Both the position numbers and the translations under genes were made by a program. The notes under the pieces are model-generated. The model ran no database searches, was not told where the DNA came from, and saw only the letters and a program-made list of their open reading frames with translations. Shown piece after piece: positions 1 through 64,000 of a stretch of DNA of 64,000 bases. Source of the stretch: Selenomonas sp. AE3005. Lineage in GTDB: Bacteria > Bacillota > Negativicutes > Selenomonadales > Selenomonadaceae. The stretch is taken from the NCBI RefSeq assembly GCF_000686945.1, contig NZ_KK366041.1:21685-85684 (forward strand). The letters are read 5' to 3'. How positions within the stretch are numbered: the stretch's first letter is position 1; the number at the start of each line of letters is the position of its first letter.

Positions 1-38
1 GTGTGTAGTGCTGGAGAAAAAAATGTAATACTTGACTT

Positions 39-230
39 TCAACCGCCCGCCACTGCTTTTTCGTGGGCCTTGGCTGTTGCCTGCACTATTTCTTCATAGC
101 CGGTCAAGGCGGCAAAGGGGGCGAATTGGGCGGCGCGTTTGTGCATGGCCATACGTATGTGCCTCTGCGGTTCGGGGCGCGGCAGGTTGATTATGTGCTG
201 GTAGTCCTTGATATCTCTATCTATTATCAT
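39..230 (-). CDS. Small YolD-like protein paired with Y-family polymerase
   Basis: A 63-residue protein whose ATG overlaps the stop of the polymerase gene upstream by four bases (ATGA), so the two are translationally coupled. It contains the block RAAQFAPFAALTGYEE, which is typical of the short YolD-like proteins that follow UmuC/UvrX-type polymerase genes in Firmicutes, plasmids and phages. The molecular role of the family is not well defined; association with SOS mutagenesis is inferred from the conserved pairing. No transmembrane or signal segment is visible. Only short non-coding sequence remains between its end and the window edge. Confidence 0.7.
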   Translation of the reverse strand: MIIDRDIKDYQHIINLPRPEPQRHIRMAMHKRAAQFAPFAALTGYEEIVQATAKAHEKAVAGG

Positions 231-1726
231 GCCTTGTGTCCTCCTATCTCGCTGTTCCTGATAATTGTCCTGGCCTCTTCTTTGAGGTTGGCGGCCTTTA
301 GGATAGCGTTTTTGCCAAAGCGGTGCTTTATGGCAATCATGGTATGCTGCAGGGATTTTTCCCGTTTTTCGGCACGTTGTTCCTTTAGCTCCTGACGGGC
401 GCGTTCTTCCCAGTTGTCAAACAGGCTGTACTCCACCAGCGCCGCTTTTTGACGTGTTAGGCTGTCCTCAGTCAGCAGCCGTCCCATGGTGATACTTATC
501 CGGCGGACGTAAAGCGCCGGATTGGCAATGCGTTCATAAAGGGCCAGCGTCTCTTTAAGCAGGCGTTTGGTGGACGATGTATATTGGGGCAAGCTCGTTG
601 TCCCGTGGGCGGATTTTGGCACCCTGCGCCCGTAGTGGTCGATATGCACTTCCCCTGTGTAATACGGGGAAATATTGCAGATATCGTAGCCGACGTCCAG
701 CACCACCTGATTGGTCACCAAGCCTTTTTCCACGAGGTCAAGGATTAACTGGTCAGCCATTTCCCAGACGATTAGCCGTGCCTGTTCGTAATTATATGGC
801 ACATGCAGCACCTGACCGCTCGACAGACTGGTACTTGCCGGGCGGTATTTTTTTACGGCCTCCATGGTGCAGGGTTCATAGCCCCAGGCATGGTCAATCA
901 GGAGTTCTGCCGCCACGCCAAAGGCTTTGTACAGGGAGTTTTCCCCGTCAACAGTCAGCGACCACCTGGCAATGTCGCCCATGGAGTAAAGCCCCATCCG
1001 TGAAAGCCGGCCGGCATAGCCTTTGCCCACGCGCCAAAAATCGGTGATAGGCGTATGCGCCCACATTTTTTCGCGGTAGCTCTGCTCGTCAAGTTCCGCA
1101 ATCCGCACACCGTCCTTGTCGGGGGCCATGTGCTTGGCGGTGATATCCATAGCCACCTTGGCCAGGTACATATTCGTGCCAATACCGACGGTGGCCGTAA
1201 TGCCGGTTTCTGCCAGCACGGCCCGCACCATCTGCAAGGCCAGTTCGTGGGCGGTCAGGCGGCAGGTTTTCAGGTACGGCGTGGCATGGATAAACACCTC
1301 ATCAATGGAATACGGGTGGACGTCCATAGGTGAAACAAAGCGCAGGTACACGCCATACACCCGAGAGCTGTATTCCATATAAAGCGCCATGCGCGGCGGG
1401 GCCACGATGTAACCTATAGCCAAGCGTGGATTTTTCGCCAGTTCCAGCGCGTCAAAAGACTCCCCCTGCAGCTTTTTACCGGGAGCAAAATACCGCCGGG
1501 CACCGTTGGCAAATTTGACTTTCTCCACCACCTCAAACAGCCTTGCCCGCCCCGATATACCATAAGCCTTGATAGACGGCGTGGCCGCCAGGCAGATGGT
1601 CTTTTCCGTGCGGCTTTCGTCAGCCACCACCAGATTGGTGGTCAGAGGATCAAGGCCTCTTTCCACACACTCCACCGACGCGTAGAAAGATTTGAGGTCA
1701 ATGGCAATGTAACTTTCCTTATCCAT
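227..1726 (-). CDS. Y-family translesion DNA polymerase (UmuC/UvrX-like)
   Basis: About 499 residues. The palm motifs are visible: YIAIDLKSFYASVE at the N-terminus (first catalytic Asp, steric gate region) and SIDEVFIHAT around residue 140 (second acidic pair). Thumb and little-finger regions follow, then a charged C-terminal tail rich in Glu, Arg and Lys. This is the usual length for plasmid- or phage-borne UvrX/DinP-like polymerases that copy past damaged bases. The ATG at 1726 is preferred because AGGTG lies about seven bases upstream; an in-frame GTG at 1735 would have no space for a ribosome site. The gene is followed by a coupled YolD-like gene. Direct and inverted repeats of GTGTAAT type just upstream suggest repressor control. 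Confidence 0.85.
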   Translation of the reverse strand: MDKESYIAIDLKSFYASVECVERGLDPLTTNLVVADESRTEKTICLAATPSIKAYGISGRARLFEVVEKVKFANGARRYFAPGKKLQGESFDALELAKNPRLAIGYIVAPPRMALYMEYSSRVYGVYLRFVSPMDVHPYSIDEVFIHATPYLKTCRLTAHELALQMVRAVLAETGITATVGIGTNMYLAKVAMDITAKHMAPDKDGVRIAELDEQSYREKMWAHTPITDFWRVGKGYAGRLSRMGLYSMGDIARWSLTVDGENSLYKAFGVAAELLIDHAWGYEPCTMEAVKKYRPASTSLSSGQVLHVPYNYEQARLIVWEMADQLILDLVEKGLVTNQVVLDVGYDICNISPYYTGEVHIDHYGRRVPKSAHGTTSLPQYTSSTKRLLKETLALYERIANPALYVRRISITMGRLLTEDSLTRQKAALVEYSLFDNWEERARQELKEQRAEKREKSLQHTMIAIKHRFGKNAILKAANLKEEARTIIRNSEIGGHKA

Positions 1727-1735
1727 AACATACAC

Positions 1736-1775
1736 CTGTGTAATTCGTGTAATCTACTTACACATAGTGTAGCAA
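1736..1775 (-). promoter_or_regulatory. Candidate operator upstream of the Y-family polymerase
   Basis: Two direct repeats of GTGTAAT (1738-1744 and 1747-1753) are followed by a perfect inverted repeat TACAC-ATA-GTGTA (1759-1771). This density of repeated half-sites between the polymerase start and the palindromic element suggests a repressor-binding region, possibly damage-responsive. It does not match the Gram-positive LexA box (GAAC-N4-GTTC), so the binding protein is unknown. Confidence 0.35.
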
Positions 1776-1782
1776 AATAAAT

Positions 1783-1818
1783 GACGGCTGACAAGTGAAA
1801 TTTGACTTGTCAGCCGCC
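1783..1818. repeat. Palindromic intergenic element, copy A
   Basis: A perfect 12-bp inverted repeat (CGGCTGACAAGT at 1785-1796 and its complement at 1805-1816) around an 8-base loop. The core GGCTGAC...GTCAGCCGCC recurs at 8696-8730 and 17931-17968. Together with copy B it brackets the helicase/PIWI-like module. It may act as a terminator or be a small repeated mobile or RNA element. Confidence 0.7.
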
Positions 1819-1951
1819 CATGTTAAATATTATGGCAACTTATAAATCACATTCCCCTGCAGGCTATGCACAGCCTAAGTAGTGACATTCGTCTAATTTG
1901 CTATTCACCAGAAGATGAGGCCGTAGATTCATAGCTGATATAAATGGTCTC

Positions 1952-4276
1952 TTAACCCCCTGCCGCTGTCTCACGCACATGTAGATTGATAAATTCTCGT
2001 AAATATTTATACGGCATAGGCCATGCTGTATCCTCCCCCCATTTTATATGCTCAAATGTTAAAAAGGGCAGCAGGCAATGATATAAAAACTCCTTGCGCT
2101 CGTCTAAATCACATAACCCTTCCAGATATATCTCCCGCGCCGGAGTACCGCGCTCTAATACACTTGCACGAATTCCGCCATTTTGACCGCGCCAATAGTA
2201 GATATGTTTACCATCTTCCATAAAGGCAGCATGTAACCCCAGCATCATACGATAATACCTGTCTATAATTTCACCACTTCTATAGTTTAATTTTATATCA
2301 ATATTCAGTTTTTCTTTTATTATTTTTTGCACTGTTAAAAACATCGATCTATCCGTTACACCATCAGGCAATTTCTTCCGCAAATCTTCAGGAAAAACAT
2401 TTACGCTTGCTTTATATTCTTTATATGCTTTTTTTAAGCCAGAAAAGGTGATATATTCACTTTCACCATTATTTTTTATCATATCTTTTAAACAAGCTAC
2501 CAATGGATATGTTTTATCTCCGTCCATACTTACGGTATTATACCATGTTTTTAAAGACAGACCTTTAGTTTCTACTTCTCTACCTGCCTTCACAAAATCA
2601 TAGAATTCTCTATAATTAGGCAAGGGATAGATTTTTCCCAATGATATTCCAAAGTTCACTGTTTTGCCTTTCCATTCAGTCATACCAGCTAAGGTAATTG
2701 GTTTATCCTTTCTTTCTATGCTACGATACATACACGCAAGCTGTTTATCTGAAATTTCTCGCTCCGTATCAACACCTTCTTTCATAAATTTCATTGTACC
2801 ATTGGGAGAGAGAATACTAAAGTAAAGCGCTTCATCTTTATACAAATATTTTCCGGGATTAGGATTTTTGGTGCAAAGCAGTAAATCTGACTCTAAAAGA
2901 TTTTTTCCACCAGTCAAATAAAATGAACTAATTTGCTGGCGAATATCAGCTATCTCACGAAGTTCCATAAGTTCCGTTCTTATCAAACCCTGATACCCAT
3001 CATTTCTATCGATGATAACTTGTTGCACAGTTTTGCTAGTCAAACGAACAGAAACCCCCAGTACATTTTCTTTGTCATAATATGGATCATTTTCATGTTG
3101 CCCTTGATAGTCATTGCGATCTTTTCCCAAGATAATCATGCCCACACGATTTAAACCATCCCATTTCATGTAAGGTTTATCGCTCATTTCACAGCATTCT
3201 ACAGATTTAAAGTATGACGCAAAAGCATTCTGTAACGCCCTAAAATAAAGTGACTGCGGGACACCTATCGAGTCACAATCTCTGGCAAAGCAAATATCCA
3301 GATGGATATTTGTTGTCCACTTATATATCATTTCAGCCCATAGCTTATCCTGCGGCACAGGACTAATCATCTCCATATTCTCATCGAATTTCTGTTTTTT
3401 ATTCCTTTTATATGAGCGAATTTCAGTTGCATCTATTTCCTTAAACACAAAAGATATAATATCACCTGCAATGTTTGACGCAGATTCCAATACGTTATGC
3501 ATTTGATACAATTTGGCAGATTTTTCATCCTTCCCTTTTAACAGAAAGGCAAGCTCTTCTTTCCTGTTTCTTAAGAACCAAGGTTTTTTTTGCACAAAAA
3601 CACCATTAAGAATTTCATCGCTGGGTATATCCCTATACTTGCATCGCCGCATATAATTCCCACCAACTAAAAACTGCTCCCGTGGTCTTTTTTTACCCTT
3701 ATTCCAAAAATACCAATTATCCCCTTGAATTGACGCAAATGTTACTACCTTAAACGATAAAATATTACGTTCATCAACCCGAAGTTCTAAAGCAGGCGCA
3801 ACTGTACCGTTACCGGCTTTCCTCGTTTTCTGTACTATTAGACATCTTCCAGTCGAATTACTGAACGGATCCTGCCATGTCACAGCATTAAGAAACAACT
3901 GCCTGATAATAGATGTACTATCCTGATATTTCCTATAAAATCTCAAATCCTGTTCACTTTTAATTATCTGAATGTGATAACCTGAATCGCCACAATTTTC
4001 CTTAGTATAATTGTGCAAAGCTATATGATAATCCTGCTCATCAATGTTATTATCCTTTTTGAAAAGAATATACACAGCTCTTTCTCCAAAACCATTATAT
4101 AGACATGATACAACAGAAGAAAGTTTCGCGTTTTTTATATGTTCAAAGAAAACATCATATTGGAACTTTAAGTCTTTATCTCTATCCGAGGATAGGCGAA
4201 ACAGATAATAACGCTTATTCAACGACTCCCAATTTACCACATCATTAACAAATTGATTTATTTTAATTTTTGCCAT
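1952..4276 (-). CDS. Putative PIWI/Argonaute-like partner (DdmE-like) of a helicase-nuclease
   Basis: 774 residues, start overlapping the end of the helicase-nuclease gene by 14 bases, so both are one translation unit. The C-terminus reads GTPAREIYL (from about residue 710), then LLPFLTFEHIKW and WPMPYKYLREF. This order resembles the end of PIWI domains (GTARP-type strand, LT..W, LP..YA). I cannot locate a DEDX catalytic tetrad, so if it is an Argonaute relative it is probably a non-cleaving, guide-binding one. The N-terminal half (MAKIKINQF onwards) is not recognised. DdmE proteins and pPIWI-RE proteins are known partners of helicases and nucleases in plasmid defence, and the gene pairing here is the main support. 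It is AT-rich compared with flanking genes, suggesting transfer. The alternative is an unrelated helicase accessory protein. Confidence 0.45.
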   Translation of the reverse strand: MAKIKINQFVNDVVNWESLNKRYYLFRLSSDRDKDLKFQYDVFFEHIKNAKLSSVVSCLYNGFGERAVYILFKKDNNIDEQDYHIALHNYTKENCGDSGYHIQIIKSEQDLRFYRKYQDSTSIIRQLFLNAVTWQDPFSNSTGRCLIVQKTRKAGNGTVAPALELRVDERNILSFKVVTFASIQGDNWYFWNKGKKRPREQFLVGGNYMRRCKYRDIPSDEILNGVFVQKKPWFLRNRKEELAFLLKGKDEKSAKLYQMHNVLESASNIAGDIISFVFKEIDATEIRSYKRNKKQKFDENMEMISPVPQDKLWAEMIYKWTTNIHLDICFARDCDSIGVPQSLYFRALQNAFASYFKSVECCEMSDKPYMKWDGLNRVGMIILGKDRNDYQGQHENDPYYDKENVLGVSVRLTSKTVQQVIIDRNDGYQGLIRTELMELREIADIRQQISSFYLTGGKNLLESDLLLCTKNPNPGKYLYKDEALYFSILSPNGTMKFMKEGVDTEREISDKQLACMYRSIERKDKPITLAGMTEWKGKTVNFGISLGKIYPLPNYREFYDFVKAGREVETKGLSLKTWYNTVSMDGDKTYPLVACLKDMIKNNGESEYITFSGLKKAYKEYKASVNVFPEDLRKKLPDGVTDRSMFLTVQKIIKEKLNIDIKLNYRSGEIIDRYYRMMLGLHAAFMEDGKHIYYWRGQNGGIRASVLERGTPAREIYLEGLCDLDERKEFLYHCLLPFLTFEHIKWGEDTAWPMPYKYLREFINLHVRETAAGG

Positions 4277-7200
4277 TATTTTCCCCTCCTATCATATCCG
4301 CAATAAAATTTTTTATAGCCTCTTTGGCCTCATCACAAATATTATCAACCAAGTATTTTCCCACAATAGGCTTAAGCAGTTGCGGGATTTGAAGAATATG
4401 TAGTTTTCTGTCTTCTAATTCGATAAAGTATTTCTTCGGAGTAAGTATTGGAGTGTTTACACGATTGCTCAAAATCCGTGTATTTATAATGACAACTCCT
4501 TGTATATCCTTTCCACTGTCGATAACTGTTTTTATTTTTTTCGATAAATGACCTAAACTATAAGAAGATTCGACATAATCGTGAAAGCTGTTTTCTGTCA
4601 TAAATTTAGCATCAAAGTATATACCTGAAGCCTCTTTGATTGCTCTATCAAAAAGCTCGTAAATATTTTCTGATAAAGCCTTCGGCGTATACCCCAAATA
4701 TTTTGACAGGAAAACATCCTGTATGATTTCACCAATACGTCCCTTACAAACCTGTTCAAAAAAAGATGGTACTGGAAGATACAGTTGCGGCTCCCATTCT
4801 ATAGGAATATGCAATTTTTTAAAAGCTTCGTGGAACTCTATACATTGATCATACAATGGCAATTGTAATGCATCCGCAGACATCTCAGACCATCCATCTC
4901 CCGGAGGAGTATCACTAACCTCAGAAATACGCACATATCGACCGGTTTGCCTATTGTTCTCAAATTTATAATATCTTTTGCAAATTGGTTTTCCTGTCAG
5001 AGAGCGAATAAATATATTTCGCTCTTTCGCTCCCTCTATGCTAGGATACAGAAAATCTGATGAATCTCTGCACTTAACATAGTTTTGTAAGCAATAAGTA
5101 TGCAGGTCATCAAACTTCAATCTAGCAAGTTCATCGGCTTTACTTTGGCCTTCTTCCCCAAAGTGTTGGGCGATTTCCGATAACAGTTTTCCAAAATTAT
5201 TAGATGCTGTTATAAGATGTTGTTTATTTAATTGTTCAATATGCTGCTCATATGAATAGTCTGGACTAACACCACGTTTATTTGCTTCCTCCATAATGAT
5301 TTTAATATAATGATTATGATTAAGTTTTGATGCGCCATAAATAATCTGCCATGGATACTTTAACAATTCATTTTGCACGCAAATCATTATTTCACTGTAT
5401 CTGTTTTTCCCACGTGTAATACGCCCTATCGCTTGTACGACGATTTGCAAAGCTGATATTTGCGTACTAATCAATTTTTTTGGACTAAAATTATTAAATG
5501 TTTTCGTATTTTCATCTTGAATGATTTTTAATGCATAATTATTCAGCCCGGTCTTAAATTCGTCAATAGATATTTCATTATAATCTCTAAGTCTACAAAG
5601 ATAGTCCAATCCTTGGATAAATGCTTCAGGAAGTTTTGAAATAATGTTCATCTTATCTTGTGGCATGATAAACGGGAAAACATATGTAGGCATACCGGTA
5701 TAACATCCCTGAAAGTCAACCATAATAAACGGATCTGATGAGATTTGATGATTAAACCAACGATTAACTTGTTCTTCGTAATGCTGCTTTCCTGCCTTTA
5801 TTATTTTGAGACGTTTTCTTTCAAATTCGGTTACATCATCATCATCTCCTATGCAATGAATCCTTTCATCATATAAATCCTGAAATGGCGCCGGATAAAT
5901 TGGATTAAACGAACGCCCGGCCGATGCGTATGAGGTAATAATGAAAGCACGCTCTCCTTTTGCCAATCGGAATAGAACAGGACGTAAATTCTTTTCATTA
6001 ACATCATATTCCGTTTTTTCATCGCGAAAATGAGTTGCCTTAAAGAAATATAACCATTTATCACATTCATAAAATTCATATTTTGTATGAATATAATTAT
6101 TTAATACGGCAATGACTAAAGCAGCTCTTTTCAAAAAATGTTCATACTCACATAATGAAGCCGTATTAAAAAACAGAAAGGAACGAATATCATTATCCAA
6201 GAAACTGCGGAAACACTCAAGAAAAATACAAATATATCGCATCCTGTACTCCATTTTTCCGTCAGCTTTTATTTTTTGTATCAAAATTTCTAATTCTTCA
6301 TAAAAATCTTCTGCATAGCCTACAGAATCCTCAACACCTATATCAGCCAAGGCATCACAAAGGTCTTTTTTTCGGTAATAATGTAATCTTTTACATATTT
6401 CATCTTTTATATCCTGAGTAGATATTTCTATTAGTTTCTCATCAGGAACAATACAAGATACATTAACCTCCTGTTTTTTAGTATTAAAGCGATTTTTCGA
6501 ATCGAAGTTTCGGCTTATCACTCGACAAAGATTATCTGAAGGATAATATAGTATTTTGTCTCCAATATCAGAAATGTAATTATAGTTAAGATTTGTAAGA
6601 ATTGAATCATAATGTGACGTAGCGGAAAGGCCATAAATCAACACATGACTATCATTATCGTTTCTCAACTTATTATCAGCAGAAAGATTTTTATTGTTTG
6701 GCGATGTTAAATGAAGGAAAAAATTTTCACATGACGATACACAATCACATGATGATATATCATCTTTTTGATAATGACTATAATCCTGTTTTGGCCACAC
6801 TATATGATAACCACGATTAAAAAACGAATAAACAGCCGGAATAAACAGGAATTTATTGTTCCTACGATAACCAAAAGTATCGCGGCTTAATTCTTGCAGC
6901 ACTAAACTCACATATGGATTGGCATATATGCTCGTATTGGAATCATATAAGCCAAACTCGTCCAACACCGTCGTTACGCATTGTTTCAAATTAATTTCAC
7001 GAAAGATACTTAAATCTTCATTATAATTGTTTTCTTTATTCGATTTACTCCGTATTATCTTTTTATTTATCAATTCATGATAGATGCGTACAATAAAGGA
7101 TATTTTGGCAATCACGCTGCGATTAAACATGGTAATATCATGTATAAAATCACGTAACTTTAAATAATTATTATCATCTTGCTTTTCCTTTTTTCCAACA

Positions 7201-8516
7201 GTGGAACATATTTTATTATGCGGTGACCATTCATCAGAATCTCCATCTTTATATGGCATAATATATTCAAATATATTTTTTTCACTTTCATGATTCGATA
7301 ATGAACATCTTAATAATGGATAGCCAAATATAGCTAAGTAAATAAACTCCGGTTCATCATTTTCAAATTTAAAATCATTAGGCAAAAAAGGATATTTTTC
7401 CAGAATATTATCGATTTTACTGTCTATTTGTTCGCAATATTTGGTTATTTTGTTATGAAGTACCTTATTTTCACCTTCTAATTCACCATGAAAACCTTTG
7501 CCTAATTTCGATAACCGCTTATAGCGTAGTTTTAAAAGTTGTTGTGCTAATCCGATAATTCCATATCGATTATTTCTTGCCTCATCATATCGAATTTTAT
7601 TATATTCAATTATAAACTCATCTAGTTCATCAATAAATAAGTGAATAACCGGCTTAGATGAAAATTGCTTTCTAATCGAATTAAAATAAAATGATGGTGC
7701 AATAATTGGATCAATAATCCGCAGTGCTTTTGCAGCTGTCATAAAAAAGACCTTACGTTTAGGATTAAATAATTCCATTGCAGGAAATAACTTTCGAAAT
7801 ATCCCAAAAATTCGTTCTTCTTTGTATATATTTTCATAATCTTCCCATTCATTGATTTCAGCTATTTTTTTCAATATTATTTTTAAGTTCGTAACCATGA
7901 CTCTATAATTAGCTATTTCAAAAGCATCATCTTTTTTCAACAAAAATATTTGACTATAATACGTGGAACATTCGATATTTGTATTATCATTTTTCCCGGT
8001 CATCAAGATATAATGATAATACATTTTTGCACAATCTCGATAACTCTTTAAAAAATTTTCTAAATAAGGGGCTAGTTTTCCACCAAATCTTTCGCAATAT
8101 TCTATGAATGGTGTAATCATTTGTTCTACTTTTTGAACCATTCCTTCTTCCTTTAATTCTGAAAAATTATCTCCCCAGCATTCTTTCAAAGCGTCCAAGC
8201 GAGAATGTAAAATAACATAATTTTCTTTCAGCTTAGGAAATGAACCATTATTTATATCCTGAATAGGGGCATCCAATTTCTTGGGATAGATATAAAATAG
8301 CTTAAATTCCTTTATAATATCGCCATCTTTTCTATGGTTTACCTTTGGTTCTATTTTTCCCTCCAGTAGTGCTTCTGCAAACCAAAGAAATGAATATGTT
8401 TTTCCTTGTCCGGTAGCTGCATCTACTAACATCATATTGTGACGATAATCCATTTGATACTGTTCGTAAAACTCTTTATACAGTAATGCTATATCCGGAC
8501 ACTGTTTATAATTCAT
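4263..8516 (-). CDS. SF2 helicase fused to PD-(D/E)XK nuclease (DdmD-like)
   Basis: 1417 residues from the ATG at 8516, which follows a strong ribosome site (GGGAGGAG, five bases away). The frame stays open upstream to 8639, but those extra 41 codons belong to a fragment of another gene (see 8557-8694). Helicase motifs: Walker A DAATGQGKT (residues 32-40), Walker B FIDELDE (D296, E297), motif III LSATS (631-633), a TSYASAGRSFNP segment, and motif VI QAIGRITRG (1028-1036, two Arg). Near the C-terminus GRIGEII (E1263) and YFDAKF (D1302, K1304) fit a PD-(D/E)XK nuclease. Large unassigned inserts lie between the RecA lobes. A helicase-nuclease coupled to a PIWI-like gene is the DdmDE plan for destroying plasmids. 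The assignment to that family is an inference; the helicase part is secure. Confidence 0.75.
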   Translation of the reverse strand: MNYKQCPDIALLYKEFYEQYQMDYRHNMMLVDAATGQGKTYSFLWFAEALLEGKIEPKVNHRKDGDIIKEFKLFYIYPKKLDAPIQDINNGSFPKLKENYVILHSRLDALKECWGDNFSELKEEGMVQKVEQMITPFIEYCERFGGKLAPYLENFLKSYRDCAKMYYHYILMTGKNDNTNIECSTYYSQIFLLKKDDAFEIANYRVMVTNLKIILKKIAEINEWEDYENIYKEERIFGIFRKLFPAMELFNPKRKVFFMTAAKALRIIDPIIAPSFYFNSIRKQFSSKPVIHLFIDELDEFIIEYNKIRYDEARNNRYGIIGLAQQLLKLRYKRLSKLGKGFHGELEGENKVLHNKITKYCEQIDSKIDNILEKYPFLPNDFKFENDEPEFIYLAIFGYPLLRCSLSNHESEKNIFEYIMPYKDGDSDEWSPHNKICSTVGKKEKQDDNNYLKLRDFIHDITMFNRSVIAKISFIVRIYHELINKKIIRSKSNKENNYNEDLSIFREINLKQCVTTVLDEFGLYDSNTSIYANPYVSLVLQELSRDTFGYRRNNKFLFIPAVYSFFNRGYHIVWPKQDYSHYQKDDISSCDCVSSCENFFLHLTSPNNKNLSADNKLRNDNDSHVLIYGLSATSHYDSILTNLNYNYISDIGDKILYYPSDNLCRVISRNFDSKNRFNTKKQEVNVSCIVPDEKLIEISTQDIKDEICKRLHYYRKKDLCDALADIGVEDSVGYAEDFYEELEILIQKIKADGKMEYRMRYICIFLECFRSFLDNDIRSFLFFNTASLCEYEHFLKRAALVIAVLNNYIHTKYEFYECDKWLYFFKATHFRDEKTEYDVNEKNLRPVLFRLAKGERAFIITSYASAGRSFNPIYPAPFQDLYDERIHCIGDDDDVTEFERKRLKIIKAGKQHYEEQVNRWFNHQISSDPFIMVDFQGCYTGMPTYVFPFIMPQDKMNIISKLPEAFIQGLDYLCRLRDYNEISIDEFKTGLNNYALKIIQDENTKTFNNFSPKKLISTQISALQIVVQAIGRITRGKNRYSEIMICVQNELLKYPWQIIYGASKLNHNHYIKIIMEEANKRGVSPDYSYEQHIEQLNKQHLITASNNFGKLLSEIAQHFGEEGQSKADELARLKFDDLHTYCLQNYVKCRDSSDFLYPSIEGAKERNIFIRSLTGKPICKRYYKFENNRQTGRYVRISEVSDTPPGDGWSEMSADALQLPLYDQCIEFHEAFKKLHIPIEWEPQLYLPVPSFFEQVCKGRIGEIIQDVFLSKYLGYTPKALSENIYELFDRAIKEASGIYFDAKFMTENSFHDYVESSYSLGHLSKKIKTVIDSGKDIQGVVIINTRILSNRVNTPILTPKKYFIELEDRKLHILQIPQLLKPIVGKYLVDNICDEAKEAIKNFIADMIGGENNGKN

Positions 8517-8556
8517 AATTACTCCTCCCAAATATACAAAACTACCTTTATTTATA

Positions 8557-8694
8557 TTGGACACAGGCCATTCTTCTTCCGTAAGCGGCGGCTTGCCCTG
8601 CTCCTTCCTCTGCTGATTTTCCCACTCTCGCAGGTCCAACCGTTCTTCAATCGATATTGTACTCCATGAATCTCCGGGGGCCAGGTTCCGTATT
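8557..8694 (-). pseudogene. Internal fragment of a paralogue of the gene at 9845-10501
   Basis: These 138 bases align without gaps to 9954-10091, with about 13 mismatches counted by eye. Translated, both give the block EERL(E/D)LREWEN and GKPPLTEEEWPV in the same frame. The homology stops abruptly at both ends: at 8557, about 40 bases upstream of the helicase start, and at 8694, directly beside palindromic copy B. It is therefore a remnant of a second copy of the 218-residue gene, broken where the helicase module joins. It has no start of its own and makes the helicase reading frame look 41 codons too long. Confidence 0.8.
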
Positions 8695-8695
8695 A

Positions 8696-8764
8696 GGCGG
8701 CTGACAGGTCAATTTGACTCGTCAGCCGCCCGGCTTGTTTATTGACTTGTCATTTTTCCAGCCG
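8696..8764. repeat. Palindromic intergenic element, copy B
   Basis: Perfect 10-bp arms GGCGGCTGAC (8696-8705) and GTCAGCCGCC (8721-8730) around a TTGAC-containing loop. The sequence GTCATTTTTCCAGCCGT follows (from 8749) and is also found 3' of copy C, so the repeated unit extends beyond the hairpin. It abuts the truncated paralogue fragment exactly. Confidence 0.75.
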
Positions 8765-8825
8765 TTTTAATTACTGTATGAGTTTTCCCTGCTAAATGCC
8801 ATTATGCTGCCAGTTATAAGTTAAG

Positions 8826-9011
8826 TTATCTAAAGTGACTTATATCATAGTCAAGCGGAGCCGAATACAGGGCTTCATGAACTTTTAAATCATCCGAATC
8901 ATCGCCCACCTCTGATTTCCGTTTTGCAAAATCATAGCTTGGGCAATCGAGAACCTGTGATAGCTTGGCCACAAGAAAGCTGTTGCGGGTAGGTCCGCCG
9001 CCATTATCCAT
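8826..9011 (-). CDS. Hypothetical protein, 61 residues
   Basis: A short frame beginning MDNGGGPTRNSFLVAKLSQVL and ending ALDYDISHFR-like. No domain is recognised. No convincing ribosome site precedes the ATG, which lies ten bases past the stop of the upstream gene. It may be the tail of a gene truncated during the rearrangement that placed copy B and the helicase module here, or a coupled small gene. Confidence 0.3.
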   Translation of the reverse strand: MDNGGGPTRNSFLVAKLSQVLDCPSYDFAKRKSEVGDDSDDLKVHEALYSAPLDYDISHFR

Positions 9012-9020
9012 ATATATCAG

Positions 9021-9539
9021 TTACAGCTTCTGAACTTTCTTAATCTGATACTCCCACTTGGGATTCATCTTCATGCGCCTTTTCCTCCACTCGCATGATG
9101 GAGTCATACTATCAGACGGCACCCATTGTTCAAAACGTTTATTCCACAAAGCACGTACGGTTATGTATTTGCCCTTGTTCAAATTCACAAGCTGTGGATA
9201 AATCCTATACTTATCCCCCTTATATCCTTGTCGGCGCTGCTTGTCAATATCTGTACGAGCTGTCTGCCAGGTAATATACTTCTTTTCTTCGAGACTGGCA
9301 TTCTTGGGATATTCGGGTTTAGTTTGGCGGGGAAACAATTCTACGGTGAAGTAATTTGTCCGCCAATGCGACTCATCCCACAGGTCTCTATCTATGTCGA
9401 GCACATCAATCCACTTGCCATCTGTGTTGACTGCCTCCACGATATCCCTTGTAATATATACAGCTTTCGATTCACCATTTTCGACATACTTAATGTACGC
9501 AGCATCATATTTATATCCTGTTCGTTTCGGCTTATTCAT
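9021..9539 (-). CDS. Hypothetical protein, 172 residues
   Basis: Starts at the ATG at 9539, which follows GGAGAAGGGG and overlaps the end of the preceding gene by eight bases. The frame stays open upstream to 9776, but that extension lies over the preceding gene and has no ribosome site. Rich in Lys, Arg, Tyr and Trp (KYVENGESKAVYITRD, WRTNYFTVELFPRQ), soluble, with no signal or membrane segment. Family not recognised. It sits at the downstream end of the 16.9-9.0 kb minus-strand run of accessory genes. Confidence 0.6.
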   Translation of the reverse strand: MNKPKRTGYKYDAAYIKYVENGESKAVYITRDIVEAVNTDGKWIDVLDIDRDLWDESHWRTNYFTVELFPRQTKPEYPKNASLEEKKYITWQTARTDIDKQRRQGYKGDKYRIYPQLVNLNKGKYITVRALWNKRFEQWVPSDSMTPSCEWRKRRMKMNPKWEYQIKKVQKL

Positions 9540-9867
9540 AATTTTCCCCTTCTCCACATTTATACTTTTCTTCCCATCTATGATGTAAGGCTTCCTTAAA
9601 ACAATAAAAACAATTATGGGCACCGTAGTCCCACCAGTGCGCCCCCTTGTCATCCACGATTTCACGGATATAGGGCGGCTTAAAATGATTTTCGTTCCAC
9701 CATCTTCGCACAGCATCCTGGGCTGCAGCAAGGCTGCCAAATGTGCCATGCTGTTCATCATGATATGTGTCTGCACCTAAAGTCCGGGCTTTTACCCAGT
9801 GCAGCTCATATTTTATACTTGTTCGCATCTCTAACGAAAACTGCTTAGTACCAGTAATTCCTCCCAT
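9532..9867 (-). CDS. Hypothetical protein, about 98-111 residues
   Basis: Contains YELHWVKARTLGADTYHDEQ, WWNENHF and an aromatic/cysteine cluster YGAHNCFYCF. Two starts are possible: ATG at 9867, with GGAGG almost touching it, or ATG at 9828 with only a weak AGAG. It overlaps the end of the upstream gene by 23 bases if the first start is used. It is coupled to the 172-residue gene downstream. No domain is recognised; the aromatic, Trp-rich character suggests a small interaction module, but this is only descriptive. Confidence 0.55.
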   Translation of the reverse strand: MGGITGTKQFSLEMRTSIKYELHWVKARTLGADTYHDEQHGTFGSLAAAQDAVRRWWNENHFKPPYIREIVDDKGAHWWDYGAHNCFYCFKEALHHRWEEKYKCGEGENYE

Positions 9868-10501
9868 CCTCCGGCAAAGCCCCCTTATTTTTAAACTCTC
9901 TTTTTATCTCCACATAAGCCATCTGCCCTGAAAAAGCAACTTTCAATGGTCTCTTGGGCACAGGCCATTCCTCTTCTGTGAGCGGTGGCTTGCCCTGCTC
10001 CTTTCTCTGCTCATTTTCCCACTCCCGCAGTTCCAGCCGTTCTTCAATCGATATTGTATTCCATGAATCATCGGGGGCCAGGTTCCGTATTTCACTGTTC
10101 AGCGTCACCTTGTCAAAGGCCAGCACTCCATAATCATTCGGCTTTTCCTGCTCATTGTTTTCTACCCAGTAATGATAGATCGCAATATTGCCATCTACTT
10201 CCATCAATTTAAAAGTTACCATGTTGCTTTTCTCCATTTCGCTTGACCATTCCAGAATATTGTCCTGCATCTTAATCATCTTCCCATGATGATAGCGTAC
10301 TTCCTCCGGCGTAAAACCTTTAACCCCCGTCATTTCCCCATCCGGCAGCAGGCACTCCATACGGTCATAATCGTTGCGCTCGGCGCTCCAGCGTTCAAAA
10401 ATGACACGCACACACATTCTGCCGTCAATATTTATCGGATCAGAACAGATAACCTTTGTTCCATCCGAAAAGTCCAAAAAAGGATTTATCATCTTTGTCA
10501 T
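9845..10501 (-). CDS. Hypothetical protein, 218 residues, with paralogue fragment nearby
   Basis: Starts ATG after AAGAAGAGAG. The N-terminal half looks beta-rich (DGTKVICSDPINIDGRMCV). The middle carries a YDRMECLLPDG region, and the C-terminal third carries LREWENEQRKEQGKPPLTEE, which is duplicated as a fragment at 8557-8694. No family is recognised. The existence of a second, broken copy beside the helicase module suggests that this gene or its surroundings serve as a recombination target, or that the module replaced a paralogous neighbour. Confidence 0.6.
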   Translation of the reverse strand: MTKMINPFLDFSDGTKVICSDPINIDGRMCVRVIFERWSAERNDYDRMECLLPDGEMTGVKGFTPEEVRYHHGKMIKMQDNILEWSSEMEKSNMVTFKLMEVDGNIAIYHYWVENNEQEKPNDYGVLAFDKVTLNSEIRNLAPDDSWNTISIEERLELREWENEQRKEQGKPPLTEEEWPVPKRPLKVAFSGQMAYVEIKREFKNKGALPEDGRNYWY

Positions 10502-10515
10502 CTCTCTTCTTATCT

Positions 10516-11463
10516 TTAATCATAAATAAGGTTCAGCATTTCCCAAAGCCATTTGGGAAATTCATCTTTATTTCCCACTTCGCTTAGAATCTCATAAAAG
10601 CTGGGATTTCCTACTGCCTCCATCAACAAATACCGTGCATGCATATACGCCAGAGTCTTTTTTACCTTCCTTTCTATTTCATCACTATTTCCATGAAAAA
10701 GGTCATTATGCTGAGTAGCCTCCGCACATAAATTGAATTTCCCCTTCTCAAACCTTATCCTCTTCATCTTCCTGTCAAACGTCCAGGTTTTATGCAGCCT
10801 GTTAAACACACGCTCAAACAGGTCTATATCACATTGTGTTATTTGCCGCCTGCCTATGGCTCTACGAAATTCATCTTTGGAAAAAGAATAATAACAATGC
10901 TCCTTAATATTCGGCTCCTGCCTTCTTGAACGCAGTATTCCTACCTCTTTGGCTCTTACTATGCCGAATGAATCATACCCCAGGCAGAGTGCCAAATACG
11001 AAACCCTTTTGGCATCCTGAGTTGGGACTCCTTTCAGCAACGCCTCTACTTCGCCATGTGACAGTCCCATTTTCCTTCTCATAAAATCATGGATTTCTTC
11101 TTTGGAAATCTTCTTTTCTTCCTGGATTGATGCAATTCTGCGTACATCACACCAGTAGATATACGGTATTCTCAAGTCTCTTATCAGCGGCAGCCTGCCC
11201 TCCTCCGCCTTTACCAACGTGGCAACTTCCTCCACTTTTGCACTTAAGGCGTCTGCTACGCTTTTGACAAAATCTTCATCATCGGTATACGCCTCCTCAT
11301 ATATCGCATCACAAACGATGTCAGGGTCTACGCCAGATACTCTTACGATTGCTTCTTCCGCTTCCGCAAAAGGAAACGTATGCCTTTCAGAACGGCGATA
11401 TTTATTCGTTCCACTTATTTCTTCAATTCTGTTATTGATAAATTTTTTATTGAGCTTATACAT
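10516..11463 (-). CDS. Hypothetical protein, 315 residues
   Basis: The ATG at 11463 (MYKLNKKF) is chosen over one seven codons earlier because AAAGGTG lies at the right distance before it. Mostly alpha-helical and charged; it contains EEKKISKEEIHDFMRRKMGL, which looks like a helix-turn-helix or small helical bundle. Its end lies 14 bases from the next gene downstream. There is no signal peptide and no metal-binding motif. Function unknown; it lies within the same-strand accessory run. Confidence 0.55.
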   Translation of the reverse strand: MYKLNKKFINNRIEEISGTNKYRRSERHTFPFAEAEEAIVRVSGVDPDIVCDAIYEEAYTDDEDFVKSVADALSAKVEEVATLVKAEEGRLPLIRDLRIPYIYWCDVRRIASIQEEKKISKEEIHDFMRRKMGLSHGEVEALLKGVPTQDAKRVSYLALCLGYDSFGIVRAKEVGILRSRRQEPNIKEHCYYSFSKDEFRRAIGRRQITQCDIDLFERVFNRLHKTWTFDRKMKRIRFEKGKFNLCAEATQHNDLFHGNSDEIERKVKKTLAYMHARYLLMEAVGNPSFYEILSEVGNKDEFPKWLWEMLNLIYD

Positions 11464-11528
11464 GTAAAATTCACCTTTCCCCATATAAATTACTGAGTGC
11501 TCTAACGGATGTCACTTTCTGTATTTAC

Positions 11529-12371
11529 TCACATTCCTTCCTCATTTTTCACCTGTGCCAACAGTCCATGGGCTTTCAGACTTTCATAGAAAGTATCATA
11601 GTATACCGGCTTATCCCTGTGGCTGATTGTATATCTTAAATTTGCGTCATATATTTTAATTTCATCACGTTGTAGCGTTTCCCGAAAATATTCATCAGTT
11701 ATATCTTCCAAAGGCGCTGTCGTTAAATCAATTTGGCAATGTAACGCTGTTTTTAGTTTTATGAACAAACCGCCTAAATTCCAATGCCTCAATGCTTTAC
11801 TGCCAGCAATGTCCAGACGTAAATCAATATCACTTTTCCAGGTGGCTTCACCGCGGGCATACGAACCGTACAGAAAGGCTGCTTTTATTTGATAGGCCTG
11901 CAGTATGGGAATAATGGCTGCCTGTATTTCGAGTATTGGCTTGGTGTTTTGCGTGGAATCGTTAAGTATGCCCTTTTTATAAAGCTCCCATTGATTTAAG
12001 TATTCATGTTCCATGAACAGATCGATTATCTGCCAGTTGGGCCTGGAGCGCAGCATGGATACCTTGGCAAAGATTTCCTCAGTGAAGGCGTCATTACAGA
12101 TATACTCTTCCTTCATTCCCTCTGCGGAGGCGTAATCACCTAATGTCAGGAGGTCTAAAAATGCGCGGATATGGTTGGCTATGTTGTATTCTTTGTTATC
12201 CGCCAGAAAAGGTATTGTCCTGCCCGTCTCGATACCGTAATCACCAAAAACACTGTCTTCAGAGTCCAATATTGTCAGCTTATCCCAATTGACCGCAGAA
12301 GTACGGTAATCCCCCCATGTGCCCAGACTGCAGGGAAGGTTCATGGCGTGTCTGCCGGTTACGTATTTCAT
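11529..12371 (-). CDS. Nucleotidyltransferase-fold protein with N-terminal conserved domain
   Basis: 280 residues. The C-terminal half has the minimal nucleotidyltransferase signature FLYGSYARGEATWKSDIDLR (GS followed by D-x-D), with further Asp in QIDL. The N-terminal half begins MKYVTGRHAMNLPCSLGTWG, a block that I recall in front of such domains in Firmicutes. A good ribosome site (GAGGTG) precedes the ATG. Such proteins often modify RNA or proteins, for example as MNT antitoxins paired with HEPN toxins, but no HEPN partner is visible. Two other nucleotidyltransferase signatures occur within 4 kb, so this is one of a local cluster. Confidence 0.65.
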   Translation of the reverse strand: MKYVTGRHAMNLPCSLGTWGDYRTSAVNWDKLTILDSEDSVFGDYGIETGRTIPFLADNKEYNIANHIRAFLDLLTLGDYASAEGMKEEYICNDAFTEEIFAKVSMLRSRPNWQIIDLFMEHEYLNQWELYKKGILNDSTQNTKPILEIQAAIIPILQAYQIKAAFLYGSYARGEATWKSDIDLRLDIAGSKALRHWNLGGLFIKLKTALHCQIDLTTAPLEDITDEYFRETLQRDEIKIYDANLRYTISHRDKPVYYDTFYESLKAHGLLAQVKNEEGM

Positions 12372-12405
12372 CTTTGTTCACCTCAAGATCTATGCGTCAT
12401 GGCCT

Positions 12406-12741
12406 TTAACTTTCACCATGCTTTCTTGCCTCTTTGAATAAGTCCACATAGTCTGCACAAAAATCTTCCATTTCCTGCTGCAGGCGTTCTTTGATTTGTG
12501 CTCGCACCTGGTTGTAGCGCTGAATCCATGCCATGGGGTCTTTGACCTTTAATTCTTCGGTCACACCGTATTCTTCCATGGGAACCGAGTATTCTTTCTC
12601 GTAGAATTTTTGGTCAACCACGTTCAAAAATGTATCTGTCCTGCCGATTTTCAGCAAATAACGCCAATCATCAGCTCTTTGTTCCTGCATGTATTTTTTA
12701 CAGATACTGCGCCAGTAGCCGTGTTCTGTTCCTGTTGGCAT
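12406..12741 (-). CDS. TnpV-like transposon-associated protein
   Basis: 111 residues from the ATG at 12741, which has GGAGG five bases upstream (an ATG four codons earlier has none). The pattern KYMQEQRADDWRYLL, then a Leu-rich helix, then GVTEELKVKDPMAWIQR resembles TnpV proteins of clostridial transposons. TnpV has no established activity. A second, more diverged member lies at 13072-13401, with one unrelated gene between. No transposase is seen nearby, so these may be relics of a mobile element or a domesticated pair. Confidence 0.6.
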   Translation of the reverse strand: MPTGTEHGYWRSICKKYMQEQRADDWRYLLKIGRTDTFLNVVDQKFYEKEYSVPMEEYGVTEELKVKDPMAWIQRYNQVRAQIKERLQQEMEDFCADYVDLFKEARKHGES

Positions 12742-12752
12742 ATTTTCCTCCA

Positions 12753-13061
12753 TTATTCAAGTGCATATCCACGTTTTTTGTAATAGTTAATCATTCCTTC
12801 TTTACAATCTTCTACTTCACCATCTATATCCATAGTCCATATATCCAGGGCATCTAAATATTTCAAATGTTTCCTTATATAGATTAAAGGTAAATCAATA
12901 ACATCCATTGCATAAAAACCATCTTTACAGAATACTCCCGGGGCTATTTCCTCTGCTCCATTTTCCAAAAGCATTTTCCGGATAGGTGCCATCATTTCTT
13001 CCACCGTTTTACCGGCAGCGATTACTTTTTCTTCGTTGAAAATATACGTTGCAGTTACCAT
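12753..13061 (-). CDS. Hypothetical protein, 102 residues
   Basis: Begins MVTATYIFNEEK with GAGG six bases upstream; the frame opens 12 codons earlier but overlaps the preceding gene. Its stop shares one base with the first in-frame ATG of the next gene (TAATG). Contains a central beta-strand region (IAPGVFCKDGFYAMDVIDL) and an acidic C-terminus. No domain is recognised. It is sandwiched between the two TnpV-like genes. Confidence 0.5.
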   Translation of the reverse strand: MVTATYIFNEEKVIAAGKTVEEMMAPIRKMLLENGAEEIAPGVFCKDGFYAMDVIDLPLIYIRKHLKYLDALDIWTMDIDGEVEDCKEGMINYYKKRGYALE

Positions 13062-13071
13062 ATATACCTCA

Positions 13072-13401
13072 TTACCACTGCCACAAGTCAATTTCATAGA
13101 CCATCTCTTTTAGCAGGAGCTTTCGCAGGGACTCTCTTACACGCATACATCTGGACACCCATTCGTTCTTATCCATGGTTCTTATAGATGCCATTAGGCC
13201 TGACCTTAGCAGCGCCTTATCAAGCATGTGGTGTTCCTTTAGAGTGATTCTGTTATTAAACACCGTCAGATATCTGTCCAGTTTTTCTGTCTCCTGCAAA
13301 AATCCCCAATCAGCTGTGCGGTACTTATACATAAAATCTTTGCGCGCATTTCCCCAGAAGCCATAGTTTTTCGCCAAAAGCTCTTCGTCTGTCATATACA
13401 T
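13072..13401 (-). CDS. Diverged TnpV-like protein
   Basis: 109 residues, ATG preceded by GAGG. The segments FMYKYRTADWGFLQETEKLD and MASIRTMDKNEWVSR align in order with the TnpV-like protein at 12406-12741 (RADDWRYLL, KDPMAWIQR). It is diverged, ends with YEIDLWQW, and lacks recognisable catalytic residues. Assigned by resemblance only. Confidence 0.45.
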   Translation of the reverse strand: MYMTDEELLAKNYGFWGNARKDFMYKYRTADWGFLQETEKLDRYLTVFNNRITLKEHHMLDKALLRSGLMASIRTMDKNEWVSRCMRVRESLRKLLLKEMVYEIDLWQW

Positions 13402-13403
13402 GT

Positions 13404-14144
13404 TTATTCCTCGATATTCTCAATTTCTTTCCATTCAGCCGTAGGACTGCCGCTTTGCATATAGGTCATGTCCAGCACATTCACTGCCGACAGCTCCTGC
13501 CCAAAGGCTGTGCCGGTATCTATCAGCAGAATGTTATTGGACAGCAGATACGGACTACTGCATGTCCTGTCCAGATACTGTACCGGCGTATGTCCTGCCA
13601 CGACAGTCTGCTTTCCACTGTAGTATTTCAGGAACTTATCCCGAATCCAGAGAAAATCATGTTCCGTCTGCTCAGCGGGGTTCTCTTTGCGGGGATGCAC
13701 ACCTGCATGGACGAAGAAATAATCCCCCAGTTCCAAATACAGGGGCATCTGCCGGACAAAACGCAGCAGTTTATAAAACTCCCGGCGGTCGAGCTTGCTT
13801 AGCTGTTTCAGCGTCACATCACCGCCGTTGCGCGGGTCAAGCCATAAATCATACAGATTCCACCAGTCCGCCTCCTCAATGGAATATATTTCAAAGAAGT
13901 TCTGCATAAAATCCTCGTGGTTGCCTTTCAGGGCGATAATGTTTTCATGGCTTTCCACGAGCGACTTTACAAACTGCAGCGTGCGGACGGATTCTGCGCC
14001 CCTGTCGATATAATCGCCATGGAAAATCAGCAGGTCTTCGCCATCATTAAAATGGATTTTCTCCCACAGTTCCACGGCTTTGTCATAGTGGCCATGAATA
14101 TCTCCAATAGAAATAATCCGCTTGTAATCCTCCAGTTTTCTCAT
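13404..14144 (-). CDS. PPP-type metallophosphoesterase (serine/threonine phosphatase-like)
   Basis: 246 residues; ATG at 14144 with AAGGAGA seven bases upstream. The calcineurin-like signature is complete: ISIGDIHGH (residues about 13-21), FHGDYIDRGAE, LKGNHEDF, later HAGVHPR and VVAGHTPV. These residues hold two metal ions and cleave phosphomonoesters, as in PrpE or bacterial Ser/Thr phosphatases. Substrate unknown. It lies among nucleotidyltransferase-fold genes, and a second phosphoesterase is fused to such a domain at 14569-15789, suggesting a nucleotide- or RNA-related role. Confidence 0.75.
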   Translation of the reverse strand: MRKLEDYKRIISIGDIHGHYDKAVELWEKIHFNDGEDLLIFHGDYIDRGAESVRTLQFVKSLVESHENIIALKGNHEDFMQNFFEIYSIEEADWWNLYDLWLDPRNGGDVTLKQLSKLDRREFYKLLRFVRQMPLYLELGDYFFVHAGVHPRKENPAEQTEHDFLWIRDKFLKYYSGKQTVVAGHTPVQYLDRTCSSPYLLSNNILLIDTGTAFGQELSAVNVLDMTYMQSGSPTAEWKEIENIEE

Positions 14145-14196
14145 TGCAGTTCTCCTTCCTAAATTCATTAAATGAGAGTTTTATGCTAGTTCCGCC

Positions 14197-14565
14197 TTAT
14201 TTACTACCGTCATAATCAGCACCGCCCTTTACGGAATCATCATGCTCCTGCCGTTCATAAACAAGCACACCTGTTTTCATGATTTCATCATACAGGTTTT
14301 TATCAACCGTAAAATTATCCCACTTATCAAATACCACAGTATGGCTGCCGATTGACGGCCACTTATTCATTTCTTTTGCCGTTTCAAAATAAATATCAAT
14401 ATCGCTCTCAGGGTTGCATCTGGGCGTTACACTGCTGCCAAATATAATTATTTTCCTGATATTGGGGATTTTTTTACAAACCTCAATCATTTCAGCCACA
14501 GCCTTCTGTTGTGTAGGAAATATCTTGTTAATGTTCAAAAACGGCTTAGCAAAAGCCAGCCACAT
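14197..14565 (-). CDS. Nucleotidyltransferase domain protein
   Basis: 122 residues. Signature IIIFGSSVTPRCNPESDIDI (GS followed by D-x-D), the minimal nucleotidyltransferase fold. ATG preceded by GAGGG, the ribosome site overlapping the stop codon of the upstream gene. A C-terminal acidic tail (VYERQEHDDSVKGGADYDG) is poorly structured. It lacks an adjacent HEPN gene, so the toxin-antitoxin reading is not supported here. Immediately downstream of the phosphoesterase-nucleotidyltransferase fusion. Confidence 0.65.
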   Translation of the reverse strand: MWLAFAKPFLNINKIFPTQQKAVAEMIEVCKKIPNIRKIIIFGSSVTPRCNPESDIDIYFETAKEMNKWPSIGSHTVVFDKWDNFTVDKNLYDEIMKTGVLVYERQEHDDSVKGGADYDGSK

Positions 14566-14568
14566 TAT

Positions 14569-15789
14569 TTATCCCTCTTTCTTATAGCAAATCCACCCAT
14601 CTTCTTTTATGTTCAGCAGCAACGGATGTGCCTTTTCCCATTTATGGTAATACTCAGTGCTCATGGGCACGACCTGAATATCAATGTCATTTTCCATATT
14701 GAAATCAAACGTCATGCCAAACAGGGCATCGTTAAACTTCTGCAGTTCATCCTCCCGGCCGTCGACCAGGACTAATACATTAACATCCGAATCCGCCCGA
14801 TAATCCCCCCGCGCATAGGAACCATACAAAGCCACCTTCACCAGACGCTCACCATATATCTTACGCAGCTCCCCTGCATAGATGCTGAGCAACGTCTTCA
14901 CATGTTCTATAATGCGGGCCTCACCTCTTGTCTGCAGCCAAACAATAACCATTTTCCCCGTCACGCCTGCACTATTTTCCAACACTTCATACCGGCAGGC
15001 TTTGACAGTGGCCTCGGCAGCATGGCCATCACTTCCCGTTATTTTACAGAGGCTTAGTTTCTTATCCGCAATATGGTTGCTAAAGAAATCCTCCTTCAGC
15101 ACCATATACACATGTTCCGGCCCATAGCTGAACCTTATCAGCTCAGATAGTGGTATCGTGATGGTTTCGCCGGCACTGATGACCAGTTCCGGGGCTTTAT
15201 CCAGCTGCAGCAGCGTATTGCCGATATAGTCAACCAATCTTGGCGCTCCCAGATAGTCCTGCCGAAAGGCCACTAATTCGCTCAGCGACGGAATATGCTT
15301 TCTGCCTGCCCACGAATGCAGCTGGTGCAGCACATCCTGATTCAGCGCCACCGGCCGATAACCCATGTGTTCCAAGCTAAGGGGCCAGTAGAGCCTTGAC
15401 ATATCTTCCCGATGCAGGCTGTGCAAATGCCCATGAATATTGATATCCGCTGTATGCCCAAACTTCGGCTTATGCGTAAACAATACCTTCATACCGTCAA
15501 AATCCATGGTCAATTCATCAGCCACCAGTACAAAGCCCATATCCATATACTCCTGCGTGCGCCGTTTGTCATGGTTGCCACGGATAAGGATTTTCCTGCC
15601 TGGCAGTTTCATCATCTTCTGTAAATCTGCCGCCGTCCAGGCAATATCCCCCAAATGAATAACCGTATCATCCGCTCTGACTTTCTTAGCCCAGTTGTTA
15701 TAAATAAGTTTCGTGAAATTCTCCGGCCGGCCGCAGTGTTTGACCATGTTGGCATGCCCCAGATGCGTATCTGTAATCAGGTAAATCAT
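14569..15789 (-). CDS. Metallophosphoesterase fused to a degenerate nucleotidyltransferase
   Basis: 406 residues. Domain 1 (about 1-130): YLITDTHLGH, HLGDIAW, IRGNHDKRR, FTHKPKF, NIHGHLH, a complete two-metal phosphoesterase set. A middle region (about 130-300) is not recognised. Domain 2 (about 300-406): VALYGSYARGDYRADSDVNV, a nucleotidyltransferase signature in which the second Asp of D-x-D is replaced by Asn. A conserved downstream Asp is present in NDIDIQV. The ATG overlaps the stop of the upstream gene (ATGA). A bifunctional enzyme, or an enzyme with a binding-only second domain, is plausible; substrate unknown. Confidence 0.7.
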   Translation of the reverse strand: MIYLITDTHLGHANMVKHCGRPENFTKLIYNNWAKKVRADDTVIHLGDIAWTAADLQKMMKLPGRKILIRGNHDKRRTQEYMDMGFVLVADELTMDFDGMKVLFTHKPKFGHTADINIHGHLHSLHREDMSRLYWPLSLEHMGYRPVALNQDVLHQLHSWAGRKHIPSLSELVAFRQDYLGAPRLVDYIGNTLLQLDKAPELVISAGETITIPLSELIRFSYGPEHVYMVLKEDFFSNHIADKKLSLCKITGSDGHAAEATVKACRYEVLENSAGVTGKMVIVWLQTRGEARIIEHVKTLLSIYAGELRKIYGERLVKVALYGSYARGDYRADSDVNVLVLVDGREDELQKFNDALFGMTFDFNMENDIDIQVVPMSTEYYHKWEKAHPLLLNIKEDGWICYKKEG

Positions 15790-16292
15790 GACTGCTCCTT
15801 CAAAGACGCCTGCAGCTCCCAGTATTCAAGCTGGGTTTCTGCATCCATATCCTTTTCGCATTTCTTCAGAATCCCCAATATTTCTGCCACTTGATCCTTT
15901 TTATTACATATCCATGCCCTCATACAATCCTTAATCAATTTCCTATACTTGGGAATATCCTTCACATACTCCTTTTTATAATCCTCCAGCATGTGCTGAA
16001 AGCGTTCCTGCAAAATAGCGCCATCTCCATACTTTTCCTCATTCTCCGGCGTCATATCTCCCAGGAACACCACACCTTCTTCCCTATCAGCTATAAACTC
16101 TATCGTATGATGTGCTCCATATTCTTCCTCTCTCGGACGCCATCTGCCTTCCAGTTCCCTAAAATAACTTTCATTGTACTCATCAATCCCCAAGAACTTC
16201 AATATTTCCTCCTTTGACATGGAATAGAATATCCGCATGTTAGCCCCATGCCGTGACTGATAAAAGTTAATGTGCCATCTTATATTTGACAT
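15786..16292 (-). CDS. Hypothetical protein, 168 residues
   Basis: Starts at ATG 16292 (MSNIRWHINFYQ) after AGAAGGAGAG; the frame opens 34 codons earlier over the preceding gene. Has SMSKEEILKFLGIDEYN and an acidic stretch, then a helical, Lys/Glu-rich C-terminus with two Cys. No recognised domain. Its stop overlaps the ATG of the phosphoesterase fusion gene, so it is probably produced in step with it. Confidence 0.55.
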   Translation of the reverse strand: MSNIRWHINFYQSRHGANMRIFYSMSKEEILKFLGIDEYNESYFRELEGRWRPREEEYGAHHTIEFIADREEGVVFLGDMTPENEEKYGDGAILQERFQHMLEDYKKEYVKDIPKYRKLIKDCMRAWICNKKDQVAEILGILKKCEKDMDAETQLEYWELQASLKEQS

Positions 16293-16326
16293 AATGATTC
16301 TCTCCTTCTGTATCCTACAATTCAGC

Positions 16327-16920
16327 TTAATATTCCTTTTCATCGAGCGCCATCGCCCGCAGATAATCCATAAGCGGTTCGGCCACCATATCACTCAGTT
16401 TTGTTTTCGCTGCTGAATAACCATACTCAAAGCCCTCATCAGCAAACCGCTTATACAGTTTTTTCAGAACGTCCTCCGGCAGACGCGCAGCTGCGCGGTA
16501 CATAAGCGACCATGCCACCGACTCAACTGCCTGGCGCTCCAGTGGATTGCAGTCATACTCATCTGAACAACGGACAAAAACATTCCACGCATTACAGCCG
16601 GACTGGTAATTTCCCATCTGACTGTCATAGATAAGCCCCTGCGCGTCAAACATATCATTGCCGTCTTCCGACATTCTTGACAAGTCAACCTTTACCTGCA
16701 GCACCGTTCTGGCAATGCCCGCCTCCAGAACGTCGGTGCTGTATTCATTGATAAAATGTGGTAGGCCGCGCCAGTCACTCATGTCATAAAGGTCTTCATC
16801 CTCATCCTCCTCATCATACTCATCCATATTATCCGCCTCCATGTACTCCTTATCTTTGATAGGTTCAATCAGGTCAAACGGGTAATTATCCAGCTTGCTG
16901 CACTTATTTTCTGTAAACAT
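16327..16920 (-). CDS. Acidic hypothetical protein, 197 residues
   Basis: First gene of the minus-strand run, ATG at 16920 after GGAGGGTGACA. Residues 30-50 are almost all Asp and Glu (MDEYDEEDEDEDLYDMSD), followed by a compact-looking domain with NAWNVFVRCSDEYDC and a helical end. Not recognised. The very acidic N-terminus could mimic nucleic acid or bind a basic partner, but this is speculation. A near-consensus promoter lies 50-80 bases upstream. Confidence 0.55.
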   Translation of the reverse strand: MFTENKCSKLDNYPFDLIEPIKDKEYMEADNMDEYDEEDEDEDLYDMSDWRGLPHFINEYSTDVLEAGIARTVLQVKVDLSRMSEDGNDMFDAQGLIYDSQMGNYQSGCNAWNVFVRCSDEYDCNPLERQAVESVAWSLMYRAAARLPEDVLKKLYKRFADEGFEYGYSAAKTKLSDMVAEPLMDYLRAMALDEKEY

Positions 16921-16971
16921 ATTGTCACCCTCCATTTTTTGCGCTAAACTATACTCAAATGCTTATGTTTG

Positions 16972-17000
16972 ACTATACTGCCTTTATGGTGACTTGTCAA
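16972..17000 (-). promoter_or_regulatory. Sigma-A-type promoter of the minus-strand accessory run
   Basis: On the minus strand: TTGACA (17000-16995), 17-base spacer, TATAGT (16977-16972). It points into the run of genes from 16920 down to about 9.0 kb, which have mostly short gaps or overlaps and are probably co-transcribed at least in part. Confidence 0.7.
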
Positions 17001-17070
17001 TCTTTTTCTTCACAAAATTTTATTTTTGTGTTAGTATATGCTCAATCTTTTCAGAAAGGACGTAATCATT

Positions 17071-17907
17071 ATGACAATCCAACCTCATGAGGAAGGCATT
17101 TCCATCAGCACCCTGATGGAGCGCCTGAAACTCAGCCGCAATTATATAACCCGCAATATTACCCACTGCGTGAAGCACCTGGAGGCCTCGCCGTCCAAAG
17201 GCGCCCGCGTGCTCTTTGACGCCGGCATGCTCCGCAGCTATCTCGTCAATATGGCCCAATTCACCCGTCAGACCAAGCGTATCAACATTAACTGCGAACT
17301 GGAAAAATATTTGACCGCTAATCCTGACATAAAAAAAGACTCTGTCGATATGACAGAGTTCCTGGGCAATATCCCCGATATGAAAACTATTAAACGCAGC
17401 GAACTGCCGGCCGTAACCTTAAACCCTTTTGACTTCTGGGACCTGCCGTTGATTTTCCCCAAGGAATATACGCAGGGCAACGAAGCCAGCGATGCCCCGA
17501 TAAAAACAACGGAATGCTGCTACCGTGATATGTTCAGGGCCGGCGCTATAAAAATCCAGCTGGGCACGCAAAAGACGATGTTCTATATACCCAGTGCTCC
17601 TAACGTGGCTGACATACCGCTGCAAATGCTCCTGCAGACTCCCGTAAACCTTGAAGACAATTATTTAGTCCCGGCAGACTGGGAGCCCTTTTATCAGGGA
17701 GCCAATGCTCCCAAGGCCCGCGTATTAGACCTGCCAACCGTCAACATCAAAATCAGAGGCGAACTTGATGAGTACAACTGGCAATATATAGATTCGGCCC
17801 TGCGCAAGGTGTTTATGGTTGACAAAATCCAAAGCCGCCGCGCCGATGAGCGCCGTGGATTCGTCTCCATAACCTACAAAGCCCGCATTCCCCATCCTAG
17901 ACAATGA
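17071..17907 (+). CDS. Helix-turn-helix protein, 278 residues
   Basis: ATG at 17071 preceded by AAAGGACG; an ATG 11 codons earlier lacks a site. Residues 8-30 (GISISTLMERLKLSRNYITR) read as a helix-turn-helix, followed by a winged-looking stretch. The rest (about 100-278) is an unrecognised alpha/beta domain ending NWQYIDSALRKVF...RGFVSITYKARIP. Divergent from the accessory run and separated from it by its promoter, so it may regulate that run, but no binding evidence exists. The palindromic element copy C is its terminator. Confidence 0.55.
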   Translation: MTIQPHEEGISISTLMERLKLSRNYITRNITHCVKHLEASPSKGARVLFDAGMLRSYLVNMAQFTRQTKRININCELEKYLTANPDIKKDSVDMTEFLGNIPDMKTIKRSELPAVTLNPFDFWDLPLIFPKEYTQGNEASDAPIKTTECCYRDMFRAGAIKIQLGTQKTMFYIPSAPNVADIPLQMLLQTPVNLEDNYLVPADWEPFYQGANAPKARVLDLPTVNIKIRGELDEYNWQYIDSALRKVFMVDKIQSRRADERRGFVSITYKARIPHPRQ

Positions 17908-17921
17908 AATAAGCAACTAAT

Positions 17922-17991
17922 GACAAAGAGGGCGGCTGACAGGTCAAAATTTTGACTAGTCAGCCGCCCTTTTTGTCATTTTTCCAGCCGT
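17922..17991. repeat. Palindromic intergenic element, copy C (terminator)
   Basis: Arms 17922-17940 and 17959-17977 pair at 18 of 19 positions (core GGCGGCTGAC/GTCAGCCGCC), with an A-rich left flank and a T-run right flank. It therefore looks like a bidirectional terminator for the HTH gene. The 3' flank GTCATTTTTCCAGCCGT matches the one beside copy B. Confidence 0.8.
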
Positions 17992-18117
17992 GTGGATTGT
18001 CAGACTAAATCCCATAACCTAAAGAATTTACGCTTAAAGAAAAATTTTTCTTATGGTAAAACGGGAATAAATGGATTATAATTTAGCCATTATGCGACTT
18101 TACGGAGATGAGCGATT

Positions 18118-18954
18118 TTGAATAAAGAAAATAACTACCGCCTGCTTTCCCTTGATATGGATGGAACCCTGCTTAATTCTGCCAAACAGATTCCTGACGA
18201 GACAGCAGCGGCTATTAAACAGCTAATGAAACGTGGTGCCGAGGTCGTCGTCGGCACAGGGCGCGGTCTGGCGGAACTTGCCGACTACCGTGAGGCCTTT
18301 AAAGGCATGAACTATGGCCTGCTGGTAAGCGGCGGCCTGATTTATGACTTTCAACAGGAAAAACCCGTGACCATGCATACACTATCCTTAGCACAATGCC
18401 AGCGCTTATTAGAGGCTGCCGCCGAGGAAGATGCTATGGTACATATTCTTACCGTACATGATTCCGTAGCCCGCGAACAGGATATTTTTCATATGGAAGA
18501 TTTTTCCATGAGCGTCTATCAGGATATGTATGAACGAATCTGCGACCGGCAGGAAGATTTAAACCGCTACGTTCAGGAACACGCCGATGAAATTCTAAAA
18601 ATCAACCTTTACCATCGTTCTACGGCATCACGTGAACGCAGCAGCCAGCGCCTTGCAGGCCTGGGAATGAACCTTGTACTGGCAGAAATAACCGGCCTGG
18701 AGGCCTCTCCTGCAGGCATAACCAAAGCCAGCGGTCTCAAAGAACTCTGCAGCTTGCTGAATATCCCTCTTGCAGCTACCGTTGCCGTGGGCGATGCCCC
18801 GAATGATTTTGAAATTCTGCAAGCAGCCGGACTAGCTGCCGCTATGGGAAATGCCACCGACGCCATCAAAGAAATCTGCGATGTGGTCGTGAGCGACAAT
18901 GACCATAACGGCGTTCTGGATGTAATCAATCGCTATTTTTTCACAGACCGCTAA
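18118..18954 (+). CDS. Cof-type HAD-IIB hydrolase
   Basis: 278 residues. HAD motif I LLSLDMDGTLLN (nucleophile Asp), motif II VVVGTGRG, motif III Lys in ITKASGLKEL, motif IV VAVGDAPNDFEIL. The cap between motifs II and III fits the Cof/YbjI type, soluble sugar-phosphate or cofactor phosphatases. The start is a TTG at 18118 with GGAG about ten bases upstream; the nearby ATG at 18107 runs into a stop after four codons. A TATAAT hexamer lies about 40 bases upstream. Stand-alone gene. Confidence 0.8.
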   Translation: MNKENNYRLLSLDMDGTLLNSAKQIPDETAAAIKQLMKRGAEVVVGTGRGLAELADYREAFKGMNYGLLVSGGLIYDFQQEKPVTMHTLSLAQCQRLLEAAAEEDAMVHILTVHDSVAREQDIFHMEDFSMSVYQDMYERICDRQEDLNRYVQEHADEILKINLYHRSTASRERSSQRLAGLGMNLVLAEITGLEASPAGITKASGLKELCSLLNIPLAATVAVGDAPNDFEILQAAGLAAAMGNATDAIKEICDVVVSDNDHNGVLDVINRYFFTDR

Positions 18955-18956
18955 AA

Positions 18957-19136
18957 TCAGTTCGTTAAAAAATTCCGCAGTGCTGCCGCGGCCGGTGACA
19001 AGTGGCGGCCATGCGGAAATACCAGTGCAATACCATCGGAAATGGCCGGCGAGAACCGCTTGACCGCAATATTTTGCAGGTTAAATGCCGCCAGTTCCTT
19101 TTCCATCAGCAAGGACACACCAGCACCGGCAGCGAA
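18957..19136 (-). pseudogene. 3' remnant of a LysR-type regulator gene
   Basis: The minus strand encodes DLIFAAGAGVSLLMEKELAAF, then RFSPAISDGIALVFPHGRHL and SPAAAALRNFL, ending in a stop at 18957. This order (AAG.GVSLL, later hydrophobic strand, R.LSPAA..F..F) is typical of the last 60 residues of LysR substrate-binding domains. Upstream the frame runs into sequence that belongs to the tannase-like gene on the other strand, so the remaining three quarters of the regulator, including its DNA-binding part, are gone. Confidence 0.6.
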
Positions 19137-20645
19137 AATCAAATCACTTACAGCCTCGACTTCGATGCCAGCCAAAACTACACCGAGGAAAGCAAGACCA
19201 TCAACGGTCATGTGGTCAAATATCGGGCTTATCGGAATGTGGTTTATGCAGCCCATCCGAAAAACAAAGATGCCCAGTCCATGAATATCTTTATCCCGGC
19301 AGCTTATTTTGACAACGGCCAGATAAATGATTATACGAAAAAAACCGCCCCCATCTTCATGCCCAATGGCGTAGGCGGTTATATGCCAGGCAAAGCTGAG
19401 GAACCTTCGGAAAAAGACCATCATGGTGATGGCGCTAATGCAGCTCTGGTGGCTTTATCCAAAGGCTATGTCGTAGCTGCTCCGGCTATCCGCGGACGCA
19501 CCACCATCGGTGCAGATGGTAAGACCTATGTCGGCAAAGCCCCGGCCCTTATTGTAGATTATAAGGCGGCTGTGCGCTACCTGCGACATAACAAAAATCG
19601 CCTGCCCGCCGGTGACACGGAAAAAATCATTTCCAACGGCACCAGCGCAGGCGGTGCCTTGTCTGCACTTTTGGGCGCAACGGGCAATGCCAAAGAATAT
19701 GAACCATACCTTAAAGAAATCGGCGCAGCAGATGAACGAGACGATATTTTTGCCTCCAGCGATTACTGCCCCATCACCAATCTGGAACATGCCGATATGG
19801 CCTACGAGTGGATGTTCAACGGCGTCAATACCTATTATATGGCCATGTGGCAGCTCCAGGATTTAGCGAAGCGCGGCATGAACGTTCCCGGCGGCCAGAC
19901 GGGCAAACCTGGCCTGCCGCCAAAAGCACCTGATGCTAATGCTGCCAATAATCCTACAGCCAGCAAGCAGGAAGTACAGATGACCAAAGAGGAAATCGCC
20001 ATTTCCAAAGTACTTAAAGATGCTTTCCCGGCCTATGTCAACAGCCTGCAGCTGAAAGATGAACAGGGAAATCTGCTGACCTTGGATAAAGACGGCCACG
20101 GCTCTTTCCGCGATTACATCAAAGGCAAATATATGCAATCGGCACAGGACGCGTTGAGCCGCGGCCTTGATGTTTCCTCTGGCTGGGTAAAGGTGAAAAA
20201 CGGCAAAGTCGTAGATGTGGATTTGGACGCCTATCCTGCCGCAGCCACGCGCATGAAAGCTGCACCGGCCTTTGACAAGCTGAATTTAAGTTCCGCGGAA
20301 AATGACGAATTCGGCTCCGAAAACAATACTCCCAGGCATTTTTCTGCTATCTCCAAGCAGTACGAAAGTAAAACCGGAGAAATGGCCGACAGCGAAACCA
20401 TAAAACTCATGAATCCCATGAATTTTATCGGCAATGGTAAAGCCGTGACCGCCAAACACTTCCGCATTCGCCATGGCGCCATTGACCGCGATACGGCACT
20501 GGCAATTCCGGCCATTCTGGCATTGAAACTGCAGAACAGCGGTGTAGATGTGAATTTCTACTCGCCCTGGAACCGCAGCCATGCCGGTGACTACGACCTG
20601 CCGGAACTCTTTAATTGGATAGACAGCATTTGCAAGGCAAAATAA
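19002..20645 (+). pseudogene. Tannase/feruloyl-esterase-like alpha/beta hydrolase, 5'-truncated
   Basis: The open frame is 547 codons, but the first 44 are the antisense of the LysR remnant; homology-like sequence begins at about 19131 (NQITYSLDFDASQNY). The body has the alpha/beta hydrolase nucleophile elbow ISNGTSAGGALSALLG, an upstream GYVVAAPAIRGR segment and a late FRIRHGAIDRDTAL that could hold the catalytic His and Asp. The size and order fit bacterial subtype-B tannase-like esterases, which are normally exported. Here there is no signal peptide, no ribosome site at the GTG at 19002, and no promoter, so the gene is probably silent or yields a cytoplasmic remnant. Confidence 0.6.
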
Positions 20646-20660
20646 CCCCATAAATAACTC

Positions 20661-20766
20661 AAACAGCCAGTATACGAAAATGTAGAGCCCCCTATAAGTT
20701 AGATTTTTGTCTAACTTATAGGGGGCTCTACAGTCACTACAAGTCGAACTGGCTGTTTTTTTTATA
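20661..20766 (+). terminator. Terminator stem with a second palindrome inserted
   Basis: Outer arms ACAGCCAGT (20663-20671) and ACTGGCTGT (20748-20756), followed by a run of T, form a standard terminator stem. The 76 bases between them hold a separate perfect 23-bp inverted repeat (20681-20732). With A-runs on the other side it could also serve the transporter gene from the opposite strand. Confidence 0.7.
20681..20732. repeat. Perfect 23-bp inverted repeat
   Basis: Left arm 20681-20703 (starting TGTAGAGCCCCC), six-base loop, right arm 20710-20732, no mismatches. It sits inside the loop of a terminator. The shape suggests a MITE-like or REP-like insertion into a pre-existing terminator loop. 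Confidence 0.8.
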
Positions 20767-20771
20767 TTATT

Positions 20772-21989
20772 TTAAGTATGCGGCTGCGCAATCTTTACGG
20801 GGGCGGCTGTCTGATTGCCATAAACTTTCAACGCTGCCGCAATCAGCAGATTCAGCACAAAACAGCCGGCAAAGAAGTAAAGCGTATCGGCATAGCTATG
20901 GGTGTGTTCCCAGAACCACGAAACAATAGTCGGCCCCACGACACCGGCCACACCCCAAGCCGTAAGCACCCGGCCATGAATGGCACTGAGCTCCCTGGTG
21001 CCGAAAATATCCGAAAGATAAGCCGGCATACAGGAGAAACCGCCGCCATAGCAGCTGATAATCAGGAATACCAGCATCTGAAAGAGCATGGCATCACGGG
21101 TTCCCGCCAAAAGCCAGAACGCCGCTACTTCCAGCGCAAAGAAGGCCATATAGGTAAGCCCGCGGCCCAGATAATCCGAAAGCGTTGACCAAAGGATACG
21201 CCCGCCGCCATTCAACAAACCGATAATGCCCACCATGGACGCCGCCTGTGCTGCATCCATGCCGGTGACCTGCTGCGCCATGGGCGAGGCTACGGCCAAC
21301 AGGCCAATACCGCAAGTGATATTGACAAAGAACACCCACCAGAGCGCCCCGAACTGCCAGGTTTTGATGGCCTCAGCTGCCGTAACCCCATGCTGCAGTT
21401 TTTTCACGGCTGCACTGCCCTCCGGCATGATCGGCGGTTTCAAATACATAGCCGCTGCCCCAATCAGCACCATATAGACCGTACCGAGAATCAGGAAATT
21501 TTCGACCAGGCCAAACTGTGCCGTCAGATACTGCATAACCGGCCCGGCAATCAACGCCGCAAAGCCAAAGCCCATAATGGCAAGGCCCGTGGCAAAACCG
21601 CGGTGATTTGGAAAATACTTGACCAAAGTGGATACCGGCGTGATATAGCCAACTCCCAAGCCAATACCACCAATCACACCATAGAAAAGATACAACAACG
21701 GCAAGCTGTGCAGATGGAGTGCCAGCGCTGTGCCAAACATGCCCGAACCAAAGAACAGCATCGAAAGCAGGCCGCTTTTCTTCGGGCCATGTTTTTCCAC
21801 AAACCGCCCCAGGAAACCGGCAGACATGCCCAAAAACAGAATAGCCAAAGAAAACGTCCAGGTCGTCTCCGACAGGGTAAAGCCCATTTCCGCCATAATG
21901 GGACGGGTTAAAACACTCCAGGCATAGACACTGCCGATGGAAATATGAATGCCCACGGCAGCCAAAGCAATCAGCCAACGATTCCGCAT
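20772..21989 (-). CDS. OFA-family MFS transporter (oxalate/formate antiporter-like)
   Basis: 405 residues from ATG 21989 (MRNRWLIALAAVGIH), with AAAGGG upstream. Twelve hydrophobic segments. The N-terminal SIGSVYAWSVLTRPIM and the VKYFPNHRGFATGLA loop are characteristic of the OFA group, which exchanges or imports oxalate, formate or similar small acids across the inner membrane. An intrinsic terminator and a probable ZTP riboswitch precede it, tying it to one-carbon/purine status; formate as substrate would fit that control. The frame stays open 20 codons further upstream but without a ribosome site. Confidence 0.8.
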   Translation of the reverse strand: MRNRWLIALAAVGIHISIGSVYAWSVLTRPIMAEMGFTLSETTWTFSLAILFLGMSAGFLGRFVEKHGPKKSGLLSMLFFGSGMFGTALALHLHSLPLLYLFYGVIGGIGLGVGYITPVSTLVKYFPNHRGFATGLAIMGFGFAALIAGPVMQYLTAQFGLVENFLILGTVYMVLIGAAAMYLKPPIMPEGSAAVKKLQHGVTAAEAIKTWQFGALWWVFFVNITCGIGLLAVASPMAQQVTGMDAAQAASMVGIIGLLNGGGRILWSTLSDYLGRGLTYMAFFALEVAAFWLLAGTRDAMLFQMLVFLIISCYGGGFSCMPAYLSDIFGTRELSAIHGRVLTAWGVAGVVGPTIVSWFWEHTHSYADTLYFFAGCFVLNLLIAAALKVYGNQTAAPVKIAQPHT

Positions 21990-22052
21990 AAGAAACACCC
22001 TTTCTGCTGTATAAACAGCAACCGAAAAGAGATTTTCGCCAGCGGACAAAAC

Positions 22053-22086
22053 AAAAACCGCCTGGACAAAATCTCTGCCCAGACGG
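22053..22086 (-). terminator. Regulated intrinsic terminator of the riboswitch
   Basis: On the minus strand CCGTCTGGGCA pairs with TGTCCAGGCGG, followed by TTTTTG. The left arm is the conserved 3' strand of the aptamer, so ligand binding and terminator formation exclude each other, predicting read-through when ligand is bound. Confidence 0.7.
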
Positions 22087-22143
22087 TCGGCTTATCTAAC
22101 CATGCAGTGCATGTGGTCATTTCCACTAATCCGTCAGCCCTGC
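22077..22143 (-). promoter_or_regulatory. Probable ZTP (pfl) riboswitch aptamer
   Basis: The minus-strand leader contains GGGCTGACGG, a GTGGAAATGACCAC hairpin, a CATG...CATGG element, and ends GCCGACCGTCTGGGCA. The last block matches the hallmark CCGCCUGGGC of the pfl motif, which senses the purine intermediate ZTP/ZMP as a sign of low 10-formyl-tetrahydrofolate. The GGGGAGC joining segment usual in the family is poorly matched here (GCACTGC), which lowers certainty. Position between promoter and transporter supports a cis-regulatory RNA. Confidence 0.6.
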
Positions 22144-22166
22144 ATAGCTTATTTACTTTTTCTGCT

Positions 22167-22195
22167 AGTATAACCGCTTTCTCCTGACATGTCAA
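22167..22195 (-). promoter_or_regulatory. Promoter of the riboswitch/transporter unit
   Basis: Minus strand TTGACA (22195-22190), 17-base spacer, TATACT (22172-22167). The start point would fall about 20 bases before the aptamer. Confidence 0.75.
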
Positions 22196-22229
22196 GATGG
22201 CAAAAAGTGGTAATGCGGCAGAAAAATTT

Positions 22230-22266
22230 TGTAATACTTGACATTATCAAGCGTATGTATAGACAA
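22230..22266 (+). promoter_or_regulatory. Promoter region shared with other double-glycine peptide genes
   Basis: TGTAATACTT (22230-22239) is followed 22 bases on by CGTATGTATA (22252-22261). The same pair, 21 bases apart, precedes the peptide gene at 54786. An imperfect palindrome CTTGACATTATCAAG overlaps the first block, suggesting an operator or a dedicated activator site. Confidence 0.5.
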
Positions 22267-22310
22267 AGGTAAACAAAGTCAACTAAACACACAGAAGGGA
22301 GATGTCAAAA

Positions 22311-22478
22311 ATGATGGACAAGAAAGAACTTAGCGTAAGAGAACTTATCACGATTGCCGGCGGCAGCGAAGGGATTGTCAAACGCTATCCACTGACCCCT
22401 CCCCCCAACGAATATCCTAACCATCCCCCACTTAATCCTGATAACATACATCCCGTACCCCCGTTCCCTGCTATTTAA
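22311..22478 (+). CDS. Double-glycine-leader peptide, proline-rich, 55 residues
   Basis: Begins MMDKKELSVRELITIAGG, a classic leader with the ELxxI-AGG pattern cut by C39-type peptidase ABC exporters after the second Gly (residue 18). The predicted mature part is 37 residues and very rich in Pro and Asn (SEGIVKRYPLTPPPNEYP, then HPPLNPDNIHPVPPF). There is no Cys, so no disulfide or lanthionine. AAGGGAG lies about ten bases before the ATG. The upstream 60 bases and leader are duplicated in front of the next peptide gene. Role unknown: a bacteriocin-like or signalling peptide is inferred. Confidence 0.65.
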   Translation: MMDKKELSVRELITIAGGSEGIVKRYPLTPPPNEYPNHPPLNPDNIHPVPPFPAI

Positions 22479-22530
22479 TATAGGAAATAGCTAACTGATT
22501 AAAAAGCTATAACCGGCAAAAATATTTAAA

Positions 22531-22595
22531 GTCAACTAAGCACAATGAAAGGAGTTGTCAAAAATGTTGGACAAGAAAGAACTTAATTCCATGGA
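22531..22595 (+). repeat. Duplicated 5' region and leader of the peptide genes
   Basis: Similar to 22278-22345. Both carry AGTCAACTAA, a ribosome site, TGTCAAAAATG and the codons for DKKEL, and then diverge. This shows that the two peptide genes arose by duplication of leader plus upstream region, with unrelated mature parts. Confidence 0.65.
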
Positions 22596-22767
22596 ACTGG
22601 ACATGGTGGCTGGCGGTAATATCTTTGAAGACTTTTTCGATGAAGTCGAAGACGTTGTCGAAGATGTTTGGGACGGCATAAAAGATGTTTCCAGCGAAGT
22701 AGCAAATGCGACCTGGAAGGGCATGAAGGCGGCATACGATGCGATAAATCATCCTATCCAGGAGTAA
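22564..22767 (+). CDS. Double-glycine-leader peptide, acidic helical, 67 residues
   Basis: Leader MLDKKELNSMELDMVAGG, cut expected after residue 18. The mature part (about 49 residues, NIFEDFFDEVEDVVEDVW...) is an acidic amphipathic helix followed by VANATWKGMKAAYDAI, which has small residues suited to helix packing. AAGGAG precedes the ATG by nine bases. No immunity gene is recognisable; a terminator follows at 22808. The peptide resembles unmodified two-peptide bacteriocins in size but its strong negative charge is unlike most of them. Confidence 0.65.
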   Translation: MLDKKELNSMELDMVAGGNIFEDFFDEVEDVVEDVWDGIKDVSSEVANATWKGMKAAYDAINHPIQE

Positions 22768-22807
22768 CAGCCAAATGGATTGGGCTGACCTGTTTAAAAC
22801 TCTAACA

Positions 22808-22846
22808 TAAAAAATCCTGCCATTAAGTGATGACAGGATTTTTTAT
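22808..22846. terminator. Bidirectional terminator
   Basis: AAATCCTG and CAGGATTT arms with A-run left and T-run right. Ends the peptide pair and, from the other strand, the beta-glucosidase operon. Confidence 0.8.
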
Positions 22847-22880
22847 TTCTTGACATGTCAATACTACTATTGCTTAAGGT

Positions 22881-24344
<1,464 letters not shown>

Positions 24345-26219
24345 TTATGCGGGAATAATATCCAGTACTTTATCGCCGGAAAGGTGATTGCCGGTACTCG
24401 GAATCATATCTGCGTAATTGTCAGCGTTGGTAATAACCATTGGTGTCGTAACCGAAAGGCCTTTTTCCTTGATGAAGGAAATGTCAAACTCAATGAGCAA
24501 ATCGCCCTTTTTTACCGTATCACCGCTTTGCACATGCGCTTTGAAACCTTCACCATTGAGTTTTACGGTATCCAGGCCGATGTGGATAAGCAGTTCCGCG
24601 CCATCTTCGCTCTTAAGGCCGATAGCATGGAGGGTTTCAAAGAGCATCATGACCTGACCATCGCAGGGAGCGTAAAGTTTGCCCTCGGTTGGTTCAATGA
24701 CCACACCTTTGCCCATGGCACCGCTGGCAAAAGCCGGGTCAGTACAGGCAGACAGCGTCTTTACTTCGCCCTTGATGGGGCTGCCAAGCTCAAACGGCAG
24801 CGCAGGCAGGGCCTCTTTTTCTTCCGGAACAGGTGCAGCAGTTTCTTCAACCTTTTCTGCAAAGCCGACCACCTGCACCAGGGCAAAAGCGCCAACGAGC
24901 GCGATGGCGGTACCGACAGCAGCACCAGTCAGCGAAGTGGGGTTGGCGGCATTATAAGCATTGGGCACGGTGAGCAAGCCAGCCAATCCGGCAAATGCAT
25001 AGTAGAGCGTGCCAAAGAAGGAGGCTGCCAGGGAACCTGCCGCCGCAGCAACGCAGGCACAGATAAAGGGCTTTTTGAGGGGCAGCGTAATACCATAAAT
25101 AGTAGGTTCCGTGATACCAAAGAGTCCCGTAAGACCGGCGGACATAGCCACGCTTTTGGTCTTTTTGCTCTTACTCTTGAACCAGACGCCGAAGACCGCA
25201 CCAACCTGTGCACAGACAGCAATGCCGCAGAAAGCCTGCAGGGTGGAGAAACCAACCTGTTCAAATTCCGTCAGGAAGATGGGCACAAAAGTCCAATGTA
25301 CACCGAAGATGACGAATACCTGCCAGAATGCACCGAAAACCATAGCGCAAAGCCAGGGCAGATGCGTGTAGAAAGCCTGGAAGGCCGTGGACAGGCCATG
25401 CGCAACACCTGAGGTAATCGGGCCAACCACCAATAACGTAGCCGGCACCATGATAAGGTAACTGCAAAGCGGCACGAAGATGGGCTGCAACACTTCAGGC
25501 AAGTGGCTTTTGAAGAAACGTTCCACATAGACCAATAATGCCAGTACGATAATTGGCGGCAGTACGGTGGACGTGTAGGTGGTTTCTGCCAGCGGCAACA
25601 TCATGAAGGTAAGCGGCTCACCGGCGGCAATACGTCCGGCAATTTCTCCCCAGGAGGGATTCACCAGCGCACAGCAGCACAGTACGGCAAGCAAAGTGTC
25701 TACCTTGAAATACTTGGAACCGGCCAGGGCAATGAGCACCGGCAAGTAGGAAAATGGTGTCCATGACATGTAAGTCAGCACCTGAAAAGTGGTATTTGCC
25801 ACTACATCGGGATAAAGGGCGGTAGCAATAATCAGCGCGCCCTGCAGCAAACCACAGGCAGCCAACACATAGACGATTGGCGATACACAGCCGGAAATCG
25901 CCCCGATAACCGCAGCGGCAATGCCTTTCGTGGCTTTAGAACCACCCTCGCTGTTTTCAAGGTGCAGCATTTCCGCCGCTACATTGTACACATCGGTGAC
26001 ATGTGTGCCGATAACTACCTGGAACTGGCCGCCGCTTTCCACAACGGTGATGACTCCGGCCATGGCACTGACCTTTTCCTTAGCGCCGGCAGGTGTTTCT
26101 TTCAGCACGAGCCGCAAGCGCGTAGCGCAGTGAGCAACTTCCGCGATATTATCCTTGCCGCCTGCGGCAGCGATGATATCGCCGGCCAGCTTTTCATAAT
26201 CTCTGACTTTCGAGGACAT
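24345..26219 (-). CDS. bglF: Beta-glucoside PTS permease, EIIBCA
   Basis: 624 residues with domains in the order B-C-A. IIB: AEVAHCATRLRLVL with the phospho-Cys at about residue 31. IIC: about ten membrane segments, residues 105-460, containing GVHWTFVPIF and GITEPTIYGITLPLKKPF. IIA: residues about 475-624 with DGAELLIHIGLDTVKLNG, the His that receives phosphate from HPr. It imports and phosphorylates aryl- or cellobiose-type beta-glucosides. First gene of the operon, followed after 33 bases by the GH1 enzyme; a good promoter lies 60-90 bases upstream. Confidence 0.92.
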   Translation of the reverse strand: MSSKVRDYEKLAGDIIAAAGGKDNIAEVAHCATRLRLVLKETPAGAKEKVSAMAGVITVVESGGQFQVVIGTHVTDVYNVAAEMLHLENSEGGSKATKGIAAAVIGAISGCVSPIVYVLAACGLLQGALIIATALYPDVVANTTFQVLTYMSWTPFSYLPVLIALAGSKYFKVDTLLAVLCCCALVNPSWGEIAGRIAAGEPLTFMMLPLAETTYTSTVLPPIIVLALLVYVERFFKSHLPEVLQPIFVPLCSYLIMVPATLLVVGPITSGVAHGLSTAFQAFYTHLPWLCAMVFGAFWQVFVIFGVHWTFVPIFLTEFEQVGFSTLQAFCGIAVCAQVGAVFGVWFKSKSKKTKSVAMSAGLTGLFGITEPTIYGITLPLKKPFICACVAAAAGSLAASFFGTLYYAFAGLAGLLTVPNAYNAANPTSLTGAAVGTAIALVGAFALVQVVGFAEKVEETAAPVPEEKEALPALPFELGSPIKGEVKTLSACTDPAFASGAMGKGVVIEPTEGKLYAPCDGQVMMLFETLHAIGLKSEDGAELLIHIGLDTVKLNGEGFKAHVQSGDTVKKGDLLIEFDISFIKEKGLSVTTPMVITNADNYADMIPSTGNHLSGDKVLDIIPA

Positions 26220-26277
26220 ATACCGATCTTCCTTTCATTTCACAAATAATAATTATCAATCCGGCTTACAGCTGACA

Positions 26278-26306
26278 ATATAACACAGCTATATGACGTG
26301 TTTCAA
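26278..26306 (-). promoter_or_regulatory. Promoter of the beta-glucoside operon
   Basis: Minus strand TTGAAA (26306-26301), 17-base spacer, TTATAT (26283-26278). No antiterminator RNA hairpin of the LicT/BglG type is evident in the short leader, in line with control by the RpiR-type protein encoded next door. Confidence 0.65.
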
Positions 26307-26336
26307 TCGGTTTGGTCGCTTTCGGAACGATGTTTA

Positions 26337-26361
26337 CAAAAAAATAGAGCCTTGCGGCTCT
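26337..26361 (-). terminator. Terminator of the RpiR-family gene
   Basis: AGAGCC and GGCTCT arms (26346-26361), four-base loop; on the minus strand it is followed by ATTTTTTT. It separates the regulator from the sugar operon. Confidence 0.8.
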
Positions 26362-26390
26362 GACTGAAACAGTGTTTACAATTATCTGCG

Positions 26391-27269
26391 TTACCATAAA
26401 CGGTCATTATCATCAAAGTGCCCCATGCCGTCATCCAGACGGCTGGTGAATTTTTCTATATCATCATAATCCAGTGACAGGAGCAATCCGAACAGCACGT
26501 CCTGATAATAACGCACCCCTACGGAAAAAATCATGCCCCCCATGTCAATATAATCGAGGTCGAGTGTATTGGCAACATAGAGAAACTCATCCGCATATTT
26601 CGCTAACGGTGTTTTTTCGGAGGTGGATAAGAGCACGATTTTTGTGCCCTGCTGTTTCAAAAGCTGGGCTGTCCGCAGCAGGCGTTTGTTCATGCCTGTA
26701 CGGCTGATGATAATGGCCAGGTGGGTTGAATCCGAAAGCATGGCCTGTGCCAGCTGCGCAGTCATGGAACTATTGGCCACAGCCACCCGTTTTACCTGCA
26801 GCATGTTAAAAACCATACTCTGCGCCAAATGATAATTTTGGTCATAAGCATAGATATCAATACTGGCAGCTTTACGCATCATTTTCGCCACACGCACTAC
26901 CTGCGCCATATCCATTTCATTTTTCGTTTCTTCAATGGACTCAATCTCCAGGGCCGCCATCTTCTGCACAATACCTTCCGGATTGTCCATGGAGGTAATG
27001 GGCCGTTTGATTTTTATTTCCCTGCAGGGAGATGCTTTTTCCGTGCGGTTGACTTCGCTGATGAAACGCAGTTTAAATTCGTTATAGCCTTTTAGTCCCA
27101 GTTTTTGACACAAGCGAAAAATGCCTGCCGGACTGCTGTAGGTTCTTTGCGCCAAATCCCGGATAGAAAGCTCCGCCAATTCTCGTTTATGACTCAGAAT
27201 GTAATTTATCATGTTCTGCTCAGAGGGCGAAAAGCGCTCCTGCTCTTGCATTTTTCTAAGTAAACGCAT
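26391..27269 (-). CDS. RpiR/MurR-family transcriptional regulator
   Basis: About 292 residues. N-terminal HTH: RFSPSEQNMINYILSHKREL, then LSIRDLAQRTYSSPAGIFRL. C-terminal SIS domain: about residues 110-260, with AASIDIYAYDQNYHLAQ and HLAIIISRTGMNKRLLR, which binds sugar phosphates. It probably senses phosphorylated beta-glucosides and controls the adjacent PTS operon. ATG at 27269 is chosen (GAGGAAG upstream); a start 26 codons earlier would overlap the -10 hexamer of its own promoter. Confidence 0.85.
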   Translation of the reverse strand: MRLLRKMQEQERFSPSEQNMINYILSHKRELAELSIRDLAQRTYSSPAGIFRLCQKLGLKGYNEFKLRFISEVNRTEKASPCREIKIKRPITSMDNPEGIVQKMAALEIESIEETKNEMDMAQVVRVAKMMRKAASIDIYAYDQNYHLAQSMVFNMLQVKRVAVANSSMTAQLAQAMLSDSTHLAIIISRTGMNKRLLRTAQLLKQQGTKIVLLSTSEKTPLAKYADEFLYVANTLDLDYIDMGGMIFSVGVRYYQDVLFGLLLSLDYDDIEKFTSRLDDGMGHFDDNDRLW

Positions 27270-27345
27270 AACTAATTCTTCCTCTTCCCACCTGTTTTCC
27301 CTAAATGCCTTATCAATGCTTACGCGGGGTAAATATTTAAACATC

Positions 27346-27354
27346 ATTATAACA
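27346..27354 (-). promoter_or_regulatory. Extended -10 promoter of the RpiR-family gene
   Basis: Minus strand TGTTATAAT, an extended -10 element without a good -35. It overlaps the first in-frame ATG of the open frame, which argues that translation starts downstream at 27269. Confidence 0.5.
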
Positions 27355-27762
27355 CAAAAAATTTCCCCCTAACTATTCTTCAATATATCTAATGGAAGAT
27401 CTCTTCCCCTCCCATATTTAATACATATTTCTATCTCATATTATTACATGATTATAAGACAGTATTGGTACGGTAATATCAATAGAATATTATACACTTA
27501 TAAGCAAATCTCACGCAGGATACATCTTTTGTAATTATCGTTTAAACTCACCAGAATCGTCTGTAAGCTATGGCTAGTGCTTATCGCATATAATTGATCA
27601 TACGCAGCAAAAAACATGCTACAGACGAATTTCAAACCGTCTCATAAAAAATCTGTAAAATTGGTGAGGCTCACTTCCGCATTTCAGCTATCTGAAATGA
27701 CTATTTTCCCTACTCTTGTGAGGCTTAATGCCGTTCTTAAAATCACTGAACCTGCAGTTGGC
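27355..27762. other. AT-rich intergenic region with hairpins, no gene seen
   Basis: No open frame with a ribosome site is found. Two structures stand out: TCGTCTGTAAGC (27557-27568) pairing with GCTACAGACGA (27618-27628) across about 50 bases, and a perfect CATTTCAG/CTGAAATG hairpin near 27682-27701. No T-run follows either, so they do not look like terminators. A decayed element or a small structured RNA is possible. Confidence 0.35.
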
Positions 27763-28215
27763 TTAAACATTTTTTTTGCATAAATCATATTTATCTTGTG
27801 CTTTTTTCAGTATAACCATATGTTTATTCTTTTCCGCAAGACTCCTGTCATTCGCAATTTGCCATTTTAGCGAATCAATAAGTTTTGCAAGCTCATCTTC
27901 TTTATCCGGCAAACTCCTGCTAATCAAGTAATCATCGTCATGCTCCACAGGTACTTGTTTTGCAATTCTAGCCACTGAGGCACGTGACACCCCAAGCTCA
28001 TTTGCAATGACGGAGTAACTTTTTCCCTTTTTACGCAGCTCAACTATTTTCTCCTTAGGCAATTTAGGCGGCCGCCCGGCTTTACCTTCCGGACTGAAAC
28101 TGATTACGGTAAAACCATTTTGGGTTTTGCCATCAACCTGAACATTATGCGCTTTTCGTTTTTCCAGAAAGTCCAAAAAATCTTGGGCCTCATCATCTTC
28201 CACAAATACCCTCAT
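27763..28215 (-). CDS. Resolvase-type helix-turn-helix protein
   Basis: 150 residues from ATG 28215 after GAAAGGATT. The N-terminal 45 residues look like a small alpha/beta domain (VFVEDDEAQDFLDFLEKRK). The centre has GRPPKLPKEKIVELRKKGKS followed by YSVIANELGVSRASVARI, the helix-turn-helix found at the C-terminus of serine recombinases and in small regulators. The C-terminus is a Lys-rich coiled coil. No recombinase catalytic domain is present, so it is a DNA-binding protein only; target unknown. Confidence 0.65.
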   Translation of the reverse strand: MRVFVEDDEAQDFLDFLEKRKAHNVQVDGKTQNGFTVISFSPEGKAGRPPKLPKEKIVELRKKGKSYSVIANELGVSRASVARIAKQVPVEHDDDYLISRSLPDKEDELAKLIDSLKWQIANDRSLAEKNKHMVILKKAQDKYDLCKKNV

Positions 28216-28424
28216 AATCCTTTCCCCCATGTATCTTTCTTTACATTAAATATAACACTGCTGTATCATAATCGCAAGTATATTATTGTATAACTTATCT
28301 ACTTCACACTATGATTTGTTAATGATAAAAATACGAAACTCTAAAAACTTGCAGGATTACAGCTATAAAAGCAGAAGTGTATATTTGTATGTTGTACAGT
28401 CCGATTTCAGAAGGAGGAATATGC

Positions 28425-28982
28425 ATGAGCGTTGAGTTTACTGATAAAAAAGCCTGCATTGCCCCAGAGGGTGTATTCATCATCGGCACCTATGATGAGA
28501 ATGGCGTTCCAAATGCCATGAACGCAGCTTGGGGAGCACAGTCTGATTTTGATGAAATCACCCTATTCCTGGCCAAGCACAAAACAACGGAGAACATCAA
28601 GCATACCAAGGCTTTCACCGTAGCCTTTGCCACTAAGGACACGGTGGAAATTGCTGATTACTTCGGCGTGGAAACTGGCAGCAAGGTTAACAAGATTGAG
28701 AAGGCTGGCTGCCATGTCCACAAGAGTGCACATGTCAATGCCCCTGTCATCGAAGAGTTCCCAGTAACACTTGAATGCGAATGTGTGAGCTACAGTGACG
28801 AGACCGGCATTCTGGTGGGCAAAATCATTGCCCAGCAAGCTGATGAAAAGGTTCTGACAGATGGCGTAGTGGACTACGACAAACTACAGCCCATAATTTT
28901 CGATATTGCCACCAAGACCTACCGACTTGTGGGGCCAGTTGTGGGCAAGGCGTTCCATGATGGGCTAAAACTGAAAAGTTGA
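28425..28982 (+). CDS. Flavin reductase-like FMN-binding protein (flavoredoxin type)
   Basis: 185 residues; ATG 28425 after AAGGAGG. The segments GTYDENGVPNAMNAAWG and FTVAFATKDTVEIADYFG fit the split-barrel FMN-binding flavin reductase/flavoredoxin family, in which the former binds the FMN phosphate. Likely a cytoplasmic electron carrier or NAD(P)H:flavin oxidoreductase. Monocistronic; a terminator follows directly. Confidence 0.8.
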   Translation: MSVEFTDKKACIAPEGVFIIGTYDENGVPNAMNAAWGAQSDFDEITLFLAKHKTTENIKHTKAFTVAFATKDTVEIADYFGVETGSKVNKIEKAGCHVHKSAHVNAPVIEEFPVTLECECVSYSDETGILVGKIIAQQADEKVLTDGVVDYDKLQPIIFDIATKTYRLVGPVVGKAFHDGLKLKS

Positions 28983-28998
28983 TTATCGCAGACATAAT

Positions 28999-29048
28999 AA
29001 AAGGTGCTGTGGTGAAATGCAAAAAGCATTTTATCCACAGCACCTTTT
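28999..29048. terminator. Terminator with AGGTGCTGTGG arms
   Basis: Arms 28999-29012 and 29035-29048, A-run and T-run flanks. Its arms and loop resemble the terminator at 31152-31207. Confidence 0.8.
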
Positions 29049-29134
29049 TATAATCTCAATTTATTTTTCGGTTCTAATCTTGAATGAATTCCCCATCCAT
29101 TTATGGGCCTGCAAGCAATGAACTATTACGATGT

Positions 29135-29163
29135 TTGACGTTGCCGTAAAACCACATTATACT
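29135..29163 (+). promoter_or_regulatory. Promoter of the DUF5662/Spx-like/nfo operon
   Basis: TTGACG (29135-29140), 17-base spacer, TATACT (29158-29163); 36 bases before the first start codon. Confidence 0.75.
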
Positions 29164-29199
29164 TGATTCAGTATCTTAAAAAAGTTGGAGGCTAGGCTT

Positions 29200-29793
29200 G
29201 TGAATCTGGTAGAACGTATCTGTGGTCACACATGGATGATTCTTCGTCATAAATACTGGGTATTTCGCTTTTGCTGTATTGCAGGGATTCCGTGGCAGGG
29301 ATTTATGCATGACTGGTCTAAGTTCTCGCCGACAGAATTTATAGAAAGCGTAAAATACTACAACGGCAAGATTTCGCCCATAAAAATCTGCAAACAGAAA
29401 AACAACGGCCTGTCCATGGCCTGGATTCATCATCATGGACGAAATCTTCATCACTATGAGGCCTGGTGGGATAATTTCGACCACGGTGCCTATCCGCAGG
29501 ATATGCCCTACAAATACGCCGTGGAGCTGATTTGTGACTGCCTCGGAGCCGGCAAAGCCTATGGCCGCGATAAATTCACCTTTCAGGCTGAATACGAATG
29601 GTGGCAGAATAAATGCGCAACCGGTATTGGCATGAGCCCCAATATGCGGGACTTTGTGGAATCGATACTCAGTCAGCTGGCAAAAACAGAAGATTTATCT
29701 TTGCTGCGACCAGAATCGATGCAGGCCATTTATAACAAAACTGTGAAAGAGGGAAAACATGAACATACAAATTTTCGGCACCAAGAAATGTAA
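29200..29793 (+). CDS. DUF5662 family protein
   Basis: 197 residues, GTG start at 29200 with GGAGG eight bases upstream. Carries FMHDWSKFSPTEFIESVKYY and AWIHHHGRNLHHYEAWWD: His/Asp-rich helices typical of DUF5662, suggestive of a metal-dependent phosphohydrolase-like (HD-type) helical fold. Activity unknown. The end overlaps the next gene by 35 bases, so the three genes to 30930 are one operon. Confidence 0.75.
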   Translation: MNLVERICGHTWMILRHKYWVFRFCCIAGIPWQGFMHDWSKFSPTEFIESVKYYNGKISPIKICKQKNNGLSMAWIHHHGRNLHHYEAWWDNFDHGAYPQDMPYKYAVELICDCLGAGKAYGRDKFTFQAEYEWWQNKCATGIGMSPNMRDFVESILSQLAKTEDLSLLRPESMQAIYNKTVKEGKHEHTNFRHQEM

Positions 29794-30094
29794 CAACACC
29801 AAGAAAGCTCAGCGTTTCTTTAAAGAACGCGGCATAAAGTTCCAGTTTATCGATATCCTGGACAAGGGCATGAGCAAGGGCGAGTTCCAGTCCGTGGCCA
29901 ATGCTCATGGCGGCATTGACGGTATGATAAATCCGGAGTGCAAGGACAAGGACGCTCTGGCCCGTGTCAACTATATGGCAGACAAGCTGGAAACAATCCT
30001 TGCGAACCAGCAGGTTATAAAAACGCCCGTAGTACGAAATGGCAAAGAGTCAACGTTAGGCTATGAGCCGGATATTTGGAAAGGCTGGCAGTAA
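29759..30094 (+). CDS. ArsC/Spx-family thioredoxin-fold protein
   Basis: 111 residues: [20 protein letters not shown] with a single Cys (CxxT, not CxxC), then [11 protein letters not shown] and a [13 protein letters not shown] strand. This is the arsenate reductase-like fold. It lacks the Arg triad of classical ArsC as far as I can see, so a general reductase or Spx-like regulator is as likely as arsenate reduction. Start overlaps the preceding gene; the ATG of the next gene follows two bases after its stop. Confidence 0.75.
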
Positions 30095-30096
30095 GC

Positions 30097-30930
30097 ATGA
30101 TTCATATCGGATGTCATTTATCATCAGCCAAAGGCTATCTTGCCATGGGCAAGGATGCCGTCAGCATAAATGCTGACACGTTCGCCTTTTTCACCCGCAA
30201 TCCCCGCGGTGGCAAAGCAAAGGACATCAACCCTGCAGATGCAGACGCCTTTATCGCTTTTGCCGAGGAACACCATTTCACCAAGTTAGTCGCCCATGCC
30301 CCTTATACTATGAACCTATGTGCTGCCAAGGACAATTTACGCACATTTGCTCATGAGACGCTGGCAGATGACCTGCAGCGTATGGAATACACGCCCGGCA
30401 ACTACTACAATTTCCATCCCGGCAGTCATGTAGGACAAGGCAGTGAACAAGGCATTGCCTTAATTGCCGCAGAGCTTAACCGCGTCCTCACTCCTGCCCA
30501 GTCCACCACTGTTCTTTTGGAAACCATGGCCGGCAAAGGCACCGAAATTGGCCGTTCTTTCGAGGAACTGCGGGCCATCATTGACCGGGTAGAACTCCAA
30601 GACAAACTGGGTATATGCCTTGATACCTGCCACATCAGGGATGGCGGATATGATATCGTCCATGACCTGGATGGCGTGCTGAACGAATTTGACCGGATTA
30701 TCGGTCTTAAACGTCTCAAAGCTATCCATCTGAATGACAGTTTGAATCCCTGCGGCTCGCACAAAGACCGGCACGCACGCATTGGTGAGGGCTGCATCGG
30801 CCTTGACGCCCTGGTAAGCGTCATAAACCATCCACAGCTGCGAAACCTTCCCTTTATACTGGAAACGCCCAATGAACTTGCCGGCTACGCTCAGGAAATT
30901 GCTCTGCTGAAGAATAATTTTCTCGCATAA
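30097..30930 (+). CDS. nfo: Endonuclease IV (AP endonuclease)
   Basis: 277 residues. [81 protein letters not shown] and [20 protein letters not shown] follow the trinuclear zinc-binding order of Nfo. It cuts DNA 5' of abasic sites in base-excision repair. The start is probably reinitiation from the gene upstream, since no strong ribosome site is present. Confidence 0.92.
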
Positions 30931-30973
30931 TCCCCACAAATTTAATAAAAAAATCTGCTTTGTCGCATAATGA

Positions 30974-31120
30974 AATAATACCAACGCCGTAGGTCCTGTA
31001 AACGAGACTGGCCCGTTGAAGGAAACCGGCCCCCTCAACGATCCATACGAACTAAAGCATGGCCCGTTAATGCCTCCGCCTAATACTTGTGATCCTCCGT
31101 ACAAGACTGGCCCGTTATAA
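30974..31120 (+). pseudogene. Leaderless remnant of a GPL-repeat secreted peptide gene
   Basis: A 48-codon frame with no start codon before it (TGA at 30971) reads GPVNETGPLKETGPLNDPY, then KHGPLMPPPNTC and DPPYKTGPL before TAA at 31118. The repeated TGPL and the KTG(P/S)L end resemble the mature part of the peptide encoded at 54786. A terminator follows. The leader part is missing because only about 40 bases separate it from nfo. A 5'-deleted precursor gene is the simplest reading. Confidence 0.4.
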
Positions 31121-31151
31121 AATCTCTCGAATCCCATAAAAATTGTTATCT

Positions 31152-31207
31152 AAAAACAGGTGCTGTGAATAAATGCTTTCACATTTAATCACAGCACCTG
31201 TTTTTTG
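31152..31207. terminator. Bidirectional terminator between the peptide remnant and tpsA
   Basis: Twelve-bp arms ACAGGTGCTGTG (31156-31167) and complement (31190-31201) with A-run and T-run. Closely similar to the terminator at 28999-29048. Confidence 0.8.
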
Positions 31208-31255
31208 TAATTATCAGCTTTAGGCTATATTACCTCGTATCCTCCTAATACCTTC

Positions 31256-34200
31256 TTAATCGACTACAACTTCCTCCACAACATCATTTTTCTGTAGGAA
31301 ATCGGCGTTCACAGCGTCCATATCTATGGACATCTGCTTCATCGCATTGACACGTCTGGTCAACCATGTACCGTCAAAGGTAAATTTACCATGCACATTG
31401 GTGTCACGCTCGCGCATCATATCCACTACACTTAAATTATCGCCATAGAGTTTTGTGTAATACCTGCCGCAATCGACTAGGACGGTTCCGTGAGTCCTGA
31501 GCATTCCATCAGTATAAAGCTGGTAGGAACGCTCTTTACTATAAGCCAACCCCAAGTTATTCCAATAAGCCAGCTGTTCCCCATCTCTGGTGGGAGTACG
31601 CCCATAAATGGCCAAATCCGTCTGCGCGTTATCAAGATAAATCTTATCTACCGCCAGCACATCGGCCACAGAAAGGTTTCCTTCATCTACGTGAAGATAC
31701 CCGCTGTTCCCCCAAAGGCTTAGCATTTCTGTACCACCTTTAGAGCGAAGACTCCCGACATAGAATTCTTTGCCGATGAGTTTATTATCATCAGTACCCG
31801 TCATCGAAAAATGGAAAACCTTTCCACCATTATTTGCGGTAATGCCATCGACGTAGATAAAGTTACCTGCCAGCGCACTATCTCCACTCACAACGGCCTC
31901 TTTCTCAAAATAGATGCCGCCATCGCTACGGATCTTCGCATTCAAATCCCGCTTAGCATTTATCCTGTCGGTCACATGCAGGTCGCCATTTCTTCCATTC
32001 AGCAGCACATCGCGGCCGGATTCAATCTGACCATTCTGCTCAATGACGAAACTAAGTTCGCCTGGCTTATATTGGCTGTTTCCGGCAGTCATGGAAATAT
32101 CGCCTGTCTGCGTGGAAGTTTTACCATAAATATAGATTTTACCCAAATCCACATCAATATTGATATTCTCCCGAGCAGTTACGGTTTCTACATCCGGGCT
32201 ATTATCACCAATGGTGACATTGCCAGTTCCTACCTCAACGCCAATGTTTCCTTTTTCTGCCCGCACTTCTTTTCCTATGGTAATATTCCCCAAACCAGCT
32301 GCAAGATTCACATTTCCTGCTGCAGTGGCAACATTAGCCCCCGCAACAACATTTCCTTGCTTAGTGGAAATATCTATATCCTTTTCAGCAGTTATATCTT
32401 TTCCTATCAGGATATTACCACTACCGGATAACAGACGAACCGAGCCTACATCCGAATTGATAGAATGCCCCCCTATGATGTTTCCTTTATCCGTGGAAAC
32501 ATCCACGTTCTTTGTAACGGACACATCATTGTCTAAATAGATACCGCCATTGCTGCTGATTTTCGCATTCAACCCCTGCTTAGCATTTATTCTGTCGGTC
32601 ACATGCAAATCGCCATTTCTTCCATTCAGCAACACATCGCGGCCGGATTCAATCTGGCCATTCTGCTCAATAACGAAGTTAAGTTCACCTGGCTTATATT
32701 GGCTGTTTCCGGCAGCCATGGAAATATCTCCTGTCTGCGTGGAAGTTTTACCATAAATATAGATTTTGCCCACATCCACGCCAATGTTGATATTCTCATG
32801 TGCGGTTACGGTTTCCACATCTGGCCCATTGTCACCAATAGTGACATTACCTGTGCTTACCTGAACGCCAATGCTGCCTTTTTCGGCTCGCACTTCTTTT
32901 CCTACAGCAATATCACCATTTTCGGCTGCAAGATTTACATTGCCATTCCCTGAAACCACTGTAGCTCCCACATTGATAGTCCCCACAGCAGCAGCCATGA
33001 CAATATCCTGCGTAGCACGGACATCATGACCAACGTAGATATCACCATCCGTAGTTTTTACGCTTACTTTTCCTGCTACATTCACATCTGTATCAAAGTA
33101 TATACCTCCCTTTTCCTCCAATTCAGTCACCAAATCCTGTTTGGCCTGGATACGGTCTGAAACATGCAAATCACCATTACCTACATTCAAATGGATGGCC
33201 CCACCGGCTTCCAATTTTCCGTTCTGGTCGATAATAAAGGAACTATTATCTTCTCCCGGAATATATTGTTCTCTATGTGCCGTTATGGAAATATCTCCAA
33301 TTTCTGTAGAAGTTTTACCATAAACTACAACTTTGCCATCCTTAGCCGTAAGGTCAATATTCTGTTTTGCGGTGACGGTCTTCACATCCGGCCCGTTGTT
33401 GCCAATGAGAATATCCCCCTGACCAGAGAGAATGTCAATACTTCCTTCCTGAGCCGTGACTGTCTTAACAATCCCGATATTTCCTTTGTCCGTTTGGATG
33501 GACACATTGCCAGCCTTGGCCAGAATATCGCCAGCATCCCCCATGTTCGTGTCGCCTACAACGACATTACCCTGATGAGTGGAAATAGTCACGTCTTTCC
33601 CTGCTGTGACATCCTTTCCTACCAAAACATCGCCGATTTCTGACTGCAAACGGATAGAACCTTCCGTCGAATTGACGTTATTTCCTACTTCGATATTTCC
33701 CTCTTTAGCTGTTATGGCAATATCCTTAGCAGCCTGAACCTCATCGTCCACACGGATTTTTCCCTGGCTGTCGGTGGTAATGTCAATTTCGCCTTTCTGT
33801 GCCGTGACACTCTTCAAGATATCAATACTTCCTTTGTCTGTCTTAATGGACACATTCCCATTCTTAGCCAGTACATCACCATCAACATTACCATCATCGA
33901 CAATGGATGCAGCACCTATAATCATAGCACCATCATGGCTGGAAATCGTGACCGCATCACCGGCAGTGATATCCTTGCCAATCAGAATATCGCCTTTCCC
34001 GGTCTGCAGATTAACCGTTCCCTCCTCCGAGTTGACAGTACGTCCCACAGCTATGATGCCGTTTTCTGTGGTAATATTTACATCTCCGGTTACTTCCACA
34101 TTCGTGCCAAAAATAACACTTCCCTGTTCACTTATGGCGGCAGTCAGGCCCTTCTCGGCACTAAGTTTATCCGTAATGTAGATATCGCCATTGCGCCCAT

Positions 34201-37200
34201 AGAGATTTATTCCACCGCCAGATTTAATCAAGCCATCCTCTTTGATGATGAAGTTACCATTAGCTGCGCCCTTTATATACACATCCTTTCCGGCTTTCAT
34301 GCTGATGTCACCACTCGTCGTAACCGTATGTCCTTGAATGGTAATCGTACCTGTGTTGGTGCCAATGCTGACATTCTTATTCGCAATAAGCGATTTCTCA
34401 TCCGACACATTATCACGGCCAACCGTAATATTACCCTTGCCCGTTTCCAGCTTAATGCTTTCATTTGTGGATTCTATCCCTTTGACAATGGCTATATCGC
34501 CCTGACCTGTACCTATAGTGACATCGCCCTTCGCCGTTATCGTTTTTTCATTCACTTCATCTTTTTGGCCAATAGAGATATCTCCCTGTCCAGAAATATC
34601 AACCGTGACAGTCCCGGCTTTAGCCTCTAACTTGCCCTCTAAGTCGACATCCCCATTGCCCTTCACAATGAAGTTCATATCTTTGCCAGCCTCCAGCAAA
34701 GTTTCGCCTTGCGACTGTTCGAGCATGCTCGCAACAGTACCGATATGGATACCGCTGCCTGCACTAGCCGAAGCGGCATGCCAGACTTCTACATCAATAC
34801 TATTCCCCGCTTTCATTGTGCCAATGTAGTAAACCGCATCTTTAGCCAGCATGAAGACATCATTTCCTGCCTCCATGCCTTTGCCAAGCCCGTGGATAGA
34901 GCCTTCACCAGTGCTTGCCAGTACAATGTCATTTTTCGCATATACATTGCCCAGCAGTTCCACATCTTTGCCAGCAGCCAGCCTCAAGCTGCCCGTAGCA
35001 GCCTGTGCATTGTTCCCGCCGAGAACGTGCAGCACATCAGCAGAATCAGCCAAAAATCTTACATTTCCCTGCTCTGCCAAATTGGTGAAATCTGCATCTC
35101 CCTTGATGCTATCCACCCTAGTACCTGCCACATAAGTTCCTTCATAATTGGTTATAGCCTTGACACTGCCAGCAATCTCATTGCCACCATCTTTTCCATC
35201 TGCCAGGAATATAGCAAACTTATTCTTGCTGCTTTCCAAAGATACGCCCTTGCCACTTTGGGTATCCACCACCGGTGCATCAATCTTGACACCTTCTGCC
35301 TCCTGGATAACACCACCAGCTTTAATGGTGAGAGAATTGTATTTATCTGCAAGTATATTAGCTACAGTAAAAGTATTATACGGCGCAGGCATTTTCTGCC
35401 CAGTGGTAATATCCCTGTGAATGTTCACATTAGCACCGGCAGTCAGCTCGATGTTGCCATTGTTGGCGGTCGTAGCATCGTTATTATTTGCCTGCAGTGC
35501 AGAAAGGACTTCAATGCTGCCATTGGCATCCCTGTTTTCAACTGCAATATTGCCCGCTACAGCCGGCTGAACGGAGATTTCCAAATCGTCTGTGTTGGTC
35601 TTGACCGAAACATCGCCCGCAATCGGCGCATCAGCCTGCGAAGCTTGTACCGCAATAGACTTGAACTTATTGCCAGTTCCCTGCAAATCAACCGTCTTGG
35701 CACTGGTGACATTCACATTCACAGCCTTGATGCCTGCATTAGCAGCCTGCTTGATATCCGCAGCGGTCGAAGTAAGAGTCACATTCTTGCCCGTACCTGC
35801 TTTAAAGATAGTGCCTGCCGTCTGAGACAGCGTTCCCTTAGCAGCCAGGGTAATATTGCCCGTAGCGGTAAAGTTACCCACATTAGCCAGACTGCCATTC
35901 TCACGGAGATTGGTTACAGAGATATCCCCTGCCACATCACGCTTAATTTCAACGGTCAGTGCATCGGCATTGTCCTTGATACGGACCTCACCGGCAATGG
36001 CCGGCTTTTCTGCCGCCTCGGTCGGCGTGCCATCAACCGTGATGCTGTTGAATTTGTTCTCAGCTTTATCCAAAAGCAGGGACTTGCCATTGAAGGTCTT
36101 CACCTTATCGGCGGTAATCGCACCTTTGCTCGTCTGGGTGATGCTGCCGTTGGTCGCCGTCAGCGTCAAATCCTTTTTCGCGCTTTGCGAATCCACTGCG
36201 GTCACTGCACCATCCAGCGTCAAATTTTCTGCAGCGGTAAGCGTCACATCGCCTCCGGCGTTAACGCTACCTGCCACTGCGGCCTTGTCCTTTTCCTCTT
36301 CCCGTCCCACAGCCAGGGAGCCTTCGCTTGCAGCGACAAACTCTTCTTTCGTATTGACGGTTCCGAGAACCAGAGTGCCGTTCGGGACATCTGTGTTATT
36401 CACGCCCTTGATATAGGCAGACTTCGCCGTGATGTTCACCGGGGCGCGGTCGTTCAAGATGCGGATTGCATAATCCTTATTACCCACAATACCAGTATTG
36501 GCGTTGGTGTTGAATTCCAATGTCTTTCCGGCGTTGATATAGGATTGGGCGATTTCCCCGTTGGCATTGCTCATCAGGAAGCCCTTGTCGCTATTCAGGG
36601 AAATGGTATCCTTGGCGAACATGGCTCCCAAACGGAGATAATCGGTAGTGTTCATGTTCTTGATGAACACATTTTTGTCGGCCCGGACCTCTGTCATATC
36701 TCCATCTCCGGACAGGTAAACTGTCAAGGGCTTGTCAGAAGAGCCAATGCTCTCCTGGCCACCGGTGAGGATCAGGTTCTTGCCCTTGATATTCGTCCCG
36801 TTGGCATCTGCGAGATCATTGTAGATTCCCAATTCGGAATGCAGGCGCACATCACCAGTCGCGCCATTCTGAGTGGCGTCAACCATGCCCACCTTGAGGG
36901 CGGAGTGCTCCCCGTTTTCGTCCTTGCGGCCCGCCACGGAGACATTGCCCCCCGCCTGCACATTGAGAGTGCCGCTGGCCTTGACGCCCAAGGGCATATT
37001 GCCCTTGATCTCAAAGGCCGTCAGATTGCCTGCTGCGTCCTTCTTGGCGGTGACATCAGAAGCACCCGCATTCATAAGCTGCTTCATGTAGTCAATTTTA
37101 TTATCCCCAGTCAGCTGCCCCACGGTAATAGTGGAGGCCGTGTCGGAGGAAGTACCCACTGCCTTGGCCGCGTTCAGCGTGATGTTCTTGCCCAGGACGT

Positions 37201-40200
37201 TGGCAGCCCGCTCCGTCTGTATGCTGCTGCCGCTGTCCTTGTTCACCAGCTTGTCGCTGACGGCGTAAAGCATCATGTCCTTGGTCCACTCGAATTTACG
37301 ATTTTCCGGCGCTGCCTTAGCAGCCAAATCCTTATAGGCAGCATCTGCCTCAAGATACTTAGTTGCATTTTCGTACTGCGCATACTTGTAGGCGGCGGAG
37401 TTAGCCTGCAGGAACTCGTCTGCTGTTTCATAGCTTGTATTGTCTTTCTTACGATACTGGGAATAATTTTTATCCGCCAGCTTAAAAGCCAGATAGTCCT
37501 TATCACCATTTTTCTCTAAATCCTGAAGAGCGCTTGCCGAAAGACTTCCATAGTGCGCTTTGTTGTCAAGATAGGATTGATACGCAGTTCTCTCTGCATT
37601 AGCTTCTTCTTGCCACTGAGTCTGCGTCTTACCCCCCTTATTAACATCATATACTTCTTCTATATTCGCTTTGTAGTCATCGCGAGCCTTCTCCAGCCCC
37701 TCGATATACGCCCCCTTATAAGTATAGTTCCCATTTGCATCCTTTTCGCCGTCAATCAAGCCGGCATCAATCCAGCGATGCACCATATCATCCACGGCCT
37801 CCGTGGAGCCGGATTTGTCGTCGCTGGGAAGCCCATCAATGAAACCGCCGTTTTCGACTTTCAGCGTCACGTCTCCAGTCTTGGACTCAATCTTGCCTAC
37901 GCGCATATCACCGCCAGCTGCCGACTCGGTCAGATAGATGTCACCGTGGGCACTGGCGTTGACCTGGGCACCGTAGCGGTCCGTGGCATAGACCAGATCC
38001 GAACCAGCGATTTGGATGGCCTGAGCAGAGGTGCCAATGCCGCCATTCTTACTGGTCAGATTGATGCCACGTCCCTCGACGGTTATGCCGCTGCCAAACT
38101 GGGTGATATTCCCTGAGGCGTTCAGCGTCACATCACCAATGGCCGCATCCTTATTGAAGCCAACATTCCCATCCTGGCTCTTCAGGGCCACGATTTCCAC
38201 GTTCCCGGGCAGGGACTGATTATTCAGCAAGCCACCCGTAGCAGTGATGTCGATATCCCCTTTGCCATTGGAAACGGCAGTGAGCTTGATATTATCCGTC
38301 GCAATGCTTCCGTCCATCGAGCCGATGGACGCGATATGGATATTCTTGATATCGTTCTTGGCCGACAGATTCACGATCTCGCTCTTCAGGGTCGTGCCGT
38401 CTTTTTGTAAGATGCCACCCGCTTGCGAGTCAATAGTCAGCGCAGCCTGATTATGGGAGTTCGCCACATTGCCCGTCAGGTTGATGCTGCCGCCTGCGGC
38501 GTTGGTGCTCTTGATATCGATCTTGCCCTTTTCGTCGCCGAGCAACCCGATAGTAATGGGCTGGGATGCGTTCAGTGTGTAGTTGTAGAGTTGAACGGTT
38601 TTCGTTCCGGTTTTCCAGCGATCCTTGGTATGTTTGAACCAGCCGAGGAACCCGCTTCGCCATTCATCGTGCGTCCTCTCCTTAATCTCTGAACTCAGGA
38701 CACGGGTACTCCCATCCAATTGCAGTTTGTCACTGTCTGGGGTATTGTTGCTTCCTTGCTTAATAACCGCGCCCTCGGGCAGTCCGAGTTTCTTTTGATC
38801 GTTTATTTCAACGGGCGTTTTATTCTTTGACATCTCTTTAAGCTGAGTTTCATTCACCGTCTCGATTGCGCCCCATAAACCTTTTCGCACATAGTGCTCA
38901 AAGGTTTGGGTTGTCTCCACGCTGACGCCGTTGACCCAGCTGTAGGTCTGGTCTTTTTTTACACCGTATGTCAAGTCATTTCCAACGGAAAGGTTATTCC
39001 CTGTCTTTGCAGCACTCGCATAAAGATCTCCGTCGTTCCTGTGGTCTTTCAAATACTGCGCATAGTGATCAATCGTGCGGGTCTGTCCCTTCCTGTACTC
39101 GGTCCAGGTATCCTTGGCCGTATCGGCGATGGTGATGACGCCTTCCCGCTGGTTGTTGAGGACATTGCCCACGTTCATATCGAGAGCGGTCTGGTTCGTC
39201 ACGGAGATGATAGCCGCGCCGTCCGCCGCCAGGATCTTGCCCTGGCCGGTGCTGGCAATCATGCCCGTCAGATAGACCTTGCCGCCCGCCGTATCGATGT
39301 CCTCCACAAAGAGTTGTTTCGTGGACGGATCCCAATAGACCTGCGGCACATAATCAAAGACTTTGTCCGTTTGGTTCCACTGCGCACCGCCATCGTTGAC
39401 CTTATACATGGTGCGGTTCTGCACAACCGCCGCACGGTCGGCAGACATCTTCTGCGCTTTGGCCAAATCCGTCTCCGTCACCGTGGCGGTGTAATTCTTA
39501 TAGCCGCTCTGAATCAAGCCGTTCACATTGATATTGGAAGCGGAAACATAGACATCCCGACCGGCAATATAGCCCGTAGCCGTTTGAGAAGAAGCAGACG
39601 GGGAATACGTCTCGGTACTGCTCTTTGAATCCGAATTCGTTTCGCTCAGGCCAAGAGCATTTTTCATCTCAGCGGCCTTCGTCGCCAAATACTTCTCTGG
39701 ATCGCCGTTGATGTTGACAATACCCTCTTTGTAATCCTGGGCAATGGTACCATTGGCCGCAACAAGGGTGACCGTGTTCCCGAATACGCCTGTGGGGCGA
39801 TCCGTCGTGCCGCCGCTGATGCGGATATCCCCGCTGGCATTGTTGATGGTCACATTGCCATGGAAATTGCTGATCTTGCCGTTGACCTCCACATCGGTGA
39901 TGGCGGTATAGGTAAACTTTCCATCACGTATATCTTTTTTGTACTGCGTCTTTTCTGCGTCCGTCAAATCGCTGTTGTCAATCTCCTGCGCAAGCCTGGA
40001 CGTCAACGAAAGGGTGCTCGTCTTGTCCCCGCTGAAGGTCTTGGTGTTCAGCACCTTCAGTCCCGCCGCTTCGCCGTTGGTTACGCCGTAGATTTCACTG
40101 AAGCGCGCTCCGGATTTGCTGACATTGATTTCATTGATTTTCTTGTTCCCCTCTGTTGTGCCCGGCGGAATGACGTTGTCTTTATTATAGACAATCTGAC

Positions 40201-43200
40201 CGCCCTGCTCTCCCATAATGATGTTGTTGATCTTCAGATAGGCGTCTGATTCGTTCGTAATGGTGACGCTGGGGGCGGAGTTGGCATGGAGTTTCCCCGT
40301 GCCGTTGAAGTCATTGGCCTGCACGTTGATATTGCCGCCGCTGGCAGCGATATCCGGAATTTCCACATAGTAAACGGGACGATTGGAATCGTTATCCAAT
40401 CCCAAATCTCTCATCTTTTGCTGAATCCTGTCACGCTCGGCGATATAAGCCGCCATTTGGGTTGCGTCTCCCTCATAAGCGGCAATCAGTTTTTTCAGTT
40501 CCGCAAGTCGCGCGCCCAGGGTATTGGCATAATCAAAGTTTCCCTGCGTAACGCCGTTCTTCACCCGATTGTTGGCCCGATTGTCTGGGGCCGTGATGGT
40601 CAGCCCGTTCGCCACGCTGCCGCCGATGATCAGATTGATGGGATCGGCAGTGCCCGCAATCAGGGAGCCGGTGACGCTCACCGTGCTCGTTTTGGGCATA
40701 GCTTCTTCCGCCACGACCGCATCAGAGGACAGGAACTTCTTGTTGATTTCTTTGCCGCCGTTCACCCATGCCCACTTGCTCTCGTCCGTAACTACATTTT
40801 CCTTGCCGCCGCTGGCGATAACATTGATATCTTTCGTGGAGCGCACCGTACCGCTGACGTCCACCGCGCCCCTGTCGGCGACGCTATTGTAATTCACCGT
40901 GGGGGAAGAAACGGGGATGGCCGTATAGTTATAGACACCCGCCTTGAGGTCGACGTTCAGATTGGAAAGAACACCGCCCTCGCTGGCGCCTGCATACAGG
41001 CCCACATTGCTGCCACTTTCGATGGTACCCGCCACATTTACATTGCTCTTGCGGTTCATGGTAGTCTCGTTCTTGCCAACGAGGACGCCGACAGCGCCCC
41101 CTACCGTGGCGTCGGCATGAGAATTCACTTTATGTTCGTCATAGGCGGCAAGGATGATGTCCTTGGCGGAAGCCGCCTTTTCATTGCTTAGTGCCGCGCC
41201 CCCCTTTACGTCCACCGTGTTGTTCACGGTAATATTGTTTTCAGTGACCGCATCCACAACACCTACTGCTGCACCGCCCTTGGCAGACGCATGGTTCGTC
41301 AGGTCGTTGTTAGAGGACGCAATGTATTCCTGCAAGTTGTTGGTAGTGATTTTCGCATTGCTGCCAATGGTGACAGTGCCGTTTTCCGTGACATCCAGCA
41401 GGCTGCGCAGACGGTTGCCGGAAATGGCACCGCCGAAATGATCTTTCAACGTATATGTCTGCACATCCTTGTTGCCCTTAGAATCGGTATCGTCATAGGC
41501 TCCTGTGTCAGCAGCGTTCGCTGTGCCGATGTGGACACGGTCAGCGTTGATGACCGTATTATCTGCCACTGTAGCATTCGTGGTTGTATTGATCTTGTTC
41601 TCCACACTGGTACCGCCCACGCCAATCACGCCGCCATGACCTTCCGTGGCCGTGAGTTTCGTCTCATCCTTCTGTTCGGCGAGAAGATAGACTTCGCCCG
41701 CAACATCCCACTTGCCGCCGAGGGTACTCGTGACCTTATTCGTAGATTTATTATCCACATGGGAGCCAATATAGCCTGCGAGGCCGCCACCACCAGCATC
41801 GGCCAGGGCTTTGCCCTTATTTTCGCCATAGGAGAAAACTCCCAGGCTGTTCAGTTTGTTCGTAACGCCGCTTTTACCCGTAAGCGTGGTGGTCAGCGTC
41901 TCATCGCCACTGATGATGGCTCGCGAATTGCCCACAGCCACGCCACCCACGGTGACATCATAGATATATGCCTTACGATCCACATAGGACATATTGCCCA
42001 AAAAGAGGGTGGTATTCTCGCCAAAGGTGCTGTTCGCCACATCGACCTTACCATTAGCCGTGGTTTCCAAGCGAACCGTATCCGGTGACACTGCCCCGGC
42101 GGAGATATTGTGCCCCTTGACATTGCCTTCGAGGGTGCGGCTGTTGGCGTTCCCCAGCATGGAGCTGAATATCGCCGTATTGGCGTTGAAAGTACCGCCG
42201 GCGACGCTAACTTCCGCTCCCATATCCATAACGCCCTTGCCCCGCATCGTGCTGATGCCGAGTACCGAAACGGCAGTATTGCCCGCGCTGATATTGGCCG
42301 TAGTGTCATTGGCTGCGCCCAGTTGGAAGGTGTTGGCCGTAAACGTGCCATCAGTCCCCGTAATTTTGGCCGCAGCATTCCCCTTGATTATCTTTCCGCT
42401 GCTGTCCTTCTCGCCATCCTCGATGGTCGCATGGTTCACCGCAACGTTTATGCCGCCTACACCAACACCCTGGGTATGAGCTTCCAGCGTGTTGGCTCTC
42501 TTCGCGTCGATGGTTATATCCTTGCCGGCGGCGATATTGTTCGTCCCTGCCAACGTGACACCCACGTTGTTTTTATTTTCCACACTGGCAAAAGTGGTGG
42601 TGACGTTCGCCGCAGCGACGCCCACACTGAGAATATTGGACTTATGTTTGCTCTCGTCCGTTGCGGCCACGGTGACATTTTCCGTGCCGGTAATGGAACT
42701 GTTCGCGATATTAACGTCCGTCGCACCCTTGTTGACGATGCCCGCGTAGCCGACACCCACGCCGCCAAGAGCACCCACGGTGACAGCCGTCACCTTGACA
42801 TCGGAGCCTTGTTTGCCATCCTGAGCCTGGGCCTGCGTCTGTATAGCGTTAATGTTGACATTTTTACCCGTGATGTTGGCGCTGTTCATAGTTACATCGG
42901 TGTCGTAGTTCGTATGAATGATGGCATCTGTGACGTTCACAGATGCGGCGCCGGCCGCCGTAACGCCCACATTTTTGGCAAAAATATCACTGGTCTCTTT
43001 CGCCAGCACATTGACATTATTCCCAGCCAACAGTGTAGTTCCATCGACTTCGGTATGGATTCCCATCTTCTTGGTATCGGGCGTAGAAAGGCTTACGCTC
43101 GTATTTCTGGCCGTTGCAAGGTCACTATCCGTGCCCTTCAGGCCGAAGAACTTCGCACCAGCGCCCAGGGACCCCTTAGCCGCGTTCACACTGGTCAAAT

Positions 43201-46200
43201 GCTTGTTAATCTCATTTTGGGTAGTGGCATTAACGCCCGTGACGTTGCCGCTCTCGTCTTTGGCACTCGAAAGCTGAGCATCCGTGATGCCCTTGTTAAT
43301 AGAGGTGACAGCCACATTGACACCCACACCGATACCGCCGGCAGCCGCGCCCGTCACCTGACTGTCAAAGCTGCGCGTTTCTTCTGCCGTCACGTCAATA
43401 TCGTTTGCTGCCTTTACGGAACTGTTGCCCGTCACATGAGCGCTGACGCTGCTGTTGATATTGTTCAGGGCGACAGCCACACCGACACCGCCAACACCGC
43501 CGGCACCTACACCGCCCGTGGCTTTTACCGTCAGTTTATCCTCGGCTTTCACGGTGGCATCATAAGCTTCCAACTGACTTCTGGTGACCAGAGCCGCCGT
43601 CTCACTGGTGGTATTATTTATACCCACGTTGGCAGCCACGCCCGCACCTATGCCTGCACCTAAGCTGGCTGTAACCAAAAGATTATTCCATTTATTCTCG
43701 TTTTTCGCCGCGACGGAGATATTCTTTCCTTCCGTGCTCTCCTTGGCTTTCAGACTGCTGTCCGCCACTTCTGCCTTGACCGTTGACGTATCGTCCATAA
43801 CGGACACACCAGCCCCAGCCGCTACCGCAACCATGCCAACAGACGCACTGACCGAGACATTCTCTGTGTGACTGTTGCCAAGATGCTCAGCCTGAATCTT
43901 CGCTTGGCCGTCAAATTCTGCGTTAACGTTTTTCAAGAGCGCACTGGTGACGCTGGTGTTCTTGTGGCGCATGATGCTGTCACCGGAGGAAACGCTCACT
44001 TTGCCAGCACTGCCTGCCGCCGCAAAGGACAAAGCTGAAGAGCCATGCTTAGCTATGGCATCCACAGTCAGATTTTTGGCGTATACATTCTTCTTTGTGG
44101 TGTTGGAGGAAATCTCCGCCACCGTCTGCCGCCCCAAAGTCTCCCAATTAGCGGACACACCAACAGAGACGCCCACGCCGCCACCGCCGATGGAGGGCGT
44201 ACCGGTAAAGGTGCCAAGATTCGTATAGTCAACGGCGTTCACATTAACATCAGATGCATTGCCAGCGGAATTGATGGCGGTATTCTGAATTTTAGCCGTA
44301 GTGGAGCTGGGCTTGTCGGCTGTTTCTCCCTGAATAGAATTGATGTTCACCGTACCGTCAACGTTGACGCCTACACTGGCAGAAATCGCCGCGCCTCCAG
44401 AGGACAATTGAGAGATGATCGTATGCGTAGCCGAGCTGTCCACCACAATACCTTTCTTTTCCACATCGGTACGGCTGCTGCTAAGCTGGTCTCTGGTGGT
44501 CTCAACAGTCAATTTTTCTGCTTTGAATACCTTGTCAGCGCTCGGTCTGGAAACTTTGATGGCCTCCCCGTCTGCAGCCGTAAGGGAACCGCCGCTCACC
44601 AAAGCATTGGTGCTGCCGGTTATTTTGTTGATGGAGACAGCTGCCCCGAGACCTACCTTGGTATTGGCACCAATGGCAAATCCCCCGGCGAAATTGTAGA
44701 GGCGGTCGTCGCTCTGCGCTACCACGCCTACACTGCTGTTCGAGGTGAGGTTCTGATTCTTGAGGATGGCGTCCACGTTGTTGCCAATGTAGTTGTAGCT
44801 GCCGGAACCGGCAAAGGCCACCTGACCACCTACGCCTACCAGTCCTCCTACGCCTACAGAATGGATATCGCCATCCCCCGTAGCCCGCACCTGCGTAAGG
44901 CCGGCATTGACCGTAGTGGTACCGCTGTCCGTGGCCATTTCCGCCTTGGTATCCTGATTCATGCGGTTGATGGCAACGCCTGCAGCGCCCTTAACCTGAG
45001 ACCCGATAGACACACTGCCACCGACACCCACGGTGTTAATCTTGCTCTTGGTGTCAGCCGTAACATCGATGGTTGGATGATTAGACGAACTGCCGGCGTT
45101 GATATCGCTGTTGTTCAGAGCAGCCGTGCTGTCCTTATAGATATCCGATACAGCGGCGCCCCCTTGAAGGTTGAACCAATTTTTGCCCCAGCCCACGCCA
45201 AAGCCGGCGCCCACAGTGATAACACGGGACTTCTCCAGTTCATTTTGGTCATTTTTCTTGCTGTCCTTGGCAGATACTTCAATCTTGCCATCATTCGTTG
45301 TAGTGATATCGGCATGATTGATTTCGGCCCGCAGTCTCTCCTTGTTGCTGGACGAACCAACGGACGTATAAGCCACAGCACCGCCGACGCCCACTTTCGT
45401 GCCGCCGATAGATACGGCACCGGCTACAGTGGTCTTTTTCGACAGTTCCTCAGCCGTGACGGAAAGTTCCTTCAAGTTTTCCAGTTTTGTATTTCCATCT
45501 GCGGTCTTGCCGTCAATGACACTCTCTGTGTTGTTCACGCCACGATTGATGGCTACAGTTCCCACTGCACCGGCAACAGACTGGCTAGTATTCACCTCCA
45601 CACCGCCAGCCACAGCCAAAGCCTTGCTCTGGTTGGTGGTTGCCAGCTTGACGGAGTTATCCGTACCGTTTGCGTCCAAAATAACAGTGTTCCCAGTCAG
45701 ATATGTTCCGGTGGTGTTGTTGAGCGAATTGTATGCCAAAGACAGCCCCATAGCCATGCCCTTGCCGCCAGCCACTTCACCGGCGATATTGATGATGGAT
45801 GAGGTATTCTGCGCCTGCTGGCTGATATTTTTGCCCGTGATGGTATTGTTGGCAAAATTGACCTTTGTATCATTCTTGAGGTCATTCCAACTGCCGGAAC
45901 CGGCACCGTTGAACGCCTTGCCGCCAATGGCCACACCTGCCCCTACGGAAATAATCTTGGCATCTGTTGCCGCCTCACCATTCACGTTGTCGGCCGTAAT
46001 GGTGGAATCTTTGATATCTGCCGCGATATCGTTCTTCACATAGTTGTAGGCAATACCTGCACCGGCAGCCACATCACTGCTCAGACCACCTGCCATAGCG
46101 GCAGTAATGGTAAGGCTATGATTTTTGCCCAATTCATCCTTGGCAGCGCTCTCGTCTTGCGCGGCAGCATCTGCAATCTTGCCTTCGTCAGTATTTTTTA

Positions 46201-49200
46201 CCTCAGCATCCAAAGCAGATTGCTCGTCACCATTCTGCAGATAGCCTTCCCCCGTAGTATCAATGCCTTTTTCCTCCAGGGTGTCCTTATTCTTTTTATC
46301 CGCATCTACTGCGTCTTTCAGCAGAGATTTCGTCTGCGAATCCAGTTTGCCGTTGCTCTCAATTTGCTGTTTTTCATCCGTACGTTCCGTATCCGTCTTT
46401 TGTACAGGGATTTCCCCGGCCTTAACATTTACTGAATTGCCCGTATCTCCTTTTACAGTTGCCCCGGAAATATAGGCACTGGTAGTGTTCTTCACGCTGC
46501 CATAAGCGAAAGCGCCATTGAAACCGTAGCCGCTCTTGCTGCCTGCTGCCGCGCCATTAATCTGCGTAGTCCCCTTTTGAGCCTCCACATTCACCAACTG
46601 GAATTTATTCTGATAGCTGCCGCCGATAATGCCGCTGGACAGGTTGTTTTCCAGATTGCTGATGGCTACCGCGCCGCCCACGCCCACATTGGTGCCTGCA
46701 CCGCTGGTAGAATTAGCTGCCAGAGCCCCTGCAATCTGGAAGTCCGTGCTCGCAGCCTTGTTAGCAATCGTGCCGCCGTCAGCTGCGCTGGTGACCGTAT
46801 TATTCAGCAACAGGGCATGGATATCCTGTTTGGCTTTGTTATAGTACACAACACCGGCACCGGCCACATTGGTGCCAGAACCCTTGGCAGTGCTCACGCC
46901 CATGCCTGCCGCTACTTCAATGCCAGTCTTGGCGGCCGAATTGGAGACAGACTGCACCTGCTGCAGGGTGGAATTCCGTAAAATGGAATCCACATCACGA
47001 CTCACGCTATTCATGGCGAACGTACCGCCTATGGCTACCTGGGTGTTGGAATTGTTCTCTTTCAGGGAATGTTTGATATTTGTGCCGCCCAAGGTGATGG
47101 AACCAAGGAAATCCGTAGCGGAAAGCGCAACGGACTCCACAGCGGCAGACTCACTGTTCTGCACCGTCACATTATTAAGTACAGCATCCGTACGGCCGCC
47201 CAGGAAGGTCAGGGCTGCACTGCCCTCAAGACCAATGGACGCACCAGCGCTCTCATTGGCAGCAGGAGCAGCGCCGCCAGTCTGCGGTGTTTCTTCCGGA
47301 TTTGCCGCCGTACTGGCTTCTTTAGCCGCTCCCGCTGCAGTTGGCGCAGCACTCTCATTCTTAGAGTTTACATTGTCCTTTTCAATATCCTGGGCATTCT
47401 TCTTGGCCTCTCCTGCCCCTTCATCGCCCTGCTTGGACCACTTCGTCCACTTCTCAGAATCCTTCTTGGCATTTCCACCTTCGTCCGCTGCATTTTCAGC
47501 GGTGGAGGTTGTTGCCTTGGCCTTGGCATCGTTCTGGAGCATACCCGTAGTAACAGCTGTAACAGTCAGACTGCCCGTGGCAATGCTGCCTTGGGCATTG
47601 CCCGTAGTGGAATTCCCCAATTTACCAGCCAGCGTATCCCCGGCAATGTTTCTCGCCAAAGCTGCATCCTGATAGATTTTCTGCGCAGCTTTTTCTGCAT
47701 CCGTAGTACTGCCGGAGGGCGCACTAATCCCCTTGCCAGTATCGCCTACCATGGCGATACTGTTCACGTCGTAATTGACAATGCCCACACCAATGCCAAA
47801 CGCCTTGGAACCTGCAGTTCCTGACGTTTCACTGCGGGCAGAGTTATCCACATTTGTTGCGTTGATAGCGGTGATAATAGCCGCCCCTGGAGCATTGACC
47901 TTGGTTTCATCATCCAGCGACACAACACTGTTGCTATCCCCATAGGAAAGGGCCACCATACCGGAAACGCCGATGGAGTCCCCTTTCCCGGCATTTTTGA
48001 CTTCATTCTTCGCATCGAGAGAATTATTCGCCGTGGTGCTTACGGTTGCCCCGGTGAGTTCTACACCTTTACCGGTCATAATCAGGCTGTTGCTACTGAT
48101 GTTTTGCAGGCCGACCGTAGCACCGACGCCTACTTTACTGTTTTCCTCGGTAGCACCATAAGTTCCCTGGGCATTGGCAGCAGCATCAGTAGACAGCGTT
48201 ACCGCAGTACCTTCGACCTTGCTCTGCTGACCTAAAAGAACAATGGCATTATTCTTCAAGGTGTTGATGCCCACGGAGCCATCCAGCACTACTGTAGCAG
48301 GTTTTTCCTCAGTTGCCTTGCCCTCACTGCTCACCGCATAGGACAGGACACTGGTCGTATCCTTGTCGTCTTTCTTGTATTTGCCCATGCCTGCTGCAGC
48401 ATCAAGGGCTACTGCCCCACCCTTGATTTGGGCAGACTTGTCCCCATCACTATCCAGCACAATATTGGCATTGTTCTTCACATTGCTGACCAATACGGCC
48501 GCACCGACTTCCACTTTGGCAGAGTTCGCCTGCGCATTCTTCACCGTAAGGTTCAGGCTGTCCTCTTTTTCTGCAGAGGCATTCAGCAAGGTTTTAGCCG
48601 ACACGTTGACAGAACCGTCCGGCGTCGCCGCATTCTCCGGTTTTGCAGCCGTAATAACAGCATTCTTCCCAATGGTAACATGGGCGTCATTCTTGTTGGC
48701 AAAGACACCTACGCTGGCACCGAGGCCAAAAGCTGAGGTTTTCGCTGCATTATCGCCGCCCTCATTAGTACCTTCCACCTTGTCCTTGACATCCTTGACG
48801 CCGCCTTTGCCATCTTTACCTGCAGCATCTTTGGTCTTTTCGTCATTAGCATCTACCGAGGCGTCTTTTATCACCTTGGTGGGTTCTTTCGACTTCTGTT
48901 CGCTCTTTATCTCAGCCGCGGATTTTTCCGAATCAGGTTTGCTTTTCTCTGCTTTAGCAGCATCATCATCGGTCTTTTTATCCGCCTCACTTGTTTCTGC
49001 GGTTTTCTTGCCTGTGCTGCTGCCTGAATTAGGAATGGTATTGTCCACCTTCATTTTCAATCCGGTAATATTGTTCTCCGCTTTGATATCCACGGCACCG
49101 GCCGTAATGGAACGGTTTATGATTACATCGGCACTGGTGTCATAGTTAGCCACGCCCACATTGGAGACTACATAGCTCTGTGCCCCCACAGCGCCCGCAT

Positions 49201-50740
49201 TGATACCGATATCGCTGCCCGTAACAGCACCAATAGACACTTTGCCATTATTGGCAGTCAGCGCCGCCGCATTTGCCTTTTCATTCACCGTTACCTTGGC
49301 ATTGGTATCGCCCGTCAGCACAGCCACGCCCACGGCTACGGCATTACCGCTGCCACCACTGCCATTAGCAGTCAGCTCGACCTTCGTGTCTGCATTAGCA
49401 TCGATTTTGATACCGTTGCCATTCGTATCGGCCTCGTTAGCCGTAAGGCTGCCATCAATGACCACATCTGCCGTATTGTAGACACGGGAAACTGCCACAG
49501 CGGCAACTGCCTTGGAGCCGTCTACCGTATTACCCTCGCTGTCCTTATTTCCAGCAGGCGCAATGGACTGTTTAATCTTCACATTGGATTTGGCGGCAAT
49601 GTCGATATTCTTGCCCGTAATATTGCTGCCTTCCCCAATATTGACGGCGGACTTGTTCTTCTTGCTGGAATAATTGACAAAGAGATACTTGTTCGCGCCA
49701 GCCTCTTTGGCAGCCAGTTTGTCTACCAACCCATTCAACAGTTCGCTGTCATCCCCCAGGACAACGCCCTTCAGGGTGTCCGTCAGTGTCATAGGGGTGC
49801 TGTCTTCATAGGTGCTCTTACTTTCTGCCGTGAGTTTCACTGCGCCATCGCTGCTCGCAATAGACACATTTTTGCCAACATTAACTGTAGCAGCAAGGTC
49901 CGTGGAACGGTCTTTCCAGCGAATAGGGTTAGGTGCATCATTTTCAGTCTTGGTATCCTTGACGGCAGACTCCTGCTTAGCTGTCAGGATGATATCTCCG
50001 CCCGAACCTACAGATGCCGTCAGACCAGTAAGCCCGGAGTTCACAGAAATAGCATCTCCATTTTTTATATTCACTAAATCCGTAAAATTTAAGTCCTTGG
50101 TACTCTGAATCTTAGCGCCATCGTTGATATTGATGATGCCTGCCCCCAGCATAACGCCACTATGGGTGTTAATATGTCCTTTGATGTCGATGGTCTTATC
50201 GTTGGCATAGGTGTTAAGCGCACTTATAGCCTCCATATTGATATTAGGATTATCTGGTTTGTACAGCTTATCAAAAGCAGTCTGCGTCGGCACAATACCC
50301 GTAAACTGCCCGGCATTGATTACACCATTCGGGCCAACGGCAATGCCATTAGGGCTAAGGAATATAAGATGGCCGTCAATCTTATTGTCCCGCACAGCAT
50401 TGACAATGCCATCGATACTGATTTTTTCTTTTACCAGATTGGCAAAAACGTTCGCCGAACCGAAGTTAAATTTGGCAATATAGCCCGATTCCAGAGCAAA
50501 CTGTTCAAAACGTTTGTAGCCAAAATCGCCATTATTTTCCGGGCTGATATTATAGACCTTCCCCTCAGGGTTGATTGTATTGCCGCCTTTTTCCACAATT
50601 GCTGCCTCGCCCACGCCAAAAGGAGCCAGCATGCCAGCAGCAAAAGCCAGTGAGGCCAGGAGCCAGCGCGGTTCTATATTCCTTGTCTTAACTTTTGCCT
50701 TTTTATCATGCCGTTTTTTAATTTTATATCCGTATGCCAT
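31256..50740 (-). CDS. Giant filamentous-haemagglutinin-type adhesin (TpsA)
   Basis: About 6494 residues. N-terminus: basic extended signal peptide (KIKKRHDKKAK) and hydrophobic WLLASLAFAAGMLAPFG, cut near GVGEAA. TPS secretion domain, about residues 45-190, including FLSPNGIAVGPNGVINAG. A Lys/Glu/Asp-rich linker near residues 560-690. Long beta-helix of GAGVAV/GGAVAISN-type repeats to about residue 2900. A C-terminal third of rapidly repeating GDI.I/GNV.IGT strands with near-identical 209-residue units. Resembles LktA-like filamentous adhesins of Negativicutes and Fusobacteria. Secreted across the outer membrane by the TpsB partner encoded just upstream. ATG 50740 has GGTGG close upstream; TTG 50752 and GTG 50749 are alternatives. 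No C-terminal toxin domain is recognised. Confidence 0.88.
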   Translation of the reverse strand: MAYGYKIKKRHDKKAKVKTRNIEPRWLLASLAFAAGMLAPFGVGEAAIVEKGGNTINPEGKVYNISPENNGDFGYKRFEQFALESGYIAKFNFGSANVFANLVKEKISIDGIVNAVRDNKIDGHLIFLSPNGIAVGPNGVINAGQFTGIVPTQTAFDKLYKPDNPNINMEAISALNTYANDKTIDIKGHINTHSGVMLGAGIININDGAKIQSTKDLNFTDLVNIKNGDAISVNSGLTGLTASVGSGGDIILTAKQESAVKDTKTENDAPNPIRWKDRSTDLAATVNVGKNVSIASSDGAVKLTAESKSTYEDSTPMTLTDTLKGVVLGDDSELLNGLVDKLAAKEAGANKYLFVNYSSKKNKSAVNIGEGSNITGKNIDIAAKSNVKIKQSIAPAGNKDSEGNTVDGSKAVAAVAVSRVYNTADVVIDGSLTANEADTNGNGIKIDANADTKVELTANGSGGSGNAVAVGVAVLTGDTNAKVTVNEKANAAALTANNGKVSIGAVTGSDIGINAGAVGAQSYVVSNVGVANYDTSADVIINRSITAGAVDIKAENNITGLKMKVDNTIPNSGSSTGKKTAETSEADKKTDDDAAKAEKSKPDSEKSAAEIKSEQKSKEPTKVIKDASVDANDEKTKDAAGKDGKGGVKDVKDKVEGTNEGGDNAAKTSAFGLGASVGVFANKNDAHVTIGKNAVITAAKPENAATPDGSVNVSAKTLLNASAEKEDSLNLTVKNAQANSAKVEVGAAVLVSNVKNNANIVLDSDGDKSAQIKGGAVALDAAAGMGKYKKDDKDTTSVLSYAVSSEGKATEEKPATVVLDGSVGINTLKNNAIVLLGQQSKVEGTAVTLSTDAAANAQGTYGATEENSKVGVGATVGLQNISSNSLIMTGKGVELTGATVSTTANNSLDAKNEVKNAGKGDSIGVSGMVALSYGDSNSVVSLDDETKVNAPGAAIITAINATNVDNSARSETSGTAGSKAFGIGVGIVNYDVNSIAMVGDTGKGISAPSGSTTDAEKAAQKIYQDAALARNIAGDTLAGKLGNSTTGNAQGSIATGSLTVTAVTTGMLQNDAKAKATTSTAENAADEGGNAKKDSEKWTKWSKQGDEGAGEAKKNAQDIEKDNVNSKNESAAPTAAGAAKEASTAANPEETPQTGGAAPAANESAGASIGLEGSAALTFLGGRTDAVLNNVTVQNSESAAVESVALSATDFLGSITLGGTNIKHSLKENNSNTQVAIGGTFAMNSVSRDVDSILRNSTLQQVQSVSNSAAKTGIEVAAGMGVSTAKGSGTNVAGAGVVYYNKAKQDIHALLLNNTVTSAADGGTIANKAASTDFQIAGALAANSTSGAGTNVGVGGAVAISNLENNLSSGIIGGSYQNKFQLVNVEAQKGTTQINGAAAGSKSGYGFNGAFAYGSVKNTTSAYISGATVKGDTGNSVNVKAGEIPVQKTDTERTDEKQQIESNGKLDSQTKSLLKDAVDADKKNKDTLEEKGIDTTGEGYLQNGDEQSALDAEVKNTDEGKIADAAAQDESAAKDELGKNHSLTITAAMAGGLSSDVAAGAGIAYNYVKNDIAADIKDSTITADNVNGEAATDAKIISVGAGVAIGGKAFNGAGSGSWNDLKNDTKVNFANNTITGKNISQQAQNTSSIINIAGEVAGGKGMAMGLSLAYNSLNNTTGTYLTGNTVILDANGTDNSVKLATTNQSKALAVAGGVEVNTSQSVAGAVGTVAINRGVNNTESVIDGKTADGNTKLENLKELSVTAEELSKKTTVAGAVSIGGTKVGVGGAVAYTSVGSSSNKERLRAEINHADITTTNDGKIEVSAKDSKKNDQNELEKSRVITVGAGFGVGWGKNWFNLQGGAAVSDIYKDSTAALNNSDINAGSSSNHPTIDVTADTKSKINTVGVGGSVSIGSQVKGAAGVAINRMNQDTKAEMATDSGTTTVNAGLTQVRATGDGDIHSVGVGGLVGVGGQVAFAGSGSYNYIGNNVDAILKNQNLTSNSSVGVVAQSDDRLYNFAGGFAIGANTKVGLGAAVSINKITGSTNALVSGGSLTAADGEAIKVSRPSADKVFKAEKLTVETTRDQLSSSRTDVEKKGIVVDSSATHTIISQLSSGGAAISASVGVNVDGTVNINSIQGETADKPSSTTAKIQNTAINSAGNASDVNVNAVDYTNLGTFTGTPSIGGGGVGVSVGVSANWETLGRQTVAEISSNTTKKNVYAKNLTVDAIAKHGSSALSFAAAGSAGKVSVSSGDSIMRHKNTSVTSALLKNVNAEFDGQAKIQAEHLGNSHTENVSVSASVGMVAVAAGAGVSVMDDTSTVKAEVADSSLKAKESTEGKNISVAAKNENKWNNLLVTASLGAGIGAGVAANVGINNTTSETAALVTRSQLEAYDATVKAEDKLTVKATGGVGAGGVGGVGVAVALNNINSSVSAHVTGNSSVKAANDIDVTAEETRSFDSQVTGAAAGGIGVGVNVAVTSINKGITDAQLSSAKDESGNVTGVNATTQNEINKHLTSVNAAKGSLGAGAKFFGLKGTDSDLATARNTSVSLSTPDTKKMGIHTEVDGTTLLAGNNVNVLAKETSDIFAKNVGVTAAGAASVNVTDAIIHTNYDTDVTMNSANITGKNVNINAIQTQAQAQDGKQGSDVKVTAVTVGALGGVGVGYAGIVNKGATDVNIANSSITGTENVTVAATDESKHKSNILSVGVAAANVTTTFASVENKNNVGVTLAGTNNIAAGKDITIDAKRANTLEAHTQGVGVGGINVAVNHATIEDGEKDSSGKIIKGNAAAKITGTDGTFTANTFQLGAANDTTANISAGNTAVSVLGISTMRGKGVMDMGAEVSVAGGTFNANTAIFSSMLGNANSRTLEGNVKGHNISAGAVSPDTVRLETTANGKVDVANSTFGENTTLFLGNMSYVDRKAYIYDVTVGGVAVGNSRAIISGDETLTTTLTGKSGVTNKLNSLGVFSYGENKGKALADAGGGGLAGYIGSHVDNKSTNKVTSTLGGKWDVAGEVYLLAEQKDETKLTATEGHGGVIGVGGTSVENKINTTTNATVADNTVINADRVHIGTANAADTGAYDDTDSKGNKDVQTYTLKDHFGGAISGNRLRSLLDVTENGTVTIGSNAKITTNNLQEYIASSNNDLTNHASAKGGAAVGVVDAVTENNITVNNTVDVKGGAALSNEKAASAKDIILAAYDEHKVNSHADATVGGAVGVLVGKNETTMNRKSNVNVAGTIESGSNVGLYAGASEGGVLSNLNVDLKAGVYNYTAIPVSSPTVNYNSVADRGAVDVSGTVRSTKDINVIASGGKENVVTDESKWAWVNGGKEINKKFLSSDAVVAEEAMPKTSTVSVTGSLIAGTADPINLIIGGSVANGLTITAPDNRANNRVKNGVTQGNFDYANTLGARLAELKKLIAAYEGDATQMAAYIAERDRIQQKMRDLGLDNDSNRPVYYVEIPDIAASGGNINVQANDFNGTGKLHANSAPSVTITNESDAYLKINNIIMGEQGGQIVYNKDNVIPPGTTEGNKKINEINVSKSGARFSEIYGVTNGEAAGLKVLNTKTFSGDKTSTLSLTSRLAQEIDNSDLTDAEKTQYKKDIRDGKFTYTAITDVEVNGKISNFHGNVTINNASGDIRISGGTTDRPTGVFGNTVTLVAANGTIAQDYKEGIVNINGDPEKYLATKAAEMKNALGLSETNSDSKSSTETYSPSASSQTATGYIAGRDVYVSASNINVNGLIQSGYKNYTATVTETDLAKAQKMSADRAAVVQNRTMYKVNDGGAQWNQTDKVFDYVPQVYWDPSTKQLFVEDIDTAGGKVYLTGMIASTGQGKILAADGAAIISVTNQTALDMNVGNVLNNQREGVITIADTAKDTWTEYRKGQTRTIDHYAQYLKDHRNDGDLYASAAKTGNNLSVGNDLTYGVKKDQTYSWVNGVSVETTQTFEHYVRKGLWGAIETVNETQLKEMSKNKTPVEINDQKKLGLPEGAVIKQGSNNTPDSDKLQLDGSTRVLSSEIKERTHDEWRSGFLGWFKHTKDRWKTGTKTVQLYNYTLNASQPITIGLLGDEKGKIDIKSTNAAGGSINLTGNVANSHNQAALTIDSQAGGILQKDGTTLKSEIVNLSAKNDIKNIHIASIGSMDGSIATDNIKLTAVSNGKGDIDITATGGLLNNQSLPGNVEIVALKSQDGNVGFNKDAAIGDVTLNASGNITQFGSGITVEGRGINLTSKNGGIGTSAQAIQIAGSDLVYATDRYGAQVNASAHGDIYLTESAAGGDMRVGKIESKTGDVTLKVENGGFIDGLPSDDKSGSTEAVDDMVHRWIDAGLIDGEKDANGNYTYKGAYIEGLEKARDDYKANIEEVYDVNKGGKTQTQWQEEANAERTAYQSYLDNKAHYGSLSASALQDLEKNGDKDYLAFKLADKNYSQYRKKDNTSYETADEFLQANSAAYKYAQYENATKYLEADAAYKDLAAKAAPENRKFEWTKDMMLYAVSDKLVNKDSGSSIQTERAANVLGKNITLNAAKAVGTSSDTASTITVGQLTGDNKIDYMKQLMNAGASDVTAKKDAAGNLTAFEIKGNMPLGVKASGTLNVQAGGNVSVAGRKDENGEHSALKVGMVDATQNGATGDVRLHSELGIYNDLADANGTNIKGKNLILTGGQESIGSSDKPLTVYLSGDGDMTEVRADKNVFIKNMNTTDYLRLGAMFAKDTISLNSDKGFLMSNANGEIAQSYINAGKTLEFNTNANTGIVGNKDYAIRILNDRAPVNITAKSAYIKGVNNTDVPNGTLVLGTVNTKEEFVAASEGSLAVGREEEKDKAAVAGSVNAGGDVTLTAAENLTLDGAVTAVDSQSAKKDLTLTATNGSITQTSKGAITADKVKTFNGKSLLLDKAENKFNSITVDGTPTEAAEKPAIAGEVRIKDNADALTVEIKRDVAGDISVTNLRENGSLANVGNFTATGNITLAAKGTLSQTAGTIFKAGTGKNVTLTSTAADIKQAANAGIKAVNVNVTSAKTVDLQGTGNKFKSIAVQASQADAPIAGDVSVKTNTDDLEISVQPAVAGNIAVENRDANGSIEVLSALQANNNDATTANNGNIELTAGANVNIHRDITTGQKMPAPYNTFTVANILADKYNSLTIKAGGVIQEAEGVKIDAPVVDTQSGKGVSLESSKNKFAIFLADGKDGGNEIAGSVKAITNYEGTYVAGTRVDSIKGDADFTNLAEQGNVRFLADSADVLHVLGGNNAQAATGSLRLAAGKDVELLGNVYAKNDIVLASTGEGSIHGLGKGMEAGNDVFMLAKDAVYYIGTMKAGNSIDVEVWHAASASAGSGIHIGTVASMLEQSQGETLLEAGKDMNFIVKGNGDVDLEGKLEAKAGTVTVDISGQGDISIGQKDEVNEKTITAKGDVTIGTGQGDIAIVKGIESTNESIKLETGKGNITVGRDNVSDEKSLIANKNVSIGTNTGTITIQGHTVTTSGDISMKAGKDVYIKGAANGNFIIKEDGLIKSGGGINLYGRNGDIYITDKLSAEKGLTAAISEQGSVIFGTNVEVTGDVNITTENGIIAVGRTVNSEEGTVNLQTGKGDILIGKDITAGDAVTISSHDGAMIIGAASIVDDGNVDGDVLAKNGNVSIKTDKGSIDILKSVTAQKGEIDITTDSQGKIRVDDEVQAAKDIAITAKEGNIEVGNNVNSTEGSIRLQSEIGDVLVGKDVTAGKDVTISTHQGNVVVGDTNMGDAGDILAKAGNVSIQTDKGNIGIVKTVTAQEGSIDILSGQGDILIGNNGPDVKTVTAKQNIDLTAKDGKVVVYGKTSTEIGDISITAHREQYIPGEDNSSFIIDQNGKLEAGGAIHLNVGNGDLHVSDRIQAKQDLVTELEEKGGIYFDTDVNVAGKVSVKTTDGDIYVGHDVRATQDIVMAAAVGTINVGATVVSGNGNVNLAAENGDIAVGKEVRAEKGSIGVQVSTGNVTIGDNGPDVETVTAHENINIGVDVGKIYIYGKTSTQTGDISMAAGNSQYKPGELNFVIEQNGQIESGRDVLLNGRNGDLHVTDRINAKQGLNAKISSNGGIYLDNDVSVTKNVDVSTDKGNIIGGHSINSDVGSVRLLSGSGNILIGKDITAEKDIDISTKQGNVVAGANVATAAGNVNLAAGLGNITIGKEVRAEKGNIGVEVGTGNVTIGDNSPDVETVTARENINIDVDLGKIYIYGKTSTQTGDISMTAGNSQYKPGELSFVIEQNGQIESGRDVLLNGRNGDLHVTDRINAKRDLNAKIRSDGGIYFEKEAVVSGDSALAGNFIYVDGITANNGGKVFHFSMTGTDDNKLIGKEFYVGSLRSKGGTEMLSLWGNSGYLHVDEGNLSVADVLAVDKIYLDNAQTDLAIYGRTPTRDGEQLAYWNNLGLAYSKERSYQLYTDGMLRTHGTVLVDCGRYYTKLYGDNLSVVDMMRERDTNVHGKFTFDGTWLTRRVNAMKQMSIDMDAVNADFLQKNDVVEEVVVD
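31890..32960 (-). repeat. Near-identical tandem units in the tpsA 3' end
   Basis: Sequence around 31956-32290 recurs with few changes 627 bases away (32583-32905), encoding GKIYIYGKTSTQTGDISM and VLLNGRNGDLHVTDRI in both copies. More diverged copies lie near 33040-33400 and 34150-34400. The period of 209 residues keeps the frame, so copy number can change by recombination without breaking the gene. Confidence 0.8.
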
Positions 50741-50821
50741 CGTAACCACCAATCCTTTTCTTGCAAGCTGCCCAAACTTCTATCCTTGTATTATCCGGGC
50801 AGCCCAGCCTCCTTGCACGGC

Positions 50822-52486
50822 TCAGAATGTAGCCGACAGATTGAAGTCTATTCTGGCGCTGTCCAGACGTCTATCATAAAAATCCTTTTTCAAGGGAAGT
50901 CCCACGGTCAGAGCACCGTACATATTCTTGTACCTGGCCTCAAAACCTATACCTGTACTCATCAACATGCGATGTTCAGGTGCAGTATCCCCTGCTACAG
51001 TTCCCCAATCAAAGAAGGGGAAAATATAAAAACGTTTATTCTTGTCCAAGGGTATATGGTACTCCAGCCCCACTGTCAGCCCTTGTTCGCCGCCAATGAA
51101 CCCTTCTTCATAGCCCCGGACGCTGTTGACGCCGCCAATGAAGAAACGGTCTGAAGATGCCGACAGAAAGCTATTAGCACTCCACTGCCCGTCCAGACGC
51201 CCTTGGAAAAACTGTCCGTTCTTATAGCGTTTCTGCCAGAAGGAACTGAGACGGTAAATCCTGGCCGTATCCGATTTGTCGTCAATATTGCTGCTCCGTG
51301 AAAACACAAACGAGTGTTTATGATAAAACACGGACGCATTACCATAATGAGTGAAGGAAACATACGGTATCACCCGGTTTAACTTATCATCCACATACGG
51401 CACAACTACACCCCTGCCATGCCCCACTTCTGATTTAACCGTCTGATTGACGTATTGAATACCTGCCTCATGCCGGGAATGTTCCGTAATCTGAAACGGC
51501 ACACGCCAAGTCACGGAATAAGAGGTGGACTTTCCCTCCACCCCTAGGGGTTTTAGCTCGCCACTCGTCACTTTCGTCTTGTTGGCTGCATAATTCAGGT
51601 CCAGCATCATGCCTTTTTTCGATATGGGAAAACTATAGCCTAAATTCCAGGCCTGGGTGCCCTGACTGCGGATAAAACTTGCCCGCAGGGCGTCCCTGTG
51701 GCCTGTCAGACTGCGCATATTGTAAAACAGCCCCTGCCGCCAGCGGCCGCTGGATTCATAGCCATCATTGTCCGTATAAAGTGTTACCGACTGGTTCTGC
51801 GGCTCAAAGGCTATGATTTCATAGTCAGTAGTCCCCTCCTGACTGCCCGGTTTCATCACTACCCGCAGCTGCAAATCATTGGTGCCATGGAACCAGCGTA
51901 AATCCCGGTTTAGTTTATCAATATTGGCAATTTCTCCCGGTTTTAAGCCCAGCCGGCTTGTGATATAGCCGGTTTTGGTATACTTGTTCCCTGTGATGTT
52001 GACCTCTCCCGTCTTGCCCTCAATGAGGCGGATTTCCACCTTCCCCTCGTGAATGCGCTGGGGAGGCAGCACGGCTCCACAGGTCATATAGCCCTTCTGC
52101 CGGTAAAGGTCGGTTATTTTCCCGGTCATCTCCTGCAAATCCTTTACGGTAATCTGACGGCCGATATATTTTTCGGTGACCGACTTAATTTCTTCCTGCG
52201 TCAGGATTTCCGAAGGGGTGCAGTCCACCTGCTTAAGTTCAAAGCTGATTTCCGTTTCCCCTTCCACTGCCGGATTCTTTTCCGTCTGCTCCACCTTTTT
52301 ATCCTTAGCAGCCTCATCCTCTGCAATCTGTTCCAAAACGCGTTCCCGTTCCATATCCCTGCGGTCACGTTCCAGCTGAATACCGGCACCAGCATCCAGA
52401 TTCCTGTCAGGTGCAGCCAGGACGGCCTGATTTCCCGTTAATAATCCCACGATAACTGTCAAACATAAAGACTTGGACGTTTTCAT
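50822..52486 (-). CDS. TpsB outer-membrane transporter (FhaC/ShlB family)
   Basis: 554 residues. Signal peptide LCLTVIVGLLTGNQAVLAA; a charged helix (residues 30-75, ERDRRDMERERVLEQIAE) that can plug the pore; two POTRA domains (about 80-235) with TGKITDLYRQKGYMTCGAVL and VEIRLIEGKTGEVNITG; a 16-strand barrel with the Omp85/TpsB signature VNSVRGYEEG near residue 455; terminal Phe as expected for barrel insertion. It exports the giant adhesin encoded 80 bases downstream. ATG preceded by GGGAG. Its presence shows that the host has an outer membrane. Confidence 0.92.
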   Translation of the reverse strand: MKTSKSLCLTVIVGLLTGNQAVLAAPDRNLDAGAGIQLERDRRDMERERVLEQIAEDEAAKDKKVEQTEKNPAVEGETEISFELKQVDCTPSEILTQEEIKSVTEKYIGRQITVKDLQEMTGKITDLYRQKGYMTCGAVLPPQRIHEGKVEIRLIEGKTGEVNITGNKYTKTGYITSRLGLKPGEIANIDKLNRDLRWFHGTNDLQLRVVMKPGSQEGTTDYEIIAFEPQNQSVTLYTDNDGYESSGRWRQGLFYNMRSLTGHRDALRASFIRSQGTQAWNLGYSFPISKKGMMLDLNYAANKTKVTSGELKPLGVEGKSTSYSVTWRVPFQITEHSRHEAGIQYVNQTVKSEVGHGRGVVVPYVDDKLNRVIPYVSFTHYGNASVFYHKHSFVFSRSSNIDDKSDTARIYRLSSFWQKRYKNGQFFQGRLDGQWSANSFLSASSDRFFIGGVNSVRGYEEGFIGGEQGLTVGLEYHIPLDKNKRFYIFPFFDWGTVAGDTAPEHRMLMSTGIGFEARYKNMYGALTVGLPLKKDFYDRRLDSARIDFNLSATF

Positions 52487-52591
52487 CTACTAAATCTCCC
52501 ATCTATGGCAAAGTCATTGTGCCTTAGCAAATTTCTTTCTTATAATTATTATCGCATTATTTTTCATTTTATTAAATAGGTGTTCCAGAAT

Positions 52592-52660
52592 GTCACCCTG
52601 TTAACGCTTGCTTTTTTCACAGCATATCGTTAAACTGAAAACGAGTTATTAACGATATAG
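52592..52660. promoter_or_regulatory. Divergent control region with CGTTAA repeats
   Basis: Inverted repeat ATATCGTTAA (52624-52633) and TTAACGATAT (52649-52658), 15 bases apart, with a further TGTTAACG nearby. It lies between tpsB and the regulator gene and is a natural binding site for the HTH-receiver protein. Confidence 0.5.
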
Positions 52661-52706
52661 ATTTTTGGTCATAATTGTACTAAGACAAGAACGGAGCTCC
52701 TGGCAA

Positions 52707-53306
52707 ATGAATACACTTTTTGCAGAAACGCTGAGAAAACTGCGAACAGAAAAGAGTCTTTCACAACGGGAACTGGCCGGACAGGTGTATGTAACCCGGT
52801 CAACGATTGCCCGCTGGGAAAACGGCAGCCGCCTGCCGGATGCCATGATGATTACGCGGCTCGCTACGTGTCTCGATACAGATGTCAACATACTGCTGGC
52901 AGCGGCGGCCGCCAGTGAGGAAACGCCCCATGTCATCATGGTGGATGACCGAAAAATGTTTCTATCCAGTGCCCTGCCGATTTTAGAAGAGGTACTGCCT
53001 TATGCCACTATCACTGGCTTTACCCGGCCATCAGAGGCCATAGAATTTGCCACGGCCAACCGCGTCGCCCTAGCTATTTTGGATATCGAAATGGGCCATA
53101 CCAGCGGCCTTGACCTTTGCCGCAAACTGTTGGCCATCAATCCCCGCACGAATGTGGTGTTTTTGACAGCTTACGTCGAGTATTCTTTTGATGCGTGGAG
53201 CACCGGTGCCTGCGGTTTCCTGCTAAAGCCGCTTACGGCCGAGGCCATACAGGCACAGCTCAAAAATCTCCGCTATCCGTTTTCGTTAGGAGGCGCAAAG
53301 AAATGA
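52707..53306 (+). CDS. Response regulator with N-terminal Cro/CI-type HTH
   Basis: 199 residues; ATG after GGAG. Residues 1-62 are a HTH_XRE domain (FAETLRKLRTEKSLSQRELA, TRSTIARWENGSRLPD). Residues 75-190 are a receiver with VIMVDDRKMF, the phospho-acceptor LAILDIEMG, and FLTAYVEYS and FLLKPL for the switch Thr and Lys. The order DNA-binding-first is unusual; most response regulators place output at the C-terminus. Overlaps the kinase gene (ATGA). Probably controls the divergent TPS operon. Confidence 0.85.
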   Translation: MNTLFAETLRKLRTEKSLSQRELAGQVYVTRSTIARWENGSRLPDAMMITRLATCLDTDVNILLAAAAASEETPHVIMVDDRKMFLSSALPILEEVLPYATITGFTRPSEAIEFATANRVALAILDIEMGHTSGLDLCRKLLAINPRTNVVFLTAYVEYSFDAWSTGACGFLLKPLTAEAIQAQLKNLRYPFSLGGAKK

Positions 53307-54583
53307 CTGACTGGCTGACACTGCTCGCTTTTGGCCTGATTGGTGCAATGTTTACCCTGACCGCACTGGGGCTCGGTGTTGCGGCCATTATGCCCAGCAC
53401 CAATCGATGGAACAGACGTTTCTTCATCAGCCTGTTTGCCACCATCATGCTGCTCATATTGTCTGTGCTCGTTGATTCCCTGGTTTGGGAAAATCCCACC
53501 ATGGCTGCAGCGGAAAAAATAGTGGCCTTTTTTGAATATCTCTTATTTTCGCTGCCCATGCCGATGTTTACCATTTACCTGCTAAAAACCTGTGGGGAAC
53601 GGTGGCAGACAAGCTGGCTTTTCCGCACCATCGCCGGCCTGTGGTGCCTCTTCTTTATCCTGTTGGGCATAGCCCAAGGCACAACCTTCCTGTACTATAT
53701 TACGCCTGATAACCAATTTTACCGTGGGCCCTGGCATTCCCTGCTCATGGCTCCCCTGATTATAATCATGCTGCTCAATCTGGCCGGTGTTATCAGGCAA
53801 CGCAGGCAGCTGCCCACCAAATACTATGCCGCCTTTCTCGTTAATCTGCTGCCTCTGACAATAACCTTGCTCCCCTACACTTTTTTCGCGTTCTCTCCCA
53901 CCAGCGAAATGGCTCTTTTTATCGGCGAAGTTCTCTCCACGCTTTCCATGTTTGGCATGATTCTGTACCATCAGACTGACCAATACATGCACCAGCAACG
54001 GGAAATTGCCCATCAACGCGCCAGTATCATGGTGCTGCAAATGCGGCCACACTTTATCTACAACGCCATGATGAGCATCTACTATCTTTGCGCTAGTGAT
54101 GCCCAAAAAGCCCAGCAGGTCACGCTGGATTTTACCACTTATTTGCGCAAGAACTTCACCGCCATCGCCGGTGAAAATACCATACCTTTTACCGATGAAT
54201 TGGAACACGCCCGCGCTTATCTGGCCATCGAACAGGTGCAGTTCGAGGACAGGCTCTGTGTGGAATACGATACGCCGCACACCTGTTTCCGCTTACCGCC
54301 ACTGACCTTGCAGCCCATTGTAGAAAATGCCGTCAAGCATGGTCTGGACCCGGAGGCCGCGCCCCTGCATATCACGATCCGCACCATAGCGGCAGAGAAC
54401 GGCAGCCAGCTTATCGTAGAGGACAACGGCCCCGGCTTTGCCCCGGCCGAACTTGCTGACAGCCCGGAACCACATACCGCCCTGACCAACATACAACAGC
54501 GGCTGGAAATGATGTGCGGCGGCGAAATAAAAATCCGCCCTCGTGCAGAAGGCGGCACTATAGTCACCATAACAATTCCCTAA
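53303..54583 (+). CDS. LytS-like membrane sensor histidine kinase
   Basis: 426 residues. Six or seven hydrophobic segments within residues 1-235, without a recognisable extracellular sensor, then a His_kinase box QMRPHFIYNAMMSIYYL (phospho-His), an N-box IVENAVKHGLDPE, G-boxes VEDNGPGF and GGTIVTITIP. Inner membrane. Partner of the receiver protein encoded just before it. Ligand unknown; the multi-spanning input suggests sensing within the membrane, for instance a peptide or envelope state. Confidence 0.85.
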   Translation: MTDWLTLLAFGLIGAMFTLTALGLGVAAIMPSTNRWNRRFFISLFATIMLLILSVLVDSLVWENPTMAAAEKIVAFFEYLLFSLPMPMFTIYLLKTCGERWQTSWLFRTIAGLWCLFFILLGIAQGTTFLYYITPDNQFYRGPWHSLLMAPLIIIMLLNLAGVIRQRRQLPTKYYAAFLVNLLPLTITLLPYTFFAFSPTSEMALFIGEVLSTLSMFGMILYHQTDQYMHQQREIAHQRASIMVLQMRPHFIYNAMMSIYYLCASDAQKAQQVTLDFTTYLRKNFTAIAGENTIPFTDELEHARAYLAIEQVQFEDRLCVEYDTPHTCFRLPPLTLQPIVENAVKHGLDPEAAPLHITIRTIAAENGSQLIVEDNGPGFAPAELADSPEPHTALTNIQQRLEMMCGGEIKIRPRAEGGTIVTITIP

Positions 54584-54718
54584 AAACATAGACGATACGC
54601 TGACCCCATTTTATAGGACTTCTTATTTAATTGTTTGCAATATAAAAATAAATTTTCATCATAGTTTAGTAATTTGTTTCGATAATCCAGTTAAACATCA
54701 ATTTCCTGTATTTTTTAT

Positions 54719-54755
54719 GTAATACTTTCACTTCTCATACGTACGTATATAATAA
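54719..54755 (+). promoter_or_regulatory. Promoter of the third double-glycine peptide gene
   Basis: TGTAATACTT (54719-54728) then CGTACGTATA (54740-54749) and TATAAT. The arrangement matches the region before the peptide gene at 22311, so the two are probably controlled by the same factor. Confidence 0.5.
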
Positions 54756-54785
54756 AAGAAACCATAACAAAAGGGGAGAATGAAC

Positions 54786-54974
54786 ATGACTATGATGTGC
54801 AAACAGGAAATTAGTATAGACCAAATAAGAATTGTAGCAGGTGGAATACATCATCCCCCTATTAAACTTCCTCATTTTTCCCCCACCAAATCATTAACCC
54901 CCAACGGTCCTCTTGATAAGAAAGAACCTTTGAACTTAACAGCCCCACTTAGCAAAACAGGGTCCTTATCATAA
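54786..54974 (+). CDS. Double-glycine-leader peptide with GPL-type mature part, 62 residues
   Basis: ATG 54786 follows GGGGAG by seven bases. Leader MTMMCKQEISIDQIRIVAGG (I..I.IVAGG pattern) with cleavage after residue 20. The mature part, about 42 residues, is rich in Pro, Leu, Lys and Ser: IHHPPIKLPHFSPTKSL, then NGPLDKKEPLNLTAPL and SKTGSLS. No Cys in the mature part. Similar in composition to the remnant at 30974. Terminator follows. Exporter and immunity functions are not in the window. Confidence 0.6.
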   Translation: MTMMCKQEISIDQIRIVAGGIHHPPIKLPHFSPTKSLTPNGPLDKKEPLNLTAPLSKTGSLS

Positions 54975-54990
54975 TACTAACATAGCATAT

Positions 54991-55036
54991 AAAAAACGAG
55001 GCGAATGCTTACAATTTTAGCATCGCCTCGTTTTTA
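54991..55036. terminator. Terminator after the peptide gene
   Basis: AAAAACGAGGCGA and TCGCCTCGTTTTT arms enclosing a smaller ATGCT/AGCAT stem. Confidence 0.85.
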
Positions 55037-55189
55037 TTATTACTATTTGGATTGCTGACATTTTTAACATACATATTCGGTTACAACCAATCGCCGACCA
55101 TAATTACGAACGTTACTATGGCATAATAGGAACACGTTGCCATGTATCATTCCAAACTATTCTTTCTATTTACCATTATTACAAATATC

Positions 55190-57001
55190 CTACCCCTTAT
55201 ATTCTCTGAATTCATACTCCAATATCGCCCGATACAAATCCGTCCTCTCATTTATAGCCACTCTCTTGAACTCATCATAAGACTTAAATGGTAACCCTGT
55301 ACTGTTCATAAATCCCAAGAATCCAGGATTGTTTGTGTATTTCTGCTGATTCAGTGTCTGTGCCAGTATATTCTGTGAGAAATACTGCTTCACTTTTACA
55401 TCATAACTGACATCTCCATAAGAAGCATTAAAGCTCTTTGGAAGAACTAACAGGTCGCCAATACTGTTTCTCACGTTCTGGAAATCACTCTCATTATCGA
55501 ACTCATCCTTATGCTGCTCAAAATGATTAGACCAGATATGCTCTACCTCTATCTCCTTTTTATTCAGCATATAATCAGGTGTACCAGAGCCTCTTGCAAC
55601 AATTTCAGTTATAAGTGCCAACAACACCTTAATTTTAGGCTTGTTCTGCTGATTTAAATGTGGCGATGTCCCTATCAACATATTGTTATCCATCTTATGT
55701 GTAAAGAGATGATTCTTCAAATTAGATACAGACATATTACGAATCTGTTTACATAGTTCATAAATTTTCGCTTCCATCTGATTCTGTGATGTCAGCCAGT
55801 GGTTCCAGACACGCCATGACAGGATTTTTGTCAAATACTTTGACACTACCTTAATCTTCTCAGTAATCGTATCATCACTGTCTCCATATTCAACGGCTGC
55901 CATAATCAGTGCCGGCTGAAGCGTAAAGCCATAATCAGAATTTACGATTAAATATAGGTATTCCTTTACATTCCTGCTCTCAATCAGTTCCATAATATGA
56001 ATATACACATTTGCAAAATACATTATCTTATTTACAAATTCAACATATTCAGCTGACCCATTAAGCCCCAGCCGCTCCTCTTCATCACGAACCCAACGAT
56101 GGAACTCTTTACCTATCTTTACAAAGTCTGAAGATGCATTTTTTGCCTGCGACAAGTTCTGAGCATAATGAGATCTAAAATAAATCTTAAAGAATTCAAA
56201 CTCTGCCTTAGACTTGGAAGATAGATTTATCGCTGCCAGCCTCTTTGTTGTAGCATCAAACTCTTTCATGATAGCTTCTCGCTTATCATCATCGATTTTT
56301 GCCAATAAATAGCTTCGCAACATCTCCACTTGAGTTAGGGATAATCCACGGTCGTTCATAGTCTCAAATATAACATAGGCAAAATCATCGCTATTTGTCC
56401 AAACCTTTGAAAACATTACCTTTTCTTTTAACCAGTACATGAAGTGAACTATATTGTGCTCACCTATTTCATCGCGCCAGCATTCACCGATATCTGCAAA
56501 TCTGTTTACAAGATTAGTTACAGATACAGGATCATTTTTCTGTACTGTGTACGTCCCCTTCTCATATAGTGCTTCCATGCAAGGTCTTCTTTCCGCAATA
56601 TCCAAATTAAAAAGATGTTCTCCATAATAATCTGAAGCAATCAGATTATCAATAATAGCCGGAAATCCTTTTGCGCTGCCAAAAGTTCTTTTTAAATATA
56701 TTAAAAGAAGAGTAACAGTTGTTATTCTCTGCTGCCCATCAATAATAGCGCTACGAGTCCCACCGTTTTCTGAAAAAACAATCTCTCCCATGTAATAAGG
56801 AGAATACTCCTTGACCTTTGACAGTTCATCCCCCACTTTCCAATTTTTTAAGAATTCAATGGTCAGATCATCAACTAAATCCTCAATCTGCTTCTTTCCC
56901 CAAACATATTCTCTCTGATAGTAGTCTACATCATACTTTTCAAGAAACAACTTTTCTATTGGATAAACATCACTATCAACAAATACACTAGATTTATTCA
57001 A
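55190..57001 (-). CDS. DUF262/DUF1524 protein (GmrSD-like, type IV restriction candidate)
   Basis: About 603 residues. N-terminal DUF262: DYYQREYVWGKKQIEDLVDD and RSAIIDGQQRITTVTLLLIY, a ParB/Srx-like NTP-binding fold. A long helical middle. C-terminal DUF1524-like nuclease region: EIEVEHIWSNHF with the HNH-type His, followed by NSIGDLLVLPKSFN. In GmrSD the two halves use NTP hydrolysis to cut glucosylated phage DNA; related proteins are common in defence islands. Start uncertain: TTG 57001 has AAGGAG nine bases upstream; the frame opens at TTG 57043. Stands alone beside the par locus, AT-rich. Confidence 0.8.
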   Translation of the reverse strand: MNKSSVFVDSDVYPIEKLFLEKYDVDYYQREYVWGKKQIEDLVDDLTIEFLKNWKVGDELSKVKEYSPYYMGEIVFSENGGTRSAIIDGQQRITTVTLLLIYLKRTFGSAKGFPAIIDNLIASDYYGEHLFNLDIAERRPCMEALYEKGTYTVQKNDPVSVTNLVNRFADIGECWRDEIGEHNIVHFMYWLKEKVMFSKVWTNSDDFAYVIFETMNDRGLSLTQVEMLRSYLLAKIDDDKREAIMKEFDATTKRLAAINLSSKSKAEFEFFKIYFRSHYAQNLSQAKNASSDFVKIGKEFHRWVRDEEERLGLNGSAEYVEFVNKIMYFANVYIHIMELIESRNVKEYLYLIVNSDYGFTLQPALIMAAVEYGDSDDTITEKIKVVSKYLTKILSWRVWNHWLTSQNQMEAKIYELCKQIRNMSVSNLKNHLFTHKMDNNMLIGTSPHLNQQNKPKIKVLLALITEIVARGSGTPDYMLNKKEIEVEHIWSNHFEQHKDEFDNESDFQNVRNSIGDLLVLPKSFNASYGDVSYDVKVKQYFSQNILAQTLNQQKYTNNPGFLGFMNSTGLPFKSYDEFKRVAINERTDLYRAILEYEFREYKG

Positions 57002-57275
57002 AGTCAACAGCTCCTTTATGTTATATAGCACAATATTATTCAAGAAACCAAACTACCTTGTCATGAAATTTCTTTTTATGTTATCGGTGTTATTACCACT
57101 CTATGCTATTTTCATCAGATTATGACCGCTTAGACAAATACTTACAATGATAAATTCGCTATTATAACGGAGCTTTCCTTTTATTTTTCAAGGAAGTGGC
57201 CTTCCACTGCAGTTGGAGCTTTCAACATATCCAACTTGCCAATAATATAGTCTAAGATTATGTTTATCTTAAAAA

Positions 57276-57302
57276 TTCGCTGAGCGAATACTTTAGTATA
57301 TT
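57276..57302 (+). promoter_or_regulatory. Candidate partition/operator site
   Basis: The 13-bp palindrome TTCGC-TGA-GCGAA (57276-57288) followed by TACTTTAG. The same block occurs twice, inverted, in the palindrome after rep (61838-61889). Placement at both ends of the par-rep block suggests a ParB-binding centromere site. Confidence 0.45.
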
Positions 57303-57396
57303 AAAGGATAAACAAATATCATTTTCTCAAAAAACTAAAATGTAAGTAAATTATTTCTTAAATATTTCGTTATTTTATGGCAAATTGATTATTTTA

Positions 57397-57455
57397 AAAA
57401 CTTAATTAAGTTTTATTGATTTTTGGTTATATATATGATATTATCCATATATAAC
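57397..57455 (+). promoter_or_regulatory. Promoter and operators of the par operon
   Basis: Promoter TTGATT (57416-57421), 17-base spacer, TATTAT (57439-57444). A perfect palindrome AAAACTTAATTAAGTTTT (57397-57414) lies just upstream, and an inverted repeat GTTATATAT (57426-57434)/ATATATAAC (57447-57455) straddles the -10. Sites of this kind fit autorepression by the ribbon-helix-helix part of the ParA fusion. Confidence 0.6.
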
Positions 57456-57497
57456 TTAGTTAAATTTTAGATTTTTAATTATATAGGAGGAAAGCTA

Positions 57498-58499
57498 ATG
57501 GCTGAGTTAACCAACCGCAAGTCTTTCACCACTACTCTTTCCAATGACAATGTGGAGAAACTGAAGACCTTATCTGAAAAGAAAGGCGTACCTAAGACAA
57601 AAATTCTCGATGATGCCGTAAATACCCTCTATGAAAAGGAGGAAAGCATGGAACAAGATGCCAAGAAACATAAGGGAGTCGTTATTTCCGTCAGCAACAA
57701 CAAAGGTGGCGTTGGTAAAACTACCACGGTAGCAGCCTTGGCCGACCTGCTTTCCAAAAAGGGGAAGAATGTCCTGCTCATTGATGCTGACCCTCAGGGC
57801 AACCTTTCCAACACTTTTAACTATATGGGCGAAGGTCAAAATCAGATTCTGGACAATTACCTGGGCAATCTGTTAAAAGATAGAATGAGAGCCGTTCAGG
57901 ACGATGCGCCGGATAAATGCGTGAAACTCGACTACTTTATCCTCAGCTCCACCGAATTCCCACGCATTGATCTTATCTGCTCAGATATCCGCCTTGACGG
58001 TACGTATGCTGAACTCAATGCTGGCGGCGTCCGTTATGCCTATATCATCGCTGATATTATCGAAGAGGCGAAGGCTATGGACAAATACGACTATATTCTA
58101 GTAGACAGCAGACCTGCCATGAATAACGAGGTGGCCATGTTCCTGCTGGGTACTGATTATGTAATCATCCCTGTAGAGCCGGCAAAACATGCTATCTTGG
58201 GTGCTAATGCAATGGCTCGTTTCGTTCTTACCACAGCTAAGCAGCGTCCGAGCCTCAAAATTCTCGGTGCCTTCATGACCAAGGTTGTAGACCGCACAAA
58301 ATCTTTCCATGATTTTCTCCCCATGGTCCAGAATGGCTGGGACAAAATGCTTTTCGAGACTCGCATCCCCTACAACCAGGATGTAATCAACTCCGAAAAC
58401 TTAAGTGCTCCTGTTACTTATAGAAAGCCTGCATGTAAGGCATCTAAAGCATATATCAAACTTTGTGACGAGGTGGTGGCTAGAATTGAGCAGCAATAA
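57498..58499 (+). CDS. parA: ParA partition ATPase with N-terminal ribbon-helix-helix
   Basis: 333 residues, ATG after AGGAGGAAAG. Residues 1-50 (RKSFTTTLSNDNVEKLKTLS, then KTKILDDAVNTLYEKEE) resemble a ribbon-helix-helix DNA-binding domain. Residues 58 onward are a deviant-Walker ATPase: VSNNKGGVGKTTTVAALADL, LLIDADPQGNLS, and YDYILVDSRPAMNN. It moves plasmid copies using ATP-dependent nucleoid binding together with ParB. The RHH front replaces the usual HTH of larger ParA proteins and probably represses the operon. The end overlaps the parB start. Confidence 0.88.
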   Translation: MAELTNRKSFTTTLSNDNVEKLKTLSEKKGVPKTKILDDAVNTLYEKEESMEQDAKKHKGVVISVSNNKGGVGKTTTVAALADLLSKKGKNVLLIDADPQGNLSNTFNYMGEGQNQILDNYLGNLLKDRMRAVQDDAPDKCVKLDYFILSSTEFPRIDLICSDIRLDGTYAELNAGGVRYAYIIADIIEEAKAMDKYDYILVDSRPAMNNEVAMFLLGTDYVIIPVEPAKHAILGANAMARFVLTTAKQRPSLKILGAFMTKVVDRTKSFHDFLPMVQNGWDKMLFETRIPYNQDVINSENLSAPVTYRKPACKASKAYIKLCDEVVARIEQQ

Positions 58500-59649
58500 A
58501 AAGAAGAAAAACAACAATATAATGGGTATTTCCTTCGTCGACCTTTCAGGACAGACTGAGGAAACAACCACTACGCCCGTTGGCGTCAGCAGTCGTTTCG
58601 ATAACGATGAGTTTAGAGAAATGACTAAAAAGAGACTTATGGCGCAAAATAACAGCACCTCAACTCCCCCAGCGTCTCCCTCCCCTATTGAATCAGCCGA
58701 ATCCGTACGGGAAACCTCCGAAAAGACGGATAAAATTTTGCAGGACATTGCTGGCAATACCGGTGCCTACACCCTGCTGCCGCTTAATTTACTAACCCCC
58801 ACTCCTGCAGAGTGGAATCAATTTTCGACCATCTCCAATGAGAAAAAAGTACTTATGGCCGACAGTATCTATCGTAACGGCCTTCAACAGCCGCTGGTCG
58901 TGCGTGCTTTGGATAAAGAAGGCACTACCTATCAGATACTGGCAGGCAACACCCGTAAAAGTATCTACGAAGTACTCTATGAAATCACTCAGGATGAAAA
59001 ATACCTCTCTATAGAGTGTAAAGTATATGGTTATAAAGAACTAAGCGATGATCAAGCCAGAGAAATCGCTTCTGACACTAACTATGTACAAAGAGCTAAC
59101 CTTACCGGCAGAGATAAGAGCTTTGCCGTACGCACAAAATTAAACATACTGAAAAAACGCGGCGAAAAGCAGATACTGGAAAAAGCGGCCGAACAAATGG
59201 GCATGAAACGCACAGCAGCATTCAGCTGGAACAAAATGGCTAATCTTATCCCGGCTTTCTTTGATATGTTCGATGAAGGCCTTATTTCCCAAAAGGCAGC
59301 TACACGTATTGCTGCCTGGTCGCACGAAGTTCAGGCGGAATTACACAAACAGGCAGACCTGCTCACCAACGAGATAATTATGGCCATTCCGGCCAAAACC
59401 CCATCGGAAAGGGTTTTAGATAAATTTCACGAGGTATTGGACCAGACTACGCAAGAACATACTGCTGCCACTAAAATTGGTTATATCGACACGCTGACTG
59501 AAGAAGATGATGGCTATACCATTCACCTTTCCGGCAAGGCTCCTTCCGCCTCTCAGCTGATTGTCATGTATATTCCAGATAAGAAAGCCACCGCTTTCAA
59601 AAACGCTTACAAAGATTATATACTCGACTCTTCCGAAAAAGCGGATTGA
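58486..59649 (+). CDS. parB: ParB-like partition protein
   Basis: 388 residues from TTG 58486 (GAGGTGG nine bases upstream, overlapping parA by 14 bases); ATG 58522 is a weaker choice. A basic N-terminal tail (SSNKKKKNNN) can stimulate the ParA ATPase. ParB/Srx domain, about residues 110-200: ADSIYRNGLQQPLVVRA and QILAGNTRKSIYEVLYE, where GNTRK replaces the usual GERR CTP-binding box. HTH region EKAAEQMGMKRTAAFSWNKM followed by a helical linker and C-terminal dimer domain. Binds centromere sites, candidates being the TTCGC-N3-GCGAA palindromes. Confidence 0.82.
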   Translation: MSSNKKKKNNNIMGISFVDLSGQTEETTTTPVGVSSRFDNDEFREMTKKRLMAQNNSTSTPPASPSPIESAESVRETSEKTDKILQDIAGNTGAYTLLPLNLLTPTPAEWNQFSTISNEKKVLMADSIYRNGLQQPLVVRALDKEGTTYQILAGNTRKSIYEVLYEITQDEKYLSIECKVYGYKELSDDQAREIASDTNYVQRANLTGRDKSFAVRTKLNILKKRGEKQILEKAAEQMGMKRTAAFSWNKMANLIPAFFDMFDEGLISQKAATRIAAWSHEVQAELHKQADLLTNEIIMAIPAKTPSERVLDKFHEVLDQTTQEHTAATKIGYIDTLTEEDDGYTIHLSGKAPSASQLIVMYIPDKKATAFKNAYKDYILDSSEKAD

Positions 59650-59655
59650 CAGGTG

Positions 59656-59692
59656 AAAAGGACCGACTATTGTAATAAAGTCTGTCCTTTTT
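59656..59692 (+). terminator. Terminator of the par operon
   Basis: AAAAGGAC-GACT and AGTC-GTCCTTTT arms (one mismatch) around a ten-base loop, ending in a T-run. Confidence 0.75.
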
Positions 59693-59768
59693 CTCTTATA
59701 GCTTTTATTGTGGGTCTTTTTGTCGGTGATTCAGCCTTTTACATTTATATACTTCTTTGCTATGGTAC

Positions 59769-59845
59769 TTATCAACAGGATGTGGATAAATTTCCCCTTT
59801 ATCTTAAAGGCTTTTCATATTTTATCAACAGGTATCTGTGGATAG
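59769..59845. other. DnaA-box cluster of the replication origin
   Basis: Two similar units, each TTATCAACAGG followed by TGTGGATA on the other strand: 59769-59777 with 59781-59789, and 59822-59830 with 59837-59845. TGTGGATAA at 59781 is a perfect DnaA box (TTATCCACA) in reverse; the others differ by one base. They mark the host initiator entry site next to the iterons. Confidence 0.7.
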
Positions 59846-59848
59846 AAT

Positions 59849-60312
59849 AGACAGATTCCCCCACCATAACGGCTGAACAGACAAATTATACCACCAATAA
59901 AAAAACCTGCTGCTTTTCTATACCATATGAACCGACAAATCATACCACTACAAATGATTTAACGACTATTATTACCACAATAAATAATCTGCCATCCCAG
60001 ATTTTATCTGGCTTCACAATTAGCATACTTCTAAAAGCTAAGACCTTCTCCGACAAAATTACCCACTACAACCGACAAATCATACCACCATACAAGTATA
60101 AACACCGACAAATCATACCACCACAAAGCCCTAAAACATGCTTACGCCCTTTTAGATAAAGGGGAATCCACTAGTTCCGACAAAGTCACCCACCACAAAC
60201 TAATTAGAGACATAATTCCCCACTACAAACACTCATCCAATTATCAAAAAATCCTTCTCCGCCCTTATCACCACTGGATTCATCATCATCCGACAATTTT
60301 CCCCACTACAAG
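59849..60312 (+). repeat. Iteron array of the plasmid origin (nine units)
   Basis: Direct repeats of about 22 bases with consensus CCGACAAATCATACCACCA followed by ACAAA, at about 59849, 59878, 59931, 60049, 60071, 60104, 60176, 60207 and 60289. Units 3, 5 and 6 are nearly identical; the others are diverged (for example TCCGACAAAGTCACCCACCA). All face the same way, toward rep. Such arrays bind the Rep_3 initiator to open the origin and control copy number. No gene is seen in 59693-60464. Confidence 0.88.
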
Positions 60313-60315
60313 ACT

Positions 60316-60362
60316 CTCTATATATAATATTATATGTTTATTATATAAACATATAATATATA
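60316..60362. other. AT-rich inverted repeat, probable unwinding region
   Basis: TTATATGTTTAT (60330-60341) and ATAAACATATAA (60345-60356) in an almost pure A/T stretch between the iterons and rep. Its position and composition fit a DNA unwinding element. Confidence 0.5.
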
Positions 60363-60364
60363 AG

Positions 60365-60420
60365 AACTCTACTTGTTGTGGGAACTTAATGTTGATAATC
60401 TCTACCACAAATAGTATAAT
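60365..60420 (+). promoter_or_regulatory. rep promoter with inverted iteron half-sites
   Basis: TTGATA (60392-60397), 17-base spacer, TATAAT (60415-60420). The spacer contains TACCACAAA, an iteron end, and just upstream CTTGTTGTGGGAACTTAATG is an iteron-like half in reverse. Inverted half-iterons at the rep promoter are the known basis for autorepression by Rep dimers in this plasmid class. Confidence 0.65.
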
Positions 60421-60464
60421 ATAATATAATATGTATTTGCTATTATTCGAAAGGACATATGCAT

Positions 60465-61835
60465 ATGCCAGCAAAAAAGGGAAACCCTCTCTCCAATGAA
60501 ACTGAATATGTTTATCAGAATTTGGATTTTGAAGCACCCACTAAGTTTGCAAACGAACTCATGTTTGCAAAACACTCCATGAAAGAAAATGAGATGAAAA
60601 TCTGGCTTTTAACTATGGCATCCTTAGCTCGGGAACAGGAAATCAATAACGATGTACTTTATGAATATAACATTTCTGTTCTTGCAGATAAACTAAGTAT
60701 CAATAAGGACAAAGGCTGGCGTGGCATTATCCGCGAAGCGCTGGACCATGTTTCAGATAAAAGTCTTAAAATAGTAAAGCGCTACTCCAGCGAGGAAGAT
60801 AAACATAATTGGTTAAAAATACCATTATACAATTCTGTTGAGTACAATGATTTTAATGATACTGTTTCTGTCTCTGTAAATCAAAAAATGCTGCCTTATT
60901 TACAGGACTTTACCGAAAAGTTTACTGAAGTAGACATTGATGAGATGTTAGCTATACGAGGCATAACACAACTCAAAGTTTTCATGGTAGTTAAAGAGCT
61001 TATTGCAGAAGGTACATATACTATTTCCATTGACCGTTTTAAAGAACGACTTAACATGCCTGTTACTGCTTACGCAAATTTCCGTGATTTTCAACGTGAT
61101 GTTTTAAAAAAAGCTGAGCAACAAATCAGGAAAAGCACTTCGCTAAAACAGTTCCACTTTTCACATGATGGTAAAGGTCGTCGTGCTGCCACAACCATTA
61201 CTATTCATTTAACAGATGTTACTGGTAAGGTTTTACCGGCACCCAAAAAAGTAGTTACTACTGAAGATAAGATAGAAATGCTGGATTCGGAGCAGCTTAG
61301 ATTGTTTGATGAATTTTCCTCTTTTGGAATCAAGCCCGAATCTACTTGTTTAGATATCATCAACAACTACAGTATAGAAGTATTAAAAAGCAACCTTGCA
61401 TATTATAAGGAACAACTAAAAAAACGCAAACCAGAACAAGAACCGCTTAGTGCCGGTTATCTTATTACTTGTATAAAAAAAGACTATGCCAAATCCCGTC
61501 GCAAATCCTGGCTTCGTAAGGCTGATACAAATGGCAGTGTGGAGACTGAATTACAGAAGACAGATATGCAGTTGGAAGATGTTTACAAAACATGTAAAAA
61601 CAATGCCGGTGTTCTAATCAAAAAAGGCAATATGAAGAAACTCCTTGAGATTTTCGATGTTGCTGCTATGTCGATGAAGAATATGGCGGCTAATATGGGA
61701 ATACCTTATGACGAAGGGGAAGCTCGAGTTAAAATCCAAAAACGTGACCTTCGTAATAAGGAAACAATGCTTTTCCGAGAACATCTGGCACAACGGTTGA
61801 TGTCCGGTTATATAACTATGGATAGCATGATATAA
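60465..61835 (+). CDS. Rep_3-family plasmid replication initiator
   Basis: 456 residues from ATG 60465 (AAGGA nine bases upstream; an ATG two codons earlier is too close). Two winged-helix domains: residues 20-130 (FANELMFAKHSMKENEMKIW typical of Rep_3 openings) and 140-260 (RGITQLKVFMVVKELIAEG, SIDRFKERLNMP). The C-terminal 190 residues are helical and Lys-rich, not needed in smaller family members. It binds the iterons immediately upstream and recruits the replisome. Confidence 0.9.
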   Translation: MPAKKGNPLSNETEYVYQNLDFEAPTKFANELMFAKHSMKENEMKIWLLTMASLAREQEINNDVLYEYNISVLADKLSINKDKGWRGIIREALDHVSDKSLKIVKRYSSEEDKHNWLKIPLYNSVEYNDFNDTVSVSVNQKMLPYLQDFTEKFTEVDIDEMLAIRGITQLKVFMVVKELIAEGTYTISIDRFKERLNMPVTAYANFRDFQRDVLKKAEQQIRKSTSLKQFHFSHDGKGRRAATTITIHLTDVTGKVLPAPKKVVTTEDKIEMLDSEQLRLFDEFSSFGIKPESTCLDIINNYSIEVLKSNLAYYKEQLKKRKPEQEPLSAGYLITCIKKDYAKSRRKSWLRKADTNGSVETELQKTDMQLEDVYKTCKNNAGVLIKKGNMKKLLEIFDVAAMSMKNMAANMGIPYDEGEARVKIQKRDLRNKETMLFREHLAQRLMSGYITMDSMI

Positions 61836-61837
61836 AT

Positions 61838-61889
61838 AAATTCGCCGAGCGAATACTTTAATTTACTAAAGTATTCGCTCGGCGAATTT
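61838..61889. terminator. Perfect 23-bp palindrome after rep, also possible centromere site
   Basis: Arms 61838-61860 and 61867-61889 without mismatch, T-run after. Works as a rep terminator, but each arm contains the TTCGC-N3-GCGAA block found before parA, so it may be a ParB site as well. Confidence 0.7.
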
Positions 61890-62203
61890 TATATCTTTTT
61901 TACATGATATAATCCATAAAAAATGAATAATGGACTTTATTGTGGTATTATTTGTCGGTCTACTTTTTTTGATGTTTCATAACTGGCTGCTAGATATTGA
62001 ATTATTCAGGGAGGAGCTTAGGACAGACCTGGTTTCTATCTGGATGGAAGGGAGGGGAATAAATATATTGCTTACATGAAAACGCTTTTCAATTAGGCAG
62101 GATTTAGGAATATCATATAGAAAATAACATAGGAGTAGTGTGCTTGCTTGCAAGAATAATGTGTTGTCTTTTGCTTTTTATATACTAGAGGTGTCGTGGA
62201 AAA
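61890..62203. other. Intergenic region holding one inverted iteron
   Basis: The minus strand at 61960-61941 reads GACCGACAAATAATACCACA, a good iteron in reverse orientation, separate from the main array by the rep gene. It could serve in looping or handcuffing. The rest shows no gene, apart from a small CTTG-TT-GCAAG-like hairpin near 62143. Confidence 0.55.
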
Positions 62204-62968
62204 ATGAGCAATAAAAAGAACGTGGCAATTATTACAGGTGCATCCAGTGGCTTGGGAGCAGAGTATGCCAAGTTTTTGGATAAAGAGGGAGTAGACGAAC
62301 TGTGGCTCGTTGCCAGACGTAAGGAGCGTTTGGATAGTCTGGCGGCAAAACTTCGTACGCAATGTCAAATTCTTACGTTGGATTTAGCAGATGAAATATG
62401 TTTAGATGAATTGGAACAGGAGTTGGCCGTCCAAAAGCCTCATGTTAAATATCTGGTAAATGCAGCTGGCTTTGGCTGTATTGGTTTAAGCCGCGATTGT
62501 CCAAGGGTAAAACTCCAGCAGATGGTAAAGCTTAATGATATGGCAGCTATGGGAATTACAGAAATGTGCATACCGTACATGTCAAAGGGGAGCCATATTC
62601 TGGAAATTGTATCATGCTCAGCGTTCCAACCAATACCTAATCTTGCTGTCTATGCGGCCAGCAAGGCCTTTATGTTGTCATATAGCAGAGCATTAAGCGT
62701 TGAGCTTAGTGAATTAGGGATTCAAGTTACCGCTGTATGCCCGTTTTGGATTAAAGATACGGAATTTGTGGACAAGGCCAGAGAAACAGATAGGCATCAG
62801 GTTTATAAGGATATGCCAGGCGCAACTAACGCCAAGAGCGTTGCTGAAAAATCCTTACGGGCTGCAAAAGCAGGTGCAGTGGTATGTACTCCGGATACTG
62901 TAAGTACTGTGCACCGAATAATAGCCTCTCTTTTACCGCATTGGTTGTTGGCAAAAGTCTGTTTCTAG
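62204..62968 (+). CDS. Short-chain dehydrogenase/reductase (SDR)
   Basis: 254 residues, classical SDR: cofactor loop IITGASSGLGAEYAKFL, LVARRKERLDSLAAKL (the Arg pair favours NADP(H)), YLVNAAGFGCIG for the NAG-type motif, catalytic Ser in EIVSCSAFQPIPN and Tyr/Lys in AVYAASKAFM, then VCPFWIKDTEF. Substrate cannot be told. The type resembles DltE/YqjQ-like reductases. Monocistronic, AGAGGTG ribosome site, terminator at 63028. Confidence 0.85.
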   Translation: MSNKKNVAIITGASSGLGAEYAKFLDKEGVDELWLVARRKERLDSLAAKLRTQCQILTLDLADEICLDELEQELAVQKPHVKYLVNAAGFGCIGLSRDCPRVKLQQMVKLNDMAAMGITEMCIPYMSKGSHILEIVSCSAFQPIPNLAVYAASKAFMLSYSRALSVELSELGIQVTAVCPFWIKDTEFVDKARETDRHQVYKDMPGATNAKSVAEKSLRAAKAGAVVCTPDTVSTVHRIIASLLPHWLLAKVCF

Positions 62969-63027
62969 CGAAGTGTTTTCCCTAAGGAGAGGGGCGATTA
63001 AAATAACGATGATGGATAAGAAATAAT

Positions 63028-63069
63028 AAAGGCGGACCGCTGACTAGAAATAGCCGGTGGTCCGCCTTT
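63028..63069. terminator. Terminator between SDR gene and the convergent small gene
   Basis: AAAGGCGGACC and GGTCCGCCTTT arms; symmetrical, so it can serve both directions. Confidence 0.8.
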
Positions 63070-63148
63070 GGCGGCTGCTCTCGCTGCTGTATTTTATGGA
63101 TTTTATTCATACCTTCTCTCATTTCTTCACGAAGATAATCTACTGCAA

Positions 63149-63499
63149 TTAGTCGTCCGAATTCAGCCAAGGCTTGAATTTGGCATCTGCTCTACAACCG
63201 TTTTTTATCCAATAGCACAGCTCTTCATGACGGATAAAACGTCCGGTAGCTGCTTCCCAATACACATTGTTGTCAAAAACACCTGTTTCTGCCTTTATGC
63301 CCCAATGGGCCAGCATCTTCTCACAATCTGAGCCAATCCCCACAAAGGTAGTCTTATACGTGTGATAATTACCGGGCCAGTGGGTTTTTAAAGTACATTT
63401 CCCTAATGCGGTCAGAACGTGGTAAAAATGGCATGATTTATACGGAGATTGGAAGGTTTTAGTAACGCAGTGGCAGAAGTCATAATATTCTTCTACCAT
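63149..63499 (-). CDS. Hypothetical Cys/His-rich protein, 116 residues
   Basis: ATG 63499 (MVEEYYDFCHCV) with GGAGCG eight bases upstream; the frame opens 15 codons earlier at a TTG. Contains several Cys and His residues (DFCHCVTKTF, SCHFYHVLTALGKC) and a C-terminal RHEELCYWIKNGC. No family recognised. Follows the YdcF-like gene on the same strand. Confidence 0.5.
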   Translation of the reverse strand: MVEEYYDFCHCVTKTFQSPYKSCHFYHVLTALGKCTLKTHWPGNYHTYKTTFVGIGSDCEKMLAHWGIKAETGVFDNNVYWEAATGRFIRHEELCYWIKNGCRADAKFKPWLNSDD

Positions 63500-63577
63500 T
63501 TTTTTTGGCGCTCCGATACCCAAGGAACAGAAACATTTCTGCAACTGTCTTAATGATTTCGTTACAACGCCAATTCA

Positions 63578-64000
63578 TTAGCTGCTGAAGGCTGGGTTGG
63601 CAGTACGGATGGTGCCCAGCTGGCTGGCGTTTAGAATTTGAAAAGCTTTTTCAACTTCCGGTGGGATATCTACGTGTGTGATGAAACCTTTACCTTGGGG
63701 GCCATAGCCATGCTTGTCATCTCTGAGCCGGGATATATCTCCCAGGAGTAGGGTAATATAATGCTCTACATCCCATAGGCCCCAATATTGGCGGATAAAG
63801 CGCAGGGAGCCATTTTCAGTGGCAAGATAGGGGAGGTAAGGTGCATAGTTTATGAAGGTAGTATCTGTGTTATACTTCAGCTCCTTGGCAAAGCCAGCTG
63901 CCATGCGGCGCTGCATAGAAGGCTCCTGCATGATTATGAGCGATTTTGCCGGGATAGCGGCCTCTTTTAGTTTTGCTAAGGCATAAGTGACATTATTGCC
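63578..64000 (-). CDS. YdcF/DUF218-like protein, 5' end outside window
   Basis: At least 140 codons, open to the window edge, so the real start lies beyond 64000; the internal ATG at 63931 is not the start. The segment NVTYALAKLKEAAIPAKSLI followed by IMQEPSMQRRMAAGFAKEL matches the DUF218/YdcF pattern (N..ENA..., D.....RR....F). The C-terminus holds GFITHVDIPPEVEKAFQIL. This family has a Rossmann-like fold with suspected SAM or envelope roles. Confidence 0.6.
   Translation of the reverse strand, partial: GNNVTYALAKLKEAAIPAKSLIIMQEPSMQRRMAAGFAKELKYNTDTTFINYAPYLPYLATENGSLRFIRQYWGLWDVEHYITLLLGDISRLRDDKHGYGPQGKGFITHVDIPPEVEKAFQILNASQLGTIRTANPAFSS

Follow-up and report, generated by a model that had tools for sequence, protein, structure and literature searches.

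A gene pair in Selenomonas sp. AE3005 that reads as a deeply diverged DdmDE plasmid-defense operon

The closest described relatives of the locus analyzed here are the DdmDE systems, in which DdmE, an inactive Argonaute with DNA guides, recruits the helicase-nuclease DdmD, which degrades plasmids (PMC12409362). The pPIWI-RE systems form a triad composed of an REase encoded as a separate first gene, a DinG helicase, and the pPIWI-RE protein (PMC3702460). Within the window, which is the whole analyzed stretch of 64,000 nucleotides from Selenomonas sp. AE3005 (contig NZ_KK366041.1), we examined a pair of genes on the minus strand that, judged by their sequences, very probably represent a deeply diverged DdmDE plasmid-defense operon.

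The first gene of the pair (4263..8516) encodes a DdmD-like protein of 1417 aa with an SF2 helicase and a C-terminal PD-(D/E)XK nuclease, and the second (1952..4276) encodes a DdmE-like protein of 774 aa, putatively an inactive long prokaryotic Argonaute with MID and PIWI domains predicted by homology. Both genes are real and lie at the coordinates given in an earlier note on this DNA, which had also correctly reported a 14-nt overlap (4263..4276, minus strand). Because the two reading frames overlap in this way, the genes appear to form one operon with linked translation. An alternative, longer in-frame start for the 1417-aa gene is present at a TTG at 8639. The ATG at 8516 is preferable, because the orthologue in genome G244 is likewise 1417 aa long, a strong Shine-Dalgarno sequence (GGGAGGAG) lies 5' of this ATG, and the region upstream of 8516 that the TTG start would add is part of a 138-nt repeat shared with the neighboring gene. 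The two copies of this direct repeat (8557-8694 and 9954-10091) are 91% identical, and the former, directly upstream of the operon, is a partial copy of the neighboring gene.

A hairpin with a T-rich tail (1783..1818, minus strand; 14 pairs, 8 of them G-C) lies 3' of the operon and is its probable terminator, while a similar hairpin upstream (8696..8730, minus strand) bounds the transcription unit. A third was observed at 17931-17968, and together the three mark the limits of the operon and of the gene cluster that follows. These hairpins are of the GGCGGCTGAC-N-AGTCAAATT type, with six half-site matches observed against 0.04 expected. We set aside a role for them as recombination sites: the core occurs at just one other site in the genome, and the stricter whole-hairpin pattern had no match there.

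Elsewhere, the window contains a plasmid-type replication and partition block (57498-61835) that encodes ParA, a ParB-like protein and a Rep_3 initiator, and the contig also carries a MobA/MobL relaxase and an integrase. Other genes of the contig, examined by eye, look chromosomal. A GmrSD-type (type IV restriction) protein encoded at 55190-57043 is likely another defense gene on the same contig. The window further holds a 6498-aa open reading frame (31256-50752) with the look of a large filamentous surface adhesin, adjoined by an outer-membrane transporter-like gene (50822-52486).

Among 380 genomes of the class, the helicase gene was found outside the host in one, G244, which belongs to the same genus. 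The G244 pair shares 82% (1417-aa protein) and 79% (774-aa protein) amino acid identity with the window pair, in the same order and with exactly the same 14-nt overlap (L005, 2407-2420). The dN/dS ratio between the two species was approximately 0.17 for each gene (0.095/0.574 and 0.112/0.678), indicating that both genes are under purifying selection. The gene-neighborhood search that the earlier note had suggested shows the pair recurring together in one further species of the genus, and its co-conservation is established. Just upstream of the G244 operon is a gene with a PIN7 (NYN-like) domain (L003, 13424-13819), and none was seen at the equivalent place in the window. By eye, a putative WYL-like regulator lies several kb from the G244 operon (L004, 8097-9068), and others lie directly beside ddmD in G447 (L020, 8976-9971) and in L022 (4943-5797).

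To assign the proteins to families, test profiles of DdmD and DdmE were prepared from six pairs, with the window and G244 left out, and run across the whole host genome. The DdmD profile matched the 1417-aa gene and nothing else, with two segments in collinear order (E 5e-10 and 1.6e-5), and the sole match of the DdmE profile was the 774-aa gene (E 1e-4). In the reverse search, a two-sequence helicase profile (window and G244) was compared with all PDB sequences, and its best match was the DdmD 9ix4 (E 0.0044), in three collinear segments corresponding to motif III, motif VI and the nuclease entry. Following the literature, we take this DdmD and the DdmE 9iw3 to be those of Lactobacillus casei; the PDB entries name the molecule only. 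The same profile also retrieved the DdmD locus of genome G681, and the G681 DdmD, used as a query, led back to the G244 orthologue (E 1.6e-4). The G681 locus is a bona fide DdmD/DdmE pair, matching the PADLOC DdmD model at 8.8e-40, and PDB DdmD and DdmE at 4.5e-55 and 3.7e-14, respectively.

Profile-profile comparison, a check that the earlier note had also proposed, was done with hhalign and gave for the helicases a score of 221, a probability of 99.7 and an E-value of 3e-26 over 918 columns, or most of DdmD, compared to 14.5 for the reversed-profile control. For the partner proteins, the default run gave a probability of 64 (E 6.6e-5); when columns were defined by the first row, the score was 78 and the probability 96 (E 4.8e-9). 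Reversed profiles, mismatched partners and 100 shuffles served as controls and scored 14-27, with a shuffle maximum of 27 for DdmE, so that both proteins align with their families far above the controls. These alignments, and the unbiased profile searches in both directions, support the note's reading of the pair as diverged DdmDE, and establish the family membership of both proteins at the level of sequence. It is conceivable that an unrelated helicase-nuclease and an unrelated partner resemble DdmDE through generic SF2 and PD-(D/E)XK motifs only, as identity to confirmed members is just 15-20% and neither protein has a curated domain match. However, the DdmD matches reach beyond the generic motifs, and the partner, as independent evidence, matches DdmE over nearly its whole length, making a chance likeness of this kind very improbable.

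The DdmE alignment of the 774-aa protein extends from residue 4 to residue 762. The earlier note had described an unrecognized N-terminal half in this protein; because the alignment covers these residues, that half corresponds to the N-terminal half of DdmE itself. The note's PIWI-like C-terminus is a real family match, as PMPYKYLREF aligns with PFPFKYLREF of a true DdmE. In common with the family, the protein ends in the P-x-P-x-KYL-x-E motif, and it also has several of the family's invariant residues, scattered along the sequence. Judged from alignment columns, the DdmE family shows no set of conserved acidic residues in its PIWI half that would suggest a catalytic DEDX tetrad. AlphaFold2 run on the single sequence of the 774-aa protein gave a pLDDT of 31.

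In the 1417-aa protein, the SF2 helicase motifs (I, II, III, V and VI) and the nuclease E...D-x-K residues noticed earlier are present at matching DdmD positions. On the minus strand, Walker A or motif I (ATGQGKT, residues 34-40, 8397..8417) aligns with motif I of DdmD, and motif II (IDELD, residues 295-299, 7620..7634) has an invariant I, D, E and final D. Motif III (SAT, residues 631-633, 6618..6626) and motif VI (QAIGRITR, residues 1028-1035, 5412..5435) were placed by the family alignment. The nuclease core (4602..4745, minus strand) consists of KGRIGE (E1263), YELFD (E1287, D1290) and FDAKF (D1302, K1304), and these five residues are invariant in 8/8 DdmD-family proteins. The helicase and nuclease catalytic residues are thus conserved, and motif V is divergent in the window protein (SAGRSFNP versus TLGAGQNL). 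Not every homologue in the set carries motif I: the L. intestinalis DdmD, in its annotated form, is without it.

With the active residues of DdmD retained, the DdmDE mechanism is the likeliest for the window pair. Judged by homology, the 774-aa protein, as a putative catalytically inactive long Argonaute, would hold a short DNA guide and pair with plasmid DNA, and would then recruit the 1417-aa protein. The SF2 helicase of the latter may translocate on the displaced strand while its C-terminal nuclease cuts, and the outcome would be loss of the plasmid. We infer the guide, the recruitment, the translocation and the plasmid loss from the published DdmDE work.

Standard annotation missed the pair. 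Pfam and NCBIfam searches at E-values up to 1 returned chance-level matches at most for both proteins, and PADLOC called no DdmD or DdmE in the window pair, giving two weak, short matches, one to a type IV DinG helicase (E 0.0017), the other to Cas8a (E 0.0048). The PADLOC DdmD model found the G244 orthologue in a genome scan (E 8.3e-5), but missed it in the whole-protein scan. The DinG match, which is restricted to the motif VI region, might point to a pPIWI-RE system, an option that the earlier note had raised and that would likewise place a PIWI protein, a helicase and a nuclease in a single operon. Unlike the pPIWI-RE triad with its DinG helicase and separate nuclease, however, the operon here has two genes, and helicase and nuclease are parts of one protein. 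Pfam showed no pPIWI-RE domain at E-values up to 1, no sequence match to these systems was found, and the DdmD and DdmE profiles match both window proteins. We therefore consider membership in pPIWI-RE extremely improbable, and retain DdmDE as the assignment.

Whole-genome searches alone turned up relatives of the pair; direct searches, with either protein by tblastn in plasmid and phage records or with peptide patterns in genome and viral contigs, gave no match. Plasmids of Nostoc, Persicobacter, Lactobacillus intestinalis and Cetobacterium (L015, L016, L017 and L018), together with genome G447, supplied further DdmDE-like pairs, and a V. cholerae-type DdmD (L022, 1190 aa) was retrieved from IMG/VR. 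Two weak matches in the phylum were rejected as DdmD: the G533 locus holds two unrelated genes, and G709 has no open reading frame of DdmD size at the place. Other new matches of the combined DdmD profile cover the motif I region only, and were taken as other helicases.

Two of the plasmid pairs lie near the plasmid's own replication genes (rep-parA-parB in Persicobacter and rep in L. intestinalis). The occurrence of DdmDE-like pairs on plasmids suggests plasmid-versus-plasmid use, and raises the question of how a plasmid carries a plasmid-destroying system without destroying itself. Because relatives sit on plasmids, indiscriminate plasmid killing would be self-harming, and the same machine might act mainly against phage or conjugating DNA instead of resident plasmids. 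The large distance of the window pair from characterized members and the insertions in its proteins are compatible with such a changed target; however, the catalytic landmarks are kept and nothing points to any specific other target, and we regard this alternative as unlikely. Equally doubtful is the more elaborate idea that the pair founds a DdmDE subtype of its own among Negativicutes-like gut bacteria, in which the extra DdmD segments and altered motif V change target choice. Mobile elements would then carry the pair and use it to compete with one another, not only in host defense.

The earlier note's suggestion of a new sister type exceeds the evidence, as other DdmDE pairs differ among themselves almost as much, with identities that are mostly 13-30% apart from two closer pairs. 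Trees were star-like with long branches, and the window pair had no resolved position. Protein size, which the note had treated as a distinguishing mark, ranges from 1137 to 1417 aa for DdmD and from 606 to 774 aa for DdmE in our set; the window proteins are the longest of all but do not stand apart, with a DdmD of 1366 aa in Cetobacterium and proteins of 1241 and 761 aa in Persicobacter. The window pair is thus best called a putative divergent DdmDE member, not a separate type. The diversity of DdmDE exceeds what present annotation models detect, and surveys that rely on PADLOC, Pfam or NCBIfam will therefore undercount this plasmid-defense system. From the divergent pairs gathered here, better profiles can be built and the essential parts of DdmD and DdmE located.

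Compared to the L. casei DdmDE (9ix4, 9iw3) and the related G681, Nostoc and G447 pairs, the window pair is likewise a two-gene operon in the order D then E, with a common SF2 helicase and C-terminal nuclease, the landmark residues, and the P-x-P-x-KYL-x-E C-terminus; its partner protein can be aligned almost end to end with their DdmE. It differs from them in its identity of approximately 17-20%, in the length of DdmD, which is 1417 aa with insertions versus 1143-1192 aa, and in motif V. With the V. cholerae DdmDE (8u0u, 9bf1 and 9ezx for DdmD; 8u0j and 9ezy for DdmE), compared via L022, the window pair shares architecture and landmark residues at 16% identity, whereas its DdmD is approximately 230 residues longer and its DdmE approximately 85 residues longer.
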